From: Burkholderiales bacterium 70-64
GTDB lineage: Bacteria; Pseudomonadota; Gammaproteobacteria; Burkholderiales; Burkholderiaceae_E
Length of the DNA: 64,000 nucleotides
Assembly: GCA_001898645.1 (NCBI GenBank)
Contig: MKUQ01000010.1
Coordinates: forward strand, 62,001 to 126,000
Direction of reading: 5' to 3'
Shown: piece by piece, positions 1 through 64,000 of the stretch
How the letters are laid out: each line of letters opens with the position of its first letter
Numbering within the stretch: position 1 is the first letter of the stretch
Made by a program: the position numbers and the translations under genes
The notes under the pieces: model-generated
Database searches by the model: none
What the model saw: only the letters and a program-made list of their open reading frames with translations
Told to the model about the DNA's origin: nothing

Positions 1-1263
1 GTGCCGGGCCGCTTCAAGGACTACATCGCGATTCCCAAGATCAACGGCTACCAGTCGCTGCACACCACGCTGGTGGGCCCCTTCGGCACGCCGGTGGAGT
101 TCCAGATCCGCACCCGCGAGATGCAGCGCGTCGCCCAGGCCGGCGTGGCGGCGCACTGGCTGTACAAGGCGGAGAAGGAAAGCTTCACCGACCTGCAGAA
201 GCGCACCCACGAATGGCTGCAGTCGCTGCTCGACATCCAGAGCCAGACCGGCGACTCGCTCGAGTTCATCGAGCACGTCAAGGTCGACCTGTTCCCCGAC
301 GCCGTCTACGTGTTCACGCCGCGCGGGCAGATCCGCGCCATGCCGCGCGGGGCCACCATCATCGATTTCGCCTACAGCGTGCACACCGACATCGGCGACC
401 AGGCGGTGGCCGCGCGGGTGAACCAGAAGCCGGTGCCGCTGCGCACCGAGCTGCAGAACGGCGACGTAGTCGAGGTCGTCACCGATCCGCGCTCCAAGGC
501 CAACCCGAACTGGCTGAGCTTCGTGCGCACGGGCAAGGCGCGCGCCGGCATCCGCCAGTGCCTGAAGACCCTGAAGTACAAGGAATCGGTGGAGCTGGGC
601 CGCCGCCTGCTGGTGCAGGCCCTGGGCACTCTGCGCATCGACATGGACGCGCTCGAGACCGCCGCCCTCGACCGCGGCGCGCGTGACGCGGGCGCCAAGG
701 GCATCGAGGAGCTGTACGCCGACATCGGCCTGGGCAAGCGCCTGGCGCCGGTCATCGCGCGCACCATCGCGCTGCAGTTCTCCGGCAAGCCCAGCGGGGC
801 CACGCTCATCCTGCCGCGGCCCGCCCCGATGACGATCAACGGCACCGAGGGCGCAGCGGTCACCTATTCGCCGTGCTGCCACCCGCTGCCCGGCGACGAG
901 ATCATCGGGCACCTGCGCGGCGGCCACGGCCTGTTCGTGCACCGCGCCGAATGCAAGGTGGCCCGGCGCCAGCGCGCCAAGGACGCCGAACGCTGGATCG
1001 ACGTCGACTGGGGCGAGGAGGTGGCCGGCCAGTTCCGCACCGAGATCGAGGTGCAGGTGCGCAACGATCGCGGCGTGCTCGGCAAGGTCGCCGCCGAGAT
1101 CTCGGCCAGCGAGGCGAACATCGTGCACGTGGCCATGGACGAGGAGGCCACCGAGTCGGCCACGATGCGCTTCGCGCTCGAGGTGCGCGACCGGGTCCAC
1201 CTCGCCCAGGTGATGCGCAACCTGCGCCACCTCTCGGAAGTGTCGCGCATCACCCGTAACTGA
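1..1263 (+). CDS. spoT: Bifunctional (p)ppGpp synthetase/hydrolase SpoT, 3' part only
   Basis: This is the C-terminal 420 residues of a Rel/SpoT protein; the gene starts upstream of the window, so the GTG at base 1 is not its real start. What is visible is the end of the synthetase domain (RFKDYIA, then NGYQSLHT), a TGS domain at about residues 100-162, a zinc-finger-like region with a CC pair (SPCCHPLPGDE) and a C-terminal ACT domain. The charged motif RFKD is the RXKD form, which in this family marks bifunctional synthetase/hydrolases; RelA at 4945-7251 has the EXDD form. SpoT sets cytoplasmic ppGpp levels in the stringent response. The 3' end overlaps convergent greB by 14 bases. Confidence 0.95.
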   Translation: MPGRFKDYIAIPKINGYQSLHTTLVGPFGTPVEFQIRTREMQRVAQAGVAAHWLYKAEKESFTDLQKRTHEWLQSLLDIQSQTGDSLEFIEHVKVDLFPDAVYVFTPRGQIRAMPRGATIIDFAYSVHTDIGDQAVAARVNQKPVPLRTELQNGDVVEVVTDPRSKANPNWLSFVRTGKARAGIRQCLKTLKYKESVELGRRLLVQALGTLRIDMDALETAALDRGARDAGAKGIEELYADIGLGKRLAPVIARTIALQFSGKPSGATLILPRPAPMTINGTEGAAVTYSPCCHPLPGDEIIGHLRGGHGLFVHRAECKVARRQRAKDAERWIDVDWGEEVAGQFRTEIEVQVRNDRGVLGKVAAEISASEANIVHVAMDEEATESATMRFALEVRDRVHLAQVMRNLRHLSEVSRITRN

Positions 1264-1819
1264 CCGACAGCACCTCCAGCTCGTCCATGCCGGCCGGCGT
1301 GCGCAGCGACACCACGTCGCCCTCGCGCGCCTTGAGCAGCGCCCTGGCCACGGGCGAGATCCAGCTCACGCAGCCGCCGGCCGGATCCACCTCGTCGACG
1401 CCCACGATGCGCACCGTCTCCTCGCGCTCGCCGTTGCGCAGGTAGGTCACCGTGGCGCCGAAGAACACCTGGTCGAGGCGCTCCTGGCGCGAGATGTCGA
1501 CCACCTCGGCGGCGTCGAGCCGGCGCGTGAGGAAACGGATGCGCCGGTCGATCTCGCGCAGCCGCTTCTTGCCGTAGATGTAGTCGCCGTTCTCCGAGCG
1601 GTCGCCGTTGGAGGCCGCCCACGACACCACGCGCACCACCTCCGGACGTTCGGCGTCGATGAGCTGCAGCAGCTCGGCCTGCAGCCGCTCGTAGCCCTGC
1701 CGGGTGATGTAGTTGCGGGTGCCGGCGGCCTGCTTCGCCGCCTCGTCGGCGGCCTCGCGCCCGGGCATCTCGTCGTCGTCGTCCCCGGCCGCGTCGTCCC
1801 TGATGAATGCCTTGCTCAT
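1250..1819 (-). CDS. greB: Transcription elongation factor GreB
   Basis: GreB binds the secondary channel of RNA polymerase and stimulates cleavage of backtracked transcripts. The 189-residue product has an acidic N-terminal extension, then the GreA/GreB coiled coil with a typical SENGDYIYGKKRLREID stretch, and a C-terminal FKBP-like domain containing WISPVARALL. I placed the start at 1819 because MSKAFIRDD is the usual GreB N-terminus; an in-frame start at 1837 would add six residues. It converges on spoT with a 14-base overlap of the 3' ends. The GreB rather than GreA call rests on the N-terminus and the conserved YIYGKKRLREID segment. Confidence 0.93.
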   Translation of the reverse strand: MSKAFIRDDAAGDDDDEMPGREAADEAAKQAAGTRNYITRQGYERLQAELLQLIDAERPEVVRVVSWAASNGDRSENGDYIYGKKRLREIDRRIRFLTRRLDAAEVVDISRQERLDQVFFGATVTYLRNGEREETVRIVGVDEVDPAGGCVSWISPVARALLKAREGDVVSLRTPAGMDELEVLSVSYG

Positions 1820-1987
1820 CGTCGCGTATTCACCCACATCGCAAGCCGTGCGCTCGCGCCGGCCGGCCGCTCGTCCGTGAAGCAGTTCCTCGCCGCGGCC
1901 GGCCGATACGATGGACCATACCTCAAACCCGCGTCGACGTCGCCCAGAGCAGAGTTCCAGTCACGCCGCCCAACCGGAGCGTCCGCC

Positions 1988-2209
1988 ATGCCCCACCGCC
2001 GCCTGCTCAGACGCTATCTGGCCCTCGTGCATCACGCCGAGGCCGTGCTGGAGGCTTCCCTGGGCGAGGCCAGGGGCCCCGCACCCGCGGAAGCGGTGGC
2101 CGTGATCGAGGACCTAGTGGTCGAGCTGCGGCCCAAGGTCGGCCGGATGCAGGCGCGGCTGCCCGAGCCGGCCGACATCCGCACCCAGCTGGCCGGCTGG
2201 GTTCATTGA
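1988..2209 (+). CDS. Small hypothetical protein, 73 residues
   Basis: A short, charged, probably all-helical protein beginning MPHRRLLRRYLALVHHAEAV. I chose the ATG at 1988 because a GGAG sits at 1976-1979, nine bases upstream; the same frame stays open back to 1877 but has no comparable signal there. It lies alone between divergent greB and convergent pmbA. I see no signal peptide, membrane segment or recognised motif and do not assign a function. The length, ribosome binding site and helix-friendly composition make it plausible as a real gene, but this is not certain. Confidence 0.5.
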   Translation: MPHRRLLRRYLALVHHAEAVLEASLGEARGPAPAEAVAVIEDLVVELRPKVGRMQARLPEPADIRTQLAGWVH

Positions 2210-2248
2210 GGCGCGACGGCCAGGCTTTTCCGCTCCCGGCTTTCCGTC

Positions 2249-3595
2249 TCAGCTTCCCGCGACCGCCATCTCGCCGATCAGCACCGAGCCGCTGCGCTTG
2301 GTGCCGCGGGTGATCGCATCGGCGCCGATCGCGGCGATGCCCCGGAACATCTCGCGCAGGTTGCCGGCGATGGTGATCTCCTCCACCGGATACTGGATGC
2401 GGCCGTTCTCGACCCAGAAGCCGCTCGCGCCGCGCGAGTAGTCGCCGGTCACGTAGTTCACGCCCTGACCCATCAGGTCGGTGACGAAAAGCCCCGTGCC
2501 CAGCCTGCCCAGCATCGCCTCGAGCGTATCGCCGCGCTGCGTCGCGCGGCTGGCCAGCGACAGGTTGTGCGAGCCGCCGGCGTTGCCGGTGGTCTTCATG
2601 CCGAGCTTGCGCGCCGAGTAGGTCGAGAGGAAATAGCCCTCGAGGACGCCGGCGCGCACCACGTGGCGCCGGCGGGTGGCCACGCCCTCGCTGTCGAAGG
2701 CCGCGCTGCCCATCTCGCCCGGGCGATGCGGGTCCTCGATCACGTCGACGTGCTCCGGAAACAGCTTCTCGCCGAGCGCATCCACCAGGAAGCTGGCCCG
2801 TCGGTACAGCGCGCCGCCGCTGACCGCCTGCACCAGGTGCCCGAGCAGCCCGCATGCCAGGGGCGCTTCGAACAGCACCGGCACCCGGCGCGTACCCAGG
2901 CGCCGCGCGCCCAGCCGGGCCAGCGCGCGCTCGGCCGCATAGCGCCCGAGGGCCTGCGGATCGGCCAGCCGCGCCGGGTCGCAGTGCGACGAGTACCAGT
3001 CGTCGCGCTGCATCTCGCCGCGGTGCCGGGCGATCGGGGCGCAGGCGATCGAGTGCCGGCTGTAGCGGTAGCCGCCCACGAACCCGAGGCTGTTGGCGGC
3101 GATGAAGTGGCCGTGGCTCACCGACACCGAGGCGCCGTCGGAGTTGGCGATCGCCGGCGAAGTGTCGAAGGCCGCGCGCTCGGCGCGCTGCGCGATCGCC
3201 ACCGCCTCGTCGACGGTGATCGGCCACTCGTGGAACACCTTCAGGTCGGGCTGCTCGGTGGCGAGCGTGTCGCGATCGGGCAGCCCGGCGCACGGATCCT
3301 CGGCGGTGAAGCGCGCGATCTCCCAGGCCGCCTTCACCGTCTCGCGCAGGGCCGACGGCGCGAAGTCGGTGGAGCTGGCATTGCCGCGGCGCTGGCCGAC
3401 GTACACCGTCACGCCCAGCCCCTTGTCGCGGTTCTGCTCGATGGTCTCGATGCGCCCCTTGCGCACGTTCACCGACAGGCCGCTGTTCTCGGAGATGTCG
3501 ACCGCGGCGTCGGTGGCGCCGAACTCGCGCGCGAACCCGAGCACCGCCGCGGCGATCTCGCGCAGCCTGGACTCCTCGTACTCGAACATCGGCAT
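2249..3595 (-). CDS. pmbA: Metalloprotease PmbA (TldE)
   Basis: A 448-residue member of the TldD/PmbA family. PmbA works with TldD as a cytoplasmic protease that trims small modified peptides and, in E. coli, helps mature microcin B17 and degrade the CcdA antitoxin. The sequence shows the family core, including the GYFLSTYSARKLGMKTTGNA segment and the C-terminal DYSRGASGFWVENG and EITIAGNL segments. Length is normal for PmbA. The start at 3595 has a GGAGAAG Shine-Dalgarno sequence eight bases upstream. It is divergent from darP, with 72 bases between the starts; this pairing is common in proteobacteria. TldD is not in the window. Confidence 0.95.
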   Translation of the reverse strand: MPMFEYEESRLREIAAAVLGFAREFGATDAAVDISENSGLSVNVRKGRIETIEQNRDKGLGVTVYVGQRRGNASSTDFAPSALRETVKAAWEIARFTAEDPCAGLPDRDTLATEQPDLKVFHEWPITVDEAVAIAQRAERAAFDTSPAIANSDGASVSVSHGHFIAANSLGFVGGYRYSRHSIACAPIARHRGEMQRDDWYSSHCDPARLADPQALGRYAAERALARLGARRLGTRRVPVLFEAPLACGLLGHLVQAVSGGALYRRASFLVDALGEKLFPEHVDVIEDPHRPGEMGSAAFDSEGVATRRRHVVRAGVLEGYFLSTYSARKLGMKTTGNAGGSHNLSLASRATQRGDTLEAMLGRLGTGLFVTDLMGQGVNYVTGDYSRGASGFWVENGRIQYPVEEITIAGNLREMFRGIAAIGADAITRGTKRSGSVLIGEMAVAGS

Positions 3596-3667
3596 CGCTC
3601 GGGCTTCTCCGGATCGTCGCGCGTGGGCAGCGCGGTATCATAGCAGTGCCGTATCCTTCGCCCTGCC

Positions 3668-4228
3668 ATGCGTTCCCGAGCCCACGATTCCCGCACCGAG
3701 CATCGCGTGCACGGCCAGGCGCCTGCGCAGCCGCGCGAAGACGCGGTACGCGAAGCACCGAGCAAGTCGCAATTGAAGCGCGACATGCTCGCCCTGCAGG
3801 CGCTCGGCGAGCGCCTCCTGCCGCTGCCCGACGAGCGCCTGCAGCAACTGCCGGTCCCCCCCGAGCTCATCGAGGCGGTACGCCTGGCGCGCGGGATCCG
3901 CGCCCGCGAGGGCCTCCGCCGCCAGCTCCAGTACGTCGGCCGCCTGATGCGCGAGGTCGATGCGCAGGCGCTGCGCGCCGCGCTCGACGACGAGACGCGC
4001 GAGCAGCGCCTCGCCACCGCCGTCATGCACGAGGCCGAACGCTGGCGCGAGCGCCTCCTCGCCGATGACCGGGCCCTCGCGGACTGGCTCGAACGACACC
4101 CCGGCACCCGCGACGGCGTCGGCCCGCTGGTGCCGCGCGCGCGCCGCGAGCTCGCCGCCGGCGCGCCGGGGCGCGCCTATCGCGAGCTGTACCGCGCCCT
4201 GCGCGAGCGCCTCGCCGAACGTGCCTGA
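3668..4228 (+). CDS. darP: Ribosome biogenesis factor DarP (YjgA, DUF615)
   Basis: A 186-residue, highly charged, mostly helical cytoplasmic protein matching the DarP/YjgA family, which associates with late 50S ribosomal precursors. Recognisable parts are the SKSQLKRDMLALQALGERL segment near residue 32, the LQYVGRLMREVD segment near residue 87, and a C-terminal basic helix YRELYRALRERL. The first 30 residues vary within the family. It is divergent from pmbA and is followed after 22 bases by mog, probably in the same transcript. Confidence 0.93.
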   Translation: MRSRAHDSRTEHRVHGQAPAQPREDAVREAPSKSQLKRDMLALQALGERLLPLPDERLQQLPVPPELIEAVRLARGIRAREGLRRQLQYVGRLMREVDAQALRAALDDETREQRLATAVMHEAERWRERLLADDRALADWLERHPGTRDGVGPLVPRARRELAAGAPGRAYRELYRALRERLAERA

Positions 4229-4250
4229 AACCCTGCCCGGGAAACCGCCG

Positions 4251-4856
4251 ATGACTTCCCCCACCCCCACCGTGCGCATCGGGCTCGTCTCGATCAGCGA
4301 CCGCGCCTCCCGCGGCGTCTACCAGGACCAGGGCGTCCCCGCCCTGCAGGAATGGCTCGCCTCGGCGCTGGCCACGCCCTTCGAGGCGGTGGTGCGACTG
4401 ATCCCCGACGAGCGCGCCGAGATCGAGCGCATCCTCGTCGAGCTGGTCGACCGCGAAGCCTGCTGCCTGGTGCTGACCACCGGCGGCACCGGCCCCGCCC
4501 CGCGCGACGTCACGCCCGAGGCCACGCTCGCCGTCGGCGATCGCGAGATGCCCGGCTTCGGCGAGCAGATGCGCCAGATCAGCCTGAATTTCGTGCCCAC
4601 CGCGATCCTCTCGCGCCAGGTCGCCGTCGTGCGCGGCCGCGCCCTGATCGTCAACCTGCCCGGTCAGCCCAGGTCGATCCGCGAGACGCTCGAAGGCCTG
4701 AAAGACCCCGACGGGCGCCAGAAGGTGCACGGCATCTTCGCCGCCGTGCCCTACTGCCTCGACCTGATCGGCGCGCCCTACCTCGAGACGCGCGACGCCG
4801 TGTGCAAGGCGTTCCGCCCCAAGTCCGCGCAGCGCAGCACCAACGCCGCCGGTTGA
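4251..4856 (+). CDS. mog: Molybdopterin adenylyltransferase Mog (MogA)
   Basis: MogA adenylylates molybdopterin before molybdenum insertion in cofactor biosynthesis. The 201-residue product begins MTSPTPTVRIGLVSISDRAS and carries the family signature TTGGTGPAPRDVTPEAT at about residues 76-92, followed by REMPGFGEQMR and the NLPGQPRSIRE loop. The extra C-terminal length with an HGIFAAVPYCLDLIGAPY segment is typical of MogA rather than MoaB. The ATG at 4251 lies 22 bases after the darP stop; the frame extends upstream inside darP but that extension is a shadow. It converges on relA across an 88-base gap containing a small hairpin. Confidence 0.94.
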   Translation: MTSPTPTVRIGLVSISDRASRGVYQDQGVPALQEWLASALATPFEAVVRLIPDERAEIERILVELVDREACCLVLTTGGTGPAPRDVTPEATLAVGDREMPGFGEQMRQISLNFVPTAILSRQVAVVRGRALIVNLPGQPRSIRETLEGLKDPDGRQKVHGIFAAVPYCLDLIGAPYLETRDAVCKAFRPKSAQRSTNAAG

Positions 4857-4862
4857 GCCGCA

Positions 4863-4877
4863 CCCGGCGAAGCCGGG
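4863..4877. terminator. Possible bidirectional terminator hairpin between mog and relA
   Basis: A perfect 6-bp inverted repeat CCCGGC-GAA-GCCGGG lies seven bases after the mog stop and 68 bases beyond the relA stop on the other strand. There is no T-tract on either side, so a classical intrinsic terminator is not shown. It is the only evident hairpin in this convergent gap. Confidence 0.3.
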
Positions 4878-4944
4878 GAGCAGCCTCCGCAGGCCGACGG
4901 GCTTGCCGCGCCGTATGTTCCTGTGGAGCCCGGCCGCGCCCGGC

Positions 4945-7251
4945 TCAGCGCCGCCGCGCCTGCATCACGCCGGACACCTCCCGCACTGCCGCCAGCGTCC
5001 TTCCCAGCTGCGTCGCATCCGGCACCTCCACGGTGAAGCGCATGCTGGCGATCTGCTGGCGCGTCAGCGTCGTTACCCCCACCACGTTCAGCCGGTCGCG
5101 CGCGAAGATCTCCGTGATGTCGCGCAGCAGCCCCGGGCGGTCGGCCGCACGCACCTCCACGTCGGCCGGAAAGCGCCGCGTGCCATTGCCGGCGCCGTGC
5201 AGCGCCTCCTCGCCCCAGGTGGTCTCGATCACCCGTTCCGGCGCCTGGTCGGCCATGCGCGCGAAGGTGGCGCAGCCTTCCCGGTGCACCGATACGCCAT
5301 GCCCCTTGGTGACGAAGCCGACGATCTCGTCCGGCGGCACCGGGCGGCAGCAGCGCGCCAGCTGCGTCATGAGCGAATCGATGCCGACCACCAGCACGCC
5401 GTCGCCGCGCCCGCCTGCCGGACGCACCCGCCTGCGCGTAGGGACCAGCACCGCCTCGTTCGCCGGCTCGCCCCCCGCCGTGCCGGCACCGGCCGCTGCC
5501 GCGCCCGACCCACGCGCCGCCGCGGGCGGGCGGCGCACCGCCTCCTCGAGCTGGCGCGCTCCGATCTCCTCGCGCGCCACGGCCACGAACATCGACTGCA
5601 CGGTGTCGAACCCGAGCCGGCGCGCCAGCTCCTCGAAGGCGAGCGCCGTGCGGCCCTCGCGCTGCAAGGTACGCTCGACGCGCTCGCGCCCCGTGGCCGT
5701 ATCGCGCTCGAGCTCCAGCGCGTTGAACCACTGGCGCACCTTGGCGCGCGTGCGCGCGCTGCGCACGTAGCCGAGCTGCGGATTGAGCCAGTCGCGCGAC
5801 GGCCCCTCGTGCCCGGTCTCCTTGGCGGCCACGATCTCCACGGTCTGCCCGTTCTGCAACGGCGTGGTGAGCGGCACCATCTGTCCGTCGACTCGCGCGC
5901 CGCGGCAGCGATGCCCGAGGCTGGTGTGCACGTGGTAGGCGAAATCGATCGGGGTGGCGCCCATCGGCAGCTCGATCACGCGCGCCTGCGGCGTCAGCAC
6001 GTAGATGCGCTCCTCGACCGGCAGCCCGCCGGCAGCCGCCTCGCCGCTGCCCAGCGCCTGCCCCACTTCGCGCTGCCAGGCCAGCAGCTGACGCATCCAG
6101 GCGATCTGGTCGTCGTAGCCGGCCTCGGCGCGGGCGGCGCGCGCCGCCGCGGCCGCGCCCGAGCCGCGCTCCTTGTAGCGCCAGTGCGAGGCCACGCCGT
6201 ATTCGGCGAAACGATGCATCTCGCGGGTACGGATCTGCACCTCGAGCGGACGCCCGTCGTCGGCCAGCACCACGGTGTGCAGCGACCGGTATCCGTTGGG
6301 CTTGGGCCGAGCGATGTAGTCGTCGAACTCCTGCGGCACCTGGGTCCACATGCCGTGGATCACGCCCAGCGCCGCATAGCATTGCGCCACCGTGTCGACG
6401 ATCACCCGCAGGCCGCGCAGGTCGCTGATGTCCTCCAGCGCGCGCTGCTTGCTGCGCATCTTGTTGTAGATGCTGTACAGGTGCTTGGGCCGGCCGCTGA
6501 TCTCGGCCGTCACGCCGGCGCCCGCCAGGGCCTGGCGCACGCGTCCGATGGCCGCCTCGACGAAGGCCTCGCGCTCGACGCGGCGTTCCTCGAGCTGGGC
6601 CGCGAGCCGCCGGTAGGTATCGGGATCGACGAAGCGGAAGGCGAGATCCTCGAGCTCCCACTTCAGCTGCCACAGGCCCAGCCGGTTCGCCAGCGGCGCC
6701 AGCACCTCGAGGGTCTCGCGCGCGATGGCCGCATCGGGGGCGCGCCGCTGCGCCGCGTGATGGCGTAGCGTACGCAGACGCGAAGCCAGCCTGAGCAGCA
6801 CCACCCGGATGTCGCTGGCCATCGCCAGCAGCATGCGCCGCAGCGTTTCGGCCTGCCCATCGACCTCGGAGCCGGGGGCCGAATGCAGCTCGCGCAGGCG
6901 CTGGATCTGGCGCATGCCCTCGACCAGCCGCGCAACCTCGGCACCGAAACGGGCCTCGATCTCGCGCAGCGGCATGTGCTCGGCCGGCGCAATCAGGGCT
7001 GTGGCCACCTGCGAGGCCACGTCGGCATCGATCGTGCGCAGGATGTCGATGGTCCCGCGCGCGTGCTCGAGATGCGCTTCGCCGCTGCGCCCGACCGCCT
7101 CGCCGACGCGCTCGGCCGCCCAGGCCAGCGCCTCGGCCACGGCGTCAGCCGGCCCCGCGCCGGCGCCCGCCGCGGCGATGCCCGCCGGCACCGCACCCGC
7201 CGTCGACGGGCTCCCCGATGACGCCGCACCGGGCAACCGCTCCCTCTTCAT
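4945..7251 (-). CDS. relA: GTP pyrophosphokinase RelA
   Basis: RelA makes (p)ppGpp when ribosomes stall with uncharged tRNA. The 768-residue protein has an N-terminal pseudo-hydrolase domain in which the catalytic HD pair is absent (VATALIAPAEHM where active enzymes have an HD motif), a synthetase domain around residues 250-340 with EFDDYIARPKPNGYRSLHT, a TGS domain (RIYVLTPQARVIELPMGATP), a CC-containing zinc-finger region (ARCCRPVPPDEI) and a C-terminal ACT domain. EFDD at residues 308-311 is the EXDD motif of monofunctional RelA, in contrast to RFKD in SpoT at the window start. A 40-residue Ala/Gly-rich N-terminal extension precedes the conserved part. Confidence 0.96.
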   Translation of the reverse strand: MKRERLPGAASSGSPSTAGAVPAGIAAAGAGAGPADAVAEALAWAAERVGEAVGRSGEAHLEHARGTIDILRTIDADVASQVATALIAPAEHMPLREIEARFGAEVARLVEGMRQIQRLRELHSAPGSEVDGQAETLRRMLLAMASDIRVVLLRLASRLRTLRHHAAQRRAPDAAIARETLEVLAPLANRLGLWQLKWELEDLAFRFVDPDTYRRLAAQLEERRVEREAFVEAAIGRVRQALAGAGVTAEISGRPKHLYSIYNKMRSKQRALEDISDLRGLRVIVDTVAQCYAALGVIHGMWTQVPQEFDDYIARPKPNGYRSLHTVVLADDGRPLEVQIRTREMHRFAEYGVASHWRYKERGSGAAAAARAARAEAGYDDQIAWMRQLLAWQREVGQALGSGEAAAGGLPVEERIYVLTPQARVIELPMGATPIDFAYHVHTSLGHRCRGARVDGQMVPLTTPLQNGQTVEIVAAKETGHEGPSRDWLNPQLGYVRSARTRAKVRQWFNALELERDTATGRERVERTLQREGRTALAFEELARRLGFDTVQSMFVAVAREEIGARQLEEAVRRPPAAARGSGAAAAGAGTAGGEPANEAVLVPTRRRVRPAGGRGDGVLVVGIDSLMTQLARCCRPVPPDEIVGFVTKGHGVSVHREGCATFARMADQAPERVIETTWGEEALHGAGNGTRRFPADVEVRAADRPGLLRDITEIFARDRLNVVGVTTLTRQQIASMRFTVEVPDATQLGRTLAAVREVSGVMQARRR

Positions 7252-7353
7252 GGCCTGTATCCTGCCGCTTCGTCCCGATCATCGGGCCGCCACACCGCTC
7301 ACACTTGCCCGGCGCCCCGACTGTTCCGATTATAGGCATCGGCAACGCTCGCG

Positions 7354-8196
7354 ATGCTCCCCGAACCCACGATGCTGCGAAAACTCCTGGGCCTGTCCCG
7401 TACCGAACCGATCGACGCCGAACGCTGGCGCCGCATCACCGCCGGCCTGCCGTTCCTTGGACACCTCGACCGCGCCCAGAGCGAGCGGCTCAAGACGCAA
7501 TGCGAGGCGTTCCTGGCCGGAAAGCAGTTCAGCGGCGCGGCCGGCTTCGAGGTCGACGACGACGTGCGCGTGGCCATCGCGATCCAGGCCTGCCTGCCCA
7601 CCCTCGAGCTCCACCTGCGCAGCCACCTCGACTTCGTCGAGATCGTGGTCTACCCCGACCGGTTCATCGTGCCGCGCCGGCAGACGGACGAAGCCGGCGT
7701 GGTGCACGAATCCGACGACGAGCTTGCCGGCGAGGCGATGCACGGCGGCCCGGTGGTGCTCTCGTGGCCCGACGCCGACCCGGCCTCCGCGCGCATCGGC
7801 TTCAACGTGGTGATCCACGAGTTCGCGCACAAGCTCGACCTGCTCGACGGCGAGGCCGACGGCGCGCCGCCCATGCCCGCGGCGCTGCGCGACCGCTGGG
7901 CACGCACCATGGGCAGCGCCTACGACGATTTCTGCCGGCGCCTGGAGCGCGTCGAGGCGTCGATCCCCCGCCACATCGATCCCGAGTCCTCGGCCGCCGA
8001 CCGCTGGTACGAACGGCTGCCCCTGGATCCGTACGCCGCCACCGATCCCGGCGAGTTCTTCGCGGTGGTGACCGAGGCGTTCTTCACCGACCCGGTGACC
8101 CTGCACGAGGCATACCCGGCACTGTACGAACTTTTACGCGAATACTTCCGCCAAGACCCCTCGAAGGCCGCAAGCACAAATCGATTTTCCGAGTAA
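7354..8196 (+). CDS. mtfA: Zinc-dependent peptidase MtfA (M90 family, Mlc-binding)
   Basis: MtfA is a cytoplasmic zinc aminopeptidase that in E. coli binds the glucose regulator Mlc and so affects ptsG expression. The 280-residue product contains the metal site HEFAH at residues 155-159 in the context VIHEFAHKLDLLDGE, and a downstream EFFAVVTEAFF helix expected to supply the third ligand. Two starts are possible, ATG 7354 and ATG 7372, six codons apart. It is divergent from relA with about 100 bases between the starts, and is followed by a 227-base noncoding stretch before the exopolysaccharide locus. Confidence 0.9.
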   Translation: MLPEPTMLRKLLGLSRTEPIDAERWRRITAGLPFLGHLDRAQSERLKTQCEAFLAGKQFSGAAGFEVDDDVRVAIAIQACLPTLELHLRSHLDFVEIVVYPDRFIVPRRQTDEAGVVHESDDELAGEAMHGGPVVLSWPDADPASARIGFNVVIHEFAHKLDLLDGEADGAPPMPAALRDRWARTMGSAYDDFCRRLERVEASIPRHIDPESSAADRWYERLPLDPYAATDPGEFFAVVTEAFFTDPVTLHEAYPALYELLREYFRQDPSKAASTNRFSE

Positions 8197-8423
8197 TTTG
8201 CTGGGAGTATGACGCTTGCGGCGGCGTGCACAGGTCATCGAGTGCCGAGCCTCCTCGCGAAGATGCGCGCCGGGCGAGATTCGCCTATCCTTGGCCCTCC
8301 GGGATGTCCGGTCACGGTGCAGCGGCAACGCCAACGACGCCTCGTGCGTTTTGTCATAACGCCTTCGCGGCCCGCCATGCAGCATTGGACGGTTGCACCG
8401 TCTCCCGGCCACGGATCCAACCC
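8197..8423. other. Intergenic region before the XrtA exopolysaccharide locus
   Basis: This 227-base stretch separates mtfA from the first gene of the exopolysaccharide locus. Because both flanking genes are on the + strand, it should hold the promoter for the sugar transferase gene. I looked for a sigma-54 element with GG-N10-GC spacing and found only badly spaced near matches, and no convincing -35/-10 pair. No small gene or hairpin with a T-tract is evident. Confidence 0.4.
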
Positions 8424-9797
8424 ATGATCAGGCTGTTCAATCACTACCTGTCGCTTCGCGTCCTGCTGCTGACGCTGATCGAGGCGATGGTCCTGTTCCA
8501 GTCGATGGTTCTCGGCTTCGAGATCCGCTTCCTGGACCAGTCGCTGCCGCTGCCGGTGCTCGAGGCCGGCCTGTTCACGGCGGTCATGCTGCTGATGATG
8601 ACCGGCCTGGGCCTGTACGACACGCAGGCCGAGCCGTTCCGCACCACCGTCCAGCGGCTCATCGTCGCCTACAGCCTCTCGCTGATGGTGATGAGCGTGG
8701 TCTTCTACCTCTTCCCCGACACCTACGTCGGGCGCGGAGTATTCGCCGTCACCTCGGTGTTCGCAGTGGCCGGCGTGCTGGTGATCCGCGTGATGTTCTT
8801 CCGCGTCACCGATATCGGGCTGCCCAAGCGCCGCGTGATGGTGCTCGGCAACGGCGAGGATGCCGAGCAGACCATCCGCTTCCTGCACGACGGCGGGCGC
8901 GGCCGCACCATCCAGTACGCCGGGCTGTATCCGGTGGTGGCCGAGCGCGACACGCCCGAGGGCGAGCGCCGCTTCGACCACGAGCATCTCCTGCGCACCG
9001 TCAAGGACCTGCGCGTCTCGGAGATCGTGCTCGCGGTGCGCGAGCGCCGCGGCGGCGTGCTGCCGCTGCGCCAGCTGCTCGACTGCAAGCTCAAGGGCGT
9101 GCGGGTGATGGACCTCACCTCGTTCTACGAGCGCGAGATGGGCGTGCTCAAGATCGACAACCTGCGCGCCAGCTGGCTGATCTTCAGCCAGGGCTTCGAG
9201 CAGGGGCTGCTGCGCGACATGATCAAGCGCTCGTTCGACGTCGCGGTGAGCCTGATCCTGCTCACGCTGGCGCTGCCCGTGCTGCTGCTGGCGATACTGG
9301 CCGTCGTCCTGGAGAGCGGCAGGCCGGTGTTCTACCGCCAGGAGCGGGTCGGCCAGGGTGGCCGGCCGTTCACGATCATGAAGCTGCGCACCATGGTGCA
9401 GGATGCCGAGAAGGACGGCCAGCCGCGCTGGGCCGGCCAGAACGATGCACGCATCACGGTCGTGGGCCGCATCCTGCGGCGCACCCGCATCGACGAGCTG
9501 CCGCAGCTCTTCAACGTGCTGCGCGGCGACATGAGCTTCGTGGGCCCGCGCCCGGAACGGCCGTTCTTCGTGCGTCATCTCCTCGAAGACATCCCCTATT
9601 ACGACGTGCGCCACAGCGTCAAGCCCGGCATCACCGGCTGGTCGCAGGTGCGCTATCCGTACGGTGCTTCGGTGGAAGACTCGCTCGCCAAGCTGCAGTA
9701 CGACCTCTACTACGTGAAGAACCATTCCCTGTTCCTCGACCTGTTGATCCTCGTCGATACGGTGCAGGTGGTGCTGCTGGGCAAGGGGGCGCGGTAA
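8424..9797 (+). CDS. XrtA-system undecaprenyl-phosphate sugar phosphotransferase
   Basis: A 457-residue polyisoprenylphosphate hexose-1-phosphate transferase that would start the repeat unit by moving a sugar phosphate onto undecaprenyl phosphate. It has about four N-terminal membrane segments (residues 10-130), a nucleotide-binding-like soluble region starting VMVLGNGEDAEQ, a further membrane segment near residues 270-300 (SFDVAVSLILLTLALPVLL) and the catalytic domain with FYRQERVGQGG, MKLRTM, RIDELPQLFNVLRGDMSFVG and RPERPFF. Full length matches the subfamily tied to PEP-CTERM/exosortase loci. The ATG at 8424 is the natural start; the frame is open far upstream but that part is noncoding. 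PrsK follows six bases later. Confidence 0.93.
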   Translation: MIRLFNHYLSLRVLLLTLIEAMVLFQSMVLGFEIRFLDQSLPLPVLEAGLFTAVMLLMMTGLGLYDTQAEPFRTTVQRLIVAYSLSLMVMSVVFYLFPDTYVGRGVFAVTSVFAVAGVLVIRVMFFRVTDIGLPKRRVMVLGNGEDAEQTIRFLHDGGRGRTIQYAGLYPVVAERDTPEGERRFDHEHLLRTVKDLRVSEIVLAVRERRGGVLPLRQLLDCKLKGVRVMDLTSFYEREMGVLKIDNLRASWLIFSQGFEQGLLRDMIKRSFDVAVSLILLTLALPVLLLAILAVVLESGRPVFYRQERVGQGGRPFTIMKLRTMVQDAEKDGQPRWAGQNDARITVVGRILRRTRIDELPQLFNVLRGDMSFVGPRPERPFFVRHLLEDIPYYDVRHSVKPGITGWSQVRYPYGASVEDSLAKLQYDLYYVKNHSLFLDLLILVDTVQVVLLGKGAR

Positions 9798-9803
9798 CGC
9801 GCG

Positions 9804-11891
9804 ATGGATCCGCGCGCGCTGGGCATCGCCGGCTTCGCGGCCGCCGCCGCCGCGTGGCTGCTTCTGGCCGGGCTGCTCATGGCCAGGGGCACCGGAGGCC
9901 GCCACGGCCGCCTGCTGCTGGCCGCGATGCTGATGCAGGTCGCCTGGGCGGGCACGATGGCGCTCGCCCTGGTGCCGATCGGCGCGGCAGTGGTGGGCGC
10001 GGGCATCGCCGAGGCCTTGCGCAGCCTGGCCTGGGTGGTCTTCCTGCTGCAGCTCATTCCGGCCGAGGCGCGAGGCGTCGCCGGCGCCGACGAATCCAGC
10101 GAACGCAACCGCCTGGTCGCGCTGGTCGCGGTGGTGGCGCTGGCGGCCGCCTCGATCGCCGTCGACTTCCTCGGCGCCGGCCTGCACCTGGTCTTCGGGA
10201 CCAAGACGCTGCTGGCGGTCGCCGGCCTGGTCGGCCTCGAGCAGGTCTACCGCAATACGCCGAACGCGCGCCGCTGGGCGCTGAAGTTCATGGCCATCGC
10301 CCTGGCGGCGATGTTCGGCTTCGACCTGCTCATGTACAGCGATGCGATGCTCTACGCGCGCATGAACGGTGCGTGGTGGATCAGCCGCGGCTTCGCCAAC
10401 GCACTGCTGGTGCCCCTGATGGCGGTGACCGTGGCGCGCAACCCGCAATGGAAGCTCGACATCAGCGTGTCGCGCCACGTGGTGTTCCATTCGGCCGCGC
10501 TGTTCGGCGCCGGAGCCTACCTGGTGCTGGTGGCCGCCGGCGGCTACTACATCCGTTACTTCGGCGGGGCGTGGGGCGAGATCGCGCAGGCGCTGGTGGT
10601 GTTCGGCGCGGTGGTCGGCCTGCTGGTGGTGCTGATGTCCGGCTCGATCCGGGCGCGGCTGCGCGTGTTCCTGTCCAAGCACTTCTTTTCGTACCGCTTC
10701 GACTATCGCGACGAATGGCTGCGGCTCGCCCGCACGCTCGCCGAGGGCGACAGCGCCGAGGGTGACGCCCAGGACCTGCCGAGCCGTGCCGTGCGCGCCC
10801 TGCTGCGGCCGGTGGAGAGCCCGGGCGGCGGCCTGTGGCTGCGCGAAGGCGACGCCTACTGCTTCGCCGCCGGCGTGCGGCATCGCGGCGCGCGGCCGTC
10901 TGTCCCCGCCGATGCCCCGCTGGTGGCCTTCCTGCGCGATCGCGACTGGGTGATCGAGATCGACGAATGGCGCGCGCACCCCGAGCGCTACGACGGCCTG
11001 CCCATCCCGACGGAGCTGCATGCCCAGGGCGAAGCCTGGATGATCGTGCCCCTGCCGCTCGGCGCCGAACTGCTCGGCTTCATGGTGCTGGCGCGCCCGC
11101 TGGCGCCGCTGGTGGTCGACTGGGAGGTGCGCGATCTCCTCAAGACGGCGGGCCGCCAGGCCGCCAGCTACCTCGGCGTGCAGCGCGCGGTCGAGGAGCT
11201 GGTGCAGGCGCGCCAGTTCGAATCGTTCAACCGCATGTCGGCCTTCGTCGTGCACGACCTGAAGAACCTGGTCGCGCAGCTCGGCCTGATGACGAAAAAT
11301 GCGCAGCGCCACCGCGACAACCCCGAATTCCAGGCCGACATGCTGGCCACCGTCGAAAACGTCATGGAACGGATGCAGGGACTTCTGCTCCAATTGCGTG
11401 CCGGCGCGCGCCCCGTCGAGCAGCCTGTGGCCGTGCCCCTGGCCGACGCCCTGGCGCAGGCGGTGGCGATCAAGCGCGGACTGCGTCCCGAGCCCTCGAT
11501 CGAGCTCGACGATGCGGTGGCGCAACGCTCGGTGCTCGCGCACCGCGACCGCCTGGAGCGCGTGATCGGCCATCTGGTGCAGAACGCGGCCGAGGCGAGC
11601 GGGCCGTCGGGCATGATCCGGGTTCGGGCGCGCCGCGACGGCAGCGACGCGCTGATCGAAGTGGAGGACAACGGCAAGGGCATGAGCGAGGACTTCGTAC
11701 GCAGCAGACTGTTTCGCCCCTTCGTCTCGACCAAGGCGCACGGCATGGGCATCGGCACCTTCGAGAGCCGCGAGTACGTGCGCGAGCTCGGTGGCTCGCT
11801 CGACGTGGAGAGCCGCGAGGGGGTGGGCACCGTGTTCCGGATCCGGCTGCCGCTGAGCGGCGGCGACGCACCCTTGGCCGCAGGGGCATGA
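9804..11891 (+). CDS. prsK: PEP-CTERM system sensor histidine kinase PrsK
   Basis: A 695-residue membrane sensor kinase. The first 290 residues hold about eight hydrophobic segments, followed by a GAF-like region (about residues 335-460), the phosphoacceptor helix with His484 in FVVHDLKNLVAQL, and an ATPase domain with HLVQNAAEAS (N box), VEDNGKGMS (G1) and a GMGIGTFESREYV segment. This order matches PrsK, which in family-level knowledge is encoded with exosortase A and pairs with PrsR. The stop (TGA) and the prsR ATG are adjacent, so the two are translationally coupled. The signal sensed is unknown. Confidence 0.95.
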   Translation: MDPRALGIAGFAAAAAAWLLLAGLLMARGTGGRHGRLLLAAMLMQVAWAGTMALALVPIGAAVVGAGIAEALRSLAWVVFLLQLIPAEARGVAGADESSERNRLVALVAVVALAAASIAVDFLGAGLHLVFGTKTLLAVAGLVGLEQVYRNTPNARRWALKFMAIALAAMFGFDLLMYSDAMLYARMNGAWWISRGFANALLVPLMAVTVARNPQWKLDISVSRHVVFHSAALFGAGAYLVLVAAGGYYIRYFGGAWGEIAQALVVFGAVVGLLVVLMSGSIRARLRVFLSKHFFSYRFDYRDEWLRLARTLAEGDSAEGDAQDLPSRAVRALLRPVESPGGGLWLREGDAYCFAAGVRHRGARPSVPADAPLVAFLRDRDWVIEIDEWRAHPERYDGLPIPTELHAQGEAWMIVPLPLGAELLGFMVLARPLAPLVVDWEVRDLLKTAGRQAASYLGVQRAVEELVQARQFESFNRMSAFVVHDLKNLVAQLGLMTKNAQRHRDNPEFQADMLATVENVMERMQGLLLQLRAGARPVEQPVAVPLADALAQAVAIKRGLRPEPSIELDDAVAQRSVLAHRDRLERVIGHLVQNAAEASGPSGMIRVRARRDGSDALIEVEDNGKGMSEDFVRSRLFRPFVSTKAHGMGIGTFESREYVRELGGSLDVESREGVGTVFRIRLPLSGGDAPLAAGA

Positions 11892-13247
11892 ATGGCTGAC
11901 GAACGCCCGATCCTGCTGATGGTCGAGGACGACATCGGTCTGCAGAAGCAGATGCGCTGGTCGTTCGACCGCTTCAACGTGATGTTCGCCGTCGACCGCG
12001 AAACGGCGCTGGCCATGCTGCGCCGCCACGAGCCCCAGGTGGTCACCCTCGATCTCGGGCTGCCCCCGGATGCCGACGGCACCTCCGAGGGCTTCGCCAC
12101 CCTGCAGGGGATCCTCGCCGCCGCGCCGGCCACCAAGGTGATCGTGCTCACCGGCCAGAACGACCGGGCCAACGCGCTCAAGGCGATCGCCCTGGGCGCC
12201 TACGACTTCTTCGCCAAGCCGTTCGAGGCCGAGCTGTTGGGCACGGTCATCGACCGTGCCTACCGGCTGGCCGACCTGGAGCGCGAGAACCGCGAGCTGC
12301 TCGCCCGCCAGACCTCCGAAACCCCGCTCGACGGCCTGCTCACCCGCGATCCGGCCATGATCAAGCTGTCCCGCCAGATCGAGCGCCTGGCGCCGACCCG
12401 GGCCACGGTGCTGCTGCTGGGCGACTCGGGAACCGGCAAGGAAGTGCTGGCGCGCGCGCTGCACCAGCTCTCGCCGCGGCGCGACAAGCGGTTCGTGGCG
12501 ATCAACTGCGCGGCGATCCCCGAGACCCTGCTCGAATCCGAGCTGTTCGGCCACGAGAAAGGCGCCTTCACCGGGGCGGTCAAGCAGACCCAGGGCAAGA
12601 TCGAGGTCGCCGACGGGGGCACGCTGTTCCTCGACGAGATCGGCGACCTGCCCCTTGCGCTGCAGGCCAAGCTGCTGCGCTTCCTGCAGGAACGCACCAT
12701 CGAGCGCATCGGCGGGCGCGCCGAGATCACGGTGGACGTGCGCGTGGTGTGCGCCACCCACCGCAACCTGCGCGAGCGCATCGCCGAAGGGGCGTTCCGC
12801 GAAGACCTCTTCTACCGGCTGAGCGAGATCGTGGTCACCATCCCGCCGCTGCGCGAGCGCGCCGGCGACGCCGCGCTGCTGGCGCACGCCTTCGTGCAGC
12901 GCTTCGCCCGTCAGAACGGCCGCGAGCGCCTCGTGCTCGGCGAAGATGCGCTCGATGCCATCGCGCACCACGACTGGCCAGGTAACGTGCGCGAGCTCGA
13001 GAACTGCATCAAGCGCGCCGTCATCATGGCCGACGGCAACACCATCGGCGCGGCCGACCTCGGACTGCAGCCGGTCGAGGACGACCCGCCGGCGTTCAAC
13101 CTGCGCCAGGTGCGCGAAGAAGCCGAACGCCAGGCGGTGCTCAAGGTCATGGCGCGCGTGGACGGCAACGTCGCGCGCGCCGCCGATCTGCTCGGCATCA
13201 GCCGCCCGACGCTGTACGATCTACTGAACCGCTTCGGGCTGCGCTGA
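11892..13247 (+). CDS. prsR: PEP-CTERM system sigma-54 response regulator PrsR
   Basis: A 451-residue NtrC-type activator. It has a receiver domain with the likely phosphoacceptor Asp54 ([10 protein letters not shown]), an AAA+ domain with Walker A GDSGTGKE at residues 177-184 and the sigma-54 contact loop GAFTGA at 224-229, and a C-terminal Fis-type helix-turn-helix ([20 protein letters not shown]). The intact GAFTGA loop means it should activate RNA polymerase holding RpoN. The matching -24/-12 candidate in this window is at 19538-19551, before the export genes. It sits directly after its kinase prsK and before prsT. Confidence 0.96.
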
Positions 13248-13282
13248 TGGCGCCCCGGCCGCGGTCACCGGAGACTCCCGTG

Positions 13283-16090
13283 ATGAAGCACCCCGCCCCT
13301 CTTGCGTCTCTCCTGGCGCGCCCCCTCGCGCATACCTTTGCGCGCCCCCTTCTCGCCTCGCTGATCGTGGTCGCCTTCAGCGCCTGTTCGGGCACCGAGA
13401 AACCCGAGGCCCTGATGGCCAAGGCCCAGGCATCGCTCGCCGCCTCCGACCCGAAGGCGGCCGAGATCCACCTGAAGAACCTGCTCCAGGAAGACGAGAA
13501 CAACGCCGAGGCGCGCTTCCTGCTGGCCAGCATCGCGCAGAAGGCGGGCGACCTGCGCTCGGCCGAGAAGGAATACCGGCGTGCCCGCGAGCTGGGCTTC
13601 GACCGCAACAAGGTCGACCCGCCGCTGCTCGAGACCATGTACCGGCTGGGCGAAATGAAGGAGATCGTCGAGGAGTCGCGCAGCCTCGCCCTCTCCGACC
13701 CGCAGGCCCAGGCGCAGGCCCTGACCACGGTGGGCAATGCCCACATCCGCCTCGCGCAGCCGGCCGAGGCGCGCAAGGCGTTCGCCGACGCGCTGGCCGC
13801 CCGGGCCGACTACGTGCCGGCACAGGTCGGCGCGGCCACCGTCAAGGCGATCGACGACCGCCCCGGCGCGCACGCCGCGGTCGACGCGATCCTCCAGCGC
13901 TCGCCCGACTCCGTCGAGGCGCTCACGCTCAAGGGCGACCTCGAGCTGGCCGACCGCAAGCTCGAAGCCGCCCGCACGCTCTACCGCAAGGTCGCCGAGC
14001 TCTCCCCCGGCAACCCCGAGACGCTCGTCCGGGTGGTCTCGGTGTCGCTCGAGCTGCACGACCTCGAGGGCGCCAGGAAGGACTACGAGGCGTTGCGCAA
14101 GGCCGCGCCCGGCTCGCCCATCACCCTGTACCTGCACGCAGTGATCGAGGCGCAGGCGAACAACACCAGCGCGGCGCGCGACGCGGTGCAGGAGGCGCTG
14201 CGGCTCGCCCCCGAGTACATGCCGGCAGTCACGCTGGCTGCGGGCCTGAACCTCTCGCTCGGTTCGCTCGAGCAGGCCGAGCGCTACGCGCGCATGGTCA
14301 TCGAGCGCACGCCCGACAACCCGCTGGGTTATCGCGTGCTGGGGGCCACCTACCTGCGCATGAACCAGCCCGACCGCGCGCTCGAAGCGGTGCGCCCGGC
14401 GCTGAATCGCCGCCCCGACGATCCGGTCGTCCTGTCCATCGCCGGCGAGGCGGCGCTGAAGCTGAACGACCCGAACAGCGCGGCCGCCTACTTCGAGCGC
14501 GCCTCCAAGGTCAATCCCGCGGACGCGCGCTCGCGCACCGGCGTGGCGCTGTCTCACCTGGCCTCGGGCGATCGCGCACGCGCCATCAGCGAGCTCGAGC
14601 AGGCGGTCGAGCTCGACTCGAACAACCTGCAGGCCGACGTGGCCCTGGTGATGGCGCAGGTGCGCGACCGCCAGTACGACAAGGCGCTCGCCGCGGTCGC
14701 GCGCATGGAGAAGAAGGCGCCCAAGAACCCGATGCCGTCGACGCTGCGCGGGGCGGTGCTCTCGGCCAAGGGCGACCTCAAGGGCGCGCGCGCGGCCTTC
14801 GAGAAGGCGCTGCAGATCGATCCGGCCTTCTATCCGGCCGCCGCCAACCTGGCCGCCTTCGACCTGCGCGACAAGCGCCCGGGCGATGCGCGCCAGCGCT
14901 ATGAAGCCATCCTCGCCAAGGACCCGAAGAATTCCCAGGCCGCGGTGGCGCTCGCCGCCCTCACCGCCAGCACCGGCGGCAGCCGCGAACAGGTGCTCGC
15001 CGACCTGAAGAAGGCGCGCGAAGCCAACGCCGATGCGGTGCTGCCCATCCTCGCCACCGCGCGCTACCTGATCGAGACCAACACCCCGAAAGACGCGATC
15101 CCGATGCTGCAGGAAGCGGCCAATCGCAACCCCGAGAACACCCAGATCCTCGACGTGCTCGCCAACGCCTTCATCCGCTCCGACCAGCGCGGGCAGGCGA
15201 TCTCCACCTGGGAAAAGATCCTGCGGATCAATCCCAAGGCGGCCGCGGCGCAGTTCCGCATCGGCGAGGCGCAAATGGCCGGAGGCGATCGCGACGCCGC
15301 CCTGGCGAGCTTCCGCAAGGCCGCCGAGATCGCCCCCGGCACGGTCGAGCCCCAGGTCGGTATGGCCCTGGTCCTGCAGCAGCAGGGCAAGAAGGACGAG
15401 GCGATGCGCATCGCCACGCAGATGCAGTCCGACGCCAAGCTGAAGCTGGCCGGCATCGTCCTCGAAGGCGACCTGCTCGCGGCCGACAGCAAGTTCGCGC
15501 AGGCGAGCGAACGCTACCGCGCCGCCTTCACGATGCAGCGGTCGATGCAGATCGGCACCAAGGTCCATCGCGCACTGCTCGCGGCCAAGCGCGAGACGGA
15601 CGCCGACGCCTTCCTGCGCGACTGGATCCGCGCCGAGCCCGCCAACCTGCCGCTGCGCCTGTACGCCGGCGAATCGGAAACGATGCGCAAGCGCTGGAAG
15701 GAAGCCTTCGACCAGTACGCGGTGGTGCTCGAGAAGGAGCCCGGCAACGCGCTCGCGCTCAACAACGGCGCCTGGGCCCTGCACCAGCTCAAGGATGCAC
15801 GTGCGCTCGATTACGCGCGCCGGGCCTACGAAGCGGTGCCCAAGTCGGCGTCGATCGCCGATACCTACGGGGTCATCCTTTCCGAGCGCGGCGATCGCAA
15901 GGGCGTCGAGATGCTGCGCCAGGCCGTCGAGCTGGCGCCCAACAATCCGCAGCTCCGTCTGCACCTGGCCGAGGCGCTCGTGCGCGCCGACGACAAGACC
16001 GGCGCCAGGACGCAGATCGACGAGCTGCTCAAGGCCACGCCGAGCGGCGAGATCGCCGACGCGGCACGGGCGCTGCAAGCGAAGCTGTAA
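13283..16090 (+). CDS. prsT: PEP-CTERM system TPR-repeat lipoprotein PrsT
   Basis: A 935-residue protein made almost wholly of tetratricopeptide repeats behind a lipoprotein signal peptide; the lipobox Cys is residue 35 (VAFSAC). Repeats with the A...Y...G....A pattern run to the C-terminus, for example in GAFEKALQIDPAFYPAAANLAA-like units. The family is found with prsK/prsR in exosortase A loci and probably acts as a scaffold at the envelope. I chose the ATG at 13283 because of a GGAG nine bases upstream (13270-13273) and a good signal peptide; the frame is open from 13247, overlapping prsR. The stop is one base from the stop of the convergent epimerase gene. Confidence 0.94.
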   Translation: MKHPAPLASLLARPLAHTFARPLLASLIVVAFSACSGTEKPEALMAKAQASLAASDPKAAEIHLKNLLQEDENNAEARFLLASIAQKAGDLRSAEKEYRRARELGFDRNKVDPPLLETMYRLGEMKEIVEESRSLALSDPQAQAQALTTVGNAHIRLAQPAEARKAFADALAARADYVPAQVGAATVKAIDDRPGAHAAVDAILQRSPDSVEALTLKGDLELADRKLEAARTLYRKVAELSPGNPETLVRVVSVSLELHDLEGARKDYEALRKAAPGSPITLYLHAVIEAQANNTSAARDAVQEALRLAPEYMPAVTLAAGLNLSLGSLEQAERYARMVIERTPDNPLGYRVLGATYLRMNQPDRALEAVRPALNRRPDDPVVLSIAGEAALKLNDPNSAAAYFERASKVNPADARSRTGVALSHLASGDRARAISELEQAVELDSNNLQADVALVMAQVRDRQYDKALAAVARMEKKAPKNPMPSTLRGAVLSAKGDLKGARAAFEKALQIDPAFYPAAANLAAFDLRDKRPGDARQRYEAILAKDPKNSQAAVALAALTASTGGSREQVLADLKKAREANADAVLPILATARYLIETNTPKDAIPMLQEAANRNPENTQILDVLANAFIRSDQRGQAISTWEKILRINPKAAAAQFRIGEAQMAGGDRDAALASFRKAAEIAPGTVEPQVGMALVLQQQGKKDEAMRIATQMQSDAKLKLAGIVLEGDLLAADSKFAQASERYRAAFTMQRSMQIGTKVHRALLAAKRETDADAFLRDWIRAEPANLPLRLYAGESETMRKRWKEAFDQYAVVLEKEPGNALALNNGAWALHQLKDARALDYARRAYEAVPKSASIADTYGVILSERGDRKGVEMLRQAVELAPNNPQLRLHLAEALVRADDKTGARTQIDELLKATPSGEIADAARALQAKL

Positions 16091-16091
16091 A

Positions 16092-17192
16092 TCAGGAGCC
16101 CACGTACCAGCCGATCGACTCGGCCAGCCCCTCGTCGACCCGATGCGTCGGCGCGTAGCCCAGCACCGCGCGCGCGCGTCCGATGTCGGCGAGCGAATGG
16201 CGCACGTCGCCGGAGCGGAAGTCGCGAAAGCGCGGCGCGGCGCCCGCCACCTTCGCCGCCAGCGTCGGATCGTGCGCGCCCATGGCGCGGCGGATCGCCT
16301 CGAACAGCTCGAGCAGCGTGGTGCGTTCGCCCACCGCCACGTTGAACACCTGGTGCGGCGCGGGCAGCGCCGCGGCGAGCGCCGCGCGCAGGTTCGCCTG
16401 CACCGCGTTGGCCACGTAGCAGAAGTCGCGGCTGGTCAGGCCGTCGCCGTTGATCCACACCGGCTCACCGGCGATCAGCGAGGCGACCCAGCGCGGCACC
16501 ACCGCCGCGTAGGCCCCCTCGGGATCCTGGCGCGGCCCGAACACGTTGAAGTAGCGCAGGCCCACGCAGGTCATGCCGTAGACGCGCGCCCAGGTGTCGG
16601 CGAACAGCTCGTCGGCCGCCTTGGTGGCGGCATAGGGCGAGAGCACGCGCCCCGTGCGGTCCTCGACCTTGGGCAGCGCCTCGTGGTCGCCGTACACCGA
16701 GCTCGAGGAGGCGTAGACGAAGCGGGCCACGCCCGCTTCACGCGCGGCCTCGAGCAGCTTCACGAAGCCGTCGACGTTGGCCGCGCACGAGCGCAGCGGC
16801 TGCTCGATCGAGCGCGGCACCGAGCCGAGCGCCGCCTGGTGCAGCACCGCGTCGACGGCACCGGCGCCGCCTCCCGGTGCGACGGCCAGCGCATCGCGGC
16901 ATGCGGCCAGGTCGGAGACGTCGCCCTCGACGAAGCGGAAACGCGCCCACGCGTCCTCGCCCACCGCCTCGCGCACTTCCTCGAGATTGCGCCGGAAGCC
17001 GGTGGCGAAGTTGTCCAGCCCCACCACCCGCTGGCCCGCGCGCAGCAGCGTCTCGACCAGGTTGGAACCGATGAAGCCGGCCGCGCCGGTGACCAGCCAG
17101 CGCCGCGGCGCGCCCGCCAGCAGGGCCGCCTCGATGCGCCTGGCCTCCGCAGCCGGGCCCGCGGCCGCCCCCCCCCGCGTCACAGCCGCCAC
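16092..17192 (-). CDS. NAD-dependent UDP-N-acetylhexosamine C4 epimerase (WbpP/TviC type)
   Basis: A 366-residue short-chain dehydrogenase/reductase of the extended class. It has the Rossmann motif TGAAGFIG at residues 35-42, the Ser cluster ASSSSVYG at about 161-168, and the catalytic YAATK with Tyr187 and Lys191. Similarity to WbpP/TviC, including [18 protein letters not shown], suggests interconversion of UDP-GlcNAc (or its uronate) and UDP-GalNAc (or its uronate). It overlaps the upstream dehydrogenase gene by 13 bases on the same strand, as in wbpO-wbpP and tviB-tviC pairs. Together they would supply UDP-GalNAc uronate. Exact substrate is inferred, not shown. Confidence 0.85.
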
Positions 17193-18460
17193 AGGCGCAG
17201 CCCGGCCGCGCCGACCGCCTTCGGATCGAAGGCTGCCTTCACGTCGGCGAACACGGCGCCGCGGGCCGCCTTCGCCGCGATCGCGGCGAGCCCCAGCTCG
17301 CGATACCGGGCGTGCGACACCGCCGCGACGACCGCCATCGCCTCGGGCAGCCGTTCCCAGGGCGTGAGAGTGACGCCGTATTCATGGCGCGCCTCGTCGG
17401 CGTCGGCGATCGGGTCGTGGATGTACACCTTCGCGCCATAGCTCTCGAGCTCGCGCACCACGTCGATCACCTTGGAGTTGCGCAGGTCGGGCACGTCTTC
17501 CTTGAACGTGAGCCCGAGCACCACCACCGGCGCGTCCTTCACCGGGAAACCTGCGGCGATCATCTCCTTGACCGTGCGCTGCGCGATGAACGCGCCCATG
17601 CCGTCGTTGATGCGCCGCCCGGCCAGGATCACCTGGGGGTGGTAGCCGAGCATCTCGGCCTTGTGGGTGAGGTAGTACGGATCGACCCCGATGCAGTGCC
17701 CGCCGACCAGCCCCGGACGAAACGGCAGGAAGTTCCATTTGGTGCCCGCGGCCCGCAGCACCTCCTGCGTGTCGATGCCCACGCGATCGAAGATCAGCGC
17801 CAGCTCGTTGACCAGGGCGATGTTCAGGTCGCGCTGGGTGTTCTCGATCACCTTGGCCGCCTCGGCCACCTTGATGCTGCTCGCCTTGTGCACGCCGGCC
17901 GCGACCACCGTCGCGTACAGCGCCGCGATCCGATCGAGGGTGTCGGCATCGTCGCCCGAGACCACCTTGATGATGCGCGCGAGGGTGTGCTCCTTGTCGC
18001 CGGGATTGATCCGCTCGGGCGAATAGCCGACATGGAAATCGCGCCGCCACGAGAGATCGGAGGCGCGCTCGAGCACCGGAATGCACACCTCCTCGGTGGC
18101 GCCCGGGTAGACCGTCGATTCGTAGACCACGATCGCGCCGCGCTTCATGTGCCCCCCGACCGTCTCGCTGGCCGATACCAGAGGAGAAAAGTCGGGATTG
18201 TGGCCGGCATCGACCGGCGTGGGCACTGCCACGATCACGAAATCGGCCCTTGCCAGGTCCTTGGGATCGTGAGTGAAGGCGAGCTTCCCGGCGGCCTCGA
18301 ACTGTTCGCGGGAAACTTCCCCGGTCGGATCTTCATGGCGACGGAAATGATCGATCTTCGTCGAGGAAAGGTCGTAGCCGATCGTCTCGAAGACCCTGCC
18401 GAACTCCACGGCCAGGGGCAAACCGACATATCCGAGACCGACAACTGCAACGATGCTCAT
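17180..18460 (-). CDS. UDP-N-acetylhexosamine 6-dehydrogenase (WbpO/TviB type)
   Basis: A 426-residue nucleotide sugar dehydrogenase that oxidises C6 of a UDP-N-acetylhexosamine to a carboxylate using two NAD+. It has an N-terminal Rossmann fold ([14 protein letters not shown]), the [10 protein letters not shown] segment, the active-site Cys256 in [12 protein letters not shown] and a C-terminal domain with [17 protein letters not shown]. The overall pattern matches WbpO/TviB rather than UDP-glucose dehydrogenase. It runs against the rest of the locus, overlaps the epimerase gene by 13 bases and is divergent from the lytic transglycosylase gene. The product carries the carboxyl group that the amidotransferases and ligases of the locus could modify. 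Confidence 0.88.
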
Positions 18461-18594
18461 GGTTGGATGCCGAAACGGGGAAAATGGGAGGAACTTCGAA
18501 GCCTACGATGGAGCACCGAAAGGCGGCAGGAATTTATTCATGGCTCCCCGGGCCTGCGATCTTACAATACGGGGCTCGTATTCGAGGACACGCG

Positions 18595-19518
18595 ATGCGC
18601 TTGTCTGGACGAACGGTTGCAGCGGCTCTCGCCACTGCGGTTGTTTCGATGTCGTTGCCCACCCGGCCCGCGCTTGCCCAGGAGGCGCGCGAACTGGTCG
18701 AATCCGGCATCCGCTACGAGCATGCCGAGGGCTTCGTGCGCGACTACGCGAAAGCGCATGCGCTGTACTGCGCAGCCGCCCGCATGAACGATGCCGATGC
18801 CCTGCTGCGCATGGGCTGGATGTACGCCAATGGCCGCGGCCTGCCGCGCGACGACGCCATCGCCAACACCCTGTTCCGCCGCGCCGGGAAGCTCGGCAGC
18901 GAGATGGGCGCGCGCCTGGCGCTGATGATCCCCGGCAGCGGCGACAAGCTGCCCGATTGCCTGCGCGCGCCCGCAGCGCCGAGCGCTGCCTCCGTCGCCG
19001 CTTCGGCGGGCCCGACCCCGACGATCGAGGACCCCGCCGAATTCCGCGGGCTGCCCGCCTCGATCGATCGCCGTAAGCTCGCGCAGACCGTCATCCGCAT
19101 GGCGCGCGAATACCGCCTCGATCCGCGGCTGGTGTTCGCGGTGATCCGCGCCGAATCGAACTTCGACCCGCTGGCACGCTCCCCGAAGAATGCCCAGGGC
19201 CTGATGCAGCTCATCCCCGAGACAGCCGAGCGCTTCGCGGTGCGCGACGCGCTCGACCCGATCGAGAACCTGCGCGGCGGCATGAGCTACCTGCGCTGGC
19301 TGCTGTCGTATTTCCGCGGCGACGTGGTGCTCGCCCTGGCAGCCTACAACGCCGGCGAAGGGGCGGTCGACCGCCATCGCGGCGTGCCCCCCTACCCGGA
19401 AACACTTGCCTACGTGCAACGCATCCGCGCGCTGTATCCTCTGGACCGACATGCGTTCGATGCGCGCATCGCGACGCCGTCGGCCTGGGTATCGGTGCGC
19501 CTCGCTTTCACGAAGTGA
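18595..19518 (+). CDS. Exported lytic transglycosylase with Sel1-like repeats
   Basis: A 307-residue protein with a signal peptide (cleavage after ALA-Q near residue 29), one or two Sel1/TPR-like repeats (residues about 30-110, DALLRMGWMYANGRGLPRD) and a C-terminal SLT domain with catalytic Glu in VIRAESNFDP, then SPKNAQGLMQLIP and AAYNAGEGAVDR. It would cleave peptidoglycan glycan strands in the periplasm, perhaps making room for the export machine. The ATG at 18595 has GAGGA six bases upstream; an earlier frame start at 18463 lacks this. A TACAAT hexamer at 18563-18568 could be its -10 box, but no good -35 partner is visible. Confidence 0.88.
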   Translation: MRLSGRTVAAALATAVVSMSLPTRPALAQEARELVESGIRYEHAEGFVRDYAKAHALYCAAARMNDADALLRMGWMYANGRGLPRDDAIANTLFRRAGKLGSEMGARLALMIPGSGDKLPDCLRAPAAPSAASVAASAGPTPTIEDPAEFRGLPASIDRRKLAQTVIRMAREYRLDPRLVFAVIRAESNFDPLARSPKNAQGLMQLIPETAERFAVRDALDPIENLRGGMSYLRWLLSYFRGDVVLALAAYNAGEGAVDRHRGVPPYPETLAYVQRIRALYPLDRHAFDARIATPSAWVSVRLAFTK

Positions 19519-19537
19519 AATAGTGCCTCGCGCCGAA

Positions 19538-19551
19538 GGGCGCGGCGTTGC
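19538..19551 (+). promoter_or_regulatory. Candidate sigma-54 (-24/-12) promoter before the export operon
   Basis: The segment AGGGCGCGGCGTTGCAT (from 19537) has GG at 19538-19539 and GC at 19550-19551, exactly the GG-N10-GC spacing of sigma-54 promoters, with a consensus TTGCA at the -12 side. The -24 side matches only at GG. It lies 83 bases before the export lipoprotein start, and the locus encodes PrsR, a sigma-54 activator, which makes it plausible. Both flanking halves are G+C-rich, so a chance match is possible. Confidence 0.45.
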
Positions 19552-19634
19552 ATATTCGGCGACTCCGACGGACGGCCCTCGCGAGTCGTCGTACGAGGCG
19601 AATAAGCTGAAATCTTGGCATGAGGAGTTCTTCG

Positions 19635-20231
19635 ATGTTCCGTATATTCGCCGCCCTGCTCGCCGCCCTGTTCGTGGCCGGCTGTGCGTCCACCCTCCCC
19701 CCGGCGCCGTCGCAGGCCGCTCAGCCCGAATATCGCTACATCATCGGCCCCGGCGATTCGTTGAACATCGTCGTCTGGCGCAACCCCGAGCTCTCCAGCA
19801 CCGTTCCGGTGCGTCCCGACGGGCGCATCACCACGCCGCTGGTCGAGGACATGGTGGCCCAGGGCAAGAACCCGAGCGAGCTGGCGCGCGAGATCGAAAC
19901 CGCGCTCAAGAAATACCTCCAGGATCCGGTCGTCACCGTGGTGGTGCAGAGCTTCGGCGGCGGCAATTCCGAGCAGGTGCGCGTGCTCGGCCAGGCAGTC
20001 AAGCCGGCCACCCTGCCGTACCGCCAGAACATGACCCTGCTCGACGTGATGATCGCCGTGGGCGGGCTCACCGACTTCGCCGCCGGCAACCGCGCCGTGC
20101 TGATCCGCGGCTCCGAGCAGAACAAGGGCTACAACGTGCGCTTGGCCGACCTCATCAAGCGCGGCGACGTCACGGCGAACATCCAGGTGCTGCCGGGCGA
20201 TGTGATCATCATCCCCGAAAGCTGGTTCTGA
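19635..20231 (+). CDS. XrtA-system polysaccharide export lipoprotein (Wza/EpsE-like)
   Basis: A 198-residue outer-membrane-associated export protein. It has a lipoprotein signal peptide with lipobox Cys17 (FVAGCAS), a Poly_export domain ([20 protein letters not shown] and [15 protein letters not shown]) and one SLBB-like domain ([17 protein letters not shown] to [11 protein letters not shown]). It is shorter than Wza and probably forms the periplasmic part of the channel, with the beta-barrel protein at 22811 as outer-membrane partner. The ATG at 19635 has GAGGAG seven bases upstream; the ATG at 19620 has none. First gene of a long + strand run. Confidence 0.93.
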
Positions 20232-20250
20232 GTCATCCGGCCCGACAGCC

Positions 20251-21819
20251 ATGCTCGAGACCCTCGCCCAGATCAAGTCGATCCTCCGCGGCATTTGGTT
20301 CTATCGCTGGACCGCCCTGCTGGTCGCGGCAGCCATCGGCCTGACGGCCGGCGTGGCGATCTGGCGCCTGCCCAACCAGTACCAGGCCTCCACGCGGGTG
20401 TTCGTCGACACGCAGTCGATCCTCAAGCCGCTGCTCAGCGGGCTGGCGGTCGAACCGAACGTCAACGAAGTGGTCGGCATGGTCGCGCGCACCGTGGTCA
20501 ACCGGCCCAACGCCGAGCGCGTGGCGCGCGCGGCCGACCTCGACCTGCGCGCCAAGACCAATGCCGAGCGCGACGAGATCGTCGACCGGTTGATGCGCGA
20601 CATCCGCTTCGGCGCGGTGTCCGGCGCCACCAACCTGTTCACCATCACCTACGTGAGCGACCAGCCGGCCACGGCGCGCAACGTGGTGCAGTCGCTGCTG
20701 AACATCTTCGTCGAGTCGAGCCTGGGCGCCAAGCGGCGCGACACCTCGCAGGCGCAGAAGTTCATCGACGACCAGATCAAGGCCTACGAGCAGAAGCTGG
20801 TCGAGGCGGAGAACGCCCTCAAGGAGTTCAAGATCCGCAACATGCGCCTGATGCCTGGGCTCGAGCGCAACTACCTCACCCAGGTGGGCGAGATCGAAGG
20901 CCAGCTGCGCGAGGCGCGCCTGGAGCTGCGCCAGGCCGAGAACGCCCGCGACGAGATGCGCCGGCAGGTCACCGGGGAGGCTCCGCTGGTCGCCGGACCG
21001 CCGGAGATCCCGGTGGGCGACGCCGGCTCCGCCGGCGACGAAGCCACCGAGTTCGATGCGCGCATCGAGGCGCAGCACAAGCGGCTCGACGAGCTGCAGC
21101 TGCGCTACACGCCCGCGCACCCCGACGTGGTGGCCACCAAGCGCGTGATCGCCGAGCTCGAGGCCCAGCGCGACAAGGCGCGCAAGACCAGGGCCAAGGC
21201 CGAGGGCGGGCGTGGCGGCATGATGGCCAACCCGGTGTTCCGCGAGCTGCGCATCGCGCTCGCCGACGCCGAGGCGCAGGTCGCCGCCCAGCGCGCCAAG
21301 GTCGCCGACTACGAGAGCCGCCTCGCCGAAGCGCGCCAGATGGCCCAGGCGGTGCCGCGCGTCGAGGCGGAGTACTCGCAGCTCAACCGCGACTACGCCG
21401 TCAACAAGGAAAACTACGACAAGCTGCTCACCCGGCGCGAATCCGCGCAGATGTCGAGCGAGGTCGATGCCTCGGCCGGCATCGGCGACTTCCGCGTCAT
21501 CGACCCGCCGCGCGTCGACCCCGATCCGGTCGGCCCCAAGCGCCCGCAACTGCTGGCGCTGGCGCTGCTCGGCTCGCTGGGCGCCGGGCTCGGCGTGGCC
21601 TTCGTGCGCGACCAGCTCAAGCCGACCTTCTTCGACCTGCGCACCCTGGCGCGCGACGCCGGTCTGCCGCTGCTGGGCGGCGTGTCGTACATCGCCAACG
21701 CCGCCGAGCGCGCGCAGCGACGCGTGGGCCTGATGGTGTTCTCGGTCTCCACGCTGGCGTACCTCGGCCTGTTCGCTGCGGCAATCGCGTACTACGCGCT
21801 GAAGTCATTCGTGAAGTAA
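20251..21819 (+). CDS. XrtA-system chain-length determinant protein (Wzz/GumC-like)
   Basis: A 522-residue inner-membrane polysaccharide co-polymerase. A membrane segment near residues 20-40 ([19 protein letters not shown]) and another near the C-terminus ([18 protein letters not shown]) bracket a large periplasmic coiled-coil region, with a third hydrophobic stretch near residue 430. The [20 protein letters not shown] start and the [14 protein letters not shown] motif before the second membrane segment are typical of Wzz. It controls chain length and works with the tyrosine autokinase encoded next, nine bases downstream. Confidence 0.93.
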
Positions 21820-21828
21820 GGGTTGCCC

Positions 21829-22857
21829 ATGAGCCTGATCGAACGCGCGGTCGCACGCCTCACGCAGAACGAATCCGACCCGCCCGGCGGCGGCCCCGCG
21901 GCGGCAAGCCCGGAGGCCGCCGAGCGCAAGACGACCATCGAGAGGCTCGCCGAGCGGTTGGAATCCGGGGCCATCGCCCCTGCGCCCGCCGCACCTTCGG
22001 CTGTCCCGCCCGCCGCACCGTCGGCGGCGCCGGCCGCCCGCGTCGCGGCACCCGGTGTGCCCGCCGCCCCTGCGCCGGCTGCGGCGCCCGCGGCCGCTCC
22101 TGCAACAGCCGCGCCCGCCGGCCCCGAGCCGCTGCGCATCCACCTCGAAGGCCTGCGCGCACGCGGCATGGTGGTGCCCAGCGGCACCCCCACGCAGACC
22201 TCGCAGGAGTTCCGCATCGTCAAGCGGCCGCTGCTGGCCAATGCGTTCGGGCGCAGCGGCCAGGCGCCGGTGCGCAACGGCAAGCGGATCATGGTTACCA
22301 GCGCTCTCCCCGGCGAAGGCAAGAGCTTCTGTGCGATCAACCTCGCCATGAGCATCGCCGCCGAGCGCGACCATGGCGTGATCCTGATCGATGCCGACGT
22401 GGCGCGCCCGTCGATCCCGCGCGAGCTGGGCATCGAGGTGCAGGCCGGTCTGATGGACTGGCTCGTCGACGGCGCCCCCGACCTCTCGCAGTTGGTCCTG
22501 CCCACCAATGTCGATACACTGTCGATCCTGCCGGCCGGGCGGCGACACGAACAGGCCACCGAGTTGCTGGCGAGCGAGTCGATGGGGCGGCTGCTCGCGC
22601 AGCTGAGCGAGCGTTATCCCGATCGCATCCTCATCTTCGATTCGCCGCCGCTGCTGGTCACCACCGAGGCGCGCGTGCTCGCCTCGTACATGGGCCAGAT
22701 CGTCATGGTCGTCGAGGCCGGCAAGACGCCTCGCAGCGTGGTCGCCGAGGCGCTCGAGGCCATCGGGTCCAGTGAGATCGTCGGGCTCGTCCTGAACAAG
22801 GCGCACAAGATTGAGACCAGCGGCTACTACCAGGGATACGGCTACGGCGCGGCCTGA
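21829..22857 (+). CDS. XrtA-system tyrosine autokinase (CpsD/CapB family)
   Basis: A 342-residue cytoplasmic bacterial tyrosine kinase partnered with the Wzz protein. After an Ala/Pro-rich linker (about residues 46-98) comes the kinase domain with Walker A ALPGEGKS (residues 159-166), Walker A' LIDADVARPS and Walker B ILIFDSPPLLV. The C-terminus ends with a Tyr cluster (SGYYQGYGYG), the usual autophosphorylation tail. The ATG at 21829 follows an AAGGG six bases upstream; the TTG at 21823 is less likely. The last 47 bases, including the Tyr-cluster codons, overlap the start of the beta-barrel gene in another frame. Confidence 0.93.
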   Translation: MSLIERAVARLTQNESDPPGGGPAAASPEAAERKTTIERLAERLESGAIAPAPAAPSAVPPAAPSAAPAARVAAPGVPAAPAPAAAPAAAPATAAPAGPEPLRIHLEGLRARGMVVPSGTPTQTSQEFRIVKRPLLANAFGRSGQAPVRNGKRIMVTSALPGEGKSFCAINLAMSIAAERDHGVILIDADVARPSIPRELGIEVQAGLMDWLVDGAPDLSQLVLPTNVDTLSILPAGRRHEQATELLASESMGRLLAQLSERYPDRILIFDSPPLLVTTEARVLASYMGQIVMVVEAGKTPRSVVAEALEAIGSSEIVGLVLNKAHKIETSGYYQGYGYGAA

Positions 22858-24421
22858 GCGGCGCCCGCCGGCCGCGGCTGCATTCCGATCGCTGGCCGCC
22901 GGGGCGCTGGTCGCGTTGTGGGCGGGCGCCGCCGGCGCCCAGGGCAGCGGCATCGCGTCCCCGGTGGAGCGCCCGGTGCTCTTCCCTGGCGTTCGCGCGT
23001 CGGCCACGTACTCCGACAACGTCCTGCACACCCAGGCCAACAAGACCGGCGACCTGATCCTGGAGGTCTCGCCCTACATCACCGCGCAGTCGAACGCTCC
23101 GCGCGCGACCTACAACCTCTTCTACCAGATACGCAACTTCGTGCGCGTCGACGAGGGCGAGACCGATTTCTTCCGCCATGCGCTGAACGGTCGCGGCTCG
23201 TTCGCCCTGTACGAAGACAAGCTGTGGGTCGACCTGTACGGCTACGCGGGCACCATCAACGCCTCGGCCGCCGGACCGATCGCCTTCGACCCCGGGGCTT
23301 CGTTCGTCAACACCGCCAACATCCGCGTCTTCAGCGTGTCGCCGTGGTACCGCGACCGCCTCGGCAGCCTCGCCACCTACCAGCTGCGCTACACGGCCAC
23401 CAACACCAGCGGCAACACCGGCCTCACGACGGCGCGGCTCAACCAGATCGGCTCGGCCATCGTCGACGGCATCAACGACGGTTCGTCGCCGTGGAGCTGG
23501 CGCTGGCACGGCGAGTTCCAGCAGCTGCAGTTCGCCGACGACTTCACGCGCAACCGGCGCGGCTCGGGCGTCACCCTGTACTACCGCGTGAACCCCGAGC
23601 TGCGCGTGTTCGGCACCTACGACTACGATCAGATCGACGGGCTGCGCAACCGCGACGGCGACGATTTCGGCTACGGCCCGGGGGCCGGGTTCGAGTGGCG
23701 TCCCAATGCGCGCACCAGCCTCTCGGCCTCGGCCTCGCACCGCTACTACGGCACGGTGAGCAACGCCCAGGCCACCTACAGCGCGCGGCGCGCCACCATG
23801 GGCCTGACCTGGTCGCGCTCGGTGCTCACCAGCGCCGACGCCTCCCTGCTCTTCTTCGATCCGGCCTCCATCGCCTCCGGCGGGCTGGGCAACGTCAACC
23901 CGATCATGGCCAACCTGATCGCCGCCGGCATCGTGCTGCCGGCCGGCACGGCGCTCACCCAGGGGCTGGTCACCGATGCCGCGGTCTTCGACCGGCGCCT
24001 GACCGCCTTCTACGGCCTGCAGGGCGGCACCAACTCGCTCACCTTCTCGGCCTACTACTCCAACCGCGAGTCGGCCACCACCTTCGCCTCCACCGTGGCC
24101 ATCACCGGCATCCGCGGCGGCATCACCACGGCCGGCGTATTCGACGGCGAGCTGCGCCAGCGCGGCCTGGCGGTCAACTACCAGCACCGGCTCGACGCGC
24201 GATCACGCATCGACGTGCTGCTCAACCGCTCCGTCGTCGATTCCACCGCGCTGCAGGCCAATACTCACCTCGTCACCTTGCGTGGCGGCTACACCACCGA
24301 GCTCACCCGCGACACCACCGCCTTCGGCGGCTTTCGCCGCACCCAGCAGACCAGCGGCGACGGTGGCACGCGCTACGACGAGAACGCGATCTTCGGCGGC
24401 GTCGACATGCGCTTCCGCTAG
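22811..24421 (+). CDS. XrtA/PEP-CTERM-associated outer-membrane beta-barrel protein
   Basis: A 536-residue protein with an N-terminal signal peptide (cleavage after AGAAGA, near residue 43) and a body of alternating amphipathic strands rich in Tyr and Arg, as in GumK-like and PEP-CTERM-associated outer-membrane barrels. It should form the outer-membrane exit path for the polysaccharide. The start is TTG at 22811: a TGA in the same frame at 22793 rules out most upstream starts, and no ATG or GTG occurs before the mature protein. AAGG lies nine bases upstream. The C-terminus ends in a strand with terminal Phe-Arg (DMRFR), consistent with barrel insertion. Confidence 0.88.
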   Translation: MRPAATTRDTATARPERRPPAAAAFRSLAAGALVALWAGAAGAQGSGIASPVERPVLFPGVRASATYSDNVLHTQANKTGDLILEVSPYITAQSNAPRATYNLFYQIRNFVRVDEGETDFFRHALNGRGSFALYEDKLWVDLYGYAGTINASAAGPIAFDPGASFVNTANIRVFSVSPWYRDRLGSLATYQLRYTATNTSGNTGLTTARLNQIGSAIVDGINDGSSPWSWRWHGEFQQLQFADDFTRNRRGSGVTLYYRVNPELRVFGTYDYDQIDGLRNRDGDDFGYGPGAGFEWRPNARTSLSASASHRYYGTVSNAQATYSARRATMGLTWSRSVLTSADASLLFFDPASIASGGLGNVNPIMANLIAAGIVLPAGTALTQGLVTDAAVFDRRLTAFYGLQGGTNSLTFSAYYSNRESATTFASTVAITGIRGGITTAGVFDGELRQRGLAVNYQHRLDARSRIDVLLNRSVVDSTALQANTHLVTLRGGYTTELTRDTTAFGGFRRTQQTSGDGGTRYDENAIFGGVDMRFR

Positions 24422-24431
24422 GGTTTCAGAG

Positions 24432-25577
24432 ATGTACGAGTCGTACTACGGTCTTTCGGGCAAGCCGTTCCAGCTCAGCCCCGATCCCGAATTCTTCTTC
24501 GGCAGCCGCGGCCATCGCCGCGCGATGGCCTATCTCGAATACGGGCTGCACCAGGCCGAGGGCTTCATCGTGGTCACCGGCGAGGTCGGCGCGGGCAAGA
24601 CCACCCTGGTGCAGCAGCTGCTGCGGCGCCTGCCGGTGAACAACGTGGTGCCGGTGCAGATCGTCACCACGCAGCTCGAAGCCGAAGACCTGGTGCGCAT
24701 CGTGGCCAGCTCGTTCGGGCTGCCCACCGAGACCCAGGACAAGTCCACGCTGCTCATCCGCCTCGAGCAGTACCTGCGCCAGCTCCAGACCGAGGGCAAG
24801 CGGGCGCTGCTCATCGTGGACGAGGCGCAGAACCTGGGCGCGCGCGCCATCGAGGAGCTGCGCATGCTGTCGAACTTCCAGGTCGGCACGCGCGCCATCC
24901 TGCAGAGCTTCCTGCTCGGCCAGCCCGAGCTGCGCGACCTCATGCAGCGCGCCGAGATGCGCCAGCTCAAGCAGCGCATCATCGCCGCCTACCACCTCGG
25001 CCCTCTCGATCGCGCCGAGACGCAGCAGTACATCGAGCACCGCCTCGCCCACGTCGGCTGGAAGAACGACCCCGCCTTCGACAGCACCGCGTTCGATCGC
25101 ATCTACGCGCTCACCCACGGCATCCCGCGGCGCATCAACACGCTGGCCGACCGGCTGCTGCTCAGCGGCTTCCTGAGCGAGCGCCACCGGCTGGGCGAGC
25201 GCGACGTGATCGAGGTCGCCGAGGAGCTGCGCCTGGAGCTCGGTCCGCGGCGCGGCTACCAGCGCGCGGAGGGGGCCGACGCCCCCGTCGCCGACGCGCC
25301 CCCCGCCGCATCCGGATCCGCCGACGAGGCCGCCGGCCAGGCCACCCTCGAGGCCGTGGACGAGGCGCTCGAGGAGATCGGCGCCCAGACGCCGGAGCGC
25401 GTCAACGGCAGCCCGGCCAGGCCGCAGCGCCCCATCGCGCCCGCGCGCATGGCCGCGCTCGAGGAGCGCGTCGAGATGCTCGAGTCCACCACCGGCATGA
25501 TCTTCGGCGCGCTCAAGAAGGTGCTGCGGCTGCTGCGCGTGCGCGCCTCCGAGGCCACCGAGCGGGATACGACGTGA
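24432..25577 (+). CDS. XrtA-associated AAA+ ATPase (ExeA/GspA-like)
   Basis: A 381-residue ATPase beginning MYESYYGLSGKPFQLSPDPE, the hallmark start of the family linked to general secretion ATPase ExeA. Walker A is GEVGAGKTT at residues 50-58 and Walker B is LLIVDEAQNL near residue 117; a sensor-like GIPRRINTLADR follows. The last 110 residues are acidic and Ala-rich with a coiled-coil tail. It is likely a motor or assembly ATPase for the export complex. It begins 10 bases after the barrel gene and its stop overlaps the deacetylase GTG start by four bases. Confidence 0.92.
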   Translation: MYESYYGLSGKPFQLSPDPEFFFGSRGHRRAMAYLEYGLHQAEGFIVVTGEVGAGKTTLVQQLLRRLPVNNVVPVQIVTTQLEAEDLVRIVASSFGLPTETQDKSTLLIRLEQYLRQLQTEGKRALLIVDEAQNLGARAIEELRMLSNFQVGTRAILQSFLLGQPELRDLMQRAEMRQLKQRIIAAYHLGPLDRAETQQYIEHRLAHVGWKNDPAFDSTAFDRIYALTHGIPRRINTLADRLLLSGFLSERHRLGERDVIEVAEELRLELGPRRGYQRAEGADAPVADAPPAASGSADEAAGQATLEAVDEALEEIGAQTPERVNGSPARPQRPIAPARMAALEERVEMLESTTGMIFGALKKVLRLLRVRASEATERDTT

Positions 25578-26416
25578 CGGCAGCGGTCAACGCGATGTCG
25601 ATCGACGTGGAGGACTACTTCCAGGTCGCCGCCTTCGCACCGTACATCGAGCGCGGGCGCTGGGACAGCATGCCCTGCCGCGTCGAACGCAACATGGCGC
25701 TCATCCTCGACCTCCTCGATCGGCACGACACCCGCGCCACCTTCTTCACGCTCGGCTGGATCGCCGAGCGCTATCCTTCGCTGGTGAAGCAGATCATCGA
25801 GCGCGGGCACGAACTGGCCAGCCACGGCTACGGGCACCTGCGCGCCAACGACCAGACTCCCGAGGCGTTCCACGCCGATCTCGCGCGCGCCAAGGCGCTG
25901 CTCGAAGACATCGGCGGAGTGGCCGTGAGCGGCTACCGGGCCCCGAGCTTCTCCATCGGCGCCGCCAACCTGTGGGCGCACGAGGTCATCGCCGAGACCG
26001 GGCACCGCTACAGCTCGAGCGTCTACCCCATCGCCCATGATCACTACGGCATGCCGGAGGCCCCGCGCTTCGCCTGGCGCACCCCTTCCGGCGTCATCGA
26101 GATCCCGCCCAGCTCGCTGCGCCTGTTCGGGCACAACCTGCCGGCTTCCGGCGGCGGCTACTTCCGGCTGCTGCCCTATCCGGTATCGCGCTGGAGCATC
26201 CGACGCATCAACGGCCATGACGGTGAGCCGTGCATCTTCTACTTCCATCCATGGGAGGTCGATCCGCAGCAGCCGCGCGTGGCGCAGGCGGGGATCAAGT
26301 CGAAGTTCCGGCACTATGTGAACCTCGAGCGCATGGCCGGCCGCCTCGATCGCCTGCTGTCCGATTTCCGCTGGGGACGCGTCGACCAGGTCTTCGCCGA
26401 CCGCCTCGCCCACTGA
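25574..26416 (+). CDS. XrtA-system polysaccharide deacetylase (DUF3473)
   Basis: A 280-residue carbohydrate esterase-4-like enzyme. The NodB domain shows the catalytic/metal DVEDYF near residue 12, the metal His pair in ELASHGYGHL, and GYRAPSFSI; the C-terminal DUF3473 part contains the FYFHPWEVDPQQPR segment. No signal peptide is present, so it probably works in the cytoplasm or at the inner membrane, removing N-acetyl groups from the glycan. The GTG at 25574 overlaps the ATPase stop (GTGA); an in-frame ATG at 25595 is an alternative. One of three deacetylase-like genes in the window. Confidence 0.92.
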   Translation: MTAAVNAMSIDVEDYFQVAAFAPYIERGRWDSMPCRVERNMALILDLLDRHDTRATFFTLGWIAERYPSLVKQIIERGHELASHGYGHLRANDQTPEAFHADLARAKALLEDIGGVAVSGYRAPSFSIGAANLWAHEVIAETGHRYSSSVYPIAHDHYGMPEAPRFAWRTPSGVIEIPPSSLRLFGHNLPASGGGYFRLLPYPVSRWSIRRINGHDGEPCIFYFHPWEVDPQQPRVAQAGIKSKFRHYVNLERMAGRLDRLLSDFRWGRVDQVFADRLAH

Positions 26417-26423
26417 CCGCGCC

Positions 26424-27548
26424 ATGAACACCGCCACCGAAGTACAGGCGCTTTCCGACACCCGTGCAGCGCAGGCCGCACGCCCCGCGGCCGCCCTCGG
26501 CGCCGTCCAGGACATCGCCTCGCCGGTCACCGTGACAGTGGCCACCGACGCCGATGCACAGCGCTGGCAGGCATGGGTCGACGCCCACCCGCAGGCGAGC
26601 ATCTATCATGCCTGGGCGTGGCGCAGCGTGCTGCAACAGGCCTTCGGCCATCGTCCGCACTACCTCGTCGCCAACCGCGCCGGCCGCATCGTCGGCGTGC
26701 TGCCGCTCGCGCAGGTCAAGACGCTGCTGTTCGGCCACTCGCTGGTGAGCCTGCCTTTCTGTCCCTACGCCGGCCCGCTCGGGGAAGACCGCGCGGCGCT
26801 CGATGCGCTCGATCATCACGCCGAGGCGCTGGCGCGCGAGCTCGGCGTGGATCACCTCGAATACCGCAGCCTCGGCCCTTCGCACCGCGGCTGGCCCTCG
26901 CAGGACCTCTACGTGGTGTTCCGCAAGGCGCTGAGCGCCGACCACGAGGCCAACATGAACGCCATTCCGCGCAAGCAGCGCGCCATGGTACGCAAGGGCA
27001 TCAAGGCCGGCCTCACGAGCGAGACGGGCGACGTCGATACCTTCTTCCGGCTGTTCGCGGACAACGTGCACCGGCACGGCACGCCGGCGCACAGCCGCCG
27101 CTTCTTCGAGCTCACCCTGGAGGCCTTCGGCGAGCAGGCCGACATCCTCGTCGTGCGTGACGCGCAGGGCGTGCCGGTGAGCGGCGTGCTCAACCTGTAT
27201 CACCGTGACGAGGTGCTGCCCATGCACGCCGGCGACGATCCGCGCGCGCGCGAGCTGGCCGCCAACGACTTCAAGTACTGGGAGCTGATGCGCCGCTCGG
27301 TCGAGCGCGGCTATCGCGTCTTCAACTACGGCCGCAGCAAGCGCGGCACGGGGCCGTTCGACTTCAAGAAGAACTGGGGCTTCGAGCCCGCTCCCCTCAC
27401 CTACGAATACCGCCTGCTCGGGCGCACCACCGTGCCGCAGAACAACCCGCTCAACCCGAAGTACCGGCTGATGATCGCCACCTGGCGGCGGCTGCCGCGC
27501 TGGCTGGTCAATATCGTCGGCCCGTACCTGGTGCGCGGGCTGGGCTGA
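26424..27548 (+). CDS. XrtA-system FemAB-like aminoacyl/acyl transferase
   Basis: A 374-residue protein of the FemAB/GNAT-fold family specific to exosortase A loci. FemAB proteins in Gram-positive bacteria add amino acids from aminoacyl-tRNA to peptidoglycan; the role of this branch is unproven. Visible features are DAHPQASIYHAWAWRSVL near the N-terminus, FNYGRSKRGTGPFDFKKNWG near residue 300 and a basic C-terminus. There is no signal peptide or membrane segment. It lies between the deacetylase and exosortase A, with gaps of 7 and 11 bases, so it is likely co-translated with them. Confidence 0.9.
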   Translation: MNTATEVQALSDTRAAQAARPAAALGAVQDIASPVTVTVATDADAQRWQAWVDAHPQASIYHAWAWRSVLQQAFGHRPHYLVANRAGRIVGVLPLAQVKTLLFGHSLVSLPFCPYAGPLGEDRAALDALDHHAEALARELGVDHLEYRSLGPSHRGWPSQDLYVVFRKALSADHEANMNAIPRKQRAMVRKGIKAGLTSETGDVDTFFRLFADNVHRHGTPAHSRRFFELTLEAFGEQADILVVRDAQGVPVSGVLNLYHRDEVLPMHAGDDPRARELAANDFKYWELMRRSVERGYRVFNYGRSKRGTGPFDFKKNWGFEPAPLTYEYRLLGRTTVPQNNPLNPKYRLMIATWRRLPRWLVNIVGPYLVRGLG

Positions 27549-27559
27549 AGGACCTTCCG

Positions 27560-29212
27560 ATGGCCAGCCAGTTGCCCTACGACGCCGGCGCCGCTTCGCT
27601 GCTGGTCGACGGCACGCCCCTCGCGCGGCGCTGGATCGCGGTGTTCGGCGCCTTCGTGTTCGCCTGCCTGCTGTCGTTCGCCGCCTTCCCCGACGCCTGG
27701 CTCGGCATGGGGCGCGTGTGGTGGGAGTCCGAAACCTATACCCACGGGTTCATCGCCCTGCCCTGCGCCGCCTGGATGATCTGGCGCCGGCGCCAGGATT
27801 GGGCCGCGCTGCCCCAGCGCGCCTGGTGGCCGGCGCTGGCGGCGGTGGCCGGCTGCGGCCTGCTGTGGCTCGCCGGCCGCCTGGGCGGCGTGGCGTCGCT
27901 GGAGCAGATCGCCGCGGTGGCGCTCATCCCCTCCGCGGTGCTGCTGCTCTCGGGTCCGGCGGTGGTACGCGCCCTGGCGTTCCCGCTCGCCTTCGTCTTC
28001 TTCGCGGTGCCTGTCGGCGATTTCCTCACACCGATCATGATGGACTACACGGCCGACGCCACCGTCACCGCCCTGCGCTGGACCGGCGTACCGGTCTACC
28101 GCGAAGGGCTGCACTTCATGGTGCCGACCGGCCGCTGGTCGGTGGTGGAGGCCTGCAGCGGGCTGCGCTACCTCATCGCCTCGCTGGCGCTGGGCGTGCT
28201 CTATGCCTACCTGCAGTTCCGCACCCTGCGCTACCGACTCGGCTTCATGGCGCTGGCCATCGTGGTGCCGATCGTCGCGAACTGGGTGCGCGCCTACATG
28301 ATCGTCATGCTCGGACACCTCTCCAACATGAAGATCGCCACCGGTGTCGATCATCTCATCTACGGATGGATCTTCTTCGGCGTCGTGATGGGGCTGCTGT
28401 TCTGGTTCGGCTCGCGCTGGCGCGAACCGGCGCCGCCCGACGGGCAAGACGCAGCGGCCAGATCGCCGGCCGCCGGCACCGATTCCGCCGGCGTCGCGGA
28501 TGCCGGGTCAGGGACATCGCGAACGGGCACTCGCGCCGGACGCACGGGCCCATCACGGCCGATGATCGCCGCCGCCGCGGCCGCTGCCGTCTCCATCCTC
28601 GTATGGCGCCCCGTGGCCGCCGGGCTGCTCGACATGACCCATCCGCGGCAGGTCGGACCGGCCCTGCGCGCCTCGCTGCAGGCGTTCCCCGCCGCCCCGG
28701 CGCTACCCTTCGAGCCCGCCTACGTCGACGCACGCGAAACCATCCGCGTCTCGCATCGCATCGACGGCGCGCCGGTGGAGCTGTATGCCTACTACTACGC
28801 ACGCCAGTTCGAATCGCAGGAGATGATCCACACGAAGAACGCGCTGGTGCGGCTGAACGACGCCCGCTGGCCGATCCGCGCGAGCGACAGCGAGCCGATG
28901 CCGTGGGGAACGGTGGCGAGCTACCGGCTCGGCACGCAGGGCGGCGAGAACCTGCTGGTCTGGACCTGGTACGCCGTCGGGGGCGTCCAGTCGGCCAGCG
29001 CCTACCGCGCGAAGGCCGCCACCGCCGCCTCGCTCGCCCTGGGCCGCGGCGATCATTCCCTTGTCATCGTGCTGGCCACCCCCATCGAAGGCGAGCGCTC
29101 GGCTGCGGTACAGGCCGCCCGCGCGCGGCTGGCCGAGGCCGCCGCGGCGATCGAGCCGGCGGTCGACACTTCCACTGGCGGACGCATCGCCCGGACCGCC
29201 GCCGGGCACTGA
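27560..29212 (+). CDS. xrtA: Exosortase A (XrtA/EpsH) fused to an EpsI domain
   Basis: Exosortase A is an inner-membrane cysteine transpeptidase-like enzyme that processes proteins carrying the PEP-CTERM tail. The first 290 residues contain about eight membrane segments and the conserved triad candidates Cys199 (VEACSGLRYL), Arg244 (ANWVRAYMIV) and His265 (GVDHLIYGW). A low-complexity linker (about residues 290-335) leads to a C-terminal periplasmic EpsI-like domain (residues about 350-535) with YYYARQFESQEMI. In many loci EpsI is a separate gene; here it is fused. No PEP-CTERM substrate gene is seen in the window. Confidence 0.95.
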   Translation: MASQLPYDAGAASLLVDGTPLARRWIAVFGAFVFACLLSFAAFPDAWLGMGRVWWESETYTHGFIALPCAAWMIWRRRQDWAALPQRAWWPALAAVAGCGLLWLAGRLGGVASLEQIAAVALIPSAVLLLSGPAVVRALAFPLAFVFFAVPVGDFLTPIMMDYTADATVTALRWTGVPVYREGLHFMVPTGRWSVVEACSGLRYLIASLALGVLYAYLQFRTLRYRLGFMALAIVVPIVANWVRAYMIVMLGHLSNMKIATGVDHLIYGWIFFGVVMGLLFWFGSRWREPAPPDGQDAAARSPAAGTDSAGVADAGSGTSRTGTRAGRTGPSRPMIAAAAAAAVSILVWRPVAAGLLDMTHPRQVGPALRASLQAFPAAPALPFEPAYVDARETIRVSHRIDGAPVELYAYYYARQFESQEMIHTKNALVRLNDARWPIRASDSEPMPWGTVASYRLGTQGGENLLVWTWYAVGGVQSASAYRAKAATAASLALGRGDHSLVIVLATPIEGERSAAVQAARARLAEAAAAIEPAVDTSTGGRIARTAAGH

Positions 29213-29224
29213 GCACCGCCCGCC

Positions 29225-30469
29225 ATGGACGCTCCACGCGCGCACATCGTCCACGTCGTGCATCGGCTCGATACCGGCGGCATGGAGAACGGCCTGGTGA
29301 ACCTGGTCAACCGGCTGCCCGCACAGCGCTTTCGCCATACCATCGTCTCGCTCACCGGCGTCGGCGCCATCGCCCGGCGCATCGCCAACACCGAGGTCGA
29401 GGTGATCAAGCTCGAGCGCCGTCCCGGCCCGCTCGCATGCGAGCTGCCTCGGCTGTGGCGGCTCTTCCGCTCGCTGCGGCCGTCACTGGTGCACACGCGC
29501 AACGTCGGCACGCTCGAGGCCCAGATCGCCGCCACGCTGGCCGCGGTGCCGGTGCGCATCCATGGCGAGCACGGCTGGGAGGTGCACGACGTGGTCGGCA
29601 GCGATCCGTCGCTGCTGCGCACGCGGCGCCGGCTGCGCCGCTTCGTGCACGCACAGGTGGCCCTGTCGCGGCCCACCTTCGAGTTCCTGCGCGACCGCGT
29701 CGGCGTGCCCGCCGACCGGCTGGTGTCGATCTGCAACGGCGTGGATACCGAGCGCTTTCGCCCGCGCGATGCCACGCACGAACCGCCGCGCGACTTCGTC
29801 GCCCTGGGCGCGCCCGCATGGCCCTCGGATGCGATCGTCGTCGGCTACGTCGGCCGGCTCGCCGAAGTCAAGAACCCGCTGCTGCTGGTGCGTGCCTTCA
29901 GCCAGGCGGCGGCCGGGCTGCGCGCCCGCGCGCCCGCGCTGGCCGAACGCCTCAGGCTCGCCATGGTCGGCCACGGGCCGCTGGCCGAGGCACTGAGAGA
30001 CCACCTGGCGCAGGCCCGCCTGCACCCGGTCACGTGGCTCGCCGGCGACCGCCAGGACATCCCCGTGCTCATGCGCAGCTTCGACCTGTACGCGCTGCCC
30101 TCCCTGGCCGAAGGCATCAACAACACCCTGCTCGAGGCCATGGCCAGCGGCCTGCCGATGGTCGCCACCCGTGTCGGCGGCAACGGAGAGCTGGTGATCG
30201 ACGGACAGTGCGGCACGCTGGTCGAGTCCGAAGACCTCGCCGGCATGGCCGATGCCCTGGCAGCCTACGTGCGCGACCCGGCGCTGCGCGCGCGCCACGG
30301 TGCGCAGGCGCGCCGCCACGCCGTCGGCCAGTTCGGGCTCGATGCGATGATCGACGCCTACGAGCGTCTCTACACGCGCCTGCTGGTGCAGCGCGGCGTG
30401 ATGCCGCAAGGCTGGGGCGGAGCCGCGGCCCACGCGCAGGCACCGCTGCCCCACTTCCCCGTCGGCTGA
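29225..30469 (+). CDS. XrtA-associated family 4 glycosyltransferase
   Basis: A 414-residue GT-B fold retaining glycosyltransferase. The N-terminus IVHVVHRLDTGGMENGLVN is typical of the exosortase-A-linked GT4 group; the C-terminal nucleotide-sugar site shows VGYVGRLAEVKNPLLLVRAF and the acidic SLAEGINNTLLEAMASGLP segment, where E-x7-E gives the GT4 signature. It would add one sugar of the repeat unit on the cytoplasmic face. It lies 12 bases after exosortase A and seven bases before the amidotransferase gene. Confidence 0.92.
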   Translation: MDAPRAHIVHVVHRLDTGGMENGLVNLVNRLPAQRFRHTIVSLTGVGAIARRIANTEVEVIKLERRPGPLACELPRLWRLFRSLRPSLVHTRNVGTLEAQIAATLAAVPVRIHGEHGWEVHDVVGSDPSLLRTRRRLRRFVHAQVALSRPTFEFLRDRVGVPADRLVSICNGVDTERFRPRDATHEPPRDFVALGAPAWPSDAIVVGYVGRLAEVKNPLLLVRAFSQAAAGLRARAPALAERLRLAMVGHGPLAEALRDHLAQARLHPVTWLAGDRQDIPVLMRSFDLYALPSLAEGINNTLLEAMASGLPMVATRVGGNGELVIDGQCGTLVESEDLAGMADALAAYVRDPALRARHGAQARRHAVGQFGLDAMIDAYERLYTRLLVQRGVMPQGWGGAAAHAQAPLPHFPVG

Positions 30470-30476
30470 GGCGCCC

Positions 30477-32423
30477 ATGTGCGGCATCACCGGCATCTTC
30501 GATCCACGCGCACCGAGCCGGCCCGACGAGGCACTGCTGCGCCGGATGAACGACATGCAGCTGCACCGCGGCCCGGACGAAGGCTCGGTGCACATCGAGC
30601 CGCACCTCGGCCTCGGCCACCGGCGGCTCTCGATCATCGACGTGGCCACGGGCCAGCAGCCGCTCTTCAACGAAGACGGCAGCGTCGTGGTGGTGTTCAA
30701 CGGCGAGATCTACAACTTCCAGGCGCTGGCCGGCGAGCTGGAAGCCGCCGGCCATGTCTTCCGCACGCGCAGCGACACCGAAGTGATCGTGCACGGCTGG
30801 GAGCAGTGGGGCGAAGCCTGCGTCGGGCGCTTCCGCGGCATGTTCGCGTTCGCGTTGTGGGACCGCAACCGGCAGACGCTCTTCATGGCGCGCGACCGAC
30901 TCGGCGTCAAGCCGCTGCACTATGCGGTGCTCGGCAACGGTCAGCTGGCGTTCGGCTCGGAGCTGAAGACGCTGGTGGCGCATCCGGCCTTCGCGCGCGA
31001 GCTCGACGAACGCGCGATCGAAGACTACTTCACCCTCGGCTACATCCCCGATCCGCGCACGATCTACCGCGGCGCGGCCAAGCTCGCCCCGGCGCACACG
31101 CTCACCTGGCGCGTGGGCGAGCACGCTCCGCGCCTCGCCCGCTACTGGGACGCGCGCTTCGAGCCCGACGAGCGCATCACGCTGGCCGATGCCTGCGAGC
31201 AGCTGCGCGTCAAGCTCGCCGAATCGGTGAAGCTGCGCCTCATCTCCGAAGTACCCCTGGGCGCCTTCCTCTCGGGCGGCGTGGATTCGAGCGCGGTGGT
31301 CGCCACGATGGCGCAGCTCTCTGACGCGCCGGTGAAGACCTGCTCGATCGGCTTCGACGTGGCTTCGTTCAACGAGTCGGAGTTCGCGCAGAAGGTAGCC
31401 GAGCGCTACCGCACCGACCACTACACCCGGACGGTGCACGCCGACGACTTCGGGCTCATCGACCGGCTGGCCAGCCTCTACGACGAACCCTACGCCGACA
31501 GCTCGGCCATCCCGACCTACCGTGTGTGCGAGCTCGCCCGCACGCGCGTCACCGTGGCACTCTCGGGCGATGGCGGCGACGAGACCTTCGGCGGCTATCG
31601 CCGCTACAAGTTCCACGTACGCGAGCAGGCCCTGCGCGACCGCCTGCCCGCCGGCCTGCGCCACCTTCTGTTCGGAGCGCTCGGGCGCCTCTATCCGAAA
31701 TTCGACCGGCTACCGCGCATGTTCCGCGCCCGCGCCACCTTCCAGGCGCTGGCACGCGACGCCGTCGACGCCTACTACCACGCAGTGTCGATCGTGCGCG
31801 ACGACGATCGCAGCCTGCTGTTCTCGCCCGGCTTTCGCGCCCGCCTCGGCGGCTATCGCGCGCGCGAGGTGTTCCACGAGCATGCCGCCCGCGCGCAGAC
31901 CGACGACCCGCTCTCGCTCATCCAGTACCTGGACTACCAGACCTACCTGCCCGGCGACATCAACACCAAGGTCGACCGCGCCAGCATGGCGCACTCGCTG
32001 GAGACCCGCGAGCCCCTGATGGACCACGAACTGGTGGAATGGGCCGCGCGCCTGCCCTCGCAGCTGAAGCTGGCAGGGGGCGAAGGCAAGCTGGTGCTCA
32101 AGAAGGCGATGGAGCCGCTGCTGCCGGACGACGTGCTCTACCGGCCCAAGATGGGCTTCGCCGTGCCGCTCGCCGACTGGTTCCGCGGCCCGCTACGCGC
32201 CGAGGTGCAACGCGTGCTGAACGGCGAGACGCTGGCGCGTACCGGCATCTTCGACACGCGAACGCTGGCGCGGGTGGCCGAGGAACACCTGTCGGGCCGG
32301 CGCGACCGCAGCGCGATGATCTGGACGCTGCTCATGTTCGAACGTTTCATGACGAACCTGGAGGGTCAGCCTTCCGACTCGCCACTGCGTCATGGAATTC
32401 CGGAGGAAGCCTCGCATGCGTGA
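30477..32423 (+). CDS. XrtA-system asparagine-synthase-type amidotransferase
   Basis: A 648-residue class II glutamine amidotransferase fused to an asparagine synthetase domain. It keeps the N-terminal nucleophile Cys2 (MCGITGIFD), RHRGPD-like QLHRGPDEG, FNGEIYNF, and the ATP pyrophosphatase loop LSGGVDSS at about residues 265-272, followed by SGDGGDETFGGY. By analogy with amidotransferases of O-antigen loci, it may amidate a uronic acid of the polysaccharide using glutamine; that substrate is inferred. It is the only one of three such proteins in the window with the nucleophilic Cys. The stop overlaps the next start by eight bases. Confidence 0.92.
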   Translation: MCGITGIFDPRAPSRPDEALLRRMNDMQLHRGPDEGSVHIEPHLGLGHRRLSIIDVATGQQPLFNEDGSVVVVFNGEIYNFQALAGELEAAGHVFRTRSDTEVIVHGWEQWGEACVGRFRGMFAFALWDRNRQTLFMARDRLGVKPLHYAVLGNGQLAFGSELKTLVAHPAFARELDERAIEDYFTLGYIPDPRTIYRGAAKLAPAHTLTWRVGEHAPRLARYWDARFEPDERITLADACEQLRVKLAESVKLRLISEVPLGAFLSGGVDSSAVVATMAQLSDAPVKTCSIGFDVASFNESEFAQKVAERYRTDHYTRTVHADDFGLIDRLASLYDEPYADSSAIPTYRVCELARTRVTVALSGDGGDETFGGYRRYKFHVREQALRDRLPAGLRHLLFGALGRLYPKFDRLPRMFRARATFQALARDAVDAYYHAVSIVRDDDRSLLFSPGFRARLGGYRAREVFHEHAARAQTDDPLSLIQYLDYQTYLPGDINTKVDRASMAHSLETREPLMDHELVEWAARLPSQLKLAGGEGKLVLKKAMEPLLPDDVLYRPKMGFAVPLADWFRGPLRAEVQRVLNGETLARTGIFDTRTLARVAEEHLSGRRDRSAMIWTLLMFERFMTNLEGQPSDSPLRHGIPEEASHA

Positions 32424-33762
32424 CGTCTTCCTCACCCTGGTGCTGGTCGGGTTCCTGCCCGTCGGACTCAAGCGCCCCTACATCGGCGCCCTGATGTTCG
32501 CGGTCATCAGCCTGGCGAATCCGCACCGCTTCACCTGGGGATTCGCCTATTCGATGCCGTGGGCCGTGGCCTATGCAGCGGTCACGATGATCGGCATGGC
32601 CTTCACGAAGGAGCGTGTGGTCGGCGACAGCATTCGTCGCTACATGCCGATGCTGATCTACCTCGCGTGGATGCTGGTGACGTCGATCTTCGCCTTCGAG
32701 AAGCAAGCCGCCATGGACCGCTGGCTGGACGTCATGAAGGTCCATCTCATGTGCCTCGTTACCCTGTGCCTGCTGACCGATTGGCGGCGTGTCAGGCAAC
32801 TGGTGTGGGTGGCAGTCTGCTGCATCGGATTCTTCGGCCTGAAGGGCGGGATCTTCACGATAGCCGAGGGAGGGGACTATCTTGTCTGGGGGCCGCCGAA
32901 CAGTGCAATCCAGGACAACAATCACCTTGCCGTCGCACTCGTGATGATGCTCCCCATGATGTATTGGCTCTTCACGCAGGCGCGCAAGCCATGGTTGAAG
33001 GGGCTTATCGGATTCTCGGCGCTCATGACCGCCGCCTCGATATTCGGTTCTCATTCGCGAAGCGCGTTTCTCGGAATTGCCGCTGTAGCGGCCTTCCTGG
33101 TGCTCAAGAGCAAGCACAAGCTGAGCCTGGGCCTGCTGGCCGTCATCGTCGGCATGCTGTCGACTTCGCTCATGCCCCAGCAGTACTGGAACCGGATGAG
33201 CACGATAGAGACCTATCAGGAGGATGCATCGGCGATGGGCCGAATAAACGTCTGGAACACGGCCATCAACATCGCGAACGACCGTGTTACCGGCGCCGGC
33301 TTCGAGTACTACACACCCCAGGTATTCAAGCGCTATGCCCCCAACCCCGCTGACATTCATTCATCGCACAGCATCTACTTCCAAGCGCTCGGCGAGCATG
33401 GCTGGATAGGCCTCCTGCTGTTCGCCTATATCTGGGTCTATGTCTGGCTGCGCTGCCGTCGCGTCATCAAGCTCGCCGATGCATCGGAAGAGGGGCGCGC
33501 GCAGGCGCTGCTCGCCCGCATGATCCAGGTCAGCCTCGTCGGCTTCGCCGTCGGAGGGGCTTTCGTGAATATCGGCAATTGGGACATGGTGTACTACCTC
33601 GCCGTAGCGGCACTCGGCACGACGCGCATCATCGACATTCAGGTCGCGACCCGCAATGTAGTGCAGAGCCGTAGCCGATCCATCCGCCAGCCGGAATTGG
33701 CATCGCAAGCCGAGGCTTCGGCGCAGGCCATGGTTTCCACGCCCGGCATGCGATCGCGCTGA
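32416..33762 (+). CDS. XrtA-associated O-antigen-ligase-like membrane protein
   Basis: A 448-residue inner-membrane protein with about ten hydrophobic segments and a large periplasmic loop (around residues 235-320), the layout of the O-antigen ligase/Wzy family. The loop contains the SAMGRINVWNTA and HSIYFQALGEHGWIG segments that characterise the exosortase-A-linked putative O-glycosylation ligases. It would polymerise or transfer the glycan in the periplasm. The ATG at 32416 follows GGAGG at 32402-32406, nine bases upstream; an earlier ATG at 32392 is less supported. From its middle onward G+C is visibly lower (about 58% in a counted line at 33001) than in upstream genes. Confidence 0.9.
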   Translation: MRDVFLTLVLVGFLPVGLKRPYIGALMFAVISLANPHRFTWGFAYSMPWAVAYAAVTMIGMAFTKERVVGDSIRRYMPMLIYLAWMLVTSIFAFEKQAAMDRWLDVMKVHLMCLVTLCLLTDWRRVRQLVWVAVCCIGFFGLKGGIFTIAEGGDYLVWGPPNSAIQDNNHLAVALVMMLPMMYWLFTQARKPWLKGLIGFSALMTAASIFGSHSRSAFLGIAAVAAFLVLKSKHKLSLGLLAVIVGMLSTSLMPQQYWNRMSTIETYQEDASAMGRINVWNTAINIANDRVTGAGFEYYTPQVFKRYAPNPADIHSSHSIYFQALGEHGWIGLLLFAYIWVYVWLRCRRVIKLADASEEGRAQALLARMIQVSLVGFAVGGAFVNIGNWDMVYYLAVAALGTTRIIDIQVATRNVVQSRSRSIRQPELASQAEASAQAMVSTPGMRSR

Positions 33763-33799
33763 CGGCCCTGCTCGGCAGTCGTGCGATATGCGATCGCTG

Positions 33800-34675
33800 C
33801 TACACGAGGGCAAGGATCGCTTTCTCCACGCGCCTGCGAATGGGCCGCGAGTACAGGTCCTTGAGCATGAGGAATTGCAGAAGGTAGAGCGGAAGCATTT
33901 TCCGGAATCGTCCGAAGTCGATCCCAAGCGCGATACACGCATCCCCGATCCATCCGAGATCGTCATTCGGCTTCAAGCCGTCCGTCGCACGCAGCTCCTC
34001 GAGCCGCATCGGCTCGAACCTCATCATCGATGAAACCAGAATGGCGAGGTCGAAGCCTTGCAGCGTCACTCTGCCGAAATCTTCCCAATCGAAGACCGTC
34101 AGCCCGAGCTTGCCGAGCGCAAGGTTGTTGACCGAGAAATCCCCATGCTGGGGAGCATGGGATAGCGTGGTCAACGAGTCGATATCGATGGATCCGGTCA
34201 CGCGGGAACACGTATTCGACAGTTCGGTTTCCGAAAACCGGGAATCGATGCCTTCGATGAGACCGAAGGCATCGTCTTTCGAATAGGGTTCGCCCGCCTG
34301 TTCGCGAGCCCGCAAGAAGAAGCCGATCAGCCCCCGATGAAGCGACGAATTGCGCCGCAGGCGCAACAGGTCCTCTTCGATCACGGGTTTGGCTCGCACG
34401 CCGGTGGTCACGATCCATTGCATGTTGCGATGATGCAAATAAGCCAGGGGCTGGGGCACGAACTCCGGAAAGCGCTCGTACGCCCTCAGGCTGGATGCGT
34501 ATTCCTGTGCAAGATCGAATTGCTCCGAGAGCCGGATGTGGTAGTAGCGATCGTCCTCGCAACGAACGGCCAGATGCAGCACGTCTCCAAGCGTCAATCC
34601 TACGTTGTACCGGAATCGGGCATCGGCCCGGATCAAGCCGGACGATTTCAGCGACTCGAAGACGATATCGAGCAA
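33800..34675 (-). CDS. Aminoglycoside-phosphotransferase-fold kinase-like protein
   Basis: A 291-residue protein with the APH/choline kinase fold. Catalytic-loop residues are visible as HGDFSVNNLAL (Asp179, Asn184) and the metal-binding Asp196 in FDWEDFG. The N-lobe is divergent and I cannot identify the ATP-binding lysine with certainty. The substrate is unknown; a small-molecule alcohol, sugar or polyisoprenoid is possible, given its place in a polysaccharide locus. Its start overlaps the 3' end of the upstream methyltransferase-like gene by 28 bases, so the two are probably co-translated. It converges on the O-antigen-ligase-like gene with 37 bases between stops. Confidence 0.75.
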   Translation of the reverse strand: MLDIVFESLKSSGLIRADARFRYNVGLTLGDVLHLAVRCEDDRYYHIRLSEQFDLAQEYASSLRAYERFPEFVPQPLAYLHHRNMQWIVTTGVRAKPVIEEDLLRLRRNSSLHRGLIGFFLRAREQAGEPYSKDDAFGLIEGIDSRFSETELSNTCSRVTGSIDIDSLTTLSHAPQHGDFSVNNLALGKLGLTVFDWEDFGRVTLQGFDLAILVSSMMRFEPMRLEELRATDGLKPNDDLGWIGDACIALGIDFGRFRKMLPLYLLQFLMLKDLYSRPIRRRVEKAILALV

Positions 34676-35361
34676 GGCTTCCTTCCCCAGAACACGAGGG
34701 ATCCGACGAGATAGCCGTACAGACCCGCACTTGCGAGCAGGCGGCGCGCCATATAGCTGATTCGGGTCGACTGTCCTCGTCTCGACTCCACGAAGCGAAC
34801 GAAATGGGGAACCGAAACCCTTCGGGAAGTTCCGACCAGTGCCTCCGGGTTGTCCGCTGATGGAAGAGCCGTGAAGACCTCGATATCTCCGATGCCCGAA
34901 CTTTCGAGCATCGAACGCAGCGATCGCGGCGTATGGCCCGCCGGATGCTGGCTCTTCCCGTGGCCGCTTCTCCCCATCCAGTGTTGGCGAAGCTGGGCAA
35001 GCGAGTAGCGATTCGTCACGCAGCCCGCCACGATCCCTCCCGGAGCCAGCGCTCTGCTGACTTCGCCCAGCAAGGCGATCTGACGATCGCGCCCCGATTG
35101 CCGCTTCCGGCCGACCGAGGCGCTATCCAGCGTCCAATGCAACAGGATGAAATCGAAGGCAGCCGTCTCATTGGTATCGGCTATGCTTTCGGCTCCCCGT
35201 CCATACGCCCGATTGCGCACCGTCGTCTGTGCTCGCCATTCGGCATCGATCATCGGCTGGGAGCCAGCGACAAACAGTTCGAGCGCCCTCCTCGGGCGCA
35301 AGTCGCCGGGGAGGCGGTACATTGCCCGAACCCTTGCTCGACTTGATTCATAAGTTCGCAT
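34648..35361 (-). CDS. Methyltransferase-like protein with degenerate SAM motif
   Basis: A 237-residue product (from ATG 35361, MRTYESSRARVRAMY; the frame opens at 35415). The fold looks like a class I methyltransferase: AFDFILLHWTLDSA in the place of motif II/III, then EVSRALAPGGIVAGCVTN and a SLRSMLESSGIGDIEVF segment like post-motif III. Motif I is not a normal GxGxG but ALELFVAGSQ, so cofactor binding is doubtful. A hydrophobic C-terminal stretch (SAGLYGYLVGSLVFWG) may sit in the membrane. It sits between another methyltransferase and the kinase-like gene, with a 28-base overlap downstream. Lower G+C than the core locus suggests it came by transfer. Confidence 0.6.
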   Translation of the reverse strand: MRTYESSRARVRAMYRLPGDLRPRRALELFVAGSQPMIDAEWRAQTTVRNRAYGRGAESIADTNETAAFDFILLHWTLDSASVGRKRQSGRDRQIALLGEVSRALAPGGIVAGCVTNRYSLAQLRQHWMGRSGHGKSQHPAGHTPRSLRSMLESSGIGDIEVFTALPSADNPEALVGTSRRVSVPHFVRFVESRRGQSTRISYMARRLLASAGLYGYLVGSLVFWGRKPCSISSSSR

Positions 35362-35422
35362 GTGGACGTGCGCCGCAGGTTCGACTCGATCGAGATCCTT
35401 GCTCGCCGCAGCCACCAGGCGT

Positions 35423-36157
35423 CTACGCTACCGCCGGACGCTTTCCCGTGCGCCTGAAGAGATAGACCGTATCCGGCGCGATCGGGGCGAGGAAGCTCGC
35501 GCCAAAGATCCGTTCCATTCTCTCCTCTCGCGCAGGATCGTGCAGGGGTTCGTTCATGAGCTTGCCGCGAAACTTCCAAACCCCGATCGGGCGGCTGAGC
35601 ATCAGCTCGAACCCGAATCGCGCGAGCAATGCCTTCAATCCGGAATGCGTCAGGTCCATCCCGTGGTCCTCACCCGTCGCACCCAGCAGGAGATGCGCGA
35701 TGGCACGCGGGTTCCTGTGGTTGTTCACCAGCAGGTATCCCCCTGGCGCCACCAGCCCCTCGAGCACCCCGAGGACCTTCTCGCGAAGCTCGCCCTGGGC
35801 GTTGCCGAAGAACCGGAACGAGCTGACGAGATCGAAGGATCCAAGCGAGCATTCGTCCTTGGTCAGATCCGCCTGGACGAAGCGTGCTCCGGGAATCTTG
35901 CTCCTGGCGGTTTCGAGCATGGTCGTCGAAATGTCGACACCCACGCACTCGCGCGCGTGCGGCTCGATCACCGCGGTGATCCTCCCCGTGCCACAGGCGA
36001 AATCGAGGTAGCGCTCTATCCCTCGGGGAAACCGGCTGCGCATGATCTCCTCGACACGCTGCGCCTCCCAACGCGCCATGTAGGCGTCGAAGGCGGAGGC
36101 TGCAAGCGTCTGATCGTAATCACCGCCTCGGTTCAGGTGGCTATCTCGGTAATCCAT
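35423..36157 (-). CDS. SAM-dependent class I methyltransferase
   Basis: A 244-residue methyltransferase with a clear motif I (LDFACGTGR, residues 51-59), GVDISTTMLETAR as motif II, FDLVSSFRFFGN and a LEGLVAPGGYLLVNNHRN motif III. The start at 36157 (MDYRDSHLNRGGDYDQ) is chosen because the longer frame runs into the upstream flippase gene; the gap to that gene is then 56 bases. The substrate is unknown; a sugar hydroxyl or carboxyl of the glycan is likely from context. It lies downstream of the flippase gene on the same strand, ahead of a second, degenerate methyltransferase-like protein. Confidence 0.82.
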   Translation of the reverse strand: MDYRDSHLNRGGDYDQTLAASAFDAYMARWEAQRVEEIMRSRFPRGIERYLDFACGTGRITAVIEPHARECVGVDISTTMLETARSKIPGARFVQADLTKDECSLGSFDLVSSFRFFGNAQGELREKVLGVLEGLVAPGGYLLVNNHRNPRAIAHLLLGATGEDHGMDLTHSGLKALLARFGFELMLSRPIGVWKFRGKLMNEPLHDPAREERMERIFGASFLAPIAPDTVYLFRRTGKRPAVA

Positions 36158-36213
36158 GAATTCGATATGTTCCGGTTGTCGATGAAACTCGAGAGCATCC
36201 TGGCCACGGATCC

Positions 36214-37695
36214 TCAAGCCCGGCTGAAGGATCGACGAAGCAAGGCAAGTACCCATCGCTCCGCGCCTTCCGGGCAGCCGGATAGCCGCCAAAGCAACGC
36301 CAATGCACCGGTATAGGCCAATGCGCCAGCGAGAATCTTGGTCACCAGCAAGATAGCCGGATGCATCGAGCCACCCGCCATGCCGATCGCCGCGACGCAC
36401 GCGGCCATGATGCCCGCTGCAACCACGGAGCGCCATACAGCCTTCAGGCAGGCTCTGAAATCGACCACATTCGTGCCCAGCAGCGCCACCGTGATCAAGG
36501 CAATGGAGAACAATACCGAAGTCACGAGCCGCACCAAGGCAACGGAGTTCACATCCAATCGATCGGACAAGGCGAACAGCGAGCCGGCCAGCACGAGGCA
36601 GTTACCCCAGTAGACCGACGCCTGGTCCCGGAATCGACCCATTGCAATCAGCAGGTAGTTGAAACCGCTGCTTACGCCGCTCAAGCCGTAGGACAAGGCC
36701 AGCACCGTAAGGAGCGGAACGGCGACGAGCCATTTTTCCCCGAGCAGGACGCGGACGGCTTCGGGGCTTACGAGGGCCAGGCCGATGCTGGCAGGCACTG
36801 CAACCATGGCCTGAACGCCCAGGCCGCTCAGAAAGATACGCCTGAACTCCTCCGGCAGGTGCTGCTTCTGCGACAGGGCCGGAAAGATCGCACGGTTCAT
36901 CGGAAGGAGCAGCTCCGACGACGGCATTGCCGCCACCTGGTCGGCCAGCGTATACGCGCCGAGGTTCGATGAACCGGCGATCTTGCCGACGAACAGCTTG
37001 TCGACCTGCTCCGAGGCGTAGCGACCCATGCTCCACGCGGTCAGCCAGATGGATGCGCTCGCAAAACGGCGCCAGCGCCGGAAGGTCGGCCTCCTGATCG
37101 TCGGACTCATCCAGTAGCTCAGGGCCACGCCGAACAGGGTGCCGAACAACGAGCCGACGATCAGCGCCCAATAGTTCCTCAGGTAAATGGCCAGCGCCAG
37201 CGTCACGAGGAAGGTCGCCATGCGCCGAGACATGAAGAAGGTCACTTCACGCGCGTATTCGCGCCGGCGCTGGAACAACACAGCCGACATGTTGCTCAGC
37301 CCCGCCAAGCACATCGAAAGCGCCTGGATCTGGAGCACGAGCTTCAGGCGCGGATCCCCGTAGAAGGCCGATATGCTCGGCGCCAGTGCGGCAAGGACGC
37401 CGGCGATCATCAGAAATTCGACCAGCTGAATGGTCCAGCCCGTATCGATATCGGTCTCGTCGATCTCGTTCATCTGCACGAGGCGGATGGGAACGCCGAG
37501 GTCGAGCATCATCGACGCGAGGCCGATGACGACGGTCGCAAGGGCCACGAGGCCGAAATCGTCGGGAGTGAGCAGGCGGGCGAGCACTATCGTGCTGATC
37601 GCGCCGACGGCCCGGTCGAACCATCTCATCACCACATACAGGAGCGCGCCCGACGTGATGGAACGAGCGCCCAGGAGTCGCTTGCGCAGGCTCAT
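36214..37695 (-). CDS. Wzx-type polysaccharide flippase (MOP superfamily)
   Basis: A 493-residue membrane protein with about 12-14 hydrophobic segments and no soluble domain. Near the N-terminus, GALLYVVMRWFDRAVGAIST and LARLLTPDDFGLVALATVV match lipopolysaccharide/exopolysaccharide flippases that move undecaprenyl-linked repeat units across the inner membrane. It is the only obvious flippase in the window and should serve the XrtA-locus glycan. It is on the - strand, between the deacetylase (48 bases upstream) and the methyltransferase. G+C is lower than in the core export run. Confidence 0.9.
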   Translation of the reverse strand: MSLRKRLLGARSITSGALLYVVMRWFDRAVGAISTIVLARLLTPDDFGLVALATVVIGLASMMLDLGVPIRLVQMNEIDETDIDTGWTIQLVEFLMIAGVLAALAPSISAFYGDPRLKLVLQIQALSMCLAGLSNMSAVLFQRRREYAREVTFFMSRRMATFLVTLALAIYLRNYWALIVGSLFGTLFGVALSYWMSPTIRRPTFRRWRRFASASIWLTAWSMGRYASEQVDKLFVGKIAGSSNLGAYTLADQVAAMPSSELLLPMNRAIFPALSQKQHLPEEFRRIFLSGLGVQAMVAVPASIGLALVSPEAVRVLLGEKWLVAVPLLTVLALSYGLSGVSSGFNYLLIAMGRFRDQASVYWGNCLVLAGSLFALSDRLDVNSVALVRLVTSVLFSIALITVALLGTNVVDFRACLKAVWRSVVAAGIMAACVAAIGMAGGSMHPAILLVTKILAGALAYTGALALLWRLSGCPEGAERWVLALLRRSFSRA

Positions 37696-37743
37696 CCGAC
37701 AGCGCCCCCCGTCGTCCTGTTTCGCCGCTCCTGCATCGGCGGC

Positions 37744-38691
37744 TCAGGCCGCACGCGCCACATTGCGCAGTGCCCGCACCCGAAAGCGCAGCGGCGAGCG
37801 GTCCCAGGGCGTAAAACGAGGCAGCATCATGGCCGCGCTCGATCGATCCGCCACACCGGCATGAGTCGTGAACGCGAAACGAAACCCTGCACTCGCCACC
37901 ATCCGCGCGTGTCGATCGTCGAAGTCGCTGCCGAGCCTGCCGTTGGGATATGCGAACAGATCGGGACTTGTTCCGACGATCGCTGCGATATCGTCGGCCC
38001 CGTTGACGATCTCCGCCAGCGACTCCTCATCGTTCAGCGCAAGCAGGATGGGGTGGGTGCGCGTATGCCCGCCAACGCGCATGCCGGCGCCGTGCAGCCG
38101 TGCGACCAGTCCGGGTTCCATCATCATTTCCGATCGGCCGGTTTGCCCGAGACCGTGTTCGAGTTCCAGCACACGCGAGTGCCGCTCATCGGGTGGCAAA
38201 TGCTTGACCGCCCGCAGGATCCGCTCGATCGCGATGCGTCGTTCGGCCAGATCCCGGATCGGAAGCCGATCGGCGGTGCCCGGTATCGCAAGAGAGTCTC
38301 CGGCAGCCTTGCGCACCGCCTCGATCACCCGGTCGTTGAACATCATTCCGCCGTCGAGGAAGCCCGTGGCGATGAAGAAGGCCGCTCCCATCCGGTGCCG
38401 CTGCAGGATCGGCAGCGCCACGGTGTAGTTGTCGCGATAGCCGTCGTCGAAGGTGATGACCGCCGGCCTCGACGGCAGGGTGCCGTCGTAGAGTCGCTCG
38501 CAGGCCTCCAGCGGGTCGAGCACGCGGAACTGCGCGCCGATCCAGCCGAGGATCCGGTCGAACATGCGAGCGTCCGGCTCGTCCGGCAGCAGCGGGTCGG
38601 GCTCGGCGAGCGTACGGTGGAAGTAGAACACCGACAGCCGGCTACGCGGCCCCGCCGGGGCGGCCATCGCCGTCAGCGCGCGCAGGATCAC
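37744..38691 (-). CDS. Polysaccharide deacetylase family protein (NodB domain)
   Basis: A 315-residue carbohydrate-esterase-4-type protein. It shows the catalytic Asp motif TFDDGYRDN, the metal-site segment VGGHTRTHP and a C-terminal FAYPNGR and GFRFAFTTH. No signal peptide is evident. I chose the GTG at 38691 because it overlaps the stop of the upstream asparagine-synthase-like gene as GTGA, a common coupling arrangement; an internal ATG (MAAPAGPRS) is an alternative. It may deacetylate a precursor or the polymer. It is followed by the flippase gene. Confidence 0.85.
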   Translation of the reverse strand: MILRALTAMAAPAGPRSRLSVFYFHRTLAEPDPLLPDEPDARMFDRILGWIGAQFRVLDPLEACERLYDGTLPSRPAVITFDDGYRDNYTVALPILQRHRMGAAFFIATGFLDGGMMFNDRVIEAVRKAAGDSLAIPGTADRLPIRDLAERRIAIERILRAVKHLPPDERHSRVLELEHGLGQTGRSEMMMEPGLVARLHGAGMRVGGHTRTHPILLALNDEESLAEIVNGADDIAAIVGTSPDLFAYPNGRLGSDFDDRHARMVASAGFRFAFTTHAGVADRSSAAMMLPRFTPWDRSPLRFRVRALRNVARAA

Positions 38692-40523
38692 GGCGCCTCC
38701 GCGCGGATGTCGGCGAGCGGAGAAGCGCGCAGCCACAGCTCGAGGATCATCAGCACCCAGACCATGGTGCCGAAATAGCCGGCATGGCCCGAGGCGAGCT
38801 GCGCCAGCAGGCGCTGCATGAATTCCGGGCGGATCACGCCGCGCGCGGCGAGCGAACGCAGGGCATCGTCGGCCATGGCACGCAGCTTCTCGTGGGTGAG
38901 CAGCCAGTCACCGAACGGCAGCCCGAAGCCGTGCTTCTCCTTGGCGATGATCTCGTCGGGCAGGAAGCCGCGCAGCGACTCCTTGAAGAAATAGCGCAGG
39001 GTGCGCCCCTTGAGCTTCTCGCCCGGGCGCAGCCGCAGGGAGTGCTCCACCAGCGCATGGGTGATCATGGGAAACGACACCTCGACCCCGGCCGCCTGGC
39101 ACATGCGAGTGACCTTGGGCAGGTCGCTGTCGGCCAGGGTGAACTTGAAATCCCAGGCGAGCAGCCGGTTGATCTGCGACATCTCCCGGCTCGGCGCCGC
39201 CGTCTGCGCGCGCGCGCGCGACCACACTTCGCGCTCGAGCGCGAGCGGCTCATCCAGCTGCACCTGCGCGAGCACCGCCTCGCCGAACACCTCGCTCGCC
39301 CCCAGCCGGTTGAGCAGGTTGTAGCGGCTCTGCAGCCGGTCGGGCAGCGGTTCGTTGGCCTGCTCCACGTAGCTGCGCGCCTTGGCGATCAGCCTTGCAT
39401 CGACGTTCTTCAGCGGCCCGAAGAGCAGCGGCTCGAGCAGGCCGCTGCGCAGGATGCCGGGGGCGCGCTGGTAAAGCGCGAAGACGGCCTGCTTGGCGTA
39501 GCGTTCGTTGCCGCCGTAGAGCTCGTCGCCGCCGTCGCCCCCCAGCATGCGCGTCACGCCGGCCTCGCGCGCGAGGCGCGCACAGAAGAAGGTGGGCAGC
39601 GCCGAGGAGTTGCCGAACGGCTGCTCGTAGCGGGTGGCCACGGCCTCCACGCCGGCGAGCACGTCGTCAGGCGTCACGAAGTACTCGGTATGCTCGGTGC
39701 CGAAGTGCCTGGCCGCCAGGCGCGAGTACATCGTCTCGTCGTAGCCGCCCACGTCGAAGCCGATCGAGAAGGTGCGCGCCGGCGCGCCGTACTGGCGCGT
39801 CACCAGTCCCGCGATGGTCGAGCTGTCGGTGCCGCCCGAAAGAAAGCAGCCGACCTCCTCCTGCGCCAAGCCGGCCGTGCACTCGGCCACCCCGCTGCGC
39901 AGGGCGTCGAGGAACGCCTCCCGCTCGCTGGAGAAATCGAACGGGCGCTGCTCCTCGAACACCGGATTCCAGTAGCGGAATACCTCGGCGCGGCCGCCCT
40001 CGATGCGCAAGGCCTCGCCGAGATCCAGCCGGCGCACGCCCTCGTAGACGCTCAGCGGGGCGGGAATCACGTGGAAATAGGCGTAGGCCAGCACCGCCTG
40101 CCAGTCCGGCGCCAGCGACGCACCGGCATGCCCGGCAGCCTGGTCGGGACGTGCCGAGAAGCCCAGGGCATCGCCGTGCGTGGTCCAGAAGAGCGGATAG
40201 GTCGAGAACCGGTCGACCGCGAGGAGCGCGCGAGCGCCGTCGCGATCCCACAGGGCGACGAGGAACTCGCCGGCGAGCGCCTCGAGCGCCCTGTCACCCT
40301 CTTCCAGCCAGCACGCGAGGAGGGCTGCGGCGGGATCGCCCGTCTCCGGTCCGGCACGGCTGCCCAGCAGGCGCAGCCGGCCGAACACGATGGCGCCCGC
40401 GCCGCCGCGCCGGGCCACATGCAGCCCGCGAACATCCTTCGGCGGTGCCTCGATGACCGGTGAATCGATGTGGGCGGATCTCAGGCCGAGCCGCCCCGAG
40501 AAAGGGATCGGGAGAAGGGACAA
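38688..40523 (-). CDS. Asparagine-synthase-like protein lacking the glutaminase Cys
   Basis: A 611-residue protein with the two-domain layout of AsnB. The synthetase domain is intact: ATP loop FLSGGTDSSTIAG, RTFSIGFDVGGYDE, and GGDGGDELYGGNERY. The N-terminal domain aligns in length but begins MSLLPIPFSG with no Cys2, so it cannot use glutamine in the normal way; it may use another amine, or get ammonia from a partner. The start is TTG at 40523 with a GAGGA nearby. It is first in a - strand run with the deacetylase and flippase, with a four-base overlap downstream. Its role in glycan or amino-acid amide formation is inferred. Confidence 0.82.
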   Translation of the reverse strand: MSLLPIPFSGRLGLRSAHIDSPVIEAPPKDVRGLHVARRGGAGAIVFGRLRLLGSRAGPETGDPAAALLACWLEEGDRALEALAGEFLVALWDRDGARALLAVDRFSTYPLFWTTHGDALGFSARPDQAAGHAGASLAPDWQAVLAYAYFHVIPAPLSVYEGVRRLDLGEALRIEGGRAEVFRYWNPVFEEQRPFDFSSEREAFLDALRSGVAECTAGLAQEEVGCFLSGGTDSSTIAGLVTRQYGAPARTFSIGFDVGGYDETMYSRLAARHFGTEHTEYFVTPDDVLAGVEAVATRYEQPFGNSSALPTFFCARLAREAGVTRMLGGDGGDELYGGNERYAKQAVFALYQRAPGILRSGLLEPLLFGPLKNVDARLIAKARSYVEQANEPLPDRLQSRYNLLNRLGASEVFGEAVLAQVQLDEPLALEREVWSRARAQTAAPSREMSQINRLLAWDFKFTLADSDLPKVTRMCQAAGVEVSFPMITHALVEHSLRLRPGEKLKGRTLRYFFKESLRGFLPDEIIAKEKHGFGLPFGDWLLTHEKLRAMADDALRSLAARGVIRPEFMQRLLAQLASGHAGYFGTMVWVLMILELWLRASPLADIRAEAP

Positions 40524-40712
40524 ATCATCCTCGGCTGCGCAAACCTAGCACTTTACCGTCATGCGGCAATCGAGACTGTTGGCTTTCTCACCATCCAATG
40601 ATAGCGGCAATGCCGTTCATCGGAGGGGCATGAGGCAGTGCCATGAAACAATGCCTTGTGCGAGCCATATGCTCTACGTAGCATCGATGTCGAATGACGC
40701 GAGCGGTTGCCG
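40524..40712. other. Divergent intergenic region between asnB-like and Mur-Pth genes
   Basis: This 189-base stretch separates two divergent genes and should hold both promoters. It is visibly less G+C-rich than the flanks. I found no sigma-54 spacing match on either strand, no good -35/-10 pair, and no hairpin worth naming. Confidence 0.4.
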
Positions 40713-42575
40713 GTGAACAACGCCATTGAGCGCCTGGGTGCGACTCTTTCCGACCTCCGGCGAGCCGTGAGGAAGCGAGTTCACGACCGCGGCAGGCACC
40801 ACGCGGCCCGCCTGAACCGGCGTCGCCTGGGCAGCGTCATCTTCATCGGCATCACCGGCAGCGCCGGAAAGACCACCACCAAGACGCTCGCCGCGGGCAT
40901 CCTGTCGTCGCGAGGGCCTTGCCAGTGGAGCCATGGATCGGGCAACGAGCACTACGACGTCGAGTGGACCGTCCTCAAGACCACGCGCCGGCACGAGTTC
41001 TGCGTCGTGGAAGCGGGAGCCCCCGAGCCGGGCTACCTGGACAGATCCCTGCGCGTTCTCCGCCCACACATCGGCGTGCTGACCCTGATTGCGCGCGAGC
41101 ACTACAGCGCCTACCGCAGCGCCGAGGCGATCGCGGCGGAGAAAGCGAAGCTGATCGCCGCCCTGCCTGAAGACGGCGTCGCAGTCCTGAATATCGACGA
41201 CCCGCTGGTCCGCGCGATCGGGGCACGCCATACCGGGCGGATCGTCTGGGTAGGAAGGGCCGAAGGCGCGACGATCCGGCTGCTCGAGTCGAGCTCGCGT
41301 TGGCCGCAGCCGCTGACCCTGCGCGTACGCTTCGAGGACGCCGAGCATGAGGTCCTCACGCGCCTGCACGGCGAGCACCTCGCCCTTCCGGTGCTGGCCG
41401 CCCTGGGGGTGGCGCTGGGGGCCGGGATGCCGTTTCCCGACGCGCTGCACGCGCTGTCGCTGCTCGAGCCGGCCCAGGGCCGCATGCAGATCGAGCGCAG
41501 CGACGACGGCGTGGTCTTCGTCCGGGACGACTGGAAAGCGCCCCAATGGTCGTTCCAGGCGCCGCTGGAGTTCCTGCGAAACGCCCATGCGCAACGCAAG
41601 GTCGCCGTCATCGGCACGATCTCGGACTCGTCGAAGTCGCCTTCTCAGCGCTACGCATGGGCAGCAAAGCAGGCGCTCGCGGTCGCGGATCTCGTCGTGC
41701 TGGTGGGCATCGGGTCGTTCGGCGCATCGAGATCGCACGCCGGACCGCAGGAACGGCCGCTGCATGCATTCGCGAGCCTGCACGACGCCGCGCGCTTCCT
41801 GCGCACGGAGTTGCGTGCGGGCGATCTCGTTCTACTGAAGGGAACCAACCTGCAGGATCACCTGGTGCGGCTCGTCCTCGACAGGAACCGCCCGGTCAGC
41901 TGCTGGGACACTGCCTGCGGCCGCAACGAATTCTGCGGATCGTGCCCGAGAGTGCACGCCGATCCCTCTTTCGGCCTGGCAGATCCCGGGCCCGAACGCG
42001 ACACGGTACCGGCACCGGCCGGATCCGGGCAGCCGGTCATCGTCGGGCTGGGCAATCCCGGCACCGGCTTTCGTGAGACGCGGCACAATGTCGGTCATCG
42101 CGTGCTCGATGCCCTGGTGGAAAGCGCCGGCGCTTCCTGGCGGCAGGTTACGGAGGGATGGGTGAGCTCGGTGCTCCTGGAAGGCCAGTCGGTCACGTTG
42201 CTCAAACCGGGCGTGAACATCAACGACAGCGGCACGGTGATCCGGAGGTTCCTGGACAAGGAAGGAGGCACGGCGGCCGACTGCATCGTCGTCCTCGACG
42301 ACATGGACATTCCGCTCGGGCAGGTTCGGACGAAACGCGAGGGCGGCGATGCCGGCCACAAGGGGATGAGGTCGATCATCGCCGCCATGGGCAGCGACGC
42401 GATCTCCAGGATCCGCGTCGGCGTCAGACGTCCGGGCGATGCCCGGCAGGCCGGGGAACTGGTGCTGAAGCAGTTCTCCGCGGACGAGAAGGCGGCGCTC
42501 ATGACAGGCTTGAAGCAGGCCGAGGCCGCGATCCGCGAGATGATCGGAAGCAAGTCCACCCAGACCGCGAGTTGA
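40713..42575 (+). CDS. Fusion: MurF-like Mur ligase + Cys4 linker + peptidyl-tRNA-hydrolase-like domain
   Basis: A 620-residue two-enzyme fusion. Residues about 40-380 are a Mur ligase: ATP loop GITGSAGKTTT (46-56), RHEFCVVEAGAPEPG, a conserved EKAKLIAALPEDGVAVLN segment holding the usual carbamylated Lys, and a C-terminal ligase domain where the MurF DSYNAN-type motif reads RDDWKAPQW. A linker has four cysteines (397, 402, 408, 411; CX4CX5CX2C). Residues about 440-610 are Pth-like: VGLGNPGTGFRETRHNVGH, KPGVNINDSG and LDDMDIPLG. Pth residues Asn10, His20, Asn68, Asp93 and His113 are kept, but the Asn114 place is Lys550. Start GTG 40713; TTG 40707 is possible. Function unknown; amide ligation to a sugar or peptide carrier is my inference. 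Confidence 0.85.
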   Translation: MNNAIERLGATLSDLRRAVRKRVHDRGRHHAARLNRRRLGSVIFIGITGSAGKTTTKTLAAGILSSRGPCQWSHGSGNEHYDVEWTVLKTTRRHEFCVVEAGAPEPGYLDRSLRVLRPHIGVLTLIAREHYSAYRSAEAIAAEKAKLIAALPEDGVAVLNIDDPLVRAIGARHTGRIVWVGRAEGATIRLLESSSRWPQPLTLRVRFEDAEHEVLTRLHGEHLALPVLAALGVALGAGMPFPDALHALSLLEPAQGRMQIERSDDGVVFVRDDWKAPQWSFQAPLEFLRNAHAQRKVAVIGTISDSSKSPSQRYAWAAKQALAVADLVVLVGIGSFGASRSHAGPQERPLHAFASLHDAARFLRTELRAGDLVLLKGTNLQDHLVRLVLDRNRPVSCWDTACGRNEFCGSCPRVHADPSFGLADPGPERDTVPAPAGSGQPVIVGLGNPGTGFRETRHNVGHRVLDALVESAGASWRQVTEGWVSSVLLEGQSVTLLKPGVNINDSGTVIRRFLDKEGGTAADCIVVLDDMDIPLGQVRTKREGGDAGHKGMRSIIAAMGSDAISRIRVGVRRPGDARQAGELVLKQFSADEKAALMTGLKQAEAAIREMIGSKSTQTAS

Positions 42576-42582
42576 GCAGCCC

Positions 42583-43611
42583 ATGCGGGGACGAGCGCGC
42601 GCCACCCTGACGGCGATGAGCGAGGTCGTGCACGGCGCGGCGCGGCGCTTCGGCATCCCCGCGGCATTGCTGTGGCCGCGCGTGCTGCGCCGATTCTTCC
42701 TCGACCGCTTTTCCGTGGCCGAGCTTCGCGCCTACGCGCCCTTCGTCGGCGAGGTGCTCGATACCCTCCCCGTGGTGATCAGCAAGGAGGCCTCCCTGGA
42801 CAGGCTGGCGCGCATCAACCCGCGCGGCCTGCAATGGCAGACGGAAGACAAGGAGAAGTTCTACGGGATCTGCGTGAGCAAGGGGATTCCCCATCCCCGG
42901 GTGTGCGCCGTCATCGGCAATGGCCGCGACACCCGCCACGGCGAGCTGCCGACCCATTTCATCTCGAAGGACCAGGGCGGCGCCTATGCCTCGGGCTTCG
43001 CGGTCTTCGAACGTACGGACGCCGATCAGGTACGAGTCAACGCGGGCCCGCCCGAGCCGCTGAAGGACGTCCTGGAACGGCTGGCGCGCGGCCGATCCTC
43101 CTTGCTGCTGCAGGAACGGCTGTTCGATCATCCCGGCCTGCAGGCCCTGTCGGCCAGGCCGGTGCTGCAGAGCGCCCGCATCAATACCTTTCGTGCCGCC
43201 GAGGGGCGCTGCAGGCTGCTCTTCTGGATGATCAAGCTCGTCACCGGGCGCAACTTCTCCGACAATTTCTCCGGCGGACGATCCGGAAACCTGATCGCCT
43301 TCGGCGCCCCCGACAGCGGGAAGCTGCTGGGGGCACGCACCTTGCACCCCAGCGGCGTGGGCCTGACGACGATCCTGAACCATCCCGAGACCAACCGGCC
43401 GCTCGCCGGGTTCACCGTTCCGCTGTGGCAGGAGGCGGTCGCCACCGCATTGCAGGCCCACCGCCACTTCCCCGACTTCGGCGCGCTCGGGTGGGATGTC
43501 GCCATCACCGCCGACGGGCCGAAGATCCTCGAGGCCAACGCGTGGTGGGATCCGCCCACGTATGCACCGCAGATCATGGCCGCCGATGACTGGCGGGCGA
43601 TCTTCGGGTAG
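42583..43611 (+). CDS. Sugar-transfer-associated ATP-grasp family protein
   Basis: A 342-residue ATP-grasp protein. The nucleotide-binding core includes FISKDQGGAYASG and LLLQERLFDHPG, and the metal-binding C-terminal motif is GWDVAITADGPKILEANAWWDPP. These features match the group of ATP-grasp enzymes found in polysaccharide and sugar-transfer loci, which should join a carboxylate to an amine or thiol using ATP. It begins seven bases after the Mur-Pth fusion, and its TAG stop overlaps the next start (TAGTG), so the three genes are probably co-translated. An internal ATG at 42616 is an alternative start. Substrates are unknown. Confidence 0.8.
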   Translation: MRGRARATLTAMSEVVHGAARRFGIPAALLWPRVLRRFFLDRFSVAELRAYAPFVGEVLDTLPVVISKEASLDRLARINPRGLQWQTEDKEKFYGICVSKGIPHPRVCAVIGNGRDTRHGELPTHFISKDQGGAYASGFAVFERTDADQVRVNAGPPEPLKDVLERLARGRSSLLLQERLFDHPGLQALSARPVLQSARINTFRAAEGRCRLLFWMIKLVTGRNFSDNFSGGRSGNLIAFGAPDSGKLLGARTLHPSGVGLTTILNHPETNRPLAGFTVPLWQEAVATALQAHRHFPDFGALGWDVAITADGPKILEANAWWDPPTYAPQIMAADDWRAIFG

Positions 43612-44588
43612 TGTCGCACCCGCTCATGCAACTCGTCCTCAGTTTCGACGTCGAAGTCTGGTGCAACGGCTGGGACCGCCTGGACGAGGAATTCCCGCGC
43701 GCCTTCGAGCGCTATGTCTACGGCCATTCCCGCACTGCCGGCGGCGCCCTGCCCCTGACCCTGAAGATCCTGCGTCGCCACGGCATCCGCGCGGTGTTCT
43801 TCGTGGAACCGCTGTTCGCCGCGCGCTTCGGGCTACGCTACCTGCGCGAGATCGTGGAGCTCATCGGCGCCGACGGCCACGACCTCCAGATGCACCTGCA
43901 CTCCGAGTGGGCCGACGAGATCCGGCCCAGGCCTCTCGAGCACATCCCCGACAAGCGCCAGCACCTGCAGTACCTGTCGTACGAGGACCAGCTCACCCTG
44001 ATCCGCACCGGACTGGCTCTGCTGCACGATGCCGGCGTGCCCCGCATCACGGCGTTTCGTGCCGGCAGCTTCGCGGCCAACGGCGACACCCTGCGCGCGC
44101 TCGCCGCAGCCGGCATCGCGGTGGACAGCAGCATCAATGCGGCCATGGCGATCTCGATGCCCGACCGGCGCGACTCCATCGACCTCTACCAGCCGAGCCG
44201 CGTCGACGGGCTCCTGTCGGTGCCGCTGACGGTATTTCGCGACGGCCTCGGCCGGCTTCGCCCGGCGCAGGTCGGCGCGTGCTCCTTCGAGGAGCTTCGC
44301 GAGGTGATCGAATGGGCGCTCGCGCACGACTGGCCGGCCGTCTCGATCCTCTCGCACAATTTCGAGATGCTGCGCCCCGACAGCATCCGCATCGATCCCA
44401 TCGTGGCGCATCGATTCGAGCGCCTGTGCGCATTCATCGCGAGCCGGGCGCCCGCCGTACGAACCGGCGGGCTGGCCGGCTGCAGCATCGCGCCCTCCGC
44501 GGCCGCCCTGGCGCTGCCGGCGGTCGGCCGTCGCGCCACGGTGCGGCGCCTTGCCGAACAACTGGCGCGCCGCGCCCTTCGCCGATAA
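43611..44588 (+). CDS. Polysaccharide-deacetylase-like protein
   Basis: A 325-residue protein starting MSHPLMQLVLSFDVEVWCNG (GTG 43611; ATG 43626 is a second choice and gives the more usual MQLVLSFDVE start). It resembles NodB-fold deacetylases: an early DVE, HDLQMHLHSEW with His residues where the metal site should be, ITAFRAGSFAANGDTL, and VSILSHNFEML near residue 240. The metal-binding pattern is HLH rather than the usual HxxxH, so activity may differ. It overlaps the ATP-grasp gene by one base and precedes the GNAT-like gene by four bases, forming part of the Mur-Pth cassette. Confidence 0.72.
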   Translation: MSHPLMQLVLSFDVEVWCNGWDRLDEEFPRAFERYVYGHSRTAGGALPLTLKILRRHGIRAVFFVEPLFAARFGLRYLREIVELIGADGHDLQMHLHSEWADEIRPRPLEHIPDKRQHLQYLSYEDQLTLIRTGLALLHDAGVPRITAFRAGSFAANGDTLRALAAAGIAVDSSINAAMAISMPDRRDSIDLYQPSRVDGLLSVPLTVFRDGLGRLRPAQVGACSFEELREVIEWALAHDWPAVSILSHNFEMLRPDSIRIDPIVAHRFERLCAFIASRAPAVRTGGLAGCSIAPSAAALALPAVGRRATVRRLAEQLARRALRR

Positions 44589-44592
44589 GACC

Positions 44593-45549
44593 ATGCCCGA
44601 GCACCCGCCTACCGGATGGCGATCGATCAGCACCAGCCTCGCATACCGCATCGCCGCCTGGACCGTCTGGTACTGGCGCTTCGACGCGCTCGCCGACGAG
44701 CGGCACTTCACCGAGATGGCGCCGGACGAGGGCCTGCAGGCCTTGCCGCCCGCCGGCAAGGCCGGGCGCGGCACCTTCGTCTTTCCTGCCTATCCCGTCT
44801 CGGCCGCACCGCCCGCCGTCGCCGCCCGGGAGGGACGGCTGGTCTACACCCCGAAGACCTTTCCGAACTACTACGTCGACCTGAAGCTCGAAGGCGGGTT
44901 CGAGCGCTACCTCCAGGGCTTTTCGTCGAAATCGCGCTCCACGCTCAAGCGCAAGGTCCGGCGCTACGCCGAAGCCGATTCCACGGGCGAGCTCCACTGG
45001 CGCGTGTACCGCTCTCCCGAGGAGATCGCGGAGTTCCTTCCGCAGGCCGGTGCGCTGTCGGCACGCACCTATCAGGCCCGCCTGCTCGACGTCGGCCTGC
45101 CCGAGGGGCCCGAATTCCGCGCACAGGCCATGGCGCTCGCCGCAAGCGGCCAGGCGCGCGGCTTCATCCTGTTCCTGGACGGCCGGCCTGCAGCCTACGT
45201 CTACTGCAGCTGTCGCAACGGCGTGGCCACCTACGACTACGTGGGCCACGATCCGGCGCTGAATGCGCTCTCGCCCGGCACCGTGCTGCAGTACAAGATC
45301 CTCGAGTACCTGTTCGAGGATCCGCAGATGCGGGTGTTCGATTTCACGGAAGGGGAAGGCGAGCACAAGGCGATGTTCGCCACGGGGCGCATGCTGTGCG
45401 CCAAATCGCTGGTGTTCGGTCTGCGCCCCGGCATCCGGCTGCTGGTGCGCCTGCACTGGCTCACCGGCCGCGCGGACGAAGCGCTCGACGCCCTGCTCGA
45501 CCGCCTGGGTATCCGGCGTGCGCTGCGGCGGTTGATCCGCAGGGCATGA
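44593..45549 (+). CDS. GNAT/FemAB-like acyltransferase (BioF2-like)
   Basis: A 318-residue protein of the GNAT-fold group that includes FemAB-like and CelD-like transferases. It shows KSRSTLKRKVRRYAE, where substrate helix residues lie, and the core GFILFLDGRPAAYVYCSC and DYVGHDPALNALSPGTVLQY, then VFDFTEGEGEHKAMFATG. These proteins move an acyl or aminoacyl group to a sugar amine. I chose ATG 44593; the frame is open to a TTG at 44551 inside the previous gene. It is last in the Mur-Pth run. Nine bases later lies the stop of the convergent ATP-grasp gene, spanned by a 12-base palindrome AGCGCCGGCGCT. Confidence 0.78.
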   Translation: MPEHPPTGWRSISTSLAYRIAAWTVWYWRFDALADERHFTEMAPDEGLQALPPAGKAGRGTFVFPAYPVSAAPPAVAAREGRLVYTPKTFPNYYVDLKLEGGFERYLQGFSSKSRSTLKRKVRRYAEADSTGELHWRVYRSPEEIAEFLPQAGALSARTYQARLLDVGLPEGPEFRAQAMALAASGQARGFILFLDGRPAAYVYCSCRNGVATYDYVGHDPALNALSPGTVLQYKILEYLFEDPQMRVFDFTEGEGEHKAMFATGRMLCAKSLVFGLRPGIRLLVRLHWLTGRADEALDALLDRLGIRRALRRLIRRA

Positions 45550-45558
45550 GCGCCGGCG

Positions 45559-46641
45559 CTATCCCCGGCCGCGAGCCTTGTGCATCCAGTCGCTGAAGTG
45601 CGGCGCGGGGTCGAGCAGCGGCTGCACGACTCCCCTGAGATTGCGCAGGCTCACCCCGTCCATCTTCCACGGGCGCCGCAGCGCGTCCAGCAGCGCCTTG
45701 GGCAGGTAGTACTGCCCGGGGACGAGGTGCATGCCGCGTGCCGGATCCTCGCCGCGCGCGGCCCGGATGCCCGCCTCGACGAAGTTCACCCCCTGCCACA
45801 TGGCGGCAGGCATGGAGTACCAGAAGCGCGGATTGCACTCGAGCACGCTGACCCGGCCGGTGCGCTCGTCCACCCGCATGTCGAAGTGCGCCACACCGTG
45901 ATAGCCGTACTCGGCGATGATGGCGTCGGCCAGACGCCGGGTGGGGGCATCCGGAAAGAAGCGCAGGGCGCCGTTGCGCTCGAGCTGCTGCGTGACCGCC
46001 AGCCTGACCTGCCCGTGCTCGGCCAGCACGCTGATGTCGATGTCGCGTCCGTGCAGGTATTGCTGCGCGATGAGCGGCGGGGTCGAATACGGCCGCCCGC
46101 TGCGCACATGCTCGATCAGCGGATCCAGCGCATCGAAGCGCAGCACGCCGTGGCTGGATTCCCCCGAGAGCGGCTTCACGATCAGCGGAAAGCCGATCTC
46201 GGCGGCAGCCGGCGCGGCATCGTCGGGCGTGGCGATGAGCGCCGTCCTCGGCGTGGCGAGCCCCGCCTTCATGAGCGTGGAGGCGAACAGCCACTTGTCG
46301 TGCAGGCGGTCCAGCAGATCCGTGCCGCTGCACGGATACACCAGCACGCCTTCGAGGGAAGCGGCGGCCGCGGCGAGGAACCCGGCGGTACCGATGTCGC
46401 CGGGAATTACGACCTCGATGCCGTGGCGGGCGCAGTAGTCGCGCAGCCACGCGATCGTCTCGCCGGTATCGCCCGCTCCCGACACGCCGGGATGCACCAC
46501 GAAGGCATCCACATGGCGCGATCGCCGGGCGAGATTGGTCTCGCAGGTGGCGGCCAGGTGAACGCGCACGCGCAAGGGCACGAGACAGTACACCACCTTG
46601 AGGTTCAGCGGACCGGAACTTCCCAGCAGCAGCACCGTCAT
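45559..46641 (-). CDS. ATP-grasp carboxylate-amine ligase-like protein
   Basis: A 360-residue ATP-grasp protein of the carbamoyl-phosphate-synthase-like group. It has a pre-ATP domain with VIPGDIGTAGFLAAA, a core with FPLIVKPLSGESSHGV and IAQQYLHGRDIDISV, and the metal motif FDMRVDERTGRVSVLECNPRFW. The start at 46641 (MTVLLLGSSGPLNLK) has GAGGGG six bases upstream. It follows the PLP-dependent decarboxylase by 10 bases on the same strand, so it is probably the third gene of the acyl-CoA ligase-decarboxylase operon, and may use the amine made there. Substrates are unknown. Confidence 0.8.
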   Translation of the reverse strand: MTVLLLGSSGPLNLKVVYCLVPLRVRVHLAATCETNLARRSRHVDAFVVHPGVSGAGDTGETIAWLRDYCARHGIEVVIPGDIGTAGFLAAAAASLEGVLVYPCSGTDLLDRLHDKWLFASTLMKAGLATPRTALIATPDDAAPAAAEIGFPLIVKPLSGESSHGVLRFDALDPLIEHVRSGRPYSTPPLIAQQYLHGRDIDISVLAEHGQVRLAVTQQLERNGALRFFPDAPTRRLADAIIAEYGYHGVAHFDMRVDERTGRVSVLECNPRFWYSMPAAMWQGVNFVEAGIRAARGEDPARGMHLVPGQYYLPKALLDALRRPWKMDGVSLRNLRGVVQPLLDPAPHFSDWMHKARGRG

Positions 46642-46651
46642 CGGCAACCCC

Positions 46652-47902
46652 TCAAACCAGTACTTCCCCCGCTGCAGGATGACCGAGGAAGGCAGCTGGG
46701 CTGGCCGTCGGCCCGTAGGCGCCCGACTGGAACACCGCGATCAGGTCGCCGGGCTGCGCGCGCGCGAGCATCATGCGGTCGGCAAGGACGTCGAGCGGCG
46801 TGCACAGGGGCCCCACCACCGTCTGCACCTCGTCGAGCGGCGCCTCGATGCGGTTGGCCACGGCCACCGGATAGTTCTTGCGCAGCACTTGGCCGAAGTT
46901 GCCCGAGGCCGCCAGGTGATGGTGCAGGCCGCCGTCGGCGACGAGGAACACCTGGCCGCAGGATTCCTTGCGATCGAGCACCCGGCACACATACAGCCCG
47001 GCGTGCGCGACCAGGTAGCGGCCCAGCTCGATGACCAGCGGCGCATCGAGATCGGCGTGCGCGCGCTCGCACAGGCGGTGCAGGTTCGCGGCCACCGGCG
47101 CGAGATCCAGCTCGTGCTCGTTCGGGAAATAGGGCACCCCCAGGCCGCCGCCCAGGTTCAGCCACTCCACGGGCGCCGCCCAGTGCCGCAGCAGCGACAG
47201 GCCCAGCTCGTAGGTCTTCTGCTGGGCATCGACGATCGCTTCGGCGCGCAGGTTCTGCGATCCGCCGAAGATGTGCAGCCCGCACAGATGGGCGCCGTCG
47301 GCGCGCACCCGATCGAGCACCTCCGGCACCTTCGCCTCGTCGATGCCGAAGGGCTTGGGCCCGCCGCCCATCCTCATTCCGGAAGATTTCAGCTCGAAGG
47401 CGGGATTCACGCGCACCGCCACCCGCGGCCGCACGCCGAGCGCCTCGCCGGCCGCCACCGCCTGCTCGAGCTGCAGGGCAGACTCCACCGTCACCGTGAT
47501 GCCGGCGGCCACCGCCTGGCGGATCTCGGCCGCGGTCTTGCCCGGCCCGGCGAAGCTCACCCGCTGCGGGGCGATCCCGGTGTCGAGGGCCACCCGCATC
47601 TCCTGCGCCGAAGCCACGTCGAGCCCGTCGGTAAGCGCAGCCAGGTGCTGGACCACGGCCGGCATCGGATTGGCCTTGATCGCATAGTGCAGGTGCAAGG
47701 CGGCAGGCAGCGCCGCGCGCAGCGACTGCACCCGCATGGAGATCGCCGCGCGATCGTAGACATAGAACGGCGTGCGCCCGACGCGCTCGGCCAGGCGCCC
47801 GATCGGAATGCCGCCCGGGGCGATCTGGCCATCGACGACCGGAAAGAAGCTCGTGGGGGCGTGCTGGGCGAAGCGGATCTCGGTCGTGGCCGGCACCGTC
47901 AT
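46652..47902 (-). CDS. XrtA-associated PLP-dependent amino-acid decarboxylase
   Basis: A 416-residue fold-type III decarboxylase related to diaminopimelate and ornithine decarboxylases. The PLP Lys is Lys76 in LHYAIKANP; other signatures are NLGGGLGVPY, IELGRYLVAHAG and VVGPLCTPLDVLA, which holds the usual active-site Cys. This group is found in exosortase A loci next to an acyl-CoA ligase and carrier protein and probably makes an amine from an amino acid, possibly carrier-bound. The start overlaps the acyl-CoA ligase stop by four bases (ATGA), so they are coupled. Confidence 0.9.
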   Translation of the reverse strand: MTVPATTEIRFAQHAPTSFFPVVDGQIAPGGIPIGRLAERVGRTPFYVYDRAAISMRVQSLRAALPAALHLHYAIKANPMPAVVQHLAALTDGLDVASAQEMRVALDTGIAPQRVSFAGPGKTAAEIRQAVAAGITVTVESALQLEQAVAAGEALGVRPRVAVRVNPAFELKSSGMRMGGGPKPFGIDEAKVPEVLDRVRADGAHLCGLHIFGGSQNLRAEAIVDAQQKTYELGLSLLRHWAAPVEWLNLGGGLGVPYFPNEHELDLAPVAANLHRLCERAHADLDAPLVIELGRYLVAHAGLYVCRVLDRKESCGQVFLVADGGLHHHLAASGNFGQVLRKNYPVAVANRIEAPLDEVQTVVGPLCTPLDVLADRMMLARAQPGDLIAVFQSGAYGPTASPAAFLGHPAAGEVLV

Positions 47903-49515
47903 GCCCGTCCCCTTGCCGTCCCGGCTTCGCCGCCGCCCGCGAAGAGCGCCGCGCGCTCGCCGGCGAGCGCCTTGCGGTCGATCTTGCCGTTGGCGTTGCG
48001 CGGCAGGGCCGCAGCGACCCAGTCGACGTGCTGCGGCAGCATGAAGGCCGGCAGCTGCGCCTTGCAGGCCTCGACGAGGGCCGCGGTGTCGGCCGCCTTG
48101 CCCTCGGCCGGCTGCGCCACCAGCACGATGGCCTGGCCGAGCGCCGGATGCTCGACCCCGAAGGCGGCTGCCTCGGCCACCAGCCCGGTGCCGTAGACGA
48201 CTTCCTCGATCTCGGTGGGGCTTACGCGGTAGCCCGAGGTCTTGATCATCTCGTCGCGCCGGCTGACGAAGTAGAGGAACCCCTCCTCGTCGCGCCTGAC
48301 CGTATCGCCCGACCACACCGCCAGCTCGGTGAGCACCAGTTCCCTCCTCTGCCCCGGCAGCGGCTTGAAGCGCTCGGCAGTCTTCTCCGGGTCGTTCCAG
48401 TAACCCAGCGAAACCAGCGCGCCCCGGTGCACCAGCTCGCCCGGCTCGCCCGGGGCACATTCGCTGCCGTCTTCCCGCACCACCAGGATCTCGGCGTTCG
48501 GGATCGCCTTGCCCATCGAGGTCGGCCGCCGATCGACTTCCTCGGGCGGCAGGTAGGTGGAGCGGAACGCCTCGGTGAGACCATACATCAGGTAGGGTCT
48601 GGAGCTCGGCACGCGCCTGCGCAGCTCGGCCAGGGTCGCCGTGGGCATGGCGCCGCCCGAGTTGGTGAAGTAGCGCAGGTGCTCGTCGATCGATGCCGGC
48701 CACTCGAGCGCCGCGAGCTGGATCCACAGCGGCGGCACGGCCGCCAGGCCGGTGATGCGCTCGCGTACCAGGGCACGGATCACGTCCTGGGGCAGCAGGT
48801 AGTTGTGCAGCACGGCCGTGGCGCCCACCAGGAACGAGGTTGTCAGCTGAGACAGGCCATAGTCGAACGAGAGCGGAAGCACCGCGAGAATGCGGTCGGC
48901 CGGAGTATTGCCCAGGTAGGTCGACACGCTGCGCGCGCCTTCGACGATGTTGCGGTGGGAGAGCACCACCCCCTTGGGCTTGCCGGTACTGCCCGAGGTG
49001 TAGAGGATGGCGGCCATGTCGACGTCGATCGGACGCCGAATGGCCGTACCCGATGAAGCCTCGGCCATCATCGCCTGCCACGTGACGACACGCACGCCGG
49101 GGCTCTGCACCGCCGTGCCGCCTCCTACGATCACGACATGCCGCAGGTCGGGGCATTCGCCGATGCTTTCGCACAACGCCGCCCATCGTTGCGCCGTCGT
49201 CACCAACACCTCGACGTTGCAGTCTCGCGCGATGTAGGCGGCCTGCGCAGCCTTGAGCAGCGGGTTGACCGGCACGAAGACGCAGCCGGCACGGGCCGTA
49301 CCGAAGATGGCCACAACAGCTTCGATCTGTTTGTCCATCCAGATGCCGACCCGGGTGTCACGCGTCTTTGCAACGCCGGCCAGGGCCCGTGAGAATGTCA
49401 CGATGGCGGAACGAAGATCGTCATAGCTCAGGGCCCGTTCCCCGGCAACGAGCGCCCGGGCTGCTTCGCCGGTACGCAATGCGCCAAATGCCAGCTCACC
49501 CACCAGATTCGACAT
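47899..49515 (-). CDS. XrtA-associated acyl-CoA ligase (AMP-forming)
   Basis: A 538-residue ANL-superfamily adenylating enzyme. Core motifs are LYTSGSTGKPKGV (A3), YLMYGLTEAFRSTYL (A5) and WSGDTVRRDEEGFLYF (A7) followed by a C-terminal lid ending in NGKIDRKAL, with the Lys of the A10 motif. It should activate a carboxylic or amino acid and pass it to a thiol, perhaps the carrier protein encoded divergently at 49651. The start at 49515 (MSNLVGELAFGALR) follows GGGGA; TTG/ATG further upstream at 49539 is less supported. It heads the operon with the decarboxylase and an ATP-grasp gene. Confidence 0.92.
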   Translation of the reverse strand: MSNLVGELAFGALRTGEAARALVAGERALSYDDLRSAIVTFSRALAGVAKTRDTRVGIWMDKQIEAVVAIFGTARAGCVFVPVNPLLKAAQAAYIARDCNVEVLVTTAQRWAALCESIGECPDLRHVVIVGGGTAVQSPGVRVVTWQAMMAEASSGTAIRRPIDVDMAAILYTSGSTGKPKGVVLSHRNIVEGARSVSTYLGNTPADRILAVLPLSFDYGLSQLTTSFLVGATAVLHNYLLPQDVIRALVRERITGLAAVPPLWIQLAALEWPASIDEHLRYFTNSGGAMPTATLAELRRRVPSSRPYLMYGLTEAFRSTYLPPEEVDRRPTSMGKAIPNAEILVVREDGSECAPGEPGELVHRGALVSLGYWNDPEKTAERFKPLPGQRRELVLTELAVWSGDTVRRDEEGFLYFVSRRDEMIKTSGYRVSPTEIEEVVYGTGLVAEAAAFGVEHPALGQAIVLVAQPAEGKAADTAALVEACKAQLPAFMLPQHVDWVAAALPRNANGKIDRKALAGERAALFAGGGEAGTARGRA

Positions 49516-49650
49516 CAGATTCCCCAGTTCCGCACCCAACTCGTCAGTCTATCGGCTCGTCGACGGCCCGGGCGTTAGCAAATGCACGCTCCTGCGGCCG
49601 GCAATTGGTACACTGACCGACCGGTTGCAGGCATCTATCCCCTTCGAACC

Positions 49651-49908
49651 ATGGATCTTACGAAAACGCTCGCCCACATTCTCAGTGCCCAGCTCGGACC
49701 GACCTACCCTGCGGAGACGTTCGGCGCCGACACGGCGCTGCTCGGCGAGATCCCGGAGCTGGATTCGATGGCGGTCGTCGGCATCCTTGCCGCGATCGAA
49801 GACGAGACCGGAATCGAGATACCCGATGACGAGGTTTCAGCGGATGCGTTTGCCACATTCAGCACGCTCGAAGCGTTTGTACAGCGGCAGCTCCTATCAT
49901 CGCGTTGA
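49651..49908 (+). CDS. Acyl carrier protein
   Basis: An 85-residue acidic carrier protein with the phosphopantetheine site at Ser39 in ELDSMAVVG, preceded by a helix MDLTKTLAHILSAQLG and followed by EDETGIEIPDDEV, the usual helix II-III layout. It is divergent from the acyl-CoA ligase gene with 135 bases between starts, and would carry the group activated by that enzyme. The ATG at 49651 starts the conserved helix; the frame is open upstream to 49582. No clear sigma-54 or -35/-10 element is seen in the gap. Confidence 0.9.
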   Translation: MDLTKTLAHILSAQLGPTYPAETFGADTALLGEIPELDSMAVVGILAAIEDETGIEIPDDEVSADAFATFSTLEAFVQRQLLSSR

Positions 49909-49909
49909 G

Positions 49910-50578
49910 ATGTCCTGCAGGCATCGCCTCCCGGGCGTAAAGCTTGCGCTGCTGATGTTGCTGTTTCCTGCGTTGGTGCTCGCACAGACGACGCAGGAAA
50001 GCGAGGCCTCCTCGGTCGCCGTGGCAGGCATCTGCGGGCCGTTGGAGAATGCCGTCGGCCCCTACGACTATCGAACGGCAACGCCCGCGCAGCGGCACAT
50101 CGTCGAGAATTACCATTTCACGCCTCCGGTGGAGGCATTGCGGCACGGCGCAACCGGCGCCATCGGGGCCGACCTCGACTACACGCTGCGGGCATTCCCC
50201 AATCACGCGCGCGCGCTCTACGCGCTTTCTCGTTACGCACAAAGGCTGAAGACGACCCGCCTTACCGGGGCTCATTATCCCGCCGAATGCTACTTCGAGC
50301 GAGCAGTACGCTTCAGGCCCGATGACGCACAGGTTCGGGCTCTATACGCCGACTTCCTGATCGCCTTCAAGCGTCCCAATGACGCAAAGCTGCAGCTGGA
50401 GGAAGCCGAACGCCTCGACCCGCCCTCGCCGCAGATCATCTATAACCTCGGCTTGGCTTGGGCCAACCTCGGCAACTATGAGAAAGCGCTTGCGTATGCA
50501 AAGCGCGCGTACGCTGCGGGCGTTCAGTTTCCCGGCCTGCGCGCCAAGCTCAAGGCAGTTGGAGCCTGGCGTGATTGA
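49910..50578 (+). CDS. Exported TPR-like protein of unknown role
   Basis: A 222-residue product starting MSCRHRLPGVKLALLMLLF, with a signal peptide ending around LVLAQ. The mature part has Tyr/Ala-rich helical repeats like tetratricopeptide repeats: LRAFPNHARALYALSRYAQR, FRPDDAQVRALYADFLIA and YNLGLAWANLGNYEKALAYA. A DYRTATPAQRHIVENYHF motif near residue 55 is unfamiliar to me. It begins two bases after the carrier protein stop, and so may be co-translated with it. Probably a periplasmic adaptor for the polysaccharide machinery. Confidence 0.7.
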   Translation: MSCRHRLPGVKLALLMLLFPALVLAQTTQESEASSVAVAGICGPLENAVGPYDYRTATPAQRHIVENYHFTPPVEALRHGATGAIGADLDYTLRAFPNHARALYALSRYAQRLKTTRLTGAHYPAECYFERAVRFRPDDAQVRALYADFLIAFKRPNDAKLQLEEAERLDPPSPQIIYNLGLAWANLGNYEKALAYAKRAYAAGVQFPGLRAKLKAVGAWRD

Positions 50579-50620
50579 TTCCACCATCGAATCGGAAGCA
50601 ACAGCGGTATTGCCGTGACG

Positions 50621-51382
50621 ATGCTGCGCCGTATCCGGATCGATATCCGCAATATGGGCGTGCTCGGCTGGATCCTGTACTCATCGGATCGTGTGCTCGA
50701 CCGGTTCTCGGCCGGGCGAATGCGCCTTTGGGCTTTCCGCTTCTATGCGCAGCCGATCTCCGAGCATCCCATTCTTCCCGCTTCACATCGCAGGAAGATC
50801 TCGGTCGGCCAGGTGATGCCCGGGGAGATCGATTCGCGCCTCTTCGAACGTCCGGCCGGGGCAATCGAAGAGCGATTCCAGGCTGGAAGCATCTGCGTCG
50901 CGGCGCGGAGCGAAGAAGAGCTTGCGGGATTCATGTGGCTGCACTTCGGCGCGCTGAGGGAACGCCTCGTCGAATGCGACTTCGAGCCGACTCCGGCCGG
51001 ACGGACTTGCTGGGACTACGACCTGGAGGTGTTTCCCCATTACCGGCTGGGCCGGACCTTCGCGAGGCTCTGGGACGAAGCCAACAGGCTGCTGCGCAAC
51101 CGTGGCGTCGAGGCGAGCGTCAGCTGGATCTCCTTCTGGAATCTGGCTTCGCGACGTGCTCACGTGCGCATGGGTGCGCAGCCCGTCGGATGGATGGGAG
51201 TGCTCGACCTCTTCGGATGGAAGGCCGCCCTCCAGTCACGCTGGCCGTTCCTTCTGCTGGCGCGCCCCGGCCGACGCCTGCATGTCATGGTAGACGCAAG
51301 CAGGGCGATCGCGATCCACCGAGTCGCAAGCTCGGCTGCTGCATCCGGGCAATCATTCGATCGCCAGAAACCACACGCCTGA
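50621..51382 (+). CDS. GNAT-like acetyltransferase family protein
   Basis: A 253-residue protein beginning MLRRIRIDIRNMGVLGWILY (GTG 50615 is two codons earlier). The fold resembles GNAT: SICVAARSEEELAGFMWLHFG as the beta4-like strand region, WDYDLEVFPHYRLGRTFARLWDEANRLL as the cofactor helix, and SWISFWNLASRRAHVRMGAQP as the last core strands. The acetyl-CoA loop is HYRLGRTF, in place of the usual R/Q-x-x-G-x-G/A. Substrate unknown. Its last 30 bases overlap, in antisense, the 3' end of the lipoprotein gene at 51353. Lower G+C than the core locus. Confidence 0.65.
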   Translation: MLRRIRIDIRNMGVLGWILYSSDRVLDRFSAGRMRLWAFRFYAQPISEHPILPASHRRKISVGQVMPGEIDSRLFERPAGAIEERFQAGSICVAARSEEELAGFMWLHFGALRERLVECDFEPTPAGRTCWDYDLEVFPHYRLGRTFARLWDEANRLLRNRGVEASVSWISFWNLASRRAHVRMGAQPVGWMGVLDLFGWKAALQSRWPFLLLARPGRRLHVMVDASRAIAIHRVASSAAASGQSFDRQKPHA

Positions 51383-52798
51383 ACCGTAGACCGGATAGTA
51401 GGCATATCCCCCGAGCTTCGGTAGTCGCTGCCAACGCGAATGCACACCGTTGAACGCGTTCGGCAGCGTCGATACGCTCGAGGTACCGACCGCGGTGACC
51501 GAAAAGGTTTCAGGATCTACGGCGTAGAGGTGATCGCCGAGGTTGGTTTTCACCAGGAACTTCCCGATCTTGGGCTCATACCAGGCAAAATGGTAGCTGT
51601 CCTTTTCGGCGATTTCGGCTGCCCCGTCTCCACTGAAACTGATCCGGCTCAAGGTATTCGAAGCGACGTCGTACACCAGGCCGCCGTTCGGTGGCCGGTA
51701 TGCATCTCCAAAGAAGACGACACGATTCCTCGCCGTGTCGTAGGCGCAGGCCCGCGCATAGACCGCGGTGGAGTTGTCGAGCCAACCCGTCAGGACCTCG
51801 AACACGCCCGAGGCAGGATTGAACCGACGCAGATTGGACGGCGCCGCAATATAGACCTCGTCCGTCGCCGGATTCTTGCACGTAGAAGCGGCAATTACCC
51901 CGACCCTTGAGCCCGGCACTACATCGGGCCATGTACCGGCCGGCTGCCAGTCGTTGTTGCTGAGCGAAAAAGCGTCGGTCTTCCAGTTCGCCTCGTTACC
52001 GGTCCCCCACAGGGACCCGGATCCGAATTTGAAGATCGCATTCCTCGTCGCCAGGAACTGCAGAGCGTAGTACGTATGAGTGGACGCTGGCCGACCATCT
52101 CGATAATAGTCGTTGAAGATGCCCTTCGACTTGTTCGAGCCCAGGATGTCGGCTGCCGGCGTAGGGGCACGCAGCATTCGCCATCTCGGCGAGTCGACGG
52201 AGAGATCGATCTCGTAGACCTCGTTCCCCGAGTAGTCCGCATGGCCGCCATTGGCAGCGGCAAACAGACGACTGGTGCGCGTATCGGCAGCCAGACCGTT
52301 CCAGGCGTCGATCCTCCCGCGAGGGTCTCCCGGAACTGCCGGATCGGGGACCACCGACGATAGATCGGTACCGTTGAGTTGCTTCCACTGCCAGCGGCTC
52401 ATCGTGAGTCGCCAAGCCGGCCACGTCGAACTCGACGACGGCTCTCCCCCGATGACGGGCAGCGCTTGGGGGTCGTACGGGACCACGGCGCCCGTGGATG
52501 TCGCCGTCGGAGCTGCGCTTTGGGCAGCCGAGGATTGCGCGGCCGAAGCAGCTCCTGCTCCCGCCCCTGCCTGCCCGGCGCTCGAAGAGGAGGCTGCCTG
52601 CTTGTCAGGCACGAGTGACGCGGCGTCGACCGAAGGAGATGTCGAATCCGATTCCCAAGGCTTCAAGGTAGCGCCTTCGGACGCCAACCGATAGTCTGTC
52701 GGGCTACCTGCAGCGGTGTTGCCGACACCACCACCACCGCCGCATCCCGCGAGCCCCAGGGTCAGACAAATCGCCAACAACATTGCTCGGTCGCGCAT
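51353..52798 (-). CDS. Large lipoprotein with Ser/Ala-rich linker and predicted beta-propeller
   Basis: A 481-residue exported lipoprotein; lipobox Cys19 (LGLAGCGGGGG). A Gly run and a low-complexity Ser/Ala/Gln linker (about residues 60-110) lead to a domain with repeated aromatic beta segments: NGLAADTRTSRLFAAANGGH, YDTARNRVVFFGDAY and LVYDVASNTLSRISF, as in kelch-type beta-propellers, with an N-terminal FAAANGGHADYSGNEVYE. Such domains bind glycans or proteins. A strong GGAGGAGG Shine-Dalgarno lies at 52808-52815, nine bases upstream. It is divergent from another lipoprotein of similar layout at 53203. Confidence 0.78.
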   Translation of the reverse strand: MRDRAMLLAICLTLGLAGCGGGGGVGNTAAGSPTDYRLASEGATLKPWESDSTSPSVDAASLVPDKQAASSSSAGQAGAGAGAASAAQSSAAQSAAPTATSTGAVVPYDPQALPVIGGEPSSSSTWPAWRLTMSRWQWKQLNGTDLSSVVPDPAVPGDPRGRIDAWNGLAADTRTSRLFAAANGGHADYSGNEVYEIDLSVDSPRWRMLRAPTPAADILGSNKSKGIFNDYYRDGRPASTHTYYALQFLATRNAIFKFGSGSLWGTGNEANWKTDAFSLSNNDWQPAGTWPDVVPGSRVGVIAASTCKNPATDEVYIAAPSNLRRFNPASGVFEVLTGWLDNSTAVYARACAYDTARNRVVFFGDAYRPPNGGLVYDVASNTLSRISFSGDGAAEIAEKDSYHFAWYEPKIGKFLVKTNLGDHLYAVDPETFSVTAVGTSSVSTLPNAFNGVHSRWQRLPKLGGYAYYPVYGSGVWFLAIE

Positions 52799-53202
52799 GG
52801 GATGCAGCCTCCTCCTTTCCGCATTTCGCAGTGAATTCAGTCACATGGCAGCGGATTCCGGCCGGAAGGTTGATACCGCACGATGGACGGCCCGCAGCTG
52901 ACCACCGGTCTTCTAGCCGAATACGGGCCGCGACACCGGAAGTTACGCCGACGCAGACGTCAGATTCAATGCATCCGGGATCCATCTTCGACGGCATGAC
53001 GGTCGTGTAAGCTCCTGGATCCAATCCAGCGGACACGCGCCGCTACCATGCATGGCTTCGCCGATCGGTGAAGAAAGTCAGCTTCACCCGATCATTTCTT
53101 CCGCCCGTCGTCGGGGGGTCGCCGTTGATCGTTGCTCGTGCGCATTCTGCATCTGTCGTATCGAGAATCGGGGGCCAACCACGCTCGATCATCGAGTCAG
53201 CC
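52799..53202. other. Divergent 404-base intergenic region between two lipoprotein genes
   Basis: The region holds the GGAGGAGG ribosome binding site of the left gene at 52808-52815. I see no convincing sigma-54 element and no clear -35/-10 pair on either strand. The right gene's frame is open from ATG 53068, so part of the region could encode an N-terminal extension, but the lipoprotein signal starts at 53203. A long 5' leader or a regulatory site is possible; no small gene is supported. Confidence 0.45.
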
Positions 53203-55446
53203 ATGCGCACGGTTTCATTGCCTCGCTTCGTATCCTCGGCCAAGCTGGTGGCTGGGTTGGCCGCAGCACTGATCGGCCTGTCCGCTTGCGGCGGTGGGGG
53301 CGACGGATCTCTCTCAAACAACGGAAGCACGCTTCCGAAACTGGCCGACGGCGGAGCTGCCGACGATAGTTCCAGCTCGGCCGGCTCGTCCGCTTCCTCG
53401 CCCGGTGCAACCGGCGCACCCGCAAGCCGGCCGCCGCCCTCTCCGGTCACCGGGACCGCCAAGCTCCGCCTCGTGAGCACCTCGGGGGGAGCCGGGCTGC
53501 CATTCTCTGCCGGGTATGCCTTCAAGCAAGGGGACATCCCCTCCGGCCGTTTCATCACCGCAAGCGGCGGCAACCTGCGGGGCTTCCAGGCCACGGTGAA
53601 GAACCGCTGGCGCGATGGCTCGGTGAAGTTCGCTGTACTGTCGGGACTGCTCGACATGACCGCCAACAGCGAGCAGACTCTTTCGATCGGATGGGCTGAA
53701 ACGGGTCCGAGCGCCCCTGCATTGGGGTTGGCTGATTTGAAGGCCACCGGCGTATCGGCATCGATCTCGTACGGCAGCTACGGATCAGCAACGTGGTCGA
53801 GCAACGGCTGGGACACGCCGTTCATGTCCTGGATCTCGGGCCCGGAGATGTCATCCTGGCTCTACAGGCAGCCCATCGGAACCGACCAGCACCTGGTCGC
53901 CTGGCTCGAAGTACGTCTCTATCGCGGCGGCGCGGTGGAGATCGTGCCGTGGATCGAGAATGGATACCTGCTTCGCGCAGCGCCCGGCGAACGCTCCGGT
54001 ACAGCCGCTTTCTCGATCAACGGCAACGTGCGATTCAGCCGTGACATCACCTTGTACAACCACACCCGCGCCGTTCTGGGGTCCGGGCAAACGCTGTCGC
54101 ACTGGCTCGGAAGCGATCCGCAAGTGACCTTCCGGCACGACATGGGCTACCTCCAGTTGACGGGGCTGGTACCGGCGTACCGTGGAGTCACTTCCCCGAG
54201 CGCCAGGGTGTTCGAGAGGATCGTGACGAGCTATACGCCTCTCGGCCAGCATGAGTATCCGAATGGGATGGGCGCTGGCGGATTCCATCCATCGATCGGT
54301 CCCTTGCCGGAATGGGACGTGGTGTATATGACCAGCGACGGCGACCCTCGTGCCTGGCGGGCAGTCCAGATCAACGGATATGCGGCCGGGCGCTACGGAT
54401 TCCACTTCCGTGACGAGACGACCAACCGCGCCCCTCGTATCTCGTCATACCCCAACCTCGTGCTCGGTACCGGAGCGGGGATCTCCAGCAGCGGCGCTTC
54501 GTCCAAGAACCAGTACACCCCGAATGCGACAGGCGGCGTCCCCCCGGCGTTCGCGACCTCCCACATGCCATCGATCGGCTACATGGCCTATCTGGTCACC
54601 GGGCGCTGGTATTTCATCGACGAGATGCAACTGCTCTCGTCGATGGTGTTCCTCAAGCAGACGGATACCGTCCGTAATTTCACGGATGGAATCATCCTGA
54701 GCTTCGCGGGTGCGAACACGACGCGAGGCGCGGCCTGGGCGCTCAGGGCCCTTGCCGACGTCGCGGCGGCCACGCCCGACGACGACCAGCCGCTGAGATC
54801 GGAATTCGTGGCCAGCCTCGAGCACAACATCGACTGGCACTACACGCGCTACGTCGCTCAGCAGAGCAATCCGCTCGGTCTTGCGCAGCCGTACAGCGAC
54901 TACACCCCCGGCGACGGCAAGATCGATTCAGCAGCCTGGATGGAAGACTTCCTGACCTGGTCTTTCGGAAACATGAAGTCGGTGCAGGCCCATACAGCGG
55001 CACTCGACGACAAGCTCGATCGCTTCCTTGCGTGGAAATACCGTTCCATCGTCGGGCGCCTCGGGCCGAACCAGGCCGGCAACTGGTCCTACAGGAGAGC
55101 GGCGTCCTATACCGTACCGTACGCGCCATCGGAGATCGAAACCGTGGACTGGGTCGGCGGTTCGGGTCCCTGGTACCCGAACTGGGGCGCGGCCTACGCA
55201 GCGGCCAACTACCCGTACGACGCCGGCACGACCCTGCTCGATTCGTACATCGACGGCGACGGGCTCTCGACCAGCTACTGGGGCAACCTGCAACCCGCCA
55301 TCGCCTACGCAGTCGAGCAGGATGCAGCAGGAGCACGCGATGGGTACGACCGCATGGTGAGCGCGCCGAATTGGCAGTCGGCGGCGAAGTGGTTCGATTC
55401 GGATACGCCGGTATGGAGCGTCCGGCCGAGGAATGTTCCGTACTGA
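53203..55446 (+). CDS. Large lipoprotein with RIFT-barrel/glycan-lyase-like domain
   Basis: A 747-residue lipoprotein; lipobox Cys29 (LIGLSACGGGG). A Gly/Asp run and a Ser/Ala/Pro linker (to about residue 80) precede a domain starting GLPFSAGYAFKQGDIPSG with FQATVKNRWRDGSVKFAVLSG, resembling the RIFT-barrel start of PcRGLX/YetA-type exo-rhamnogalacturonan lyases. The C-terminal 350 residues contain many Trp/Tyr-rich helices (SIGYMAYLVTGRWYFIDEMQ, AWALRALADVAAA), like an alpha/alpha toroid of a polysaccharide lyase. A role in trimming or binding surface glycan is inferred. ATG 53203 is preferred; ATG 53068 would add 45 residues ahead of the signal peptide. Confidence 0.72.
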   Translation: MRTVSLPRFVSSAKLVAGLAAALIGLSACGGGGDGSLSNNGSTLPKLADGGAADDSSSSAGSSASSPGATGAPASRPPPSPVTGTAKLRLVSTSGGAGLPFSAGYAFKQGDIPSGRFITASGGNLRGFQATVKNRWRDGSVKFAVLSGLLDMTANSEQTLSIGWAETGPSAPALGLADLKATGVSASISYGSYGSATWSSNGWDTPFMSWISGPEMSSWLYRQPIGTDQHLVAWLEVRLYRGGAVEIVPWIENGYLLRAAPGERSGTAAFSINGNVRFSRDITLYNHTRAVLGSGQTLSHWLGSDPQVTFRHDMGYLQLTGLVPAYRGVTSPSARVFERIVTSYTPLGQHEYPNGMGAGGFHPSIGPLPEWDVVYMTSDGDPRAWRAVQINGYAAGRYGFHFRDETTNRAPRISSYPNLVLGTGAGISSSGASSKNQYTPNATGGVPPAFATSHMPSIGYMAYLVTGRWYFIDEMQLLSSMVFLKQTDTVRNFTDGIILSFAGANTTRGAAWALRALADVAAATPDDDQPLRSEFVASLEHNIDWHYTRYVAQQSNPLGLAQPYSDYTPGDGKIDSAAWMEDFLTWSFGNMKSVQAHTAALDDKLDRFLAWKYRSIVGRLGPNQAGNWSYRRAASYTVPYAPSEIETVDWVGGSGPWYPNWGAAYAAANYPYDAGTTLLDSYIDGDGLSTSYWGNLQPAIAYAVEQDAAGARDGYDRMVSAPNWQSAAKWFDSDTPVWSVRPRNVPY

Positions 55447-55543
55447 CCGAAGGAAGAGGCTCGATTACCGTGGCGGGAATCCGACAACGGAGCGACGGCG
55501 CCGGGGCGCAGCATCGATGAGGTGAAAGCGGCCGTACACTTCA

Positions 55544-55563
55544 GTGGCGTGAATACCCGCCAC
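55544..55563. repeat. Inverted repeat before the MBOAT gene
   Basis: GTGGCG (55544-55549) and CGCCAC (55558-55563) form a perfect 6-bp inverted repeat with an 8-base spacer, 20 bases before the MBOAT gene start. It could be an operator or an RNA hairpin. The TGGCGTG inside it resembles a -24 box, but the -12 spacing is wrong by one base. Confidence 0.35.
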
Positions 55564-55583
55564 GGCATACGGATAGACTTCCC

Positions 55584-57071
55584 TTGCTCTTCACCACCGG
55601 CCCTTTTGCGTTCCTCTTCCTGCCGATCGTGGCGATCGGCTTCTTCCTCCTTGGCCGCGTTCCCCGCATTGCCGCCACCTGGCTCGGACTGGCGTCATTG
55701 TTCTTCTATGGCTACTGGATGCCGGCGTATGTGCTGCTCCTCGTCACGTCGATCGTCGCCAATTACCTCGTCGGGGTGACGATCGGGAGACTTCGCGACG
55801 CACCCGGGGACTCCAATCATCGAGGCGCACGACTGGCTCTGATCGCGGGCCTCGTATTCAACCTCGGCCTGCTGTCGTATTTCAAGTACGCCAACTTCCT
55901 TCTCGATACCCTGCGCACGGTTTCGGGGCTCGAGCTTCCCGCGGCCCACGTGATTCTGCCGATCGGCATTTCGTTCTTCACTTTCACGCAGATCGCTTTC
56001 CTGGTCGATACGTATCAGAAGGGAACCCGAGAATACCGGTTCATCCACTACCTTCTGTTCGTCACCTACTTCCCGCATCTGGTCGCGGGCCCCGTGCTGC
56101 ATCACGCCCAGATGATGCCGCAGTTCGCAGATGCCGCGATCTACCGCCCGGATCCCGTGAACATCGCCGCCGGAATGACGATGTTCGCGCTCGGGTTGTT
56201 CAAGAAGCTGGCCATCGCCGACGCTGTCGCACCCTATGCCGATTCCGTGTTCGACGCGGTAGCGGGCGGGCATTCGCCGACCACCCTCGAAGCATGGATC
56301 GGGCCGCTCGCCTATACGTTCCAGTTGTACTTCGACTTCTCGGGTTATTCGGACATGGCGGTCGGGCTATCGATGATTTTGGGCGTGAGGCTTCCGTACA
56401 ACTTCTCCTCCCCTTACCTCGCGGCCAACATTTCCGATTTCTGGCGGCGCTGGCACATGAGCCTGTCGGCATTCCTGCGCGACTACCTCTACATTCCGCT
56501 CGGAGGAAATCGGCTCGGAAATGCTCGACGCTTCGTCAACCTCATGACGACGATGCTGCTCGGAGGGTTGTGGCACGGAGCCAACTGGACCTTCGTCGTC
56601 TGGGGCGGCCTGCACGGCCTGTACCTGGGCGTTCACCATGCATTCGGGGCGTCGGTGTCGCGCGCGCTGGCCAGAATCTTCCCGCGAGGCGCTATTACCG
56701 TCATCGCATGGAGCGTGACGCTGCTTGCCGTCGTCGTCGCGTGGGTCTTCTTTCGCGCGCCCGACTTCTCCACGGCGGGATCGATTCTGTCGGCAATGTT
56801 TTCGCTTCCGGGCGACTCTACCCTTCCGAGGATTCTCTGGAACGCCGGGCTCGCTCCGGCCCATGGCGCATGGATGATCCTGATCTGCGCCCTGATCGCA
56901 TTCACCCCGGTCAACTCGAACGCCATCTTCGAGCGTCATCTGAATGCCTGCCGGCGCTCGACGGAGATTACGTGGTTCAGCATCGGAGCGGCATTCACGG
57001 CGGTGGTATTGTCGATCACCCTGAGTGAATTGCGCGCGAGCACCAGCCCGTTCATCTACTTCAATTTCTGA
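55584..57071 (+). CDS. Membrane-bound O-acyltransferase (MBOAT, AlgI-like)
   Basis: A 495-residue inner-membrane protein with about 11 hydrophobic segments. It matches AlgI/DltB-type enzymes that pass acetyl groups across the membrane: FPHLVAGPVLHH, YFDFSGYSDMA, NISDFWRRWHMSLSAFLRDY with His291 and GGLWHGANWTFVVWG with the catalytic His331. The start is TTG 55584, since MLFTTGPFAFLF is the usual MLFN-like start of the family. The stop overlaps the SGNH gene start (TGATG), so they are coupled. Together they would O-acetylate the exopolysaccharide. Confidence 0.93.
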   Translation: MLFTTGPFAFLFLPIVAIGFFLLGRVPRIAATWLGLASLFFYGYWMPAYVLLLVTSIVANYLVGVTIGRLRDAPGDSNHRGARLALIAGLVFNLGLLSYFKYANFLLDTLRTVSGLELPAAHVILPIGISFFTFTQIAFLVDTYQKGTREYRFIHYLLFVTYFPHLVAGPVLHHAQMMPQFADAAIYRPDPVNIAAGMTMFALGLFKKLAIADAVAPYADSVFDAVAGGHSPTTLEAWIGPLAYTFQLYFDFSGYSDMAVGLSMILGVRLPYNFSSPYLAANISDFWRRWHMSLSAFLRDYLYIPLGGNRLGNARRFVNLMTTMLLGGLWHGANWTFVVWGGLHGLYLGVHHAFGASVSRALARIFPRGAITVIAWSVTLLAVVVAWVFFRAPDFSTAGSILSAMFSLPGDSTLPRILWNAGLAPAHGAWMILICALIAFTPVNSNAIFERHLNACRRSTEITWFSIGAAFTAVVLSITLSELRASTSPFIYFNF

Positions 57072-58180
57072 TGATGCGCAAGACCTCATGGTTGGCGCTC
57101 GGAGCGCTCTCATGCCTGATGGCGATCGAAATCGTATTGCACATTCTGCCGACGCCGACCGCCACCCGGTTCGGGCAGTACTTCGATCCGTTCGTCACCA
57201 CTTATCCCGCAGGGCTCGAATTCCGCAGTTCCACCGGATGGTCGATGCTCAATGCACAGTGGCAGCGGTCGAACCAGTACGGATTCATCCCGGATCAACC
57301 CTTCGAGCGCTCTCCGGAGGCCGTGGCGCTGATCGGCGACAGCCTCGTCGAACAGTCCATGCTGGCGCCATCGAGGCGGTTGGCCGCGATCCTGCAGGAG
57401 GAACGCGGCGACGCCCCGGTCTATGCGATGGGCATCCCCGGGAGCAGTCTGTTCGATTATCTCGAACGAATCCGCTATGCACGGGAGAAACTGGGCATCG
57501 AGACGTTCTGGATCGTGATCGAGCGCGCCGACGTGAGAGAAAGCCTGTGCTCCGGCGGCGTCTACACCGACGCGTGCATGGATGCGAAAGGCGAAATCAT
57601 GCGCGTGCGCAAGCCACCGCGCGGCGTCCTGCACGACGCCCTCGCCCATTCCTCGCTGCTTCAGTATTTCCTGGGTGTGCTGCGCCTGTCACCCGAGCGA
57701 ATCCTTGCCGTCTTCAGGGACTCCCCGGCCGTGGCGAAAGCGGTGGCCGCGGATCCCGCGAGCAGGGCTGCGGCCCTGCCACCGGCGCAGTCCCGCGTGA
57801 TCGACCGGTTTCTCGATGCGCTCGATGCGATGAAGCCCGTCAAGGTCGGCCTGGTCATCGATCCCGAGGTTTCGGCCCTTCGCCGTCAAGAGGAATTCGC
57901 CGACTCGTCGCTTGCACAGATGTACCGGCGTGCGCAGCAGCGCGGCATCGCAGTCGTGCATCCATGGCAGGCGCTCGCTCGCGAATCGGCTGAAACCGGC
58001 CTCGAGATGCGCGTCGGCCCCTACGACGCCCACTGGAATCCATTGGGAAATTGCGTCATCGCGGGAGAGGTGCTGGCAACCCTTCCCGCGGCTGCGATTC
58101 ATCCAGATCACGGCAGCGGTGCAGGACGATCTGCAGCGGCCTGTGTAGCGCTCATGGCCGGCCTGCGCCGATCGCCCTGA
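57071..58180 (+). CDS. SGNH-hydrolase-like O-acetyltransferase partner
   Basis: A 369-residue protein with an N-terminal membrane anchor (WLALGALSCLMAIEIVL) and a periplasmic SGNH/GDSL-like domain. The nucleophile is Ser91 in ALIGDSLVEQS and the C-terminal acid/base pair is in GPYDAHWNPLGN near residue 319. A partner of this kind takes acetyl groups from the MBOAT protein and puts them on the polymer, as AlgJ/AlgX and PatB do. It overlaps the MBOAT stop by one base. It converges on the GNAT gene at 58189 with only eight bases between stops. Confidence 0.85.
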   Translation: MMRKTSWLALGALSCLMAIEIVLHILPTPTATRFGQYFDPFVTTYPAGLEFRSSTGWSMLNAQWQRSNQYGFIPDQPFERSPEAVALIGDSLVEQSMLAPSRRLAAILQEERGDAPVYAMGIPGSSLFDYLERIRYAREKLGIETFWIVIERADVRESLCSGGVYTDACMDAKGEIMRVRKPPRGVLHDALAHSSLLQYFLGVLRLSPERILAVFRDSPAVAKAVAADPASRAAALPPAQSRVIDRFLDALDAMKPVKVGLVIDPEVSALRRQEEFADSSLAQMYRRAQQRGIAVVHPWQALARESAETGLEMRVGPYDAHWNPLGNCVIAGEVLATLPAAAIHPDHGSGAGRSAAACVALMAGLRRSP

Positions 58181-58188
58181 CCGGACCG

Positions 58189-58794
58189 CTAATCATGCTC
58201 GCGAACCACTTCGCCCGCGGGTGCGCTTCGCCGCCTCAAGTGCTTCCAGATTTCGATTCGAACGGGGCTGTTTCGCCAGAATGGCGACACCTCGATGACG
58301 AAGCACGCCCGCCGCCATCCGGCATGCTCGAATGCCCTCAGTGAAGGGCTGTTGGAATGCCAGATGCGCGCATAAAGTGCGTCGAAACCCTGGCGGAACA
58401 TTTCCCTGGCGGAATAAGCGATGAGCGCCGAGGCGACCCCCTGCCCTCGGACGTCTCGAGCCGTCGTGATCTGGACCAGCTTCGCCTCGTTCGGCGCGAT
58501 GGGCAGGAAGTTCCTCGTGGCATAGCGCTCCCCGTACCAATAGTGGCATGTGGCGACGAGGGCGCCGTCGAGGAAGCATCCAAACGAGGCCGTGCCGGTA
58601 CCGAGATATCCGGCTTGCTCGCGAATCAGGGAATCGGTGCTCGAATCGATCTCCACTCGACCCACGGAACGGAACTCGAAGCGGTTGCTGCCCGCATCGG
58701 GAACCGGATTGTCTTCGGCAGAGATCGAATAGATCTGATAGAGGCAATAGTCGCCCAGCATCGCCCTGGCGAATCGTTTGATCGCACCGTTCAT
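58189..58794 (-). CDS. GNAT family N-acetyltransferase
   Basis: A 201-residue GNAT with the acetyl-CoA loop in VQITTARDVRGQGVASALI (R-G-Q-G-V-A) and a downstream LYARIWHSNSPSLRAFEHAG. Before it is FEFRSVGRVEIDSS, the substrate-side strand. The start ATG 58794 (MNGAIKRFARAMLGDY) is chosen over the longer frame to 58992 because that extension is Arg/Gly-rich and looks like noncoding DNA. It may acetylate an amino sugar of the glycan. It lies between the MBOAT pair and the hydrolases but on the - strand alone. Confidence 0.78.
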   Translation of the reverse strand: MNGAIKRFARAMLGDYCLYQIYSISAEDNPVPDAGSNRFEFRSVGRVEIDSSTDSLIREQAGYLGTGTASFGCFLDGALVATCHYWYGERYATRNFLPIAPNEAKLVQITTARDVRGQGVASALIAYSAREMFRQGFDALYARIWHSNSPSLRAFEHAGWRRACFVIEVSPFWRNSPVRIEIWKHLRRRSAPAGEVVREHD

Positions 58795-59078
58795 CGGGCT
58801 GCCCGCCCAACGGGCGCCCCCGATGTTGCCTCGCGGCCGAGCGGCAAGGTTCCGAACAGCACGAGCTGATCCGCGGCCGGCGCGGTCGTCGTCGCATGCC
58901 ATCCACCCATGAATCCCTCTGGGAGTCATATCGCAGACGACGACTTGGGTCGATCGGTTCTCCCCCGGTGCGCGCCCCGTGGACGCTGCCAAGCCCGATC
59001 GATTCCGCCTGTGTTCTGCCTCGCTGGTCGCGAGGAGTCAAATTCTACTCATGGGCGCAAACGGTGCCATCGCTTTTT
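58795..59078. other. Intergenic region between GNAT and hydrolase genes
   Basis: A 284-base stretch between two - strand genes. It contains the upstream region of the GNAT gene, and a GCCCG-CCCAA-CGGGC hairpin at 58801-58815, too close to the start to be a terminator. No promoter or small gene is evident; a longer GNAT start within it cannot be excluded. Confidence 0.35.
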
Positions 59079-59954
59079 TCACGACGCGCCCAAGCCGTCG
59101 AGGAGCCGCAGGCTGTCCTCGATCACCGCCCGCAGGGCTTCGGGCGCCGAGAAGGTGTGGTCCGCCTGCGCCAGGCGCAGCGCCGAGACGATGGAGCCTT
59201 CCAGCACGCCGGCGGGTTTCATCGCGATCTCGAATTCCGCGGCGGTCAGGTCGTTGCCGCTCAACTGCAGGCGCACCGGCGACCGCGGCGACGCCAGCAC
59301 ACGCGCCAGCCGGGTTGGCAGGCCGGTATCGGCGGATGCAGCGGATTTCCCGCGGGCGCGCCGCGAGCGCCAGGCATGGCCGAGCGCCTCGCGGACGCTC
59401 GCCAGGACGTCGACCTTTCCGGTGGCCAGCTTGCGCCAGAACTCGGGCGAGCGCAGGCGCGAACCATAGTGACTGGTGACCAGGGCGGCCGAGCGCGTAG
59501 CCTCGCTGCGCGCCCAGGGGTTGGCTGCGATGACCGCGGCGATGCGCGGGTCGCCCTGCGCGTACAGCAGCGCGGCACTGGCGCCGTCGCACAGGCCCCA
59601 CAGGACGATCCGCCGGCACTCCGGCATGGCCTCGATGAGCGCGTCGCAGGCTCGCCGGATGTCGGGGCCGGCGCGCTCGAAGTCGGGCATGGGGCCCGGG
59701 CTGTCGCCCATGCCGGCGTAGTCGAAGCGCAGGCATGGGTAGCCCGCCTGGGCCAGGGCGCGCGCCATCAACACGAACTGGCGGTGCGAGCCCACCCGCG
59801 TCTGCGGGCCGCCCACCACGATCACCACACCGACCGGGCGGGCCTCGCCGGGGCGGGGATGGGCGAGCACGCCGATCAGCTCGCTGCCCGGCGCGCCGAT
59901 CGAGAGGACCGCTTCCGCGGGAAGAACTGGCGGTTCCGGTGGCCGGGCGGTCAT
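59079..59954 (-). CDS. XrtA-associated alpha/beta hydrolase 1
   Basis: A 291-residue alpha/beta hydrolase of the first of two groups tied to exosortase A. The nucleophile elbow reads GLCDG (Cys122) rather than GxSxG, and an oxyanion-side motif is YAGMGDSPG. The histidine is probably in RLAQADHTFSAPE. Substrate unknown; esterase or acyl transfer from a carrier is plausible, given the acyl-CoA ligase and carrier genes. The start overlaps hydrolase 2 by four bases (ATGA). Confidence 0.88.
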   Translation of the reverse strand: MTARPPEPPVLPAEAVLSIGAPGSELIGVLAHPRPGEARPVGVVIVVGGPQTRVGSHRQFVLMARALAQAGYPCLRFDYAGMGDSPGPMPDFERAGPDIRRACDALIEAMPECRRIVLWGLCDGASAALLYAQGDPRIAAVIAANPWARSEATRSAALVTSHYGSRLRSPEFWRKLATGKVDVLASVREALGHAWRSRRARGKSAASADTGLPTRLARVLASPRSPVRLQLSGNDLTAAEFEIAMKPAGVLEGSIVSALRLAQADHTFSAPEALRAVIEDSLRLLDGLGAS

Positions 59955-60790
59955 GCCGCCGTCCCCACCAGCGCCGCCTCGACGACATTCACCGTGAGAT
60001 CGACCAGCGCCGGCACGTCGACCAGGTCGGCCACGTTCCAGAAGCCGGCACCAGCCACCGCCTGCACCTCGGTGGGCGTGCCCGCCTCGCTCCACTCGGC
60101 CGCCCGCTTGCGCAGCGCCTCGCTCACCGTCACCGGCGCATCGCCCACCGGCACGCGCACGTCGATCAGCGTGACGCGTGTGGTGCGCGGCGCGCGGCGC
60201 GCGTCGAACGCCTCGAGCTCTTCGGCCAGCGCCGATGACACCGGGTAGCCGCCGAGCATCGCCGCCTGCCCGGCCGCCCACAGCGCCCTCGGGTCGGCCT
60301 CGGCGGCTTCGGGCCGCTGGCTGCGCGCCAGGGCGACCGCGCGCAGCAGGCCCGACAGCTGCGCCCTGCCCTGCAGCACGGGGGCCCAGCCGACCAGCGC
60401 GGCAACGGGCCGCGCGAGGTCGTGGCTCAGTTGCACGGCCAGCGCCACGCCCAGGCGGCAGCCGACGAGCACCAGCGGCACTGCCGGATCGGCTGCGACG
60501 CGCGCGGCGATCGTCCGGCAATCGGCCAGCCAGCGCTGTACCGTGGCGTCGGCGAAACCGGCGCTGCTGTCGCCCGTACCGTGCAGGTCGAACACCCAGC
60601 CCTCCACGCCCCGCCCGGCCAGCGCCTCGGCAGCGAGCCGGACCATGCGGCGCGACTGGTTCATCTCGTCGCCGAAGGCGGGCACGAACAGGGCCTGCGC
60701 GCGCACGCGAGCGGCAGGCCGCCAGCGCAGCACGACGCTGCGGTGGCCGTCGAAGTCCTCGAACCGCGCCTGCAGGGTGCGCAGGCTCAT
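59951..60790 (-). CDS. XrtA-associated alpha/beta hydrolase 2
   Basis: A 279-residue alpha/beta hydrolase of the second exosortase-A-linked group. It has a clear VPAFGDEMNQSRR oxyanion-side segment and DLHGTGDSSAGF, but the elbow reads GCRLG (residues 110-114), with Arg where the nucleophile should be. It may be an inactive partner of hydrolase 1, or use Cys111 in a shifted geometry. It overlaps hydrolase 1 downstream and the asparagine-synthase-like gene upstream by four bases each, so all three are co-translated. Confidence 0.85.
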   Translation of the reverse strand: MSLRTLQARFEDFDGHRSVVLRWRPAARVRAQALFVPAFGDEMNQSRRMVRLAAEALAGRGVEGWVFDLHGTGDSSAGFADATVQRWLADCRTIAARVAADPAVPLVLVGCRLGVALAVQLSHDLARPVAALVGWAPVLQGRAQLSGLLRAVALARSQRPEAAEADPRALWAAGQAAMLGGYPVSSALAEELEAFDARRAPRTTRVTLIDVRVPVGDAPVTVSEALRKRAAEWSEAGTPTEVQAVAGAGFWNVADLVDVPALVDLTVNVVEAALVGTAA

Positions 60791-62529
60791 GGGGCGAGCT
60801 CGCGCGAGACCACCTCGATCGACAACGCCCGTGCGAAGGCATCGTCGTCGGGAAGCCGCTGCAGGTCCAGCAGCGCATCGAGCCGCCACTCGCCCGGAAA
60901 CAGGACGCGGGCCCGCGCGACGAAGTCGGGATGCGGGCGCGCCTTCGTCGTGCGCCGCCGCACCGCATTGATCAGGGGGCGCAGGGCGACCGGGCGCCTG
61001 CCGTGGACCCATTCGGCCCAGCGGGCGCGCGGGCCCGGGCCGTCGGCGAAGCGAAAGCCGTAGGACGAGGGCTGGCTCGCGACGCCCGCGTGCAGCGCTG
61101 CGATCAGCCGCGCCTCGAGCGCACCCGCGTTCTTCCAGGCCAGCGGCAGCACCGAGGCGGCGCGCACCAGCTCGAGGTCGACGAGCGGCGTGGCGAACCA
61201 GCCGTGGCGCAATGCCGTACCGTTGTTCAGGCCCATCCAGAAGTGGCAGCGAAAGAGCGGGTACACCAGCTCGGTTTCCGGGCGCGAAAGCGCCCGGGCG
61301 GCGCCATCGGCGGTGGCGCTGGCGATGTCCACCACACGACCCATGGACGCGGCCAGCCCGTCCCGGTAGGCCGCCAAGCCGCCGGCGCGGCGGAACACCC
61401 GGGCATCGAAGCCGCGGTAGAACGCCTCGACGATGTGGCGCGTACGGAAGCGTCCTTCGGGCAGGTGGAAGAAGTTGCGGAAGATCTCCCCGCCGCCGCC
61501 GTTGAGCGCCACGAACCCGCCGGCACTCTGCGCGAGCCGCGTGTGCCGGTCGGCGCCCGGATCGTGGATGCCGTCGTTGGGCAGGCCGTCGAGGAAGAGC
61601 GCGCTGCGCACCAGCGCTTCGCGATCGGGCTCGGGCAGCGCGCGATTCCCGGCGTCCTTGTCGACGACGGTGATCGGAAGGCCCTGCGCCTGGGCCACCT
61701 GGCGCGCGATCCGCACGTCTGCCGAGCCTTCGTCGCCGTAGACGAACAGCCTCGGGCGCTCGCCGTGCGCCAGCAAGCCGGCCAGCACCAGGCGCGAATC
61801 GAACCCGCCGGACAGCGCCGCGGCGGTGCGCCCGGGAAACGCTGCGGCGACCTCGCCGAACACGGTGTGCAGGTGCGCGGCGAGATGCTCGACCGCGGCA
61901 TCGAGCGAAGCCGGGGGCGGCCCGCCCCTGCCCAGGCCGTGCTCGAAGCGCCGCCACGGCCGGCGCGTGGCGAGGTCCAGGCCGTGGCCGAGCTCGAGCG
62001 TGGTGACGCCGCGCGCCACGGTGCGATCGGAATGCGAGGCGCCGAGCAGCACGTATTCGATCGCCGCCGCCTCGTCGATGTCGGAGTACCCGCCATAGGC
62101 CCGCGCGGCCAGCCAGCTGGTGCTGTGGAAACGCCCGTCTCCGCCGGCATGGATGCGTACGAAGCCGAGCGCGTCGTTGAGCAGCCATGCGCGCTCGCCC
62201 CGGCGCAGGAAGAGCGCGAAATTGCCGCGCAGTGCGCTTTCGTCGATGCGCGCCGGCGAATCGGCCTCCTCGATCAGGCGGCGCAGCGCCTCGTTGCCGA
62301 ACAGCCCGCGGTACCACAGCGGGCCCACGCAGCAGGCTGCCCCCTGCGCGGTTTCGACCAGCGTGGATCCGCCCTCCGCCTGTACGGGGTTCGACCAGGC
62401 CTGCAGGCGCCCGCCCGGCCACTCGAGGGACGCCGCTGGCGCCATGCCCTGCTGCCCGAGCGAGCGGGCTGCGCGTTGGCAGCCGGCATCGTCGCTGCCG
62501 GTCAGCGAGATCGAGAAGGCGTTCAGCAT
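60787..62529 (-). CDS. Third asparagine-synthase-like protein
   Basis: A 580-residue protein with an asparagine-synthase domain: ATP loop AALSGGFDSRLVLAG and ALNGGGGEIFRNFFHLPEG in place of the usual SGDGGDE. The N-terminal region starts MLNAFSISLTGSDD and lacks the glutaminase Cys. It is very divergent from the other two and could use a different amine. The start ATG 62529 lies only seven bases after the stop of the RES toxin gene on the same strand. The frame is open to 62571, within the toxin gene. Confidence 0.8.
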   Translation of the reverse strand: MLNAFSISLTGSDDAGCQRAARSLGQQGMAPAASLEWPGGRLQAWSNPVQAEGGSTLVETAQGAACCVGPLWYRGLFGNEALRRLIEEADSPARIDESALRGNFALFLRRGERAWLLNDALGFVRIHAGGDGRFHSTSWLAARAYGGYSDIDEAAAIEYVLLGASHSDRTVARGVTTLELGHGLDLATRRPWRRFEHGLGRGGPPPASLDAAVEHLAAHLHTVFGEVAAAFPGRTAAALSGGFDSRLVLAGLLAHGERPRLFVYGDEGSADVRIARQVAQAQGLPITVVDKDAGNRALPEPDREALVRSALFLDGLPNDGIHDPGADRHTRLAQSAGGFVALNGGGGEIFRNFFHLPEGRFRTRHIVEAFYRGFDARVFRRAGGLAAYRDGLAASMGRVVDIASATADGAARALSRPETELVYPLFRCHFWMGLNNGTALRHGWFATPLVDLELVRAASVLPLAWKNAGALEARLIAALHAGVASQPSSYGFRFADGPGPRARWAEWVHGRRPVALRPLINAVRRRTTKARPHPDFVARARVLFPGEWRLDALLDLQRLPDDDAFARALSIEVVSRELAP

Positions 62530-62536
62530 CGTTTGT

Positions 62537-63271
62537 CTATTTCTTTTGAAGCGGTAATGGACCCAACGCACTCGGAGCGAACTCCAGCCACTTGCGCCCC
62601 GGAGTCCGCTGCGCGACGAAAGTATCGCGCGCCACGTTGACCCGGTAGGTGAGGAACGCCCGGTCGCGCACGTTGGACAGGCGCTCGGGCCGGAAGATGG
62701 CCGCGTTGGTGCCGTCGCAGCGCGCCGATCTCGCCGCCAGGCCGTTGAGCCCCTGCTCGTGCAGATAGCTTCCCACCTGCTGCGTGTAGGCGTAGCTCGA
62801 ACGGCTCACCAGGTCGGGATAGGTCTTCTCGCGGCCGCGCAGGTCGATCAGCAGCGCATCGCAGCGCACGTCGAGCACGCGCCGATCGGTCACGACCTCG
62901 CGGTCTTCGTCGGGGAAGCTGTCCAGCAGGAAGGCGTACCAGTGCCAGGCGGTTTCGTACACCGTGGTCTCGATGTCCAGCGAGCCGTACCAGACCCCGT
63001 AGGTCGACCCGTCCGAGAAGCGCGTCGCCTGCCAGTGGGCCGAGTCGAACGAGTAGCTGATCACGGTGCCGTAGTCGAAGGGCCGGCGGATGGCCGCTGC
63101 CGCGGCCGGCAGGCGGCCGGAGCCTTCGGCGGCGATGGCGATCGCCCAGTCGGCCGGATCGGCCGAGAGGTCGTCGAAGAGGTCCTGCGAGGCGCGGATG
63201 CCGGGGATGTTGCGCACCAGGTCGTCGTGGAAGTCGACGTTGACCGCGAACAGGTCGGCCCTACTGTCCAC
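62537..63271 (-). CDS. RES-domain toxin (NAD+-phosphorylase family)
   Basis: A 244-residue RES-domain protein. Family members degrade NAD+ and are toxins partnered with Xre/MbcA-type antitoxins. The RES core is visible from residue 81: WQATRFSDGSTYGVWYG and SLDIETTVYETAWH, where Arg, Tyr and Glu supply the active site. It starts with GTG at 63271, overlapping the antitoxin gene by 11 bases, as usual for this pair. Downstream, the stop is seven bases from the asparagine-synthase-like gene, so the toxin may be co-transcribed with XrtA-linked genes. Confidence 0.9.
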   Translation of the reverse strand: MDSRADLFAVNVDFHDDLVRNIPGIRASQDLFDDLSADPADWAIAIAAEGSGRLPAAAAAIRRPFDYGTVISYSFDSAHWQATRFSDGSTYGVWYGSLDIETTVYETAWHWYAFLLDSFPDEDREVVTDRRVLDVRCDALLIDLRGREKTYPDLVSRSSYAYTQQVGSYLHEQGLNGLAARSARCDGTNAAIFRPERLSNVRDRAFLTYRVNVARDTFVAQRTPGRKWLEFAPSALGPLPLQKK

Positions 63272-63680
63272 GCTGGAAGTCCAGGTAGCGGCGCACCGCC
63301 AGCAGGCCCTCGAAGCCGCGCTCGACGATCACGTCCACGGGCCTCGTCCCCAGGCGGCGATTGGGCTGCGTCATCCAGCGATAGGCGAGATCGCGGTCGT
63401 GCGGGAAGAGCAGGCGCAGCGACTTGTGGATGCCGAGCAGGTGTCCGGCGCGGTCGAGCAGGTCGCGCGTGTCGGCGAGCGGCGCACCGCCGCGGTAGCG
63501 CGCCAGCGTGCTGCGGCTCGCGGCCGACAGCCCCAGCACCTCGGCCTGCTCCGCGGCGCTGAGCTTCCAGTGATCCAGCAGGCGGATCACCATCGCGGCG
63601 AGCCGCTCGCGCGCCTCGCGGCTGTTGGGCACAGCGACGTCGGGGGAATTCGCGGCAGCTGGTGTGGCGGCGCCTTTCAC
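63261..63680 (-). CDS. Xre/MbcA-family antitoxin of the RES toxin
   Basis: A 139-residue antitoxin (from GTG 63680) with an N-terminal Xre-like helix-turn-helix (KLSAAEQAEVLGLSAASRSTL) and the C-terminal DUF2384 toxin-binding region ending in PVDVIVERGFEGLLAVRRYL. The long frame up to 63785 cannot be the protein, because it would translate the promoter and palindrome at 63701-63737. AGG lies about 10 bases before the GTG; ATG 63593 is a possible shorter start. It should block the toxin and repress its own promoter. Confidence 0.82.
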   Translation of the reverse strand: MKGAATPAAANSPDVAVPNSREARERLAAMVIRLLDHWKLSAAEQAEVLGLSAASRSTLARYRGGAPLADTRDLLDRAGHLLGIHKSLRLLFPHDRDLAYRWMTQPNRRLGTRPVDVIVERGFEGLLAVRRYLDFQRGQ

Positions 63681-63700
63681 GGTGGTCTTGCCTATGTTTC

Positions 63701-63737
63701 TGGTACTAATAATGTACCAATGAGAACAAGGCGTCAA
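63701..63737 (-). promoter_or_regulatory. Promoter and palindromic operator of the Xre/RES module
   Basis: A perfect inverted repeat TGGTAC-TAATAAT-GTACCA occupies 63701-63719. On the - strand a -35 TTGACG (63737-63732) and a -10 CATTAT (63714-63709) are spaced by exactly 17 bases, with the -10 inside the palindrome. This is the layout expected for autorepression by the antitoxin. Confidence 0.65.
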
Positions 63738-63855
63738 GCCACCCATCCATACCGTGACGATGCGCATCGGCATGGCGCGTAGCACCGTTCATCCATGTCC
63801 TCTATCCTCCCGGCCACAGGGGCCGGACGCGGATTCGTCTGGAGGAGCGAGCGAC

Positions 63856-64000
63856 ATGAAGCAGGCAGGGCTGCTGGTGAAGGTGCGTGGCGACGCTGCG
63901 CAGGTACGCATGCACATGGCGAACGCGCTCGGCGCAGACCGCGTCGAGCCGATCCTCACGGTTCCGGTGGGCGCACCGACGCCCACGACCCGCGGGCTGC
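63856..64000 (+). CDS. Unknown protein, 5' end only
   Basis: Starts ATG 63856 (MKQAGLLVKVRGDAAQ) after a strong GGAGGAG at 63841-63847, and stays open to the window end, giving 48 codons. I see no signal peptide and no recognised motif in this fragment, so I do not name it. It is divergent from the Xre antitoxin gene with 175 bases between the two starts. Confidence 0.6.
   Translation, partial: MKQAGLLVKVRGDAAQVRMHMANALGADRVEPILTVPVGAPTPTTRGL

Follow-up and report, generated by a model that had tools for sequence, protein, structure and literature searches.

The locus described here raises the question of why a Mur-type ligase and a complete peptidyl-tRNA hydrolase (Pth) domain should be encoded as one protein among exopolysaccharide genes, and of what such a protein may do there. 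The gene lies in a 64,000-nucleotide stretch of DNA from Burkholderiales bacterium 70-64, referred to below as the window.

The fusion gene and its recurrence

The fusion gene extended from position 40707 to 42575 on the forward strand (622 codons, TTG start), and an alternative in-frame GTG start, the one used in the preliminary description, was present six bases further on at 40713. The frame was open throughout, and its third-position GC stayed between 0.77 and 0.91 over sliding blocks, so that a frameshift joining two genes was not indicated. Pfam searches identified, in this order and all on the forward strand, the ATP-binding middle domain of Mur ligases (PF08245, Mur_ligase_M, residues 49-236, 40851-41414, E = 3.9e-28), their C-terminal domain (PF02875, Mur_ligase_C, residues 258-380, 41478-41846, E = 3.1e-09) and, behind a Cys4 tail (CWxxxCxxxxxCxxC, residues 399-413, 41901-41945), a Pth domain (PF01195, Pept_tRNA_hydro, residues 444-616, 42036-42554, E = 5.2e-45) which covered profile positions 1-174 of 183. 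The Pth half reached 154 bits against a PF01195 cut-off of 27 (138-145 bits in the three other fusions described below) and 141.9 bits against the cut-off of 100 of the NCBIfam equivalog model TIGR00447 (pth). These searches bear out the initial reading of a single frame, free of internal stops, that carries a Mur ligase and then a Pth domain. The predicted structure of the protein, built from four aligned sequences, was poor (mean pLDDT 59.6, pTM 0.40).

Four such fused genes were found in three genomes. Besides the window, they occurred as two copies about 40 kb apart on one contig of G818 (G818a and G818b, 52% and 51% identical to the window fusion, respectively) and as one copy in G182 (38%). 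G818, which supplies two of the four fusions, is a Burkholderiaceae metagenome-assembled genome, 88% complete and 4% contaminated. With the whole protein as query and a threshold of E <= 1e-60, in draws of genomes that overlap, matches were retrieved in 2 of 74 genomes of the family (the window's own and G818), 3 of 399 from the order (its own, G182 with a fusion and G107 with a Mur ligase only), 1 of 398 genomes of the phylum (its own) and 1 of 22 genomes of the family of G182 (G182 itself). A contig collection yielded three loci, one of which (L003) was a full fusion and belonged to the same genome as G818. Among 72,556 plasmid records, 90 gave some match and none reached 80% cover by one place. 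Likewise, no report of a Mur-Pth fusion was met in the open-licence PMC literature among the matches listed, as judged from titles and the first parts of abstracts.

A sequencing artefact joining two genes had been named beforehand as one of the findings that would overturn the preliminary description. A spurious union of unrelated genes, by chance or in assembly, might be suspected because the window's genome is a draft of 63 contigs; it is nevertheless extremely improbable, since the same architecture was present at full length in three further genes of two other genomes, one of them (G182) a single contig of 3.8 Mb, the coding signal was continuous, and the fused Pth domains fell on one side of a single branch (support 99/97) of the Pth tree. 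The fusion is genuine, and an assembly artefact is excluded.

The fused Pth type is also rare in the genomes sampled, and distinct. A profile built from the four fused Pth domains matched 332 of 399 genomes of the order, largely those of the whole-protein search, at E <= 1e-30 (the window's genome was not among the rows listed in this search), with 292.7 bits for the G182 fusion and 151.1 for the match ranked behind it. Because G182 was itself part of the profile, the comparison was repeated against 38 canonical sequences, leaving one fusion out each time: the omitted fusion scored 217.1, 201.0, 188.9 and 156.6 bits, against 146.2, 141.4, 146.1 and 138.5 for the respective best canonical Pth, the margin being narrowest for G182. 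Each fusion genome carried elsewhere a separate canonical Pth with a higher score (211.8, 215.2 and 229.2 bits in the window's genome G000, G818 and G182, respectively), and the fusion is therefore not the housekeeping enzyme. As a side observation, genome G295 gave two Pth matches in the order-wide search.

Residues kept and changed in the two halves

The four fused Pth domains were aligned with 38 canonical sequences, none of which was dropped: seven came from genomes searched for a canonical pth, two from Clostridia (L004, L005), and 29 (L031-L059) were the matches ranked next after the fusion in the order-wide profile search; 36 of the 38 belonged to one order, and since the 29 were chosen by likeness to the fused type, they are not expected to inflate the differences. 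Residues are given in what we take to be E. coli Pth numbering, set on sequence motifs. Among 36 columns invariant in the canonical sequences, 21 were retained in all four fusions and 15 were altered in at least one. N10, H20, N21, N68, D93 and H113 were present in every fusion (N10, H20, N68 and D93 being N450, H460, N506 and D531 in the window), as were basic residues at positions 103, 105 and 133 (K103, K105 and R133 in E. coli). Positions 93, 94 and 96, all Asp in the four fusions, presumably correspond to D82/E83/D85 as numbered in one of the studies cited below.

Other positions had changed. Asn at 114, found in 38 of 38 canonical sequences, was replaced by K, K, K and R (K552 in the window); the aromatic residue at 66 (F/Y/W in 38 of 38) by N, D, P and A; and R19, also canonical in 38 of 38, was lost in three fusions (R, P, V, P). 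H188 was absent from all four, the canonical sequences having H in 36 and N in 2. Positions 67 (M67 in E. coli) and 15 were variable, with I, I, M, M and F, Y, Y, H in the fusions, the latter against Y in 33 and H in 5 canonical sequences. The fused domains were only 34-45% identical to one another.

Published passages on Pth structure and activity allow these positions to be read functionally. N9 (E. coli N10) is described as discriminating peptidyl- from aminoacyl-tRNA (PMC11994314; see also PMC11202043), D82/E83/D85 as the pocket of the terminal adenine (PMC11994314), K103/K105/R133 as contacts of the tRNA 5'-phosphate, F66/Y15 as stacking on the adenine, and N185/H188 as touching the T-arm (PMC11202043). 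Position 114 is stated to hold Asn or a positively charged residue: the Pth of T. thermophilus carries Arg103 there and is active, its R103A variant retaining 6.1% of wild-type kcat/Km (PMC11994314). The idea that the change of N114 to Lys marks a dead or non-hydrolytic enzyme was dropped because of this active Arg-bearing enzyme. With catalytic residues, acidic pocket and basic clamp kept and F66 and H188 lost, the hydrolytic centre of the fused domain looks competent for an N-acylaminoacyl-adenosine ester, its grip on the remaining tRNA looks weakened, and the domain as a whole looks re-targeted. The label 'Pth-like' of the preliminary description thus holds for the hydrolytic residues and the adenine pocket, and fails for part of tRNA recognition.

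In the Mur half, the P-loop Lys55, Glu102, His132 and Lys146, the last aligning with the Lys of the MurF motif AKGE, were invariant in six of six aligned relatives, fused or not, and hence in all four fusions. Together with the middle and C-terminal domains, these residues place the protein in the Mur ligase superfamily. The score against TIGR01143 (murF) was 179.1 bits, below the cut-off of 288.6, so that the half is MurF-like, as described at the outset, and is not called MurF. The P-loop domain starts after only about 45 residues, and no N-terminal UDP-sugar-binding domain was matched at E 0.001 in the Mur half of the window. In the fused group and in G107, the sequence DD(W/F/M)KAP stood at the position of DDSYNANP of MurF. 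The residues of the Cys4 tail (C399, W400, C404, C410, C413) were invariant in six of six aligned members irrespective of fusion, and relatives from G1095 and G317 retained the four Cys and had no Trp; the tail is a candidate zinc site.

Relatives and gene neighbourhood

Mur-only relatives were retrieved as well. At E <= 1e-50, 2 of 274 genomes of the class were retrieved (the window's own, fused, and G909, Mur only); at E <= 1e-60, 3 of 20 genomes of the order of G909 (G909, G1102, and G1095 with two genes in tandem); and at E <= 1e-70, 4 of 399 genomes of the window's order (its own and G182, fused, G107, and G317 with two genes). A weaker Mur-only relative (32% identity) was located on a Gemmobacter plasmid, surrounded by genes for glycosyltransferases and a pyruvyl transferase. 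A close Mur-only relative stands, in G107, in the same kind of locus as the fusion, so the Pth part is dispensable for some members of this ligase family. The suggestion that separate Pth genes might adjoin the Mur-only relatives was discarded, as tblastn in seven stretches around such genes (L012, L028, L029, L069-L072) found nothing convincing (best E 0.028, all matches short).

The Pth and Mur trees agreed on the branching order of the fusions, (G182,(G818b,(window,G818a))), in keeping with joint evolution of the two halves. Support within the group was modest (97/75 and 94/75 for Pth, 85/84 and 82/78 for Mur), and the fused Pth branches were long and fast-evolving, so that they could be grouped falsely, as the tree tool cautions. 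G107 was placed by the Mur tree inside the fused group (98/99), the split of the whole group from the others having only 80/69. The most economical history would be a single fusion event, after which the G107 line lost its Pth part; alternatively, the Pth part may have spread later.

The window is an exosortase-A (XrtA/PEP-CTERM) exopolysaccharide locus, in agreement with the preliminary description. Nine models scored above cut-off (TIGR03109, 03006, 03019, 03088, 03108, 03098, 03099, 02916 and 03016), a set that includes PrsK, exosortase A, a deacetylase, a FemAB protein, a glycosyltransferase and an amidotransferase. On the forward strand, the XrtA deacetylase (TIGR03006) and FemAB (TIGR03019) genes (25574-27548) are followed by exosortase A (27560-29212, TIGR03109) and the XrtA system amidotransferase (30477-32423, TIGR03108). 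On the reverse strand lie a polysaccharide flippase-type gene (36214-37695), a polysaccharide deacetylase (37744-38736) and, next to the fusion and divergent from it, a second asparagine-synthase-like amidotransferase (38688-40523). A gene for a sugar-transfer-associated ATP-grasp protein (42583-43611, forward, PF14397) begins seven bases after the fusion; the name of this family probably goes back to the 2009 amidoligase survey of Iyer and colleagues. The ATP-grasp gene is followed on the same strand by a deacetylase-like gene (43611-44588, weak PF01522, below cut-off), whose product is 31% identical to that of a gene in the G107 Mur-only locus, and, overlapping its end, by a FemAB/GNAT-type transferase (44551-45549, PF13480). 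Further on are, on the reverse strand, another ATP-grasp protein (45559-46647, PF15632/PF02655), the XrtA-associated PLP decarboxylase (46655-47914, TIGR03099) and the XrtA-associated AMP-forming ligase (47899-49539, TIGR03098), which also matched amino-acid adenylation domains below their cut-off, and, on the forward strand, an acyl/peptidyl carrier protein (49582-49908, PF00550, 26 bits against a cut-off of 20.8).

Related surroundings were found elsewhere. The G182 locus has exosortase-A-associated genes for a ligase, a decarboxylase and two hydrolases, together with two ATP-grasp genes; the G818b locus has the XrtA markers TIGR03108 and TIGR03006, a second Mur ligase and an ATP-grasp gene; the G107 locus has TIGR03108 and TIGR03088 with three ATP-grasp genes. 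Asparagine-synthase-like genes adjoin the Mur gene in G909 and G1102 and, by BLAST, in one G317 locus. PF14397 genes were present within 10 kb of three of the four fusions (window, G818b, G182) and were not found among the ORFs examined beside G818a; an obligatory ATP-grasp partner was rejected for this reason. In Rubrivivax, a PEP-CTERM polysaccharide cluster with FemAB and asparagine-synthase genes is reported to have been struck in a transposon screen (PMC3684757).

Possible roles and comparison with known systems

Mur ligases form an acyl phosphate, which is then attacked by an amine. On this basis the fusion may be a bifunctional enzyme that decorates exopolysaccharide, with two active sites acting in sequence via aminoacyl-tRNA, a model that we prefer only tentatively and that is more probably wrong than right. 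The Mur half would phosphorylate a carboxylate on a precursor of the glycan, such as that of a uronic acid, and would join the activated carboxylate to the amino group of an aminoacyl-tRNA. The resulting N-acyl-aminoacyl-tRNA would belong to the substrate class that Pth separates from free aminoacyl-tRNA via N10, and the fused Pth half would then cleave the ester, freeing both the tRNA and the sugar, now decorated with the amino acid. Such a sequence would give a reason for joining Mur and Pth, and for the persistence of N10, H20, N68 and D93 amid drift. A comparable order of steps is described for the peptide aminoacyl-tRNA ligases (PEARLs), in which, on peptides, an acyl phosphate is attacked by aminoacyl-tRNA and tRNA hydrolysis comes last (PMC10979984).

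This sequential tRNA model, which rests on four fusion sequences, would be favoured by the catalytic residues and the acidic adenine pocket retained in all four (the former in both halves), by a basic 5'-phosphate clamp and a Lys/Arg at 114, where the active T. thermophilus Pth has Arg, by the window's Pth half scoring over the NCBI pth cut-off, by the shared branching order of the halves and, by analogy, by the PEARL step order on another scaffold. It is also favoured by the separate canonical pth of each fusion genome and by the FemAB, ATP-grasp and amidotransferase genes around the fusion. Against it would speak the loss of the F66 aromatic residue and of H188 in four of four fusions and of R19 in three, the lack of any direct sign of tRNA use in the Mur half, and the position of Mur-only G107 inside the fused group with no convincing Pth relative in the stretch searched around it.

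A re-targeted esterase that has given up tRNA binding is nearly as likely as the sequential tRNA model; it is favoured by the retention of hydrolytic residues and acidic adenine pocket alongside the loss of F66 and the C-terminal tRNA-body contact. The Pth half would in this case hydrolyse an activated acyl ester that is smaller and carries an adenylate or phosphate group, such as an acyl-adenylate or a CoA- or carrier-linked aminoacyl unit from the branch formed by XrtA ligase, carrier protein and decarboxylase, as an editing or release step for the Mur ligase. The genes for that branch lie within about 7.5 kb of the window fusion, and ligase and decarboxylase directly adjoin the fusion in G182; NCBI, however, names this pair as a general exosortase-A feature rather than one special to fusion loci, and the 5'-phosphate clamp positions, basic in all four fusions, would have no obvious use with a small substrate. 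A use in tRNA salvage seems unlikely: here a FemAB/GNAT-type enzyme would consume aminoacyl-tRNA and the Pth half would clear N-acylated by-products, its link to the Mur ligase serving co-localisation alone. FemAB-type genes do lie near the fusion in the window and in G182, and Fem/MurM-type ligases are described as able to use aminoacyl-tRNA (PMC2922099), but such use by these GNAT-type proteins is an assumption and the genome already has an ordinary pth. We rate a little lower still the view that the Pth fold is a non-catalytic module merely holding RNA or a nucleotide-linked substrate for the Mur ligase. Fast evolution, long branches and the 15 altered columns would suit it, whereas N10, H20, N68 and D93 were retained in domains as divergent as these, and a Pth with Arg at 114 is known to be active (PMC11994314).

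The proposal, made at the outset, that (amino)acyl units might be moved from a carrier to a sugar fits the evidence, and the sequential tRNA model suggests in particular an exopolysaccharide sugar decorated with amino acids taken from tRNA. More doubtful than the sequential model itself is its extension to a second class of amide ligase, of Mur type and dependent on aminoacyl-tRNA, with built-in tRNA release. Such a ligase would place amino acids on an extracellular polysaccharide, and the selectivity of its Pth domain for N-blocked aminoacyl-tRNA would enforce 'ligate first, then release'. If true, Pth, known as a translation housekeeping enzyme, would have been recruited into polysaccharide biosynthesis and aminoacyl-tRNA would feed a Mur-type ligase, linking translation, peptidoglycan-type ligases and exopolysaccharide decoration; there would also be a reason for the many amide-forming enzymes of XrtA loci (asparagine-synthase-like, ATP-grasp, FemAB).

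Among known systems, Pth1 (PF01195, TIGR00447) shares with the window fusion the whole domain, above both curated cut-offs, and with the fusions generally the four catalytic-centre residues, the acidic adenine pocket and the basic 5'-phosphate clamp; Lys/Arg in place of N114 is reported for some thermophile Pths as well. Unlike Pth1, the fused domain sits behind a Mur ligase as a second gene beside an ordinary pth, and in four of four fusions the F66 aromatic and C-terminal H188 contacts of tRNA recognition are missing. MurF and other Mur ligases (PF08245 and PF02875) have in common with the fusion the ATP-binding middle and C-terminal domains with the P-loop Lys, Glu, His and AKGE-aligned Lys. 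The fusion departs from MurF in having no detected N-terminal UDP-substrate domain, DDxKAP for DDSYNANP and a score below the MurF cut-off, as well as a C-terminal Cys4 tail and an exopolysaccharide context. The amidating pair MurT/GatD likewise places a Mur-like ligase alongside an amidotransferase, described as glutamine-dependent, whereas the amidotransferase neighbours of the fusion are asparagine-synthase-like. MurT/GatD has a Cys-rich zinc element and, to our knowledge, no Pth domain. With PEARLs, finally, the likeness is one of proposed chemistry only and homology is not claimed: they reportedly derive from ATP-grasp enzymes and act on peptides (PMC10979984), whereas in the fusion the hydrolase would be built into the ligase itself.

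Composition and gene content around the fusions

Genes at 32392-38736 of the window had third-position GC contents of 0.74-0.81, versus 0.90-0.91 for the adjoining genes at 30477 (XrtA amidotransferase) and 38688 (second asparagine-synthase-like amidotransferase), and none of the three ORFs tested from this segment had a Pfam match. The segment is possibly an exchanged portion of the locus. On the minus strand, positions 60787-62571 encode a 594-residue protein without a Pfam match, which shared 57% identity with the product of L013:4303-6276, located close to fusion copy G818a; the only hit of this L013 product was a sub-threshold one to asparagine synthase.

Duplicated and tandem Mur ligases

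Two diverged copies of the fusion, G818a (L013:7181-9328) and G818b (L015:8022-9872), were found about 40 kb apart on contig C5 of the Burkholderiaceae MAG G818. A second Mur ligase (L015:6440-7954), which carries the MurF-like motif DDSYNASP and lacks the Cys4 tail, directly adjoins G818b, an arrangement that would suit successive ligations. Two Mur-only members of the subfamily (matches L062 and L063) were in tandem in G1095 (L070:7025-9699), a genome from another order within the class, near genes for a YkuD L,D-transpeptidase and a sulfate permease. For a further genome, G295, the scan of 399 genomes of the order with the fused-Pth profile listed two matches.

The C-domain motif of the Mur ligase

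In the window fusion, the motif RDDWKAPQ (residues 273-280; 41523-41546) occupies the position of DDSYNANP in MurF. The form DD(W/F/M)KAP was common to all four fusions and the Mur-only relative G107 and was absent from another such relative, G909; the motif may therefore signal a different acceptor.
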